From: Sulfurovum sp.
GTDB taxonomy: Bacteria > Campylobacterota > Campylobacteria > Campylobacterales > Sulfurovaceae
Direction: 5' to 3'
Assembly (NCBI GenBank): GCA_013139765.1
Contig: WTAE01000068.1
Coordinates: 1 to 35,870, forward strand
DNA length: 35,870 bases
The position numbers and the translations under genes are program-made. This document shows, one piece after another, positions 1 to 35,870 of the stretch (the first letter of the stretch is position 1; the number at the start of each line of letters is the position of its first letter). The notes beneath the pieces are model-generated. The model worked only from the letters and a program-made list of their open reading frames with translations. It had not been told where the DNA came from and did no database searches.

Positions 1-46
1 GACTTCTAAGCATCTTTTAGCTAAAATTCCACCCACTTCAAAATAA

Positions 47-123
47 GTCAAAGTAGCTCAGCTGGTTAGAGCGCTGGTCTCATAAGCCGGAGGTCGAGGG
101 TTCGAGTCCCTCTTTTGACACCA
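47..123 (+). tRNA. tRNA-Met (anticodon CAT), CCA encoded
   Basis: GTCAAAG acceptor pairs with TTTTGAC; D-arm AGCTCAGCTGGTTAGAGC; anticodon loop CTCATAA; T-arm GAGGGTTCGAGTCCCTC; followed by A-CCA. Confidence 0.97.
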
Positions 124-127
124 CTTA
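78..127 (+). repeat. 50-bp att direct repeat copy 1 (within intact tRNA)
   Basis: tctcataagccggaggtcgagggttcgagtccctcttttgacaccactta, identical in copies at 19245 and 34046. Confidence 0.95.
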
Positions 128-270
128 TCTTTGAAGTAACTTCCCTAATTTACTTACACTCGGAAGATTTTACCTAAAACTATATTACTACAATTTTGTA
201 CCCCTATGAAGTCGGAGGTCTACATTTTTGTCCCAAATTTGTCCCGATTTTTGTCCCCAAGTTAATTAGT
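128..270 (+). repeat. Left-end arm of element A
   Basis: ctttgaagtaacttccctaatttactta...gtcggaggtcta..tttttgtcccaaa.ttgtcccga shared with 19295-19420 and 34096-34225. Confidence 0.8.
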
Positions 271-449
271 ATTTTATATATAGCTTTTTACGCGACTAGA
301 ATGAGATTATAAAGCTTGTAAAGAGGTTATTTAAGGGTTTATATGCAAAACCTTATAAAAGCTACTATATGGACTATTATAAAGTTTTTTTAGGGAGTAT
401 GATAGAAAATAGTTAGCTCAATAGAAAAATTTTATTTCTAAAAAACTTT

Positions 450-1709
450 TTATTCATATAATAAGATATTTGTGATACGTTCCCAGTCAAAATTAAATCC
501 CTTTTCTGCGATGTACTGAACATCATCCCTACCCTTTGGTATGAATCCAAGCCAACCCCAAATAATCCTTTCATATTTTAAAAATTTAGTAGAATGGAAA
601 GAAGCATCTTCTTCTGCAGACCTGTTAGGATTTTCCCTAAATTGTCCACTTCTAATAAGAGTACTTCTTAAAGAAGTAATTGCATCATCAGTACTTGTAA
701 AATCTTTATTCCGAGTCAGCTTTTCGACTTCTATAATTAGTTCAAGATGCTTACCATTAATTAATAGTAATTTGGCAAAATAAAATTTGAACGTTTCACT
801 ATTTGGTCCATGGATCTTTCCATACTTATGCAGTTCATATCCATCCTCAGTCAAATTACAATGATCATCCCATAAATTCATTTGTATAAAGAAAGGAAAC
901 CAAGCCCGAAGTGTTTTGTCTGTTCTATTATCAGCTATACCAGGAGAACCTTTTTCTACAAGCTCTGCTAACGCATCTTCTTCTGTTTTTAATCCGTCAT
1001 CAACTGCTTTTTTAAGAGCATTTTTTATTTTATTCATATGTAATAAAAAACTACCATCGTGTTTCCTGATTTCTGTTGGTATGATATCTAATGTAGTTTG
1101 ATGAGCCGGAGGGAAATAATACTTATCTGTAAATACTTTTTTAACCTCCGCTTTTTTATCATGCATATTATTGGCTCCATATGCCACATCAAGTAAAAGC
1201 CATAATCCATGTAATGGTAAATCTGAATGTTTAGCCCAAAATCTTCCTTCACTTGTCGCTGATCCTTTTGATGTTATTTGAAGCTCAGGTGAAATGTCAA
1301 CCCGTATTTCTACATCTTTCGCTTCATCATCATTATATAAAATTAGGCCTATCGGTAAATTTCCATAAATATTATTTACAAAAACAGACTCCATAAAATC
1401 CCCAATTGCATATCCTTCTACATGAGATGGTGCAACTAAATATGCCAAGCTTGCATTTTCCAAATATACTAACGTCTGTCCTAATCCTGTTAGGATACCT
1501 CTTTTACTTTCTGTTGGTGGCTTAAATTCAAAAGCAACTCTTCGATTCTGACTAGGATCAAAGAGCATAGAATCTGGAGATGGAAAAGACTGTGAAGCAT
1601 TTGTTCTAAATACTTCAGGTGATATAAGGTCATTCGACCATATATCGTGTTTCCAATTATAAATGGCTCTATCTGTTGCATTCTTGCATAACATGTGATG
1701 GTTGTACAT
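450..1709 (-). CDS. Putative restriction endonuclease (PD-(D/E)XK-like) partner of the adjacent methyltransferases
   Basis: 419-aa ORF next to DNA MTase; RVAFEFKPPTESKRGILTGLGQTL resembles an ExK nuclease core. Confidence 0.55.
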   Translation of the reverse strand: MYNHHMLCKNATDRAIYNWKHDIWSNDLISPEVFRTNASQSFPSPDSMLFDPSQNRRVAFEFKPPTESKRGILTGLGQTLVYLENASLAYLVAPSHVEGYAIGDFMESVFVNNIYGNLPIGLILYNDDEAKDVEIRVDISPELQITSKGSATSEGRFWAKHSDLPLHGLWLLLDVAYGANNMHDKKAEVKKVFTDKYYFPPAHQTTLDIIPTEIRKHDGSFLLHMNKIKNALKKAVDDGLKTEEDALAELVEKGSPGIADNRTDKTLRAWFPFFIQMNLWDDHCNLTEDGYELHKYGKIHGPNSETFKFYFAKLLLINGKHLELIIEVEKLTRNKDFTSTDDAITSLRSTLIRSGQFRENPNRSAEEDASFHSTKFLKYERIIWGWLGFIPKGRDDVQYIAEKGFNFDWERITNILLYE

Positions 1710-1828
1710 TTATTCCCCTACAGGAGTTTTAATTTAACAGCTCTTAAAATTACAATTTTATCTACTGTATAAAGAGAAGTATACATCTTATTTGTAAAAA
1801 AAATGAATTTATTTGGAATGTACTTGCC

Positions 1829-1852
1829 AAAATGAGCTGAGGAGCTCATTTT
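1829..1852. terminator. Bidirectional intrinsic terminator
   Basis: AAAATGAGCT-gagg-AGCTCATTTT perfect 10-bp stem with flanking A/T tracts. Confidence 0.7.
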
Positions 1853-1907
1853 AATTGTAGGATGACTATATTTGTTACAATCTTCATAACATATGAAGAT
1901 TGTACAT

Positions 1908-4163
1908 TTATTCTTCCATGCTTAACATTGAATACTTAGCTAAATCTGTAATTGTATCTGGTGTCCAATTATTTGAAACTATACGTTTTAATCTTTCGGC
2001 AATTAACTGTGCTAGCATTGGAGGAAAAGCATTTCCGACCTGAAAACCTTGATGTATAATGGGTCCTATAAATTCATAGTTATCAGGAAATGTTTGAATT
2101 CTAGCAGCCTCACGTATAGTTAATGTCCTATTCAACCAAGGGTGTACAGGAAATGCATTATGCCCTGGTACCATTGTAGAACTTGGTTTGTCTCTATGTA
2201 ACCTCTTAAAAACATGACTAAAGTTCTTTATTGGTTTACCAGTTTTTATCCCTACCTTTAAATGATCTGGTAAATTATCAATATCAATTTTTTTGCCTTC
2301 TTCAATGTAAGAATATCTTTCTTTTATTATATGATTATGTTTTGGTGGAACATGATTCTTGTGCAATTCATATGTTTTTTCTTCGGCTAAATCAGTAATT
2401 ACTTCCCCAACTGTTCTGTATGGATATTGCCATTCTTTATTATTTTGGAAATACTTAGCTTTAGGGAATGGCAGTACATAGCCTTTTTTTGAAGCTATTA
2501 CTATCAAGCGTTTTCTAATTTGTGGAACACCATAATCTGCGGTATTCAATATCTTGTGCCTAATGTTTGTATAGCCTGCTTCTTTTGCGAGTGCATAAAT
2601 TCTATCTAAGTATATACCATCACCTAAAGTTGCTAATCCAGGGACATTTTCCATAATTACCCATTCTGGATTAAGTATTTTTGCATATTCCCAAAATTTA
2701 AAAACTAGGTCATTTCTTATATCTTCTGTAGGATCATAACCTTTCGTATTGATATATCTTCGTGAACCAAAAATGGAAAAACCTTGACAAGGTGGACCCC
2801 CTACTAAAACATCAATATTATGTTTAGAAAGTTTTTCCTTAATTGTATTTTTAGTTTCATCTAAAGATAAGTCAGCTTTTAATAAAGGAATATCTTTTAA
2901 ATTCTTTTTATGTGCTTCACAAGCATAATCGTCAATTTCCACCGATAAGAGTCCTTTATATCCAGCTTGCGTGAGACCCAGCGCAAATCCACCAGCACCC
3001 GAGAAAAAATCAACAAAAGTCATTTCTTTCTCATTAGATTTTTTCTTTGATTTTTTTTCAATAGCTTTATATCCTTGATCTCGCAAACAAATTAAATCTT
3101 CAGACCCTAAGTCTGTAGAAGTATTTTCTTCTAAATGACTAGTTATACTTTGGGCTAATTTTGCGGCTAACAGTGGAGCTACTGCATTACCAACTAACTT
3201 ACATTGATTTGCACGTGTACCAGTAAAAATGTGAAAGTCAGGAAAGCTCTGAAGCCTTGCTGCTTCCCTTGGTGTTAAACTCCTATTTAGTGTTGGATGT
3301 ATAGGGAAAGCATTGTTTCCTGGTACCATTGTAGTACTCGGCTTCATTCTATGTAATCGCTGATAAGTATTACCAAAATTTTTTCTACGAATTTCAGGAG
3401 GTAATTTTTCTGGCGCAGGTAATTTTTCTCCTTCAGGAATATATTCATACCTTCTGATAACTATATCAGTATGATTTAAAGGTGTATGATTGTCAAACTT
3501 ATCATAATTATCAAGTAAATCCATAATGGCATCACCGACATTTTGTTTGCTTGATAAATTACCTACATTTAAAGATGATGGACTTGGAAAATGATACGAT
3601 CCACTCATTCTGGTCGCAAATACAAAAACTCGTTTTCTAATTTGAGGAACTCCGTATTGAGAAGAATCTATAATTTTTGAATATACATCGTATCCAAGAA
3701 GAGATAATTTATTACAGAGTTTATTATAAAAAACTCCTCCATACATATTTTTAAATCCCGCAACGTTTTCCATCAAAACACATTTTGGTTTAACCCATTC
3801 AATGATTCTCAAATAACTTTCAAATAAAAAGTTTCTAGGGTCACAAGATGATTTATCTCCCATATTGCTAAAACCTTGACATGGTGGTCCACCAATGATT
3901 ACATCTATATTCTGTTCGCCTATTATGTCAAATATTTGTTTTCGTTGTATAGTTGATATGTCTTGACAAATAAAAGGTATATTTGGGTGATTTAAATTAT
4001 GTGAGTTTTTTGCTTCTGGCTCAATATCATTAGCAAGCAACAAATTATAACCTGCCTCTAAAAATCCAAGGCTCATTCCTCCACCACCATTAAAGAAAGA
4101 AATAGCGTTAAGCTTTTTATTGTGGTCTTTATCTTTTATTATTTGTTCTGGCTGATCAATCAT
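1908..4163 (-). CDS. Fused double DNA (cytosine-5) methyltransferase
   Basis: Two full motif sets: FFNGGGGMSLGF/GGPPCQGFSNMG/MENVAG/QIRKR and FFSGAGGFALGL/GGPPCQGFSIFG/MENVPG/QIRKR. Confidence 0.95.
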   Translation of the reverse strand: MIDQPEQIIKDKDHNKKLNAISFFNGGGGMSLGFLEAGYNLLLANDIEPEAKNSHNLNHPNIPFICQDISTIQRKQIFDIIGEQNIDVIIGGPPCQGFSNMGDKSSCDPRNFLFESYLRIIEWVKPKCVLMENVAGFKNMYGGVFYNKLCNKLSLLGYDVYSKIIDSSQYGVPQIRKRVFVFATRMSGSYHFPSPSSLNVGNLSSKQNVGDAIMDLLDNYDKFDNHTPLNHTDIVIRRYEYIPEGEKLPAPEKLPPEIRRKNFGNTYQRLHRMKPSTTMVPGNNAFPIHPTLNRSLTPREAARLQSFPDFHIFTGTRANQCKLVGNAVAPLLAAKLAQSITSHLEENTSTDLGSEDLICLRDQGYKAIEKKSKKKSNEKEMTFVDFFSGAGGFALGLTQAGYKGLLSVEIDDYACEAHKKNLKDIPLLKADLSLDETKNTIKEKLSKHNIDVLVGGPPCQGFSIFGSRRYINTKGYDPTEDIRNDLVFKFWEYAKILNPEWVIMENVPGLATLGDGIYLDRIYALAKEAGYTNIRHKILNTADYGVPQIRKRLIVIASKKGYVLPFPKAKYFQNNKEWQYPYRTVGEVITDLAEEKTYELHKNHVPPKHNHIIKERYSYIEEGKKIDIDNLPDHLKVGIKTGKPIKNFSHVFKRLHRDKPSSTMVPGHNAFPVHPWLNRTLTIREAARIQTFPDNYEFIGPIIHQGFQVGNAFPPMLAQLIAERLKRIVSNNWTPDTITDLAKYSMLSMEE

Positions 4164-4444
4164 AGCTCTAAAACTCCTTGTTTGTCGCCACCAAACTTTC
4201 CTTTAATGCGACATTTTTGATGATGTATACTAAGTTCTTCCAAAGGGCCTTTAAAATCAATACCATGCATACTCATTTCTGCCATTAATGTTGCAATAAC
4301 AGATAAATGTTTTGGGACATCATATTCTTTATCTTTGCATGCTAAATTGGTTATTGATTTTGGGTTAGCCTTAATTAGGTAGGCAAACTCGTTTATCGAT
4401 AATCCTGATTTGTTGAGGTAATTTTTAAATTCATTATATTTCAT
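4160..4444 (-). CDS. XRE-like HTH protein, putative R-M controller
   Basis: Start re-placed at MKYNEFKNYLNKSGLSINEFAYLIKANPKSITNL; ATGA overlap with the MTase start. Confidence 0.65.
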   Translation of the reverse strand: MKYNEFKNYLNKSGLSINEFAYLIKANPKSITNLACKDKEYDVPKHLSVIATLMAEMSMHGIDFKGPLEELSIHHQKCRIKGKFGGDKQGVLEL

Positions 4445-4472
4445 AAATATATTATAGCATAAATATTTCACT

Positions 4473-4531
4473 ATACACATATAAATATGTATTAAACACA
4501 TAAAAGTATGTGTTTAATGAATTCATTAAAC
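4473..4531. promoter_or_regulatory. Nested palindromic operators upstream of the controller/MTase operon
   Basis: ATTAAACACATA-AAAG-TATGTGTTTAAT (4491-4518), GTTTAATGAATTCATTAAAC (4512-4531), imperfect ATACACATATAAATATGTAT (4473-4492). Confidence 0.65.
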
Positions 4532-4802
4532 TTGACTTCTCCTACTTGTAGAGATTCTCATAAAAATAAATCAATTAACATTTCTTTCTTTTTCTTTTCA
4601 TCATGATCACATTGTAGAGAAGTCGATGTGGCTAAAGATATAAAGGAGTATTCTTTGACCTTTGGGAAGATAATAAAAATTACTTTTTATTTTGCTAAGT
4701 AACCCTATAAAATATATAACTTTATAAGGTTTTCTCCTATACCCATTTTCCTATCTTTTTTCAACAATATGACCCAATTTCTGACCCTCTATATTCCAAA
4801 AA

Positions 4803-4869
4803 TAGTCACAAAGTCTCTCTATATAGGACTTTGTGACTAGTTAACCTACAATTCATATAGCCGGAGGTT
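4803..4869 (+). promoter_or_regulatory. Hairpin plus att-like motif, left boundary of element A core
   Basis: TAGTCACAAAGTC...GACTTTGTGACTA then CAATTCATATAGCCGGAGGTT; same layout at 22157-22224. Confidence 0.55.
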
Positions 4870-4985
4870 TGAGTTTCAACTATAATAATTTAACTATCAA
4901 GATGGAAATTAGTGAAACTATAGGGGTCACTTCTAACTTATTCTAGGCATAATAAGATTTTTAAATATATTAACTAGGAAGTAGA

Positions 4986-6005
4986 ATGAAAAAAATGTTT
5001 ATGATGTTGATAATGATAGGGAGTTTATTATTGAGTGAAAGTTTCGCTAGTGAACAACCACTCAATAATGAGTTTGATATTGATCTTAGTGATGGTATTT
5101 TTCAAGGTTGGGTACGCTCTAGTATATTGAAAGAAGAAAGACTAGCCATGGGGTTTAACCTTAGAGTGAATGGTGTGAATAAATCGGATGATATAAAACA
5201 TTTTGGTGTTACTATATCATTTCCCGGAGTCAATAATCTTAGAGCTAGCATCGGTAAAGTATACCCTTCGGGGAGTAAACTCTGGAGTGGTGTCAATAAA
5301 AAAAATATTATTTCAAAAGATGCCGTGGTTGAGTTCTGGGATGTATGGAACGAGCCTGACCATTATCCTATTGATCATGTTGTTGCACATACATTAGACA
5401 TTGACCTTCCAACGTCAGCTAAAGAATTTGATACATTAAATGTTAAGATTAGGGCGATTATCCTTCTTAAAAATGGGAAGACGATTCATTTTCCTCCATT
5501 GAAAAATAGAAATAATACTGATCAGCAAGCCTATCCAGTTGTTAATTTAAATGTTAAAGTAAAGAATAGTAATATATCTCAATCTTCAAAGGGAGAGGAC
5601 TATGAAGAAGTGAATAATCAACAAGAAATTACTTCTAGAAATAATATATCCAATGTAGAAACGGTAAAAGCGGAAGACTTAGTAGCCTTTCCTAATGATT
5701 ATGCTAAAAAGATTATTAATGTTGTGTGTCGTATACCTAGCGATGTAATTATCACTTATAAGGATTCAATTAAGGGTTATGATATAAATCTAAATTGCAA
5801 TAATGGAAGCTCATCATCCTTTGGAAGCTCAATGAATCTTGCAATGAATCTTGACACTGTTACCTCAAAAGATGCAGCGAAGTTCATTAGAAATAATGAG
5901 GGTAAGAAGTGTATAGTTAAAGGGGAATTTAGATCCAAAGATGAATCAGGTAGTGCTTTATATACACATACGTTATTTATGAATGAAGTACATATAGTTG
6001 AGTAA
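4986..6005 (+). CDS. Secreted/periplasmic hypothetical protein
   Basis: 339 aa with signal peptide MKKMFMMLIMIGSLLLSESFAS; RBS-like aggaag upstream. Confidence 0.7.
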   Translation: MKKMFMMLIMIGSLLLSESFASEQPLNNEFDIDLSDGIFQGWVRSSILKEERLAMGFNLRVNGVNKSDDIKHFGVTISFPGVNNLRASIGKVYPSGSKLWSGVNKKNIISKDAVVEFWDVWNEPDHYPIDHVVAHTLDIDLPTSAKEFDTLNVKIRAIILLKNGKTIHFPPLKNRNNTDQQAYPVVNLNVKVKNSNISQSSKGEDYEEVNNQQEITSRNNISNVETVKAEDLVAFPNDYAKKIINVVCRIPSDVIITYKDSIKGYDINLNCNNGSSSSFGSSMNLAMNLDTVTSKDAAKFIRNNEGKKCIVKGEFRSKDESGSALYTHTLFMNEVHIVE

Positions 6006-6173
6006 GAGATACGACATATACTTTTATATAGTCTAACTTAGTTAAGAAAGTATCATCCTTCCTCATCTTTTATATTAATTAACAAAGAATATTTTTCTTA
6101 ACTTCATGACCCGTTTAGCCCATCTTACGGGTTCAATGGGTTATGTATCAAGAGAAAAGTATTTACTCAAAGA

Positions 6174-6785
6174 TCAGGAAAAGAATCTTTCTTTTTTGTG
6201 GCTCGTAACTATTATAGTATTATCTTGCATACTGATCTTGACATCATAATTGATAGTGGGTGATTTACCCCTAAGAGCTCTCCCGATAGTGGTATTGCCC
6301 ACATTATACAATTTTGATGTAATACGATGGCTACATCCTTTTTTAATGGCATTTTCTATATTACTCCAGAGGTCAGCTCTATCCTCTAAATATAGACGCT
6401 TAAATGAGGTTAATGTAAATGTTTTGGATTGATTAAAGTAGGATTTAATACTCTTATCTATGAGCTCTCGTGAAAAGTGTGTAATAGTATGAATATCTTT
6501 TTGACTCTCTCCTTCTAGAAGAAGGTTGATTATATGTTTTGTAATCATTTCTCCTACTGTTAGTTTAGAATATTGAATATAGTGATATTTTATTCCATTC
6601 CCTCTCTTTTCTCTATACGTGTCTCGGTTAAAATATTTATTGCAATCTCCACTTATACATTGGTATGAATACTTTTCTTCTACATCACTTTCATCAGCTA
6701 GCATTACATTTTTAAAGACACGTTTACAATAAGGACAGTAGTAAGCTGCATCTTTTATTGGTTTTGGCACATTAATGATTGGCAT
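6174..6785 (-). CDS. Zn-ribbon/HTH DNA-binding protein (element chassis gene)
   Basis: YYCPYCKRVF...YQCISGDCNKYFNR and two HTH-like segments; homologous to 22208-23128. Confidence 0.7.
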   Translation of the reverse strand: MPIINVPKPIKDAAYYCPYCKRVFKNVMLADESDVEEKYSYQCISGDCNKYFNRDTYREKRGNGIKYHYIQYSKLTVGEMITKHIINLLLEGESQKDIHTITHFSRELIDKSIKSYFNQSKTFTLTSFKRLYLEDRADLWSNIENAIKKGCSHRITSKLYNVGNTTIGRALRGKSPTINYDVKISMQDNTIIVTSHKKERFFS

Positions 6786-6827
6786 AAATCTCCCTTTTCA
6801 TTAATTCTAGCAAAATAATACTTTATA

Positions 6828-6895
6828 GGCATACATATCGTTCCTCACCTTGCTAGATTTTAGGTGCTGTCATAGAGAGTAACGATATGTATGCC
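6828..6895. repeat. Long inverted repeat, possible operator/origin, element A
   Basis: GGCATACATATCGTT (6828-6842) / AACGATATGTATGCC (6881-6895), nested CACCT/AGGTG. Confidence 0.8.
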
Positions 6896-7044
6896 ATTAC
6901 AAGAAGAACCCGAAAGAACGTACTATTGATGAGTTTGATTTGTTGGTAGTGAGATGATTATAATGGCATATATCTTTCGAAAGAGGGCATTTTGAAGAGT
7001 AATTACCTTCATTCAAATTAATTTAAATAAAAAGAGGTACAAAA

Positions 7045-7974
7045 ATGTATTTATCTATTTCATCAGACAACAGTGAGAGATCTGTTAATTTTAACATTCA
7101 AGAGTTGAAGTTCAATGAACTTCCAAATTTTACAAGGTATTTACATTATAGCAATATCAAATTTAAAGATGGCTATAGAAAAGGAGAAAATTTTCAGGGA
7201 GTAAGTGTTCTTATATTAGATATAGATGATGGGTACAGTATAGAGGAGATGAAGAAAAAACTTGTAGGCTATAAGGCACTTATAGTTACCACCAAATCGC
7301 ATCAAACCAATGAAAAGAATGGTAAGGCGATTACAGCATGTGATCGATATAGGTTATTTTTACCGTTAGAAGTACCAATTACTGAATCTGATAGATACAA
7401 AACTATTGTGTCAGCTCTCATAGAAGAATTCCAAGCAGATAAGGCATGTAAAGATTTGGCTAGATTTTATTATTGTAACCCTAAGCAGGAGGTTCATTTT
7501 ATTGAAGGTGAAAAGTATTGGGATATATCCCAATATAAGAAAGAAGTGAAGTCACTGAAAAAGGATACAGTGAAAAAAATAAACAAAGAGACACTTATCA
7601 GAGATGAAGATGGTAATGAGATGAGTGCAAAAGACTGGTTCACTTTATTAGAAGCGGATAGTGTGATGGTACATTGTCCACTTTCACCGAAGTCTCATAA
7701 GAATAATGATGCAAATCCAAGCTGTAGTATGAAAAGAAAAAATGACTACTTAAACATGAATTGTTTTGGTTGCAGTAGCACTCAATCATTGTATTTAGGT
7801 GAAAAGACACATAGTAAAGAGAAGAAGAAAAAGTTTATTTACACTGTTCCAGATATTAATAAAGAGAATGTACTGAAAGAGTTATCACAGGGCATGAATA
7901 CAATGGCAGAAATAGTTTTTGAGCTAGTTAGATTACTGCCAGCATTGGAAAAGAAGGAAAAGGAAGATGATTAA
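7045..7974 (+). CDS. AEP/PrimPol-like primase with Zn-binding region
   Basis: VLILDIDDG (DxD), VTTKSHQT (SxH), ARFYYCNP; C-terminal CPLSPKSHKNNDANPSC..MNCFGC. Confidence 0.7.
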   Translation: MYLSISSDNSERSVNFNIQELKFNELPNFTRYLHYSNIKFKDGYRKGENFQGVSVLILDIDDGYSIEEMKKKLVGYKALIVTTKSHQTNEKNGKAITACDRYRLFLPLEVPITESDRYKTIVSALIEEFQADKACKDLARFYYCNPKQEVHFIEGEKYWDISQYKKEVKSLKKDTVKKINKETLIRDEDGNEMSAKDWFTLLEADSVMVHCPLSPKSHKNNDANPSCSMKRKNDYLNMNCFGCSSTQSLYLGEKTHSKEKKKKFIYTVPDINKENVLKELSQGMNTMAEIVFELVRLLPALEKKEKEDD

Positions 7975-8173
7975 AAAACTTATAAGAGATATATCAGAAA
8001 ATGGAAGGTTACCTATGAGTGTTTTTGAAAATATATTATATGTGTCATATGACGGAGTATGGCATGCAATAGGTGAAGAGCAATATGAATACTTCTATAC
8101 TTTGAAGTCCATTATAGAAGAGTCAATAGAAGACTTAAATAGATTAACAATGAAGGTGACAAACAATGATTGA
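7967..8173 (+). CDS. Small protein paralogous to the N-terminus of the downstream helicase
   Basis: IKKLIRDISENGRLPMSVFENILYVSYDGVWHAI aligns with IEETIQNILDNGALTLATYENTIHLYYEGVWHSF. Confidence 0.65.
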   Translation: MIKKLIRDISENGRLPMSVFENILYVSYDGVWHAIGEEQYEYFYTLKSIIEESIEDLNRLTMKVTNND

Positions 8174-9491
8174 AGAAACAATTCAAAATATATTAGACAA
8201 TGGCGCATTAACTCTGGCAACGTATGAAAACACTATTCACCTCTACTATGAGGGCGTATGGCATTCCTTTGATACACAAGAGCAAGAACGTTTAGCACTC
8301 GTTAAACCTTTAGTAAAAATGTCCATAGGGACTAGACCTAGAGCAAAGGAGATTGATGCAGTTCATGTAGAGTTAAAGACAGAATTCTTTCCCTTAGAGA
8401 GTTATGTGGAAAAGGAGAAGATTTATATTAATGCAAAAAAGCATCTCTTGGTTGTAAGTAAGGAGGGTAGTATTAAAAAATTACCTCATAGCAAAGAGTT
8501 AGGCTTTCGTTGGAAACTTGAGAATGATTATAATGAAGAGGCAACATGCCCATTATTTGATAAATATTTAGGAGAGGTAATTGGAGAGGAAGAAGCAATA
8601 AAAGTTTTACAAGAGTATTTGGGATATGTATTTTTGCCACACTCTCATTTGAACATAGAAAAAGCTCTATGGCTAGTAGGTTCAGGCTCCAATGGTAAGA
8701 GTGTCTTAACTGCACTATTAAAGTACCTCTTTGGGGAGCAGAATATATCGTACCTAAACTTACCAGAATTGAACGACAATGAAAAAAGAGGCATGCTTAA
8801 GGGAAAGATATTAAACATCACTCAAGATGCATCTAATCGTGTAGATCCAAGTAGTTATAAAACTATAGTCTCAGGTGAGAGATTGATCTTTAGAGAATTA
8901 TATAAAGGCTCTAGTGTGCTAAAGAGTGTGCCTAAACTTATAATAGCCACAAATGAACTCCCAAGGGTAGTTTCAGGTGTAGATGCCTTTATGAGACGTG
9001 TAATTCTCATACCATTTAACAAGGTGATTGCAGAAGAGGATAGAGACTTGGAATTAGGTGAAAAGCTAAAAGGTGAAATTGAGGGTATTTTTAACTTTGC
9101 CATTAAAGGTTTACAAAGACTCTTGAAACAAAAACATTTTACACAATCGGCAATGATTGAAAAAGCAATTTTAGAATATAAGGGTGAGTTAGATGTTCTA
9201 GGTGATTTCTTGCAGGACAATGCTATGGATAAGTTACAGGACAAGGCTTCAGCGTTTATCACACAAAATGAACTCTTTAAGAGAGTATCTGAATGGTGTA
9301 AAAGCAATGATCGTAAAAACTCTTATAGCAGTCCTAGAAAGCTAAGAGACAAATTGATCTCTGACTATGGGTTTAGTGCTTACAAGAATAATACGGTGTA
9401 TGGGATTAAAGCTAAATGGAAAGGTTTGAGTATCACTCCTGTCAATAATATTGCACCACCTAGCCCATATGAAGAGAGTAGCATTAACTGA
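8166..9491 (+). CDS. SF3 (D5/P4-type) helicase
   Basis: ALWLVGSGSNGKSVLTALL Walker A; KILNITQDAS; PKLIIATNELPRVVSGVDAFMRRVILIPF. Confidence 0.88.
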   Translation: MIEETIQNILDNGALTLATYENTIHLYYEGVWHSFDTQEQERLALVKPLVKMSIGTRPRAKEIDAVHVELKTEFFPLESYVEKEKIYINAKKHLLVVSKEGSIKKLPHSKELGFRWKLENDYNEEATCPLFDKYLGEVIGEEEAIKVLQEYLGYVFLPHSHLNIEKALWLVGSGSNGKSVLTALLKYLFGEQNISYLNLPELNDNEKRGMLKGKILNITQDASNRVDPSSYKTIVSGERLIFRELYKGSSVLKSVPKLIIATNELPRVVSGVDAFMRRVILIPFNKVIAEEDRDLELGEKLKGEIEGIFNFAIKGLQRLLKQKHFTQSAMIEKAILEYKGELDVLGDFLQDNAMDKLQDKASAFITQNELFKRVSEWCKSNDRKNSYSSPRKLRDKLISDYGFSAYKNNTVYGIKAKWKGLSITPVNNIAPPSPYEESSIN

Positions 9492-9501
9492 CACCTTAAA
9501 A

Positions 9502-9539
9502 GGGCTGAGGAGGGAGCTAGTCCTTAGCCCACCTTTTTT
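9502..9539 (+). terminator. Intrinsic terminator after helicase
   Basis: GGGCTGAGGA...TCCTTAGCCC then TTTTTT. Confidence 0.75.
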
Positions 9540-9594
9540 AATTGTTAATTCTAAAACTATAAATTTATATTATAAAATTGAAAGGAGGCATAAC

Positions 9595-10803
9595 ATGCCA
9601 ATTATTAAAAGACAAAAAACAACGAGTGCAAGACCAAACCAGAAGAGTAAGCTTTTAGTTGAACATCCTCAAATGGATGCAATAATAAAAAAAGTAAGAC
9701 TCTTTGAAAAGAATGGTGTGATCCATATGGACTGCAGAATCAATCCCCTTTATCAAAAAGAGGGTAAAAATAGAGTTCGGTTTTCAACAGGAGAAGAGAG
9801 TACACGACGAAGCTTTCAGAGAATAGAACGCGATAAGTATGCAATTGCCTTGGCACACTACTTAGAGACAACAACACTCTTGGATGGAGCTAATCTTACA
9901 CTGGGAGATATTGCCCTAGATGCTATCAATGAAGATAGGGGAAATAGACAAGATGATGTACATAATGATTATTTAAAAATCTATGAGGTGTACATCAAAC
10001 CTACGTTTGAACATTCAATCTTGAGTGAGATAAAGGTGTCAAATATAAAGGCTTGGAAAAACAACTTACTTGAAACCCATACTCTGAGTCGTTCAAGATA
10101 TATAAAGTATCACAGAACGCTAAATTTTATATTCCAGTATGGGTTGGAGAATGAGATGATAGATAGAAACCCTGCTATGTTAGTTGATAAGAAGTCAAAA
10201 TGCTTCACTCAATCAAAAAGAAAACAAGGTGAAAAATATTATACATCGACTGAGGCAAGACTCATGATTGAGCATGCCACTGGTTGGTTCCGTGTCATGT
10301 TACTGACCTACCTCAATACAGGTATGCGTACAGGTGAAGGATTGGCTCTCAAGTGGTCTGATATCGATTTTGAAAAAGGTACGATAAGAATACAACGATC
10401 CATGAGAAAGGGGATTTTGAAAGAAACTACTAAAACAGGTGAAGATAGAACTATCAGAATGTCTCTACCCTTGAAAAATGAACTGCTCATCTATAAAAAG
10501 GTTGCGAAGAGTAATCTATGGGTTTTTCCTAATGAGAAGACCCTAATGCCTTATACTGAGGGTAACACTATCTCAAAAAGGCAGTTTAAACCCTTACTGG
10601 AAGGTCTAGGTATAGAGTTTAAGACTATGTATGCCTTACGCCATACCTTTGCTTCATTGTCTGCTGAGAAGAAGATACCTATGCAAGTAATACAGAAGCA
10701 ATTAGGACACAAGAAGCTCTCAACTACGATGGACTTCTACATCAAACATAACCTTATGGCAGATGATGAAAATAGTGATATCTTCGATAAATTATATGCT
10801 TAA
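9595..10803 (+). CDS. Tyrosine recombinase/integrase (element A)
   Basis: Start at MPIIKRQK after aaaggaggcataac; TGMRTGE, ALRHTFASL, LGHKKLSTTMDFY motifs. Confidence 0.95.
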   Translation: MPIIKRQKTTSARPNQKSKLLVEHPQMDAIIKKVRLFEKNGVIHMDCRINPLYQKEGKNRVRFSTGEESTRRSFQRIERDKYAIALAHYLETTTLLDGANLTLGDIALDAINEDRGNRQDDVHNDYLKIYEVYIKPTFEHSILSEIKVSNIKAWKNNLLETHTLSRSRYIKYHRTLNFIFQYGLENEMIDRNPAMLVDKKSKCFTQSKRKQGEKYYTSTEARLMIEHATGWFRVMLLTYLNTGMRTGEGLALKWSDIDFEKGTIRIQRSMRKGILKETTKTGEDRTIRMSLPLKNELLIYKKVAKSNLWVFPNEKTLMPYTEGNTISKRQFKPLLEGLGIEFKTMYALRHTFASLSAEKKIPMQVIQKQLGHKKLSTTMDFYIKHNLMADDENSDIFDKLYA

Positions 10804-10808
10804 TTAAA

Positions 10809-10848
10809 TGCCGTTACATTTGTAGCGGTATTTTCCTTCTTTTTTTAA
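10809..10848 (+). terminator. Intrinsic terminator after integrase A
   Basis: CCGTTAC-attt-GTAGCGG plus T-rich tract. Confidence 0.65.
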
Positions 10849-10933
10849 ACTACAAAAACAATCCCCTTGAATATATATTAAAAATGAGAATACTAGAGGC
10901 ATTGTCCTATGGTATATCTTTGTTACACAAGGA

Positions 10934-11251
10934 ATGTGTATGAATACGTTTAGAAGATTAGAAGAACTATGGGAAGCAAAACACTTTGAACACTTATTTT
11001 ACTGTTTGGAGTATTGCCAATCTTACTTTGAAGATCACTTTGAATATGGAGGGAGGAAAGAAGGTGTAATTATAGTAGACGATAAAGTCTATACGCAACA
11101 TGACATTGTACAAATACTATGCGACTATTATACCGATAGTACCAATGACTATCAGAGTGCATTTGGGGATATTCTCTACCTATTCTTTACAGATTTGGTG
11201 GAAGATGATGTAGATATCCTTAGTGACCTTGATGGTAAGGACTTTACATGA
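10934..11251 (+). CDS. Conserved acidic chassis protein of unknown function
   Basis: FRRLEELWEAKHFEHLFYCLEYCQSYFEDHFEY...LYLFFTDLVEDDVDILSDL, homologous to 28056-28364. Confidence 0.75.
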   Translation: MCMNTFRRLEELWEAKHFEHLFYCLEYCQSYFEDHFEYGGRKEGVIIVDDKVYTQHDIVQILCDYYTDSTNDYQSAFGDILYLFFTDLVEDDVDILSDLDGKDFT

Positions 11252-11273
11252 AATTCTTAGGGAGGGGGTCAAA

Positions 11274-11384
11274 ATGAAAAAACTACCCTCAGAGGAAGAT
11301 ACTTGCAGTATGATGATTTTAAATATATCTATTGCTATAGGGGTGATGATTGTAAGTTGCATCATAAATAAGAAGGAGAAGTAA
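11274..11384 (+). CDS. 36-aa single-TM small protein (not in ORF track)
   Basis: MKKLPSEEDTCSMMILNISIAIGVMIVSCIINKKEK; GGAGGGGG RBS; homolog at 28707-28829. Confidence 0.75.
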   Translation: MKKLPSEEDTCSMMILNISIAIGVMIVSCIINKKEK

Positions 11385-11515
11385 AAAGCTTCCCTTCTTT
11401 TTTTTGCTTGTAAAAGGTTTGGTGTAATAAGGTCGCATGGGGAGAGGAGTTTAACTTTTATTTATTGTGTTTTTTGGATGAAATAAGCCAAGTTCCCTCT
11501 ACTTCAAATAGATGA

Positions 11516-11605
11516 GTCGGAGGTTTAATAGTGAAGAAACCTTGGAGGTGTGGAGTTTTTATCATGTTGGTGAGGGTAGTGTGCCTTAAAACGTGCCTTT
11601 TCTTC
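11516..11605 (+). repeat. Right core boundary of element A
   Basis: GTCGGAGGTT plus conserved block ending gtagtgtgcc..aaaacgtgcctttt, shared with 28934-29025. Confidence 0.75.
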
Positions 11606-11644
11606 TTTTATATAAAAGCTTAAACTAATATTAAACTATATCTT

Positions 11645-11653
11645 TGCTATACT
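11645..11653 (+). promoter_or_regulatory. Extended -10 promoter upstream of cargo
   Basis: ATATCTTTGCTATACTC, shared with 15230 and 30860. Confidence 0.6.
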
Positions 11654-11682
11654 CTTTTACTCTATATTGGGAGAAAATCAAG

Positions 11683-11805
11683 ATGGAAGAATTCTATGAA
11701 GTAGAACCTACATTAGAGCATTATTGGCAATCTAACATTCTTTCCAAGGCGCTTAATACTTTAGCTATACAAATACTCCAAAGTCATTCAATAGGATTAT
11801 CATGA
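11683..11805 (+). pseudogene. 40-codon leader ORF whose N-terminus is that of the HNH gene at 30956
   Basis: MEEFYEVEPTLEHYWQSNIL... vs MEEFYEVEPTLENYWRSIIL...; ends in ATGA overlap with the WD40 start. Confidence 0.7.
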
Positions 11806-14021
11806 AAAACTTGCCTTCAATAAAAAAACAAAATACTTTAGTTCTGCAAAAAACAAAAAGTCTACTCTCCCTTTCAAATAAAATTTTGAATTCAAATTTA
11901 TCTTTGATTAGTCCATTTGTGCCTTATAGGTTACATATGAATCTGGGACACAATGGATGGATAAACTCAGTTGCTATCACACCAGATGGGAAATATGTAA
12001 TTTCAGGCAGTGGCGACAATACCATGAAGCTATGGGATATACAGAGTGGTAAAGAGATACGTTCTTTTGAGGGGCACAGTAGCGGTATAACTTCAATTGC
12101 CATTACGCCAGATGGGAAATATGTAATTTCAGGCAGTGGCGACAAGACCATGAAGCTATGGGATATACAGAGCGGTAATGAGGTACGCTCTTTTGAGGGA
12201 CATAGTCGCTATATAGATTTAATTGCTATCACAGCAGATGGGAAATATGTAATTTCAGGCAGTGGTGACAATACCATGAAGCTATGGGATATACAGAGTG
12301 GTAATGAGGTGCGCTCTTTTGAGGGACATAGTGACAGTATAGCCTCAATTGCCATTACGCCAGATGGGAAATATGTAATTTCAGGCAGTTTCGACAATAC
12401 CATGAAGCTATGGGATATACAGAGCGGTAATGAGGTACGCTCTTTTGAGGGGCATAATTGGTTCTTTACAATTGTCATCACGCCAGATGGGAAATATGTG
12501 ATTTCGGGAAGCCGTGACAAGATGGTGAAACTGTGGGACATACAGAGCGGTAAAGAGGTACGCTCTTTTGAGGGGCATAGTAGTAGTACATCTTCTATTG
12601 CTATCACAGCAGATGGGAAATATGTGATTTCAGGCAGTGGCAATAAGACCATGAAGCTATGGGATATACAGAGCGGCAAAGAGATACGTTCTTTTGAGGA
12701 ACATGATGGCAATATAAATTTAATTGTTATCACACCAGATGGGAAATATGTGATTTCAGGCAATGATCACAACACTATGAAACTATGGGATACTCAGAGC
12801 GGTAAAGAGGTACGCTCTTTTGAGGGGCACGGTGATAGAATAACCTCAATTTCTATCATAGCAGATGGGAAATATGTGATTTCGGGAAGCCGTGACAATA
12901 CCATGAAATTGTGGGATATACAGAGCGGTAAAGAGGTACGCTCTTTTGAGGGCTACTGTAAGCACTTAAGACCAATTGCTATCACAGCAGATGGGAAATA
13001 TGTGGTTTCGGGGGGGCGTGACGAGACGATGAAACTGTGGGATATACAGAGTGGAAAAGAGATAGGCTCTTTTGAGGTGAAGAACGGTTCTGTAGGTAAA
13101 ATAAGAAGTTTGGTCGCCATAACACCAGATAAAAAATATGTGATTTCAGTGAGTGGTCAGAAGACCATGAAACTATGGGATACGCAGAGCGGTAATGAGG
13201 TGTGCTCTTTTGAGGGTAACGGTCGCTATATAGATTTAATTGCTATCACAGTAGATGGGAAATATGTGATTTCAGGTAGCCGTGAGGCGATTATGAAACT
13301 GTGGGATATACAAAGTGGTAAAGAGATACGTTCTTTTGAGGGGCACAGTAGCGGTATAACTTCAATTGCCATTACGCCAGATGGGAAATATGTAATTTCA
13401 GGCAGTTTCGACAAGACCATAAAACTATGGGATATACAGAGTGGTAATGAGGTACGCTCTTTTGAGGGGCATAGTGACAGAATAGCCTCAGTTGTTATCA
13501 CATCAGATGGAGAATATATGATTTCACTCAGTGATGACAAGACCATAAAACTATGGGATATACAGAGTGGTAAAGAGGTACGCTCTTTTGAGGGACACGG
13601 TGGTAGAATCACTTCAATTGCCATTACATCAGATGGAGAATATATGATTTCAGGCAGTAATGACAGGACTATAAAACTATGGGATACACAGAGTGGTAAA
13701 GAGGTACGCTCCTTCGAGGGGCACGATGACAGTATAAACTCATTAGCTATCAGAGGAGATGGAAAATATGTGCTTTCAGGCAGTAATGACAAGATCATAA
13801 AACTATGGGATACGCAGAGCGGAAAAGATATAGCTCAATATATAAATATAGATTGTTCATGGATAATTTCAACTCCTGAAGGATATTATAATTGCTCTGA
13901 TGGAGCTGAGAAATACTTTTCTTTTTTCGATGGAAATAGGGAAATACCAAAAAACCACTCTATCTATAAAGATAGAAAAAAAGAGAATGTGCTTGCAAAT
14001 ATCTTTCAAGAGGAAAAATAG
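11802..14021 (+). CDS. WD40-repeat protein, 15 near-identical repeats
   Basis: Repeat unit ITSIAITPDGKYVISGSGDKTMKLWDIQSGKEVRSFEGH; C-terminal WIISTPEGYYNCSDGAEKYFSFFDG. Confidence 0.92.
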   Translation: MKNLPSIKKQNTLVLQKTKSLLSLSNKILNSNLSLISPFVPYRLHMNLGHNGWINSVAITPDGKYVISGSGDNTMKLWDIQSGKEIRSFEGHSSGITSIAITPDGKYVISGSGDKTMKLWDIQSGNEVRSFEGHSRYIDLIAITADGKYVISGSGDNTMKLWDIQSGNEVRSFEGHSDSIASIAITPDGKYVISGSFDNTMKLWDIQSGNEVRSFEGHNWFFTIVITPDGKYVISGSRDKMVKLWDIQSGKEVRSFEGHSSSTSSIAITADGKYVISGSGNKTMKLWDIQSGKEIRSFEEHDGNINLIVITPDGKYVISGNDHNTMKLWDTQSGKEVRSFEGHGDRITSISIIADGKYVISGSRDNTMKLWDIQSGKEVRSFEGYCKHLRPIAITADGKYVVSGGRDETMKLWDIQSGKEIGSFEVKNGSVGKIRSLVAITPDKKYVISVSGQKTMKLWDTQSGNEVCSFEGNGRYIDLIAITVDGKYVISGSREAIMKLWDIQSGKEIRSFEGHSSGITSIAITPDGKYVISGSFDKTIKLWDIQSGNEVRSFEGHSDRIASVVITSDGEYMISLSDDKTIKLWDIQSGKEVRSFEGHGGRITSIAITSDGEYMISGSNDRTIKLWDTQSGKEVRSFEGHDDSINSLAIRGDGKYVLSGSNDKIIKLWDTQSGKDIAQYINIDCSWIISTPEGYYNCSDGAEKYFSFFDGNREIPKNHSIYKDRKKENVLANIFQEEK

Positions 14022-14023
14022 TA

Positions 14024-15154
14024 ATGCAAGAAATACTAAAACGACTTGAACTCATTAAAACTGCTATAACTATAGAAGACGAAGAAATCATAGGACTTCA
14101 AATCATAAAATTAAATACATTTACTATAGATAATAAGGTTGAAAAAATAGTTCAACTTCTAGAACTATCTGAATATACAAACGCCGTCAAATATATAGAA
14201 GACTATATAGCGCAATATAATGGTGTCGTAATCTATGAAGACAAAGAGATAAGTGCCCTAAAGCTAGAACTCAAAATGCTTGAACAAAAACTTCAAGTAT
14301 TAAGCGAAGAGCAAACTGAATACCTCAATGAGATCAATGAATTTAATGTTATGTACACTCTTCAGCTTGGAGAAATTATCCGTAAGATACTGGAGCTTAA
14401 AGAGGCATTACTTCAAAGGAAAGTGAATGAGAAGCAAGAGGCATTTGATGAAGTTAAAAATGAGTATGAAGATCTTAAGGAAAAAGTAAGTGATCTTGAA
14501 GATGAATTGAAAAAGCTCGATGAGTTTGATGATGCCTATGATGTACTCTATGAAAAGCTCCAAAATGCTAAAGAACAGCTCAACCAAAAAAGAAAAGAGG
14601 CCAAGCAAGCCAAAGATGCACTTGAAGAAGATGAATTATTTCAGGAATATGAAGAGGCGAGAGAAGACTATGATGAGTTTAGTAAAGAACATGAAGAGAT
14701 CATTTCTCTGGAGCGATTTGAACTTAATGAAGAGGAACAAAAAGAACTAAAAAAACTCTTTAGACAAGCTTCTCGGTTATGCCATCCAGATATTGTTACA
14801 GACGAGCTCAAAGAGCAAGCCCATAAAATCATGGCGCAACTTAATGATGCCTATAAACAAAAAAATCTACAACAGATAAAAAAGATACTTTCATCACTCG
14901 AAAGCGGTATAGTTTTTGATATAGCAAGTGATAAGATAAATAATGTAGAATTACTCAAAACTAAGATCATAGACATAAGACAACAGCTTAGTGCCGTTAC
15001 TGCAGAAGTAGATGAGATACGTAATGATGAAACGTTTAAGACACTTCAAAAGATAGATGATATCGATGAATATTTTTCAGATCTAAAAGAACAATTTCAA
15101 AACCAATATAAAATCTTATCTGATACAGAACAAAACAAAGAAGTTGTATTATAA
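14024..15154 (+). CDS. Coiled-coil protein with J-domain-like segment
   Basis: Long charged coiled coil; LKKLFRQASRLCHPDIVTDELKEQAHKIMAQLNDAYKQKNLQQI has HPD in J-domain context; starts 2 nt after WD40 stop. Confidence 0.7.
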   Translation: MQEILKRLELIKTAITIEDEEIIGLQIIKLNTFTIDNKVEKIVQLLELSEYTNAVKYIEDYIAQYNGVVIYEDKEISALKLELKMLEQKLQVLSEEQTEYLNEINEFNVMYTLQLGEIIRKILELKEALLQRKVNEKQEAFDEVKNEYEDLKEKVSDLEDELKKLDEFDDAYDVLYEKLQNAKEQLNQKRKEAKQAKDALEEDELFQEYEEAREDYDEFSKEHEEIISLERFELNEEEQKELKKLFRQASRLCHPDIVTDELKEQAHKIMAQLNDAYKQKNLQQIKKILSSLESGIVFDIASDKINNVELLKTKIIDIRQQLSAVTAEVDEIRNDETFKTLQKIDDIDEYFSDLKEQFQNQYKILSDTEQNKEVVL

Positions 15155-15214
15155 CAAGAGGCATAAAAAGTTAACAAAATACGTTTAGATGATGAATATT
15201 GGGAAAGTCAATTT

Positions 15215-15316
15215 TTTGAACCATATCTTTGCTATACTCATCCATACTTAATGAAGAGAGAACAAAGTTATATCTTTGTTTTTTTATAATATTAAAACTG
15301 TGATTTGAAATATGCT
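15215..15316 (+). promoter_or_regulatory. Conserved promoter-leader with hairpin/T-tract (copy in A)
   Basis: TTGAACCATATCTTTGCTATACTC...AACAAAGttatatCTTTGTTTTTTT; conserved with 30846-30935. Confidence 0.65.
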
Positions 15317-15365
15317 TAACTAAGGATAGGAGAGAAGACAGAGATGATAAATGGAGAATGTATAA

Positions 15366-18215
15366 ATGTCTGAAGTCAAAGCCCAGCTACAGTTTAACCT
15401 ACTTGGACGGATATTGGGCAAAGACAGTATCATTGTTCAAGAGAGTTCCCTCAAAACCTCAAAAAAAGGCTCTACATTTACATCTAAATCTCTTCGTGAT
15501 TGTAAAGAGTTCGCAACATACAAAAAAGGCTTTATTGGTGGGGTACTGAAAGTCAACTTTAATAATAAGTCCATTAAATATCGTTTTCTTAAACACAATG
15601 ATTCAGAGGAATTTTTAGAGGTACTAAATGCATCTATTGCCAAGCATATCAAGGAATACCTGTCCAAAACATTCAATGAATTTAACACCTATGTTATTAA
15701 TGAATACCCTAGAGACTCCAGGTTAAAACAATTAAATATGCTATGTCAGACATTGAGTGAAAGTTTTAATACACAGTCTGATTTATGGGAAAAGCATTTC
15801 AATCCTGAGCACATCCAGAAAGTCAAGGAGATTATCTCATTTTACCCTCTTAACGCAGGCACACTCCGTGAATTCCATGAGAAGATTCAACTGGAAAAGC
15901 GGCGGGTATTTTTTGATAGCGTTGAATCAAATCCATTAACCTCTGAGCAACGTCAAGGTGTTTTGCGCTCTAACGATGTAAACATGGTTTTGGCTGCTGC
16001 GGGAACAGGTAAAACATCAGTTATGGTTGCCAAGGCACTGGATCTTATTGACCGTGGCTTGGCAAAACCATCTGAAATATTGGTACTTGCCTATAACAAT
16101 GCTGCAGTGAAAGAACTCCAAGAGCGTCTTGTGGACAAGGCGGCGAAAGCTAATATAGTATTAGAGTCTTCACCTCAGATATCAACTTTTCATGCATTAG
16201 GTAGGAAGTTATTACGCGACTCAGGTATATCGACATATATAAGTGTTTTCAGCGAGGATGAAATCAAGCTTAAACAGTGGATTACATCATGGCTGGAAAC
16301 TTACCTTACTTCTAATAGTGAGAAGATGCTGGACTTCATTAGTTTGTTCCCTGAACCTGTGAATCCTTTCGACTTCAAAACACAGGCTGAATACGAGAGG
16401 TACGTTAGAGACAACGAGTTCAGAACCCTTAATGGAGAAAAGGTAAAGGGGTATCAGGAACTTCTGATAGCTAACTTTATGTACATCAATGGGGTTCCAT
16501 ACAGCTATGAAGCACCTTATGTAAGTAAGAGACGCGTTGAGGTTGGCTTCGACTATCGTCCTGACTTTCATATTCAAGATACAAACATCTATATCGAGCA
16601 CTTTGGTGTAGATCGCAAAGGTACTACGCGTCCTGACATCGACTCAAAGAAATACAACGAATCTATGAAATCCAAACGTACACTACATGTTGAATGCGGC
16701 ACAACATTGATCGAGACATTCCATTACGAATGGATCGAGGATACTTTACTTTCTGCCTTAAAAGAAAAGCTGACAAAGCACGGGATTAGCTGTAATCCAC
16801 TACCCCCGGAAGAAGTGTTAAAAAAACTTCAAGAAGAAGGACGTATCGCTAACTGGGCTGATCTTATGAAAAAAGCTCTTCAGGCAATCCGTGTAGAACG
16901 GCTAAACAAAGAAGATATGGTCGATCGGTTTGAAAAAGCTGAAATCTCTCAGCCAAAAAAGTTTGCAAAGTTATTTGATGCATTACATCAGGACTATGTT
17001 CAAGAGCTAAAAGATCAAAATTCAATTGACTTCGACGATATGATCATCAGGGCTATTCAAGTTGTAAAAGATGGAATCTATATTCCAGAGTGGACATACA
17101 TCTTGGTAGATGAGTTCCAAGATATCTCAGCGGCACGTATGGAATTTGTCAAATCGATTATAGAGAAAGGTCCACAACCATCTTTAACCGCAGTAGGGGA
17201 TGATTGGCAGTCTATCTACCGTTTCTCAGGTGGTAAACTAGAACTTACTACGCGTTTTGGAGAGTTGGTAGGAAATTACACCTCTACAAAGCTTCAAAAA
17301 ACCTTCCGTTATAACAACAGTATTGCTAACACTGCTGGTCAATTCATAATGGAGAACCCAGAACAGTATAAAAAAAATATCGAAACGCACACTAAAGTAG
17401 ACCAGTCACAGGTTTTCTTGCTTGACGACAAAGTAGGTAAACAGGACGGAGTATACGAGCGTGTAAAAGAAGTAGTTCAAAAGATCAGACAAAATGACCC
17501 TAAAGGCAGTATTGCTATTATAGCTCGCTATAACTATCTACTTAATGATGCCAAAGCTGTTTTGAACAGATCAAATCTAAAAGCTAATGTTCACTTCTGG
17601 AGCTTCCATAAATCAAAAGGTTTGGAAGCTGACTATTGTATTCTCATTGGCTTTTTTCAGGGACGGAGCGGATTTCCGAATGAAAACAGAGATGGAGCAA
17701 TCATCGAAGCTTTATTACCTTCTTTGGACTCGTACCCACACTCAGAGGAGAGACGACTACTATATGTTGGTATCACTCGTGCTAAAGAGAAGTCATACAT
17801 TATTGCTGATCCAACTGCACCTTCGGAATTCGTAACTGAGCTACTTGCTCCTAAATATAAACTGAATATTGTGTCCAAAGCTTTTCAGGAGCAACACAGA
17901 GAGATATTCAAGTGTCCTAACTGTGAGCATGGATATTTGAGATTAGTAAAAGGCAAGTATGGTGAGTTCTACACTTGCAGTACAGGACTTGGCTGTAAAG
18001 TTGGAAAAGCAAGAGTTTGCTCTCATTGTAGTGCACCATCTATAGACACTATAAACGCCAGTATCTGTAACAATATAGCCTGTGGACATTCAATGAAGAT
18101 CTGTGATAAGTGTGGACGACCTATGAAGATACGTAATGGAAAACGTGGTAAGTTCTGGGGATGCACTGGTTTTGGCATCAAAGAAGACCAATGTAAACAA
18201 ACGAGTAATCTATAA
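15366..18215 (+). CDS. SF1 (UvrD/HelIV-like) helicase with nuclease-like insertion and topoisomerase-type Zn ribbons
   Basis: VLAAAGTGKTSVMVAKA, YILVDEFQDIS, GDDWQSIYRFSGG, LYVGITRAKEKSY; YRPDFHIQDTNIYIEHFG insert; C-terminal CxxC clusters. Confidence 0.9.
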   Translation: MSEVKAQLQFNLLGRILGKDSIIVQESSLKTSKKGSTFTSKSLRDCKEFATYKKGFIGGVLKVNFNNKSIKYRFLKHNDSEEFLEVLNASIAKHIKEYLSKTFNEFNTYVINEYPRDSRLKQLNMLCQTLSESFNTQSDLWEKHFNPEHIQKVKEIISFYPLNAGTLREFHEKIQLEKRRVFFDSVESNPLTSEQRQGVLRSNDVNMVLAAAGTGKTSVMVAKALDLIDRGLAKPSEILVLAYNNAAVKELQERLVDKAAKANIVLESSPQISTFHALGRKLLRDSGISTYISVFSEDEIKLKQWITSWLETYLTSNSEKMLDFISLFPEPVNPFDFKTQAEYERYVRDNEFRTLNGEKVKGYQELLIANFMYINGVPYSYEAPYVSKRRVEVGFDYRPDFHIQDTNIYIEHFGVDRKGTTRPDIDSKKYNESMKSKRTLHVECGTTLIETFHYEWIEDTLLSALKEKLTKHGISCNPLPPEEVLKKLQEEGRIANWADLMKKALQAIRVERLNKEDMVDRFEKAEISQPKKFAKLFDALHQDYVQELKDQNSIDFDDMIIRAIQVVKDGIYIPEWTYILVDEFQDISAARMEFVKSIIEKGPQPSLTAVGDDWQSIYRFSGGKLELTTRFGELVGNYTSTKLQKTFRYNNSIANTAGQFIMENPEQYKKNIETHTKVDQSQVFLLDDKVGKQDGVYERVKEVVQKIRQNDPKGSIAIIARYNYLLNDAKAVLNRSNLKANVHFWSFHKSKGLEADYCILIGFFQGRSGFPNENRDGAIIEALLPSLDSYPHSEERRLLYVGITRAKEKSYIIADPTAPSEFVTELLAPKYKLNIVSKAFQEQHREIFKCPNCEHGYLRLVKGKYGEFYTCSTGLGCKVGKARVCSHCSAPSIDTINASICNNIACGHSMKICDKCGRPMKIRNGKRGKFWGCTGFGIKEDQCKQTSNL

Positions 18216-18362
18216 ATTAGCCTCTTAATATTGCCCCAGTGGACGTTCAGGCTTAATTCTGACCATGCATTATTCAGAAATAAATAATGAATACTGGAGT
18301 GAACCCTTATTAGATTGTGTTAGAATTGTTTTGAGAGGAAAATTATTGAAGGAGGAGAATAA

Positions 18363-18935
18363 ATGAGTGATTCTGATGAATGGTATGCTGCGGCAGCGCG
18401 AGCAACAGGTATAGAAGATCTGGCAGAGGCAGGTGATGCGTATATAGCTAGTTTTGGGGAGGATTCACGTATAGACTATGATAGACTAGAAGAGGGTTGT
18501 ACGGTTAGACTGAATTCAGGCGGCCCTCATATGACGATTAAGCAAATAAATACTTATAGTGAGATAATTTGCATATGGTTTGACAAGAATAATAAACTTC
18601 AAACTTCAGAATTTATAAAGCATGAAATATCTTTGGTTAATGGATATTGTGAAAATGAAAATGATTCTGATTTAGAAAAGGGTGATACCATCAGGTTAAA
18701 TTCAGGAGGACCGCTTATGACTATTAGTGATGAAGTTGATACTGGATATGTTGATGATTATATCTTGACCAGTAAATGGTTTGATAAAAATAATATACTT
18801 CATAGTGCAGAATTTGTTGATAAGACCATAAAGTTTGATAGCAATGACGGAAATGAATTTCACGAACAAGTTTTATATAATGATGAAAATAATATATTGA
18901 AAACAGACACTAGTGAAGATGAAATACCATTTTAA
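18363..18935 (+). CDS. Tandem DUF2158 (YodC-like) protein
   Basis: VRLNSGGPHMTIKQI...CIWFD and IRLNSGGPLMTISDE...SKWFD. Confidence 0.6.
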   Translation: MSDSDEWYAAAARATGIEDLAEAGDAYIASFGEDSRIDYDRLEEGCTVRLNSGGPHMTIKQINTYSEIICIWFDKNNKLQTSEFIKHEISLVNGYCENENDSDLEKGDTIRLNSGGPLMTISDEVDTGYVDDYILTSKWFDKNNILHSAEFVDKTIKFDSNDGNEFHEQVLYNDENNILKTDTSEDEIPF

Positions 18936-18937
18936 AT

Positions 18938-18968
18938 TCCCACGTTCCACAACTTGTGGAACGTGGGA
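18938..18968. terminator. Perfect hairpin after DUF2158 gene
   Basis: TCCCACGTTCCAC-aactt-GTGGAACGTGGGA, no T tract. Confidence 0.5.
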
Positions 18969-19087
18969 AGCAGAAAATATTTAACAAAAAACCATAACCT
19001 TATAAAATATACCTATATAGTACATTTTATAAGGTATTTAAGTCCAGATATAAATTCTTGAAGGGCGGTAGAAGTGTTTTTTTCTTT

Positions 19088-19244
19088 AAAATAACTTTAA
19101 GTATAACTCAAAAAAGTTTGTCCAAGGAAACCTATCTGAAACGACCTTGAAAGTATTCAAAAAAAGACCCGATTTTGGCACAATCCTTTTAATGAAATGC
19201 TGTGTCTATAGGCTTCTATATGACATTGGCAATTCATCTAGCAA
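19088..19244 (+). repeat. Right-end arm of element A
   Basis: aaataactttaa...tgtccaa..aaacctatctgaaac...aaaaaaagacccgattttggcacaat...tctataggcttctat..gacattg...ctagcaa shared with 33890-34045. Confidence 0.85.
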
Positions 19245-19294
19245 TCTCATAAGCCGGAGGTCGAGGGTTCGAGTCCCTCTTTTGACACCACTTA
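19245..19294 (+). repeat. 50-bp att direct repeat copy 2 (A/B junction; tRNA 3' fragment)
   Basis: Exact copy of 78-127 without the tRNA 5' half. Confidence 0.95.
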
Positions 19295-19420
19295 CTTTGA
19301 AGTAACTTCCCTAATTTACTTACATCCTGAAGATTTATCCAAAGTCATAGTACATTTTAATATTTCGATTTTTTGAGTCGGAGGTCTATACTTTTGTCCC
19401 AAAGTTGTCCCACGATATTT
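19295..19420 (+). repeat. Left-end arm of element B
   Basis: Homologous to 128-270 and 34096-34225. Confidence 0.8.
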
Positions 19421-19564
19421 GTAAAGTTTTCCACACCTCTAAATGTGACAGCACCTTTATAGCTTCAAAAGGTTAAGTCAGAAAAATATATGTGAGAGGT
19501 ATAATACTGATGATATTTTATTGATCTTTTAAGTCAGAGAAATAAGTAAAAAAAAAGGTACAAA

Positions 19565-21277
19565 ATGAAGAAAGAGATGTTAGGCTTTTTTAGTGTTGTG
19601 TTATTTTTAGGATTGTCCTCAGTAGGATTTTCTAAAGATACTAATGATACAAAACCCAAATATACTATTGATGATAAAGCTACAATGAATGATACTGATG
19701 CAAGAAATGCTGTAATGGCTTTAAATCATATGCATGCTTCGTTAAATAAAATTGTCATCTACAATGATAAAATAATTTTAGAAGATGAATATAATAATAT
19801 TATAAATAATTTGAATTTAACTGTTATTAAAGATCGTGAAATCGTTGATGTTATAACAAGTATCATGGATACCTTAACTGCTTTTAGGTTGAGTGAGATG
19901 GATAAAGAACAGTTTCAAAAGGAATATGAACATCAATTAGATAATTCTTTAACTGATGCCTTATCTGGTATTAGTGTTAGTGGTCTCAACCCAATACAAA
20001 TGGCTTCTAGTCTAGTTATTAGTGTGGGGAGTTCTTATATGAGTTATCAAAGTCAACAATCTAATCTGAAGATGGGATTAGATAAAAAGAACTGGAAGTT
20101 GAAGAAGGATGAGATATCAGAATTAAATGATATACGGAAAGATTTCCTATTGACCTACTGGCAGATAATGAAAAAATATCATATGCCCGACAAGTGGAGA
20201 ATAACAGAAAGACAATTTACTAGATTTGTTAATATTTTAAAAGATACAGACAACAATAAAAAGCAAAGACAATTATTGAGAATGGAAAAAGAAATGAGTG
20301 TTTTCCCAACGTACTGGTATGAACTTTCTATTGTTGGACACCATAATAAAGATAAAAAAGTTGAGTTATATGCAATGCGTAAATATGAAGAACTTGATGA
20401 TGAGTTGTTAAGACATAATTCTCAGTATAGCTTGATGTTGGCAAATAAAATTACCTATTATGATTTTAAAAATGAAAAAAGTAAAATTACTGAATTATTA
20501 GTAAAAATTGCAGAAGTTGATGCTTTAAATCCTGAGCGAAAATTGTTTTCAGCAATGCAGTATCAATTAATTGGTGACAGTAAAAAATCTGAAAGACTTT
20601 TAAATGAAAATATTGATGATGATTTTTTACCAGTATTAAGTAAAAGGTTAAAAGCCCAGTTGTATTTAAAAGATAATAGAACTGATTTATATAAAGATAT
20701 GATATCTGATTTATTAAAACAACAAAACCTATCTGCTACAGACTACCTATACTATTTAGGAGAGAAACCTTTGCCTCTGATTGTTAAAGAGTTAGAAAAA
20801 GAGATAAAGAAGATTAATATAATTATTAGTAAGAATCTTTATGGTGATGATGATTTAATAATAACATTACCCAAAAAATGGGTTTATCGTGATATTGATA
20901 ATACGGATTTAATTGTGAGTACTAATGAAAAAGATTATAAGTTTACAGAGATTTCCAAGGCTGATGATTATATAGTATATGAATACGAAAATATAATTGA
21001 GCTTGATAAAGTGTTGAATGAAGATATCAAGAATATAGAATTAAAATTGATACATAATGATTTACCAGTTGTGATTAAATATGATATTAAGGTGGATAAA
21101 TCTACTTACAGTAAAGATGATAATAAATCAGGTTGGAGTAGTGTGATATATGATGCTTATGATAAAAGTAAAAAAGTGTATGAAGATCTAAATAAAAAAG
21201 TAGAATTTTCAGCGGTATCTATAACTACAAGAGACCAATGTTTTGATGTTAAGAACTCTTTAAAGTACTGTAAGTGA
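19565..21277 (+). CDS. Secreted hypothetical protein (570 aa)
   Basis: Signal peptide MKKEMLGFFSVVLFLGLSSVGFSKD; overlaps next ORF. Confidence 0.7.
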   Translation: MKKEMLGFFSVVLFLGLSSVGFSKDTNDTKPKYTIDDKATMNDTDARNAVMALNHMHASLNKIVIYNDKIILEDEYNNIINNLNLTVIKDREIVDVITSIMDTLTAFRLSEMDKEQFQKEYEHQLDNSLTDALSGISVSGLNPIQMASSLVISVGSSYMSYQSQQSNLKMGLDKKNWKLKKDEISELNDIRKDFLLTYWQIMKKYHMPDKWRITERQFTRFVNILKDTDNNKKQRQLLRMEKEMSVFPTYWYELSIVGHHNKDKKVELYAMRKYEELDDELLRHNSQYSLMLANKITYYDFKNEKSKITELLVKIAEVDALNPERKLFSAMQYQLIGDSKKSERLLNENIDDDFLPVLSKRLKAQLYLKDNRTDLYKDMISDLLKQQNLSATDYLYYLGEKPLPLIVKELEKEIKKINIIISKNLYGDDDLIITLPKKWVYRDIDNTDLIVSTNEKDYKFTEISKADDYIVYEYENIIELDKVLNEDIKNIELKLIHNDLPVVIKYDIKVDKSTYSKDDNKSGWSSVIYDAYDKSKKVYEDLNKKVEFSAVSITTRDQCFDVKNSLKYCK

Positions 21278-22074
21278 AACTATCTTATTTATTAATTTGT
21301 ATATTATTAGTATCTACTAATGCAGATGCAGATGCAAATGGTAATACTACGTTTCAAGATTTCAATAATGCTACAAAACAACTCCTAAAAAAGGTTTATA
21401 GTAATAATAATGTTGAGAATACAACATTATACTGTCAGGCAAGTTTTAGAGATAGAACCATTACTGATAGCAATGGTTTTCACACTGAAAAATATGCGAA
21501 TAGATTAAATAAAATGGAATGGGAACATATCGTTCCTGCGAAAGAATTTGGTGAAAATATTCCTGAATGGAGAAATAAAAGTACTATATCACTATGTACT
21601 GAGAATGGTTTTGATGGAAGAACTTGTGCTCAACGTTTAAGTACAAATTTTAAATTAATGTTGAGTGATTTATATAATATATATCCTTCTATAGGTGCAT
21701 TAAATGTTTCTAGAATGGATTATGAGTTTATAGAAGGTGATGCAGAAATTTCAATGTTTTCTCGTATAAAACATTATAGCCAGGATGAAGAAAGTTCTTC
21801 TCTTCAGTTTGGTTTGTGTCCCATTATTATTAAAAATCGAAAAGTTATACCCCCTGGTTATTCTAAAGGAATTATTGCTAGAACATATTTATACATGGAT
21901 TCTACATATAGCATATATCGATTAAAATATCAAAAAAAGAAACTCTTTAAATCTTGGAGTAAAGCGTTTCCTGTTACTTCTAATGAGTGTGCGAGAACGA
22001 AGCTTATTGAAAAAATTCAGAAGAATCAAAATAAGATAGTACGAAAGCTTTGTAAGAAAAGTAAAATGTGGTAA
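21274..22074 (+). CDS. Secreted endonuclease I family nuclease
   Basis: GTG start; signal peptide; LYCQASF...KMEWEHIVPAKEFGE...NLYNIYPSIGALN-like core (DLYNIYPSIGALN). Confidence 0.82.
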   Translation: MKLSYLLICILLVSTNADADANGNTTFQDFNNATKQLLKKVYSNNNVENTTLYCQASFRDRTITDSNGFHTEKYANRLNKMEWEHIVPAKEFGENIPEWRNKSTISLCTENGFDGRTCAQRLSTNFKLMLSDLYNIYPSIGALNVSRMDYEFIEGDAEISMFSRIKHYSQDEESSSLQFGLCPIIIKNRKVIPPGYSKGIIARTYLYMDSTYSIYRLKYQKKKLFKSWSKAFPVTSNECARTKLIEKIQKNQNKIVRKLCKKSKMW

Positions 22075-22156
22075 TTGTAGAATGAATATTTTTTTCTCGG
22101 ATTTAATGATATAGTCAATTAAATGACTCACCCCTTGACCCCAGCTATCCCCCCAA

Positions 22157-22224
22157 ATACTTACAAAGCCTCTCAGAGTAGGGCTTTGTGAGTATGTGAC
22201 ATACAACTCAATAGGCCGGAGGTC
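22157..22224 (+). promoter_or_regulatory. Hairpin plus att-like motif, left boundary of element B core
   Basis: ATACTTACAAAGCC...GGCTTTGTGAGTAT then CAACTCAATAGGCCGGAGGTC. Confidence 0.55.
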
Positions 22225-23128
22225 TAGTATTTGGTGTAGTAAGATCATATGGGGAGAGAGGGTATTTTTTTTTGTCACTAGTCCCATATACTCTCACTCT
22301 TCCATCTTCAGCGTTGATGGTGATTCGTGTACGATTTTTATTATTTTTATTATTATGAGTGATGGGAAGTTCGGCATTTTTTACAAAGTCTTCTACTAGT
22401 TTTATGTATTTAGATTGTTCGTCAGTAAGTACTATTTTTTTATCTGAAGGGATAACATGATGAGAAAAACTATTTTTTATCATTTTCTGCAAGATATCTG
22501 CGTTTTTTATCTCCTGCAAGATATCTGCTTTTTTGTCTTCTGCAAGATATCTGCCTGATTTAGCTTTTACAATGGTGTTATTTCCTATCTTCAGGATTTT
22601 TGCAATTTGAGACACACTGCATCCTAGCCGACATGCTTTTCTAATCTTATGCGTACGTAAATCTCTTGATGGTATTAAAGGGTACTTATTATCTAAATCG
22701 GATAGGTATTTCTTGTTGAATTCGTCAATGGTACACATGTTTATGACTTGATCTCTGAACTTTTTTGTTATTTTCCCAATTAGCGTTCTAGAAAAATGTG
22801 TAATAGTATGTATGTCTCTATTGGTATAGCCTTTATTCCATAGATTCTCTATATGCGACTCAATATATTTATCTGTTGTCATGTTTATTGTTGTGTCAAT
22901 CTGGTACTTTTTGCCACATTTATGGTTATCCCCGTAGGTACTCCTATTGAAGTGTCTTTTGCAGTGTATACATTGATAATTGTATCCTTTCTTTACTACT
23001 TGTACTTTATGATCGTTATGTATATCTTTAAATAGAGATCGGCACAGTGAATATGGGCAGAAGTATTTTATATCTGCATACTCATCAATGAGTGATTGCT
23101 CTTTAGTTATCTGTTTTATTTTTGGCAT
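22208..23128 (-). CDS. Zn-ribbon/HTH DNA-binding protein (element chassis gene)
   Basis: Start at MPKIKQITKEQ; YFCPYSLCRSLF...YQCIHCKRHFNRSTY; DIHTITHFSRTLIGKI as in 6174-6785. Confidence 0.7.
   Translation of the reverse strand: MPKIKQITKEQSLIDEYADIKYFCPYSLCRSLFKDIHNDHKVQVVKKGYNYQCIHCKRHFNRSTYGDNHKCGKKYQIDTTINMTTDKYIESHIENLWNKGYTNRDIHTITHFSRTLIGKITKKFRDQVINMCTIDEFNKKYLSDLDNKYPLIPSRDLRTHKIRKACRLGCSVSQIAKILKIGNNTIVKAKSGRYLAEDKKADILQEIKNADILQKMIKNSFSHHVIPSDKKIVLTDEQSKYIKLVEDFVKNAELPITHNNKNNKNRTRITINAEDGRVRVYGTSDKKKYPLSPYDLTTPNTRPPAY
22487..22554. repeat. Three exact 15-bp iteron-like repeats
   Basis: CTGCAAGATATCTGC at 22487-22501, 22514-22528, 22540-22554. Confidence 0.85.
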
Positions 23129-23170
23129 GTAAATATTCTTTTTATATTTATTATACCGTTTTGCCACATA

Positions 23171-23241
23171 AGGTATGCCAAAGCTTCCTGCTTTTGACTT
23201 ATACACTTGATCTGGAATGATAAGTAAGATTTGGCATACCT
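23171..23241. repeat. Inverted repeat upstream of HTH gene, element B
   Basis: AGGTATGCCAAA (23171-23182) / TTTGGCATACCT (23230-23241). Confidence 0.8.
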
Positions 23242-23507
23242 ATCTAACAACGCCCGATATAGCGTTAAATATTGCTATTTTTGTTTGATATTAGATTAAT
23301 ATTTTTTATCCTATAATCCCCTTATCAATCAGCTGATTGTCCCACTCATATGTGGTAATTACATCAAAGAAGACGGAGAGTATTTATAGAATATTCTGCT
23401 GAATCTATGATTGCTGAGATTTTGGAGATTAGCTATCTTCATTCCTTATAGTATGAAAACGTATCATACTGTAGCTATTTAATGCATAAATGCAAAAAGG
23501 TTCCATA

Positions 23508-24008
23508 ATGAACAATACAGAAGTAAAAAAAATAGATTCAACAAGCATAACTATTAACAATACAATAGATGATAAATATAAATACAGTCATATAAGCCAA
23601 AAACAGATCTTCGATAGAACCAGTAACAGTGTTTCAGGGTTCGTAGTTTTATCTACACCTACATTTAAAAAACAGGACTGGATCAGTGTTCGTAAACTAA
23701 TGGATATCAATTCTAAAATTGATAAACTACCTCTAGACTATGCTTTAAAAGCAACAATTAAAGGTGATTATGATGAAAGTAAAAAACCGCAAGATGGTAA
23801 AGCTCTTCATCTTACTCTTGATGGCGATAATTATAAATTTGAGATATATACTCAAGTATATGGCAGAGAGTGGCAATCAAGTCATACACATACAATAGAT
23901 AAAGCGTTATTTAACGCCTATGTTATAGTTGTTCATAATGATATTGCTGTGAATGAAGCTGAAAAAGATCAGAAATCTCCTGATGACTTCTCTCTTAATT
24001 TGGAGTAG
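23508..24008 (+). CDS. Hypothetical protein encoded just upstream of PolB
   Basis: Start MNNTEVKKIDS; 3-nt gap to the polymerase ORF. Confidence 0.6.
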   Translation: MNNTEVKKIDSTSITINNTIDDKYKYSHISQKQIFDRTSNSVSGFVVLSTPTFKKQDWISVRKLMDINSKIDKLPLDYALKATIKGDYDESKKPQDGKALHLTLDGDNYKFEIYTQVYGREWQSSHTHTIDKALFNAYVIVVHNDIAVNEAEKDQKSPDDFSLNLE

Positions 24009-24011
24009 TCA

Positions 24012-25028
24012 ATGAAAACCCCAAAAATTAATTGGGTATCTGACTTCCCTGATGGGGAGTTGGAAAAATATATACCCAGTGGAGAAGAGACAGTCCTTGT
24101 AGCCATTGATACAGAGTACACCAGACATTCAGAGTTTTCTAACCTTTGTCTGTCGTACCAATTTTCTGTCTTGGACTGTGCTACAGGTAACTATATGAAA
24201 AAGATCTATTATCCTGAGCTAGTGACTGAAGTACGCTTGACCCTTAAAGAGATACTGTTGCAGGTGTTTAGAATGATGAGTATCTCTTCCCGTAAAATGA
24301 ATGGTTATCACGTAATGTTTATTTGCCACTTCTGCTCTGCTGAGTGGGCTATGATGCATGATCGAAAAGAGACTTCAAAATATTTAGAATTTCTCTATAA
24401 AACGGTGATTACTTTTAAACCAATAGAGGTTACCTTTGAAGATTCAGAGGGAGTCTCTTGCGCAATAACATTTGAAGTAGGTGACACTATGTTGTTGTTG
24501 CCTCCTACACATCGATCTTTGGAGAAAGCTTCTTCTCTGCTAGATGAGAAGTTTCATAAGAAGGAACTGACTCAATTTGAAAAAGAGCATATGAATAGTC
24601 TACTTCAGACTGATCCTGAACGTTTTTATGAATATGCCATACATGATGCTGATATTACCTTGCGTTTATTCATCAAGCTACAGTACACACTCAATAAGAT
24701 GAATGGTAGCGAAAATACAAGATACACAACGATAGGTAGTGCTACGGTCAAGCACTTTGTTAAAGCTATGGATAAAAAGATATTCAAATCCCAGTTCTCA
24801 AAGCGTAACAAGATATATCAAGATGGTTTGAATCTTGCTAAACGTGCCTACATGGGTGGTTTGAACAGTTCTTACTTTGTAGGTGAACTTGAAGGTGAAC
24901 TCTTCATTGATGCGGATTTTTCTGGAGCCTACCCTACAGTAATGAATTTACTTGAAGTCAGTGATTTTGGTAAACCTATCGTGAAAGTGAAAGATGATCC
25001 TTTCTCGTTAGGAGATATAGATGATTGA
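24012..25028 (+). CDS. Family-B DNA polymerase, segment 1 (exonuclease and motif A)
   Basis: LVAIDTEYT (Exo I), YAIHDADIT (Exo III), DADFSGAYPTVM (motif A). Confidence 0.8.
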   Translation: MKTPKINWVSDFPDGELEKYIPSGEETVLVAIDTEYTRHSEFSNLCLSYQFSVLDCATGNYMKKIYYPELVTEVRLTLKEILLQVFRMMSISSRKMNGYHVMFICHFCSAEWAMMHDRKETSKYLEFLYKTVITFKPIEVTFEDSEGVSCAITFEVGDTMLLLPPTHRSLEKASSLLDEKFHKKELTQFEKEHMNSLLQTDPERFYEYAIHDADITLRLFIKLQYTLNKMNGSENTRYTTIGSATVKHFVKAMDKKIFKSQFSKRNKIYQDGLNLAKRAYMGGLNSSYFVGELEGELFIDADFSGAYPTVMNLLEVSDFGKPIVKVKDDPFSLGDIDD

Positions 25029-25893
25029 AAAATTTAAGAAGGTCTTGGAAGAGTTTGATGGTACACGTTTACCAATAGCTTTTACAGACATTACTTTTAA
25101 ATTCCCTGTAGATACACTCTATCCAAATTTGTGCGTACACCATGCCAAGTATGGGCTTTTAAATCCGTTAGAGGGTAGAACGGTTGCTACGATTGCCGAG
25201 ATACACTTGGCTCTTTATCTTGGTGCCACTATTGAGTACCATGAAGCTTTTGTGGTGGATTCTTTAGATAATGGTTCTTACGTATTTAGAGAACATTTAC
25301 GTTTTCTCATTATGGCAAGAAGTGAAGCTAAAAAAGTAGATGATGAACTCCTGCAACAAATGTTGAAATTGTATGTCAATACCCTTTATGGAAAAGTAGC
25401 TCAGGGTATCACACCTAAAAAGAGTTTTGATCTACGTGATGGTGATACTAAAGAGTTGGGTGCTTCTCAAGTAACTCAACCTTATTTTGCTGCCATGATC
25501 ACTGGTACGCTTAGAGCTGGACTTTCTGCTTTATTAGTAGCAATGGATGAACTCAATAAAGAGGGTCACTCTTATGTACCTATCTCAGCCACCACGGATG
25601 GAGTTCTCTATCAGGTAGGTGACAAGAATGGTGTGAAGTTTGAACAATGTCTGAAGGTTAAGAGTGAAGATATTTTTGAAACAGTCAAAGGTGGTGGAAA
25701 TATCTTCAAACCTTTTGCCCAAGCTGATCCTGTTCTATACAAAAAGCTCCAAGAATTTCCCGTTCTAAGATTGTTAGAACAGTCTCGTAAAGCATGGGGT
25801 TTTGATGAATATATAGAGATTAAACATGCTGTCAATGAAGTGTTGAATATAAAAACACGTGGACAGATCGGAGCGTATCGTGCGAAAGAATAA
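25021..25893 (+). CDS. Family-B DNA polymerase, segment 2 (motifs B and C)
   Basis: KLYVNTLYGKVAQG (motif B), SATTDGVLYQ (motif C); overlaps segment 1 at ATGATTGA. Confidence 0.8.
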   Translation: MIEKFKKVLEEFDGTRLPIAFTDITFKFPVDTLYPNLCVHHAKYGLLNPLEGRTVATIAEIHLALYLGATIEYHEAFVVDSLDNGSYVFREHLRFLIMARSEAKKVDDELLQQMLKLYVNTLYGKVAQGITPKKSFDLRDGDTKELGASQVTQPYFAAMITGTLRAGLSALLVAMDELNKEGHSYVPISATTDGVLYQVGDKNGVKFEQCLKVKSEDIFETVKGGGNIFKPFAQADPVLYKKLQEFPVLRLLEQSRKAWGFDEYIEIKHAVNEVLNIKTRGQIGAYRAKE

Positions 25894-26593
25894 TAAAATC
25901 ATATATCCACTTCTAGCAAAGGTCGGTCATAAGCTTGAAGGAGATAAAGAGTCCCAAGCCAAAGAGCTTTGGGAACATTATCACGATGAAGAGATTCAAA
26001 CGTATGAGATGAAACGTTTGTCTACATTCCAAGATATACTTGATTCCAAGTCTCTTATTGAAGATATTGTGATGTTGCAGCAGACGCGCAAATATAGTTT
26101 GGATTTTGACTATAAGCGTAAACCGATAGAAGGTGGAGGAACAGTACCACATAAACATGTGGATGATATTGTTCGCTATAGAGGTGTTGTAGGAAATTTT
26201 CGTGAGAAAAAGAAGATAAGAGCCACTCCTGAAAAAGTGGAATATTATCAAGCACGTGCTAAACAGAATGTACGAAGTAGAGGTACGAATAAAGAAGATT
26301 GTTTAAGACATTTTTTAAGAGCATTGACACAGTGTGTGTATCCATTTAAATCCTATGATGGGTATGTAGATATTGTAAAGAAACTGAAGAGTTTTGATGT
26401 CACAATTGATAAGTTAAAGAATGCTAGACGTACTCCCTTTGTAGCACAGGTAGTTATGAACAATAGCAGTAATCGGAGTTATGTTCGGAAGATGCTTAAA
26501 GCTTTAGGATATCCCAGTGATGATAATTACAAAGAATGGATTGACTTATTGATGCACAAGGGATTGAGTAATCCTGTCACTATGTATGACTAG
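25859..26593 (+). CDS. Family-B DNA polymerase, segment 3 (C-terminal), GTG start
   Basis: Overlaps segment 2 in the next frame; IYPLLAKVGHKLEGDK continuation. Confidence 0.6.
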   Translation: MDRSERIVRKNNKIIYPLLAKVGHKLEGDKESQAKELWEHYHDEEIQTYEMKRLSTFQDILDSKSLIEDIVMLQQTRKYSLDFDYKRKPIEGGGTVPHKHVDDIVRYRGVVGNFREKKKIRATPEKVEYYQARAKQNVRSRGTNKEDCLRHFLRALTQCVYPFKSYDGYVDIVKKLKSFDVTIDKLKNARRTPFVAQVVMNNSSNRSYVRKMLKALGYPSDDNYKEWIDLLMHKGLSNPVTMYD

Positions 26594-26600
26594 AGACCCC

Positions 26601-26643
26601 AGTCAACGATACTACATGTATGTGTAGTATCGTTGACTTTTTA
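26601..26643 (+). terminator. Intrinsic terminator after PolB operon
   Basis: AGTCAACGATACTACA-tgtatg-TGTAGTATCGTTGACT plus T tract. Confidence 0.85.
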
Positions 26644-26707
26644 ATGACATAAAAAGAATTATTAGAAAAAAAACAAACATATATTATAAATACGAAAGGA
26701 GGCTAAC

Positions 26708-27913
26708 ATGCCAATCGTAACAAAACAAAAAATAACAACCACACCGAAACAGAGAAACAAGCTTTTAGTTGAACACCCTCAAATGGATGCCATAATCAAA
26801 AGTGTTAGAACTTATGTGACTAATGGGATGATACACATGGATTACAGAGTTCACTATGACTACAGAGTAGGTGGTAAAGACCGTACAAGATTTAGTACCG
26901 GGATTGCCTATTCAAAAAGAGCCATACAAAGAGTTGAACGAGAGATGTTTTCTGCAGCCTTGGAGCATTATTTACAAACTACAAATATTATGGATGGAGC
27001 AAGTCTTAGAGTAGGAGATATTGCATTGGATGCTATCAATGAAGACAAAGGTAATAGACAAGATGATGTACACAATGATTACCTAAAAATCTATGATGTA
27101 TATATCAAACCTATATTTGAATATTGCATCTTAAATGAGGTAAAGGTATCAGATGTTAAGGCATGGAAAAATAACTTACTTGAGACACATGCTTTAAGTA
27201 GGTCACGATATCTAAAGTATGCAAGAGTTTTGAGTTTCATATTTAAATTTGCAATGGAAAATGAAATGATAGATAAGAACCCTGCATCTTTGGTAGATAA
27301 GAAGTCTAAACTCTTCACTAAATCTAAGCGGAATCAGAGTGAAAAATATTATACATCCTCGGAGGCTAAACTGATGATAAAGAAGTCTGAAGGATGGTTT
27401 AGAATAATGTTGCTCACTTACTTGAATACCGGTATCCGTACAGGAGAAGGATTGAGTTTAAAGTGGTCAGATATAAACTTTGAGAAGCGTACTGTCACCA
27501 TACAGAGAAGTATGCGAAAAGGTAACTTGAAGGAAGGTACTAAAACTGGCAAAGATAGAGAGATTAGACTACCTTTACCACTAAGTGATGAATTACTTGC
27601 CTACAAAGAAATTTGTACAAGTGATATATGGTTATTTCCTAATGAAACAACAGGTAAACCGTACTTTGAATCGAATTCTATTATTAAGTGGTATTTCAAA
27701 CCACTTTTAAAGAGTTGTAATATAGAGTATAAAACACTCTATGCCTTGCGCCATACTTTTGCAAGCCTCTCTGCACAACAGAACATTCCAATGAGTTTAA
27801 TATCCAAGGTTCTTGGGCATTCATCTGTAAATGTGACGATGTCGTTTTACATCAAGAATAATATTATGGCAGATGATGAAAATAGTGACATCTTTGACAA
27901 ACTATATGCTTAA
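26708..27913 (+). CDS. Tyrosine recombinase/integrase (element B)
   Basis: TGIRTGE, ALRHTFASL, LGHSSVNVTMSFY; strongly similar to integrase A, identical C-terminus ADDENSDIFDKLYA. Confidence 0.95.
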   Translation: MPIVTKQKITTTPKQRNKLLVEHPQMDAIIKSVRTYVTNGMIHMDYRVHYDYRVGGKDRTRFSTGIAYSKRAIQRVEREMFSAALEHYLQTTNIMDGASLRVGDIALDAINEDKGNRQDDVHNDYLKIYDVYIKPIFEYCILNEVKVSDVKAWKNNLLETHALSRSRYLKYARVLSFIFKFAMENEMIDKNPASLVDKKSKLFTKSKRNQSEKYYTSSEAKLMIKKSEGWFRIMLLTYLNTGIRTGEGLSLKWSDINFEKRTVTIQRSMRKGNLKEGTKTGKDREIRLPLPLSDELLAYKEICTSDIWLFPNETTGKPYFESNSIIKWYFKPLLKSCNIEYKTLYALRHTFASLSAQQNIPMSLISKVLGHSSVNVTMSFYIKNNIMADDENSDIFDKLYA

Positions 27914-27923
27914 TTAAACTAAC

Positions 27924-27962
27924 TACCGCTGCACTTGTAGCGGTACAGTCCTTCTTTTTTTT
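27924..27962 (+). terminator. Intrinsic terminator after integrase B
   Basis: TACCGCTGC...GTAGCGGTA plus T-rich tract. Confidence 0.65.
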
Positions 27963-28055
27963 AAACTACAAAAACGCATTGTTGGAATATATATTAGAAA
28001 TGAGAATACTATGGGCACTCTCCTATGGTATATCTTTTTTATACAAGGAGTATCT

Positions 28056-28364
28056 ATGGGTACTTTTACAAGATTAGAAAAACTGTGGAAACCTAAACAT
28101 TTTGAATATTTACTTTATTGTTTGAAGTATTGCCAATCCTACTTTGAAGACCATTTTAAATATCAGGAAAGAAGAGGGGGTACACTTATGGTAGATGGCG
28201 AAGTCTATACACAAAATGACCTCATTAAAATTCTGAGTGAATACTATGAAGACAGCAGTAGTAAGTACCAAAGTGAATTTGGAGATACCCTCTATCTATT
28301 CTTTACTGATTTGGTTGAGGATGATGTAGATATCCTTAGTGAGCTTGATGATGAGGTTGGATGA
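28056..28364 (+). CDS. Conserved acidic chassis protein of unknown function
   Basis: MGTFTRLEKLWKPKHFEYLLYCLKYCQSYFEDHFKY, homolog of 10934-11251. Confidence 0.75.
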   Translation: MGTFTRLEKLWKPKHFEYLLYCLKYCQSYFEDHFKYQERRGGTLMVDGEVYTQNDLIKILSEYYEDSSSKYQSEFGDTLYLFFTDLVEDDVDILSELDDEVG

Positions 28365-28726
28365 TGATTGAGATAATGTATCCCAACGATATAGAGAAGA
28401 TCATTTCACCCAAAATACAGGCTTATTTATATAAACGCTTTAAAGAAATAGACTATTCATTGATACCACATATTGAGGGATATTTTCTTTATGTTAAAGA
28501 CTTCTCATTACTGCACGAAAGTCATCGGTTGAATCATCTAATATTACCTTCCATTTCAGAGGGATTATTTGATCATGTTGAAGGTGTATCAATAGAGGGG
28601 GATATTGTAGAAGTTTCACTAGTCTATAATAATTCCTTTCTTATGTCTCTAGTCTTTAATGGATTGGATGAAAAGAGTTTAGAAATTGTGACAAAGGAGG
28701 GAAAGGATGAAAAAAGAGACATCTGA
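28361..28726 (+). CDS. Hypothetical protein (121 aa)
   Basis: ATGA-type overlaps with neighbours on both sides. Confidence 0.6.
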   Translation: MMIEIMYPNDIEKIISPKIQAYLYKRFKEIDYSLIPHIEGYFLYVKDFSLLHESHRLNHLILPSISEGLFDHVEGVSIEGDIVEVSLVYNNSFLMSLVFNGLDEKSLEIVTKEGKDEKRDI

Positions 28727-28829
28727 AAAAGATGGATGCAGTGTTGTGGTACTTGAGATAGCTATTGCAATAGGAGTAATGGTAGTAAGTTGTATGATGA
28801 GCAAGAAGGAAAAAAGGGAGGAGACTTAG
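28707..28829 (+). CDS. 40-aa single-TM small protein (not in ORF track)
   Basis: MKKETSEKDGCSVVVLEIAIAIGVMVVSCMMSKKEKREET; GGAGG RBS; homolog of 11274-11384. Confidence 0.75.
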   Translation: MKKETSEKDGCSVVVLEIAIAIGVMVVSCMMSKKEKREET

Positions 28830-28933
28830 TTCTCACCTTTTTCTTTTTGGTGTAGTAAGGGTGTATGGGGAGAGAGTATTTTTTTATTTTTTTTGTTTAG
28901 GGAGATAGTAAAATGATAACTTTCTGTAGATGA

Positions 28934-29025
28934 GTCGGAGGTTTAGTAGTAAATAAGCCTCGTATGTGTGGAGTTGTTGTCATATTGGTGAGTGTAGTGT
29001 GCCTAAAAACGTGCCTTTTTTCTCA
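28934..29025 (+). repeat. Right core boundary of element B
   Basis: GTCGGAGGTT block homologous to 11516-11605. Confidence 0.75.
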
Positions 29026-29182
29026 AGAAGAAGAAAATTATAATCAAATGAAAACCTTATAAACTGAAATATTACCTATTTTCGTCAATATCAAGACATA
29101 TTCGATATACTCTTAGCACTGAAATATGGGAATAAAAGGACATTATGTTCCTTGAATAAATGATTAGTATCCAAGGATATGA

Positions 29183-29944
29183 ATGCGGAATAAACGAATA
29201 AAAATAAGTAAGTGTCGAGTTATTTTTTTCGATCTTGAGTTTTATGTACCAGAAAATAGCCGCTCTAAAATTGGTTTTTGCTACAATCCATGGGATAAGG
29301 GATCTAAGATCTTGGGCGGTTCATTTTTAATAGCAAATCCAGAAAAAGACTTTGGCATAACAGAATATGATGTTCATAAAAAAACCAAATCATTCTGGAT
29401 CTGGAACCATGAATCAGAAAAGGATTTATTGCTACAAATATATAACACACTTAAAAGTGCTTATGACATGGTGCGAAATGCACATGACGGAGCGGTATCA
29501 CCAATTTTATGCGGCATTGGAATAACATCTTCTGACATACCTATACTTTTTGAATTATTCAAAAGATTTCAAATATTAACAAATTCTGAAGCATTTTCTT
29601 TTCAGAATGGATTCAGAGTTATTGATCTATCGCAGTTGTCAGTGGCAACGTTTAATAATTCTAACAATTTTCTTTACCCAAAGACAAAGAGTCACATTTT
29701 AAACAAATACTTGCCTGACACGAAATTTGAAACAGGAAAAAGTGTATGGCAGCTTTACGAGTCAGAGGATTACGAAGGAATTCAGGCTAGAGTTTTAAGT
29801 GAAGTCGCCTCTACTCACCGATGCTACGAATTAATAAAATCAGATTTAGATCAATTTAAATATCTTGAGTTTGATTATAAGAAATATAAAAAACTAAAGC
29901 GCAAATTGGAGGAAAAACTTGATAGTCTAAGAAAAGGACATTAA
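29183..29944 (+). CDS. Possible DEDD-type 3'-5' exonuclease-like protein
   Basis: VIFFDLEFYV (DxE), CGIGITSSDIPIL; motif-level only. Confidence 0.4.
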   Translation: MRNKRIKISKCRVIFFDLEFYVPENSRSKIGFCYNPWDKGSKILGGSFLIANPEKDFGITEYDVHKKTKSFWIWNHESEKDLLLQIYNTLKSAYDMVRNAHDGAVSPILCGIGITSSDIPILFELFKRFQILTNSEAFSFQNGFRVIDLSQLSVATFNNSNNFLYPKTKSHILNKYLPDTKFETGKSVWQLYESEDYEGIQARVLSEVASTHRCYELIKSDLDQFKYLEFDYKKYKKLKRKLEEKLDSLRKGH

Positions 29945-30075
29945 TTCATCAAAGTCATATAAAATTTCTTAAGATATGTAATTTTCATAAAAGTGGTAAG
30001 GTAAGTGAAATTCTTAATTTAAAGAACTTTTTCTTGACTTGATTTTTTTCGAGAATCCACATTATGTAAACTATC

Positions 30076-30130
30076 AAATCCCGTAAACAAGATACTTTAA
30101 GTTTAAACGGGATTTTTCCAAGCTTAAAGT
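30076..30130 (+). other. Potential H-type pseudoknot / terminator
   Basis: AAATCCCGT/ACGGGATTT and ACTTTAAG/CTTAAAGT arms interleaved. Confidence 0.35.
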
Positions 30131-30292
30131 AAAAATCTATACCCCGTATTTACGCACTTTCTCGTTTAAGAATTCAAAATTTTCTCGTGAACCTTAAGTG
30201 AAATTCTATGGTTTAGTAACCTCTTAAAAATATATTTTAGTTACTATTAGAGAATAGGCTATTATGTTAATCAATAATGGGTAATAGGTAAT

Positions 30293-30649
30293 TTAAATTT
30301 GTCCATGACGTATATTTAAATCTAAACTAGCTTTAGGCATTTGCCCCCAATCAACTTCTCTTGAGCCTAATCCACATCCAGCTATACTGCTTCCTTTACG
30401 GCTAGTAAGAGAGGTAAGCCTTGAATTGCTAAACCATGCTGTCATGTAACTACATTGTCCATATCCAACAACTTCTGAATATTGCCATGCTTCGCCAGAT
30501 CCTCTAAAAGATCTTGTGTCTGGTGTTCCAAGCATTGTTTTAACCTGTTGTTTAGACATTCCTGGTTCTAAGTTAAGTGAGTTATTTGTAATTGAACCGC
30601 AGCCTGAGAGAAAAATGGAGATTACCATGAAGATAAAACTTTTGAACAT
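30293..30649 (-). CDS. SmpA/BamE-like lipoprotein
   Basis: Lipobox LSGC; LEPGMSKQQVKTMLGTPDTRSFRGSGEAWQY. Confidence 0.6.
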   Translation of the reverse strand: MFKSFIFMVISIFLSGCGSITNNSLNLEPGMSKQQVKTMLGTPDTRSFRGSGEAWQYSEVVGYGQCSYMTAWFSNSRLTSLTSRKGSSIAGCGLGSREVDWGQMPKASLDLNIRHGQI

Positions 30650-30845
30650 TTTTATTCCTATACTCTAATTTATATTTTTGCATATTTGTTGGCCTATTAT
30701 ATCAGAATATATTCAATTGTTTTTGGATTTTATTTTGGTTCAAGGACAAAAAATGATATAAATTATTTACATTAATTTTCTAGAATTGGCATTATGTTAA
30801 TTAACAGATATCTCATAATCGTTTTCCTAACATTCTAAGTCAATC

Positions 30846-30935
30846 TTGAACCATATCTTTGCTATACTCTTCCATACTCAATAACAGAGAGAACAAGATT
30901 ATATCTTTGTTTTTTCACAATATTAAAAATGTGAT
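30846..30935 (+). promoter_or_regulatory. Conserved promoter-leader with hairpin/T-tract (copy in B)
   Basis: Matches 15215-15316. Confidence 0.65.
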
Positions 30936-30955
30936 TGGAAACGTAATAAATTAAT

Positions 30956-31975
30956 ATGGAAGAATTTTATGAAGTTGAACCTACATTAGAGAATTATTGG
31001 AGATCTATCATTCTCTTTGGAAGAAATGTAGCGTCCTATAAATTTGCTTTAGCAAAGGCTTTATATGATTTAAAAGCTTCTCCAAATGATTTGATCACTT
31101 TAGAAGAACTTGCAAAAGCATTTGTCAAGCATCTCCTCGAACATCTTGAACATAGTCCTAAACAAATCACTTCTCAAAGTAGTAGATTTTTAAAAGCTTG
31201 TCAACAATACTCTCAAAATGAAATATCTTATGATCGATTGCTTGATCAGACCGTTAAGCTTGGCTTTCAAAATGTTATTGATGCATTCCACAATGTACAT
31301 TCTAAAGAAATCTCAAAACGTTTTTTTATAGATGAAAGAAATACATCAAAAGGGATACGAATAACAGATAACCTCTATCAATTAGCAGAGATGAATAAGT
31401 TTTCGGATTTAAATTTAGAAACAGAATCTAGATGGAGATTGGTTGAGACTGGATGGAAGTTAGGTATTTCTAGACAACTGATAAATGTTAGTTATGATGA
31501 TGAGACACAAGAGTTGTTTATTGAAGATAATGATAGACGCATAAATATTACATCTAGTCGTGAAAGTTTAAATGGTTATCAGAAGGGACGCTGCTTTTAT
31601 TGTTATGATGATATCTCTATTGATAGTAATGATGAAAATTTAGCAGACATAGATCACTTTTTCCCATGGGTTTTAAAAGATATCATTCCAAATATCAATG
31701 GTGTATGGAACTTGGTATTAGCATGTAAAAGTTGTAATAGGGGTGAATTTGGGAAATTTGATCGGCTTCCTTCATTAAATCTCTTAGAACGTTTAGACAA
31801 AAGAAATGAATATTTGATAGGTAGTCATTTACCTCTACGTGAAACCTTACTTCAACAGACAGGTAAAAATGCAAAAAAACGGCATAATTTTTTACAGAGT
31901 CAATATAATACTGGTAAAATTAATATAATACATACATGGGAGCCTCTAACCATTAGAGGTATTATCACATTTTAG
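30956..31975 (+). CDS. HNH endonuclease
   Basis: CFYCYDDI...ADIDHFFPW...NLVLACKSCNRGEFGKF. Confidence 0.85.
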   Translation: MEEFYEVEPTLENYWRSIILFGRNVASYKFALAKALYDLKASPNDLITLEELAKAFVKHLLEHLEHSPKQITSQSSRFLKACQQYSQNEISYDRLLDQTVKLGFQNVIDAFHNVHSKEISKRFFIDERNTSKGIRITDNLYQLAEMNKFSDLNLETESRWRLVETGWKLGISRQLINVSYDDETQELFIEDNDRRINITSSRESLNGYQKGRCFYCYDDISIDSNDENLADIDHFFPWVLKDIIPNINGVWNLVLACKSCNRGEFGKFDRLPSLNLLERLDKRNEYLIGSHLPLRETLLQQTGKNAKKRHNFLQSQYNTGKINIIHTWEPLTIRGIITF

Positions 31976-31984
31976 GAGAAAACA

Positions 31985-32566
31985 ATGGATACTGTAAAGT
32001 TTTATGATTCAAATGCAAAAGATTTTTTTGAATCAACGTATGCAGTAGATATGTTAGATGTGTATAAAAAGTTTGAAACAGATATAAATCCCCACTCGAG
32101 AATACTTGATGCTGGTTGTGGTTCAGGGCGTGATACAAAATATTTCTTAGATCATGGACATGATGTTGTAGCAATAGATGCATCAAAAGAGATGGTAAAG
32201 TTAGCAAGAGAATTAACTAAAATAGACGTCAAGCATATGACTTTTCAAGAAATGAAATATGTAGAAGATTTTGATGCTATATGGAGCTGTGCATCATTAT
32301 TACATATTAAAAAAAGTGAAATACCGTTAGTTTTTTCAAAATTCATCCAAGCATTAAAGGTTCATGGTGTTTGGTATATGTCTTTTAAAATGGGAGAAAG
32401 TGAGAGAGAAAAGGATGGTAGGTTATTTAATGACTATACAATAGGAACGTTAAAAGAGATATTCAAATCATATGATGAATTGAGTGTGTGTGATATCTGG
32501 ATTACTGAGGATAGAAGAGAAGATAGAGAAGATAAGTGGATTAATGCAATAGTTAAAAAAATCTAA
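31985..32566 (+). CDS. Class I SAM-dependent methyltransferase
   Basis: ILDAGCGSGRDTKYFLDHGHDVVAIDAS. Confidence 0.88.
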   Translation: MDTVKFYDSNAKDFFESTYAVDMLDVYKKFETDINPHSRILDAGCGSGRDTKYFLDHGHDVVAIDASKEMVKLARELTKIDVKHMTFQEMKYVEDFDAIWSCASLLHIKKSEIPLVFSKFIQALKVHGVWYMSFKMGESEREKDGRLFNDYTIGTLKEIFKSYDELSVCDIWITEDRREDREDKWINAIVKKI

Positions 32567-32587
32567 AAGAACAAGGTAGGATGATTT

Positions 32588-33841
32588 ATGGCTTCAGAAT
32601 ATCAAAATACTAAAAAATCAGAAGTTCCTTTTGGTTTAAAAGATGGAGTTTTATATGAACCTTCACAGGTCGACCGTGGTCGAGCATGCAATTGTATTTG
32701 TCCCTCTTGCAAGAAACCATTAATAGCAAAAAAAGGTGAGATAAGAAAAAAACATTTTACTCATGATATTAATACTTCTTGTCAAACGGGTAAAGAAACT
32801 GCTATTCATCTTGCTGCAAAACAAATTATTTCTCAAACAAAAACTGTATGCTTACCATCAATAGAGCTTAATGGGGATCCCCAACCGTATGGAAAAGTTA
32901 TTTTTGACAAGATTATTTTGGAAAAATCTATACCTGAATTGAAAGAACAAATGACTGTTATACCCGATATTACAGCAACACTGAATCGTGGGAATAAAGT
33001 AAAAGATCTATATATTGAGATTGCTGTTACACACTTCACTGAAGAAGAGAAGATAGATGTGCTTAGAAAAAATAAGTTTTCAGCAATAGAAATAGATTTA
33101 AGTTCCTTATATAATGAAGTCCATATAGATTTCGCAGTGATCGAGAATATTATAATGAATGGTGAATATACTACTTGGATTTATAATCAGATAATTGAAG
33201 ATGAAAAAGAGCGTATTAGAATAGAAGATGAAAAACATAGACAGAGGTTAGATCATCTTGTCAGTGAAAAACGCGATAAGATGAAAAAGTTGATTGATTT
33301 ATACAATGGAGAAAAAAAACTTAAATTAGATACAAATAAATGGGATAAGACATTATTAGAATATTCAAAGAAAGCATTAAAAATAAATAGTTTAGATGAG
33401 TTACCTAGATTCATTACTCAATCTTGTGACATTGATGCACTATATCCTCTTGATGGTAGAATGGTAAGACTTTATATATATGAAAATTTTGTTTTAACAA
33501 GAGAAAATATACCTAAATTGAAAGATCGTGCTTTTGGTGCAAAGAGTGTTATTCAGTATTTAAAAAAGGATAAAAAAATGTATCCAAATAGTTTTATATA
33601 TGATTGGTATAAACTTTATAAAACAGAAGATGGTTTTTATCCGGATGAAATAAGTATAGACAGAGACATTCCGAATTTCAATTCTGAGAAAATTATTTCT
33701 GATTATTTATATTCATTAACTCTCGATGGAGTTCTCAAATATGTAGGTAGATATTTTTATAAATTACCGAATTCAAATGAACATGAGGGTACAAGAAAAC
33801 ATCAAGGTGCATATAATATTCATACAGGTGAGTTTTATTAA
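32588..33841 (+). CDS. CoiA-like protein (Zn finger plus nuclease-like domain)
   Basis: CNCICPSCKKPLIAKKGEIRKKHFTH; VIPDITATLNRGNKVKDLYIEIAVTH. Confidence 0.6.
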   Translation: MASEYQNTKKSEVPFGLKDGVLYEPSQVDRGRACNCICPSCKKPLIAKKGEIRKKHFTHDINTSCQTGKETAIHLAAKQIISQTKTVCLPSIELNGDPQPYGKVIFDKIILEKSIPELKEQMTVIPDITATLNRGNKVKDLYIEIAVTHFTEEEKIDVLRKNKFSAIEIDLSSLYNEVHIDFAVIENIIMNGEYTTWIYNQIIEDEKERIRIEDEKHRQRLDHLVSEKRDKMKKLIDLYNGEKKLKLDTNKWDKTLLEYSKKALKINSLDELPRFITQSCDIDALYPLDGRMVRLYIYENFVLTRENIPKLKDRAFGAKSVIQYLKKDKKMYPNSFIYDWYKLYKTEDGFYPDEISIDRDIPNFNSEKIISDYLYSLTLDGVLKYVGRYFYKLPNSNEHEGTRKHQGAYNIHTGEFY

Positions 33842-33889
33842 GTTCATGTGGAATCTTTCTTACTCATAGAAGTAGTTTTTGTTGCTTTC

Positions 33890-34045
33890 AAATAACTTTA
33901 AACATTGTTCAAAAAAGTGTGTCCAAATAAACCTATCTGAAACAACATTGAAAGCCTCCAAAAAAAGACCCGATTTTGGCACAATAGTTTTCATGAAACA
34001 CCGTTTCTATAGGCTTCTATAGGACATTGTCAGTTCGTCTAGCAA
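33890..34045 (+). repeat. Right-end arm of element B
   Basis: Homologous to 19088-19244. Confidence 0.85.
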
Positions 34046-34095
34046 TCTCATAAGCCGGAGGTCGAGGGTTCGAGTCCCTCTTTTGACACCACTTA
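34046..34095 (+). repeat. 50-bp att direct repeat copy 3 (right end of B; tRNA 3' fragment)
   Basis: Exact copy of 78-127 without the tRNA 5' half. Confidence 0.95.
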
Positions 34096-34225
34096 CTTTG
34101 AAGTAACTTCCCTAATTTACTTACTCTCCTGAAGATTTTCCAAAGTCATAGTACATTCTAATGTTTCCATTTTTTGAGTCGGAGGTCTATACTTTTGTCC
34201 CAAAGTTGTCCCGATGTTTGTCCCA
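34096..34225 (+). repeat. Third, solitary left-end arm downstream of B
   Basis: Near-identical to 19295-19420 (ctttgaagtaacttccctaatttactta...caaagtcatagtacatt...gagtcggaggtctatacttttgtcccaaagttgtccc). Confidence 0.8.
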
Positions 34226-34551
34226 ACTAAATATGGATTCCCCCCTCTAGTATAATCTACTGTTTCAAGAATGAAGTAACTCAATTATTATCGTGCTTAT
34301 CCTATTCTGTAGCTACTGTTCATGTATCAAGAATGGCTAATGTAGACAGTATTAATATCTTTGTATACATCTCTGTAGAAATAAGATATAGAGGCTTAAA
34401 ATGCCTTCTCATAATAAAGCTTTGATACCTTATAAAATGAGCTATATAGAATATTTTATAAGGTTTCCCATGGGAGAATGACAAAAGAGGACTCTCAACG
34501 TCTCTATAGTGTATAACCTTATAAAATATGTTAGATTATAAGGTTTTGAAA

Positions 34552-35505
34552 TTATGACTGTGTCGGTACTACCATTAATGTCTCTGAAGGCAATACACCA
34601 AAAAGTGCTTTATAGTCTTTTGCAAACCTCCCAAAGTGTGAAAAGCCCCATTTTATTGCAATATCGGAAACATTTGTTATTTGTCTATATGAGTTTTGTA
34701 AATCTTGATGAGCATGATTGAGTTTTAGCAAATCCATGAAGTGCTTGGGTGTTATTCCAAAAAGAGAGTTAAAACTTGTCTCCAGTGTTCTGTCTGATAC
34801 CTTAAATTGTTCAGTGATACTCTGGATGGTTATCCTCTCTTCTAAGGAATTGAGTAAAAAAGACCTGACTTCAAGAGCGGTTTTTTCTCCTTCTGTAAGA
34901 TAGCATCTTCCTCCTGTTTGTCCTTCAAGAGAACACTTGACAGCCTTAATCATTTTGTTCTCCATATCTTTGAGTTCATCAGTATTATTTAATAAATTAG
35001 GTTCTTCTAAAACACGTCTCCATTCATTTTCAATTGTATTAGAGAGTATATTATCTTTGTCTTCGAATATTTTGTCTGTAGTGCCCAGTATCCAGGGGAT
35101 ATCTGTTGCTACAAGCATTTTACTGATACTAATAATTGCCATTATTGTGTGTTGACTTGAGCTAAAGTCATAAGGTTTTGAATCATCGAGTATAATGATG
35201 TCTCCAGCCTCCATTTTGAGGCCATTGACACATACACAACCGGTACTTTTTTGTAAAATGGCAATGGTTAAACAATCCTTTGGAGAGAGGCCTTCAAACA
35301 TCATCCCTTCATGTCTATCTGCATGTCCAAACTGTAGATGGTTTAGCTGTACACCATCATGACGACCATAAAACTTTCCAGTATCAAATCTATATTTTGA
35401 TAGAAAAAGCCAGTTTTTTGCACTTTTTTGCATAGCAGGATAATCAAAAAACTCCTGATTAATAATCAGGCCTGGTTGAAATGTTAATTCATGTGTCTCT
35501 AGCAC
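34552..35505 (-). CDS. AraC-family transcriptional regulator (chromosomal flank)
   Basis: C-terminal double HTH: FKVSDRTLETSFNSLFGITPKHFMDLLKL...VSDIAIKWGFSHFGRFAKDYKALFGVLPSE. Confidence 0.88.
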   Translation of the reverse strand: MLETHELTFQPGLIINQEFFDYPAMQKSAKNWLFLSKYRFDTGKFYGRHDGVQLNHLQFGHADRHEGMMFEGLSPKDCLTIAILQKSTGCVCVNGLKMEAGDIIILDDSKPYDFSSSQHTIMAIISISKMLVATDIPWILGTTDKIFEDKDNILSNTIENEWRRVLEEPNLLNNTDELKDMENKMIKAVKCSLEGQTGGRCYLTEGEKTALEVRSFLLNSLEERITIQSITEQFKVSDRTLETSFNSLFGITPKHFMDLLKLNHAHQDLQNSYRQITNVSDIAIKWGFSHFGRFAKDYKALFGVLPSETLMVVPTQS

Positions 35506-35640
35506 AATAACCCTTTTCCTTGCTAATTACAACCCGTTATTTATCTAAAGTATACTGAAATTTTCGAAAAGTGGCTAGACATGTGTTTATGAGTTATACT
35601 ATACTTATAATACAAAAAAATACAAATGGAGAAATCAAAA

Positions 35641-35870
35641 TGAGCATGCATAATAAGATACATCGTCCAATCATTACAAGCGCATTAGTAGTGAGTAGTT
35701 TACTACTCTTTGGGAACACTGCCATAGCAAATGAATCAGCTAAAGTGCCAGTGACACTTAAAAACTATAAAGTAGCAGAATCAGACGTCGCTTTTGGTGG
35801 TACCGTTAAACTAGGTGGGTCAAATAAGCTTATTCACCTTCCTGTAAAAGAATTTGATTTAAGTAAGCAA
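35641..35870 (+). CDS. Secreted protein, N-terminal fragment running off the window
   Basis: MSMHNKIHRPIITSALVVSSLLLFGNTAIANES signal peptide after ggagaaatcaaa RBS; open to window end. Confidence 0.75.

Follow-up and report, generated by a model that had tools for sequence, protein, structure and literature searches.

A pipolin carrying a primer-independent-type family-B DNA polymerase probably divided into separate subunits

The replication gene of a pipolin integrated at a tRNA-Met gene of Sulfurovum sp. most likely encodes a family-B DNA polymerase (PolB) of primer-independent type that has turned into a multi-subunit enzyme. We analysed a contig of 35,870 nucleotides (WTAE01000068.1, assembly GCA_013139765.1), referred to here at its full length as the window, in which this polymerase extends over three overlapping open reading frames (ORFs; Table 1). 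The split polymerase is probably a real multi-part enzyme, not a broken gene, and the first of its two cuts is shared with related elements in other families. As judged from sequence, what appears to be new is a pipolin lineage whose primer-independent PolB (piPolB) is split within the palm and, in the window, broken further.

Table 1. Features of the pipolin, its polymerase and its integration site in the window
Feature	Position	Strand	Detail or basis
tRNA-Met(CAT)	47..123	+	Integration target; 3' part is left att site (78-127); ARAGORN
Middle att copy	19245..19294	+	Pipolin left end and neighbour element right end
Pipolin	19295..34095		14.8 kb between att copies; att copies, Pfam
Divergent DNA-binding-like protein	22208..23206	-	Zn-finger/HTH-like; PHROG HTH match
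172-aa protein	23490..24008	+	No assigned function; immediately upstream of ORF1
Shine-Dalgarno GGAG	24002..24005	+	6 nt before ORF1
PolB ORF1	24012..25028	+	338 aa; exonuclease domain and N-terminal palm half with motif A
Motif A, DFSGAYP	24915-24935	+	ORF1 302-308
Shine-Dalgarno AGGAG	25010..25014	+	6 nt before ORF2, within ORF1 end
PolB ORF2	25021..25893	+	290 aa; fingers and remaining palm; motifs B/C, KTRG
Junction 1, ATGATTGA	25021..25028	+	ORF2 start overlaps ORF1 stop
Motif B, KLYVNTLYG	25366-25392	+	ORF2 116-124
Motif C, TTDG	25591-25602	+	ORF2 191-194
KTRG	25852-25863	+	ORF2 278-281
GGAG	25870..25873	+	6 nt before GTG 25880, within ORF2 end
PolB ORF3	25880..26593	+	237 aa from GTG; C-terminal, thumb-side part
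Tyrosine recombinase	26708..27913	+	Pipolin integrase; Phage_integrase 2.6e-20 (Pfam)
Right att copy	34046..34095	+	Pipolin right end

Polymerase ORFs and motifs

An earlier note on this DNA had described a family-B DNA polymerase at 24012-26593 running over three overlapping ORFs; it placed the exonuclease motifs together with motif A on ORF1, assigned motifs B and C to ORF2 and left the C-terminal rest to ORF3. The ORF coordinates agreed with the first of these statements and an alignment with the second. ORF1 carries Exo I (DTE, residues 33-35) and Exo III (YAIHD, residues 208-212) and retains the invariant GGLNSSY, and the exonuclease and polymerase motif residues of the window polymerase are intact. 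Pfam DNA_pol_B_2 matched ORF2 above the cut-off (E 8e-8). A protein read through both junctions aligned with single-ORF piPolBs, with zero residues lost at the junctions. Counted from the motif A aspartate (D302), the first split comes 36 residues later, at the end of the 338-residue ORF1, and the motif B lysine is about 115 residues further on. The second split lies 9 residues past KTRG, which we read as the palm/thumb border.

As had been noted, the frame changes by +1 at both junctions. A stop codon immediately precedes the ORF2 ATG and closes the ORF2 frame upstream, so that the ORF1 and ORF2 frames share only the 8-nt ATGATTGA; similar 8-nt gene overlaps also occur in the neighbouring tandem element. 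For ORF3, a GTG start as first proposed is retained at a different codon: GTG 25880 is the likelier, with GGAG at 6 nt, whereas the noted GTG 25859 (frame 25859-26593, 244 aa) has none. An intein or intron at the junctions was ruled out, as the ORFs overlap directly.

AlphaFold modelled the exonuclease domain of ORF1 with reasonable confidence (pLDDT block means of about 66-87 over residues 20-230), and this model matched DnaQ, RNase T and E. coli Pol II. The half palms were of low confidence for subunits taken singly, with shallow alignments, and the model of an ORF2-type subunit, at a mean pLDDT of 45.5, was not good enough for a structure search. Because the alignments were shallow, this low confidence does not imply that the half palms depend on a partner.

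Assignment to the primer-independent group

Membership of the piPolB subgroup, which could not be confirmed by eye in the earlier note, was borne out by a piPolB-type motif C and by phylogeny. By these two lines of evidence, the window polymerase is assigned to the primer-independent type, and its primer independence is predicted on the same grounds. piPolBs lack the first aspartate of motif C (PMC7544198). At this motif the window has TTDG and the plasmid relatives have [VT]TDG, whereas phi29, PRD1, E. coli Pol II and T4 have DTDS. The plasmid matches found by tblastn included polymerases of Fusobacterium and Staphylococcus, the full-length ones being single ORFs of about 1000-1100 aa.

In a tree of 17 polymerases, which included the window and 12 relatives and from which the E. 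coli reference piPolB was absent, the window and these relatives formed a single clade (98/97), separate from protein-primed and RNA-primed PolBs. Long branches surround this node, which we take as support, short of proof. The phylogeny that had been proposed as a check thus grouped the window polymerase with plasmid piPolB-type proteins, not with protein-primed PolBs: it falls outside the phi29/PRD1 branch, with TTDG rather than DTDS as motif C, and no terminal protein was recognised in Pfam and PHROG scans. Pfam scans covering the main ORFs of the window gave no Cas1, which would mark a casposon, and recovered tyrosine recombinases instead. The single chain that was a feature of all earlier piPolBs examined, although not part of a formal definition, is replaced by three ORFs in the window and by two in three relatives. 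Searches of solved structures by sequence gave weak matches only, with DNA polymerase alpha matched by a single-ORF relative.

A pipolin and its tandem neighbour

The pipolin-like context recognised in the earlier note was confirmed by the piPolB-type motif C and phylogeny, the tyrosine recombinase and the tRNA-Met att repeats. The 14.8-kb element is a pipolin because its piPolB-type gene, tRNA att repeats and tyrosine recombinase fit the published description of a PolB gene, tRNA att repeats and a tyrosine recombinase (PMC7385651). The att site is a perfect 50-nt repeat (100% identical) of the tRNA-Met 3' end, found at 78, 19245 and 34046, and its 30-nt core has three occurrences in the genome assembly, all inside the window. 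By Pfam, the cargo comprises an endonuclease I-type nuclease, an HNH nuclease, a methyltransferase, a CoiA-N protein and genes without assignment.

Several pipolin proteins recur in the related loci described below. The integrase is 48-49% identical to those in the same place in the two Sulfurospirillum loci. In alignments, the divergent DNA-binding-like protein is kept near the polymerase in related loci (25-28% identity), and the 172-aa protein sits just ahead of ORF1 in 4/4 loci, with 15-21% identity and a common C-terminal pattern. Homology of the 172-aa protein to the small upstream protein of Helicobacter-type elements was unsupported (hhalign probability 0.1).

The att copies outline two tandem elements, one of 19.2 kb with a primase and a DUF5906 helicase and one of 14.8 kb with the polymerase, and their tyrosine recombinases are related (77% nucleotide identity over 300 nt). 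The neighbour (128-19294), at the same tRNA-Met, has its integrase at 9451-10803 and its replication genes at 7045-7974 (primase), 7967-8173 (68-aa ORF) and 8166-9491 (DUF5906 helicase); among its cargo genes are those for a DNA cytosine methylase, a UvrD-type helicase and a WD40 repeat protein. The pair appears to represent a replication-module swap between cousin elements. An empty integration site was not found in genus relatives probed with the right flank. A dispersed repeat of about 120 bp at 34424-34550, with both-strand matches at its start, occurs in many genomes of the genus.

Conservation of the first split

We searched about 400 genomes of the order and found two further split loci, L013 and L014, both in the Sulfurospirillum sp. 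UBA1314 MAG; a family-level search added one more, L036, in a genome of a different family (G682). In all three, ORF1 (345-358 aa) and ORF2 (528-541 aa) overlap by a 4-nt ATGA, and the split falls at the identical protein position as in the window. The comparison of split points suggested in the earlier note found junction 1 in three related loci. An integrase follows the polymerase in each, truncated in G682 where the contig stops. Identity to the window is 51-54% for ORF2 and 41-43% for ORF1, and ORF2 begins with M-I-x-x-F in 4/4 split loci. By eye, the helix corresponding to the ORF2 start seems to be present in the Pseudosulfitobacter sister described next, with the break just before this older helix.

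In the tree, the four split loci formed one clade (100/99) inside the piPolB-type clade, with Pseudosulfitobacter as sister (99/99); like every other piPolB found, this sister is or once was a single ORF. A four-locus clade with a sister of single-ORF type is consistent with an ancestral single ORF that was split once. Relative to ORF1, the window has ORF2 in frame +1 and the three relatives have it in frame +2, and a stop/start overlap is present at junction 1 in all four loci. An overlap that is conserved while the frame is not argues for separate genes with translational coupling, not for programmed frameshifting or a shared error. An assembly error in a single ORF at junction 1 was likewise rejected on the four loci. 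The genuine split that the earlier note had listed among its options is thus well supported at junction 1, which three related loci share in a different frame.

The first split spans four loci, three families and one order, all in draft genomes. A weak Shine-Dalgarno precedes ORF2 in L013, and the tRNA-Met 3' sequence of the window is also found near both Sulfurospirillum copies. The dN/dS of 0.09 for the Sulfurospirillum ORF2 pair points to purifying selection on that pair, most other pairs being saturated at silent sites. Such elements were rare: of the Campylobacterales genomes that we searched, three contained full loci and one a remnant, and relatives were absent from viral contigs and phage records in profile or sequence scans. 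In the literature searched, which did not cover all journals, we found no paper on a split piPolB.

The two Sulfurospirillum loci (L013 12349-14969 and L014 7744-10394) have amino-acid identities of 64% in ORF1 and 95% in ORF2, whereas identity over the opening 40 codons of ORF2 is 65%. This pattern suggests that elements with different first subunits exchanged most of the second. In L036 (55-5574), two caspase-like peptidase genes adjoin the split polymerase cassette and are possibly defence cargo.

The second split and alternative explanations

The second split occurs in the window alone, as ORF2 and ORF3 are fused in one frame in the three relatives. We put ORF3 as a genuine third subunit at about even odds and slightly favour its translation from its own GTG and entry into the complex, a recent frameshift being nearly as likely. 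A serious contender, if somewhat short of probable, is that junction 1 is a genuine two-subunit split and junction 2 a recent frameshift, by mutation or assembly error, in a two-subunit piPolB that is either dying or intact but misread. Such a frameshift would agree with the fusion of this region in the three relatives, in a frame of 528-541 aa, and also with the alignment running through junction 2 without loss and with the origin of the window in a draft of 262 contigs that is 88.5% complete. However, ORF3 has a GGAG placed 6 nt before GTG 25880, an arrangement that only about 3-4% of random indels should produce: when one-base indels were simulated in window genes, a Shine-Dalgarno-preceded start was left anywhere in 4.1% and near the stop in 2.6%. 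This GGAG favours a usable ORF3 start, although it is a single case and may in part reflect the coding sequence. ORF3 is also about as conserved (41-43%) as ORF1 (43%), and neither ORF has an internal stop.

Decay of the whole gene, with the three ORFs as pseudogene fragments, is very unlikely. piPolB decay does happen: genome G422, which is 99% complete, has a C-terminal polymerase remnant (L023 8064-8609) near a tRNA array with the same tRNA-Met, and no other polymerase part was found there; Pseudosulfitobacter copies are interrupted by IS66. Against decay in the window, junction 1 is common to four loci in three families, the motif residues are intact and the Sulfurospirillum ORF2 pair appears to be under purifying selection.

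It is very unlikely that the functions have separated, with ORF1 acting as a stand-alone exonuclease and ORF2 in a role other than that of a polymerase. ORF1 does have an exonuclease domain that is modelled confidently on its own and resembles DnaQ and RNase T, but GGLNSSY and the motif A residues in ORF1 only make sense with motif C, ORF2 retains motifs B and C, and gene order and overlap are conserved.

Programmed ribosomal frameshifting into one full-length polymerase, another option in the earlier note, is the least probable and was not borne out: the sequence is contiguous with single-ORF homologues and AGGAG lies upstream of the stop, as does the Shine-Dalgarno-like element in prfB frameshifting, but the frame change differs between loci (the main ground for rejection), the stop directly before the ORF2 ATG leaves just 8 nt for a shift in the window, no conserved slippery sequence is apparent and the AGGAG spacing suits initiation at the ATG.

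Proposed mechanism and implications

Starting from what can be read directly in the loci (the conserved split, intact motifs, coupled gene order and pipolin setting), we propose co-translation, assembly into one palm and primer-free replication of the element. A ribosome ending ORF1 would restart at once on ORF2, by means of the stop/start overlap and the Shine-Dalgarno inside ORF1. Both halves would be produced together and fold into a single palm, in which one polypeptide contributes the catalytic aspartate of motif A and another that of motif C. Once assembled, the enzyme would need no primer to begin DNA synthesis and would replicate the element after its excision. In the window only, the third ORF, with the thumb-side part and its own GTG, may join the complex. 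More tentatively, this may be a pipolin lineage with an obligate trans-assembled piPolB, three-part here, whose assembly could switch primer-free synthesis.

Self-priming DNA polymerases are rare, and all of those examined outside the split clade are single chains, now or formerly. If our reading is correct, a natural, conserved break between catalytic motifs would mean that a self-priming polymerase can work as an assembled complex. Controlled DNA amplification would gain a polymerase that is already split, and one could then ask by experiment whether primer-free synthesis in the cell is limited by assembly. Annotation pipelines that seek one full-length piPolB may overlook such elements.

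Comparison with known systems

Like E. coli pipolins (PMC7385651), the element has a PolB without the first motif C aspartate, a tyrosine recombinase, variable cargo and terminal direct repeats at a tRNA gene. It differs in its target, tRNA-Met here and tRNA-Leu in E. coli, and in a polymerase of two ORFs (relatives) or three (window) where E. coli pipolins have one. The piPolB-type plasmids of Staphylococcus (pSE-12228-03), Fusobacterium and Helicobacter share a homologous PolB with [VT]TDG as motif C, but their polymerase is a single ORF of about 1000-1100 aa, and they are small and frequently carry genes for a serine recombinase or Mob. The Pseudosulfitobacter plasmid PolB (NZ_CP087043), sister of the split clade, has an adjoining integrase as here; by contrast, it was apparently once a single ORF and is now broken by IS66 soon after the position of split 1. 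The IS66-interrupted gene is found in 30 Pseudosulfitobacter plasmid records (L035 9821-15365).

Split archaeal PolBs (Methanothermobacter, Nanoarchaeum) are also encoded by two genes, but they are host replicases with distant genes and other break points. The T4-like polymerase of Aeromonas phage 25 is split into gp43A and gp43B, which co-purify and are active (PMC2988022), a precedent for the mechanism proposed here. In the phage 25 record (DQ529280), gp43A runs on for about 110 residues past motif A, and the start of gp43B precedes motif B. The gp43A/gp43B pair of T4-like Aeromonas phages is, like the polymerase described here, a family-B polymerase broken between motif A and motif B, although it is an RNA-primed PolB of a lytic phage and has an endonuclease gene between its parts.
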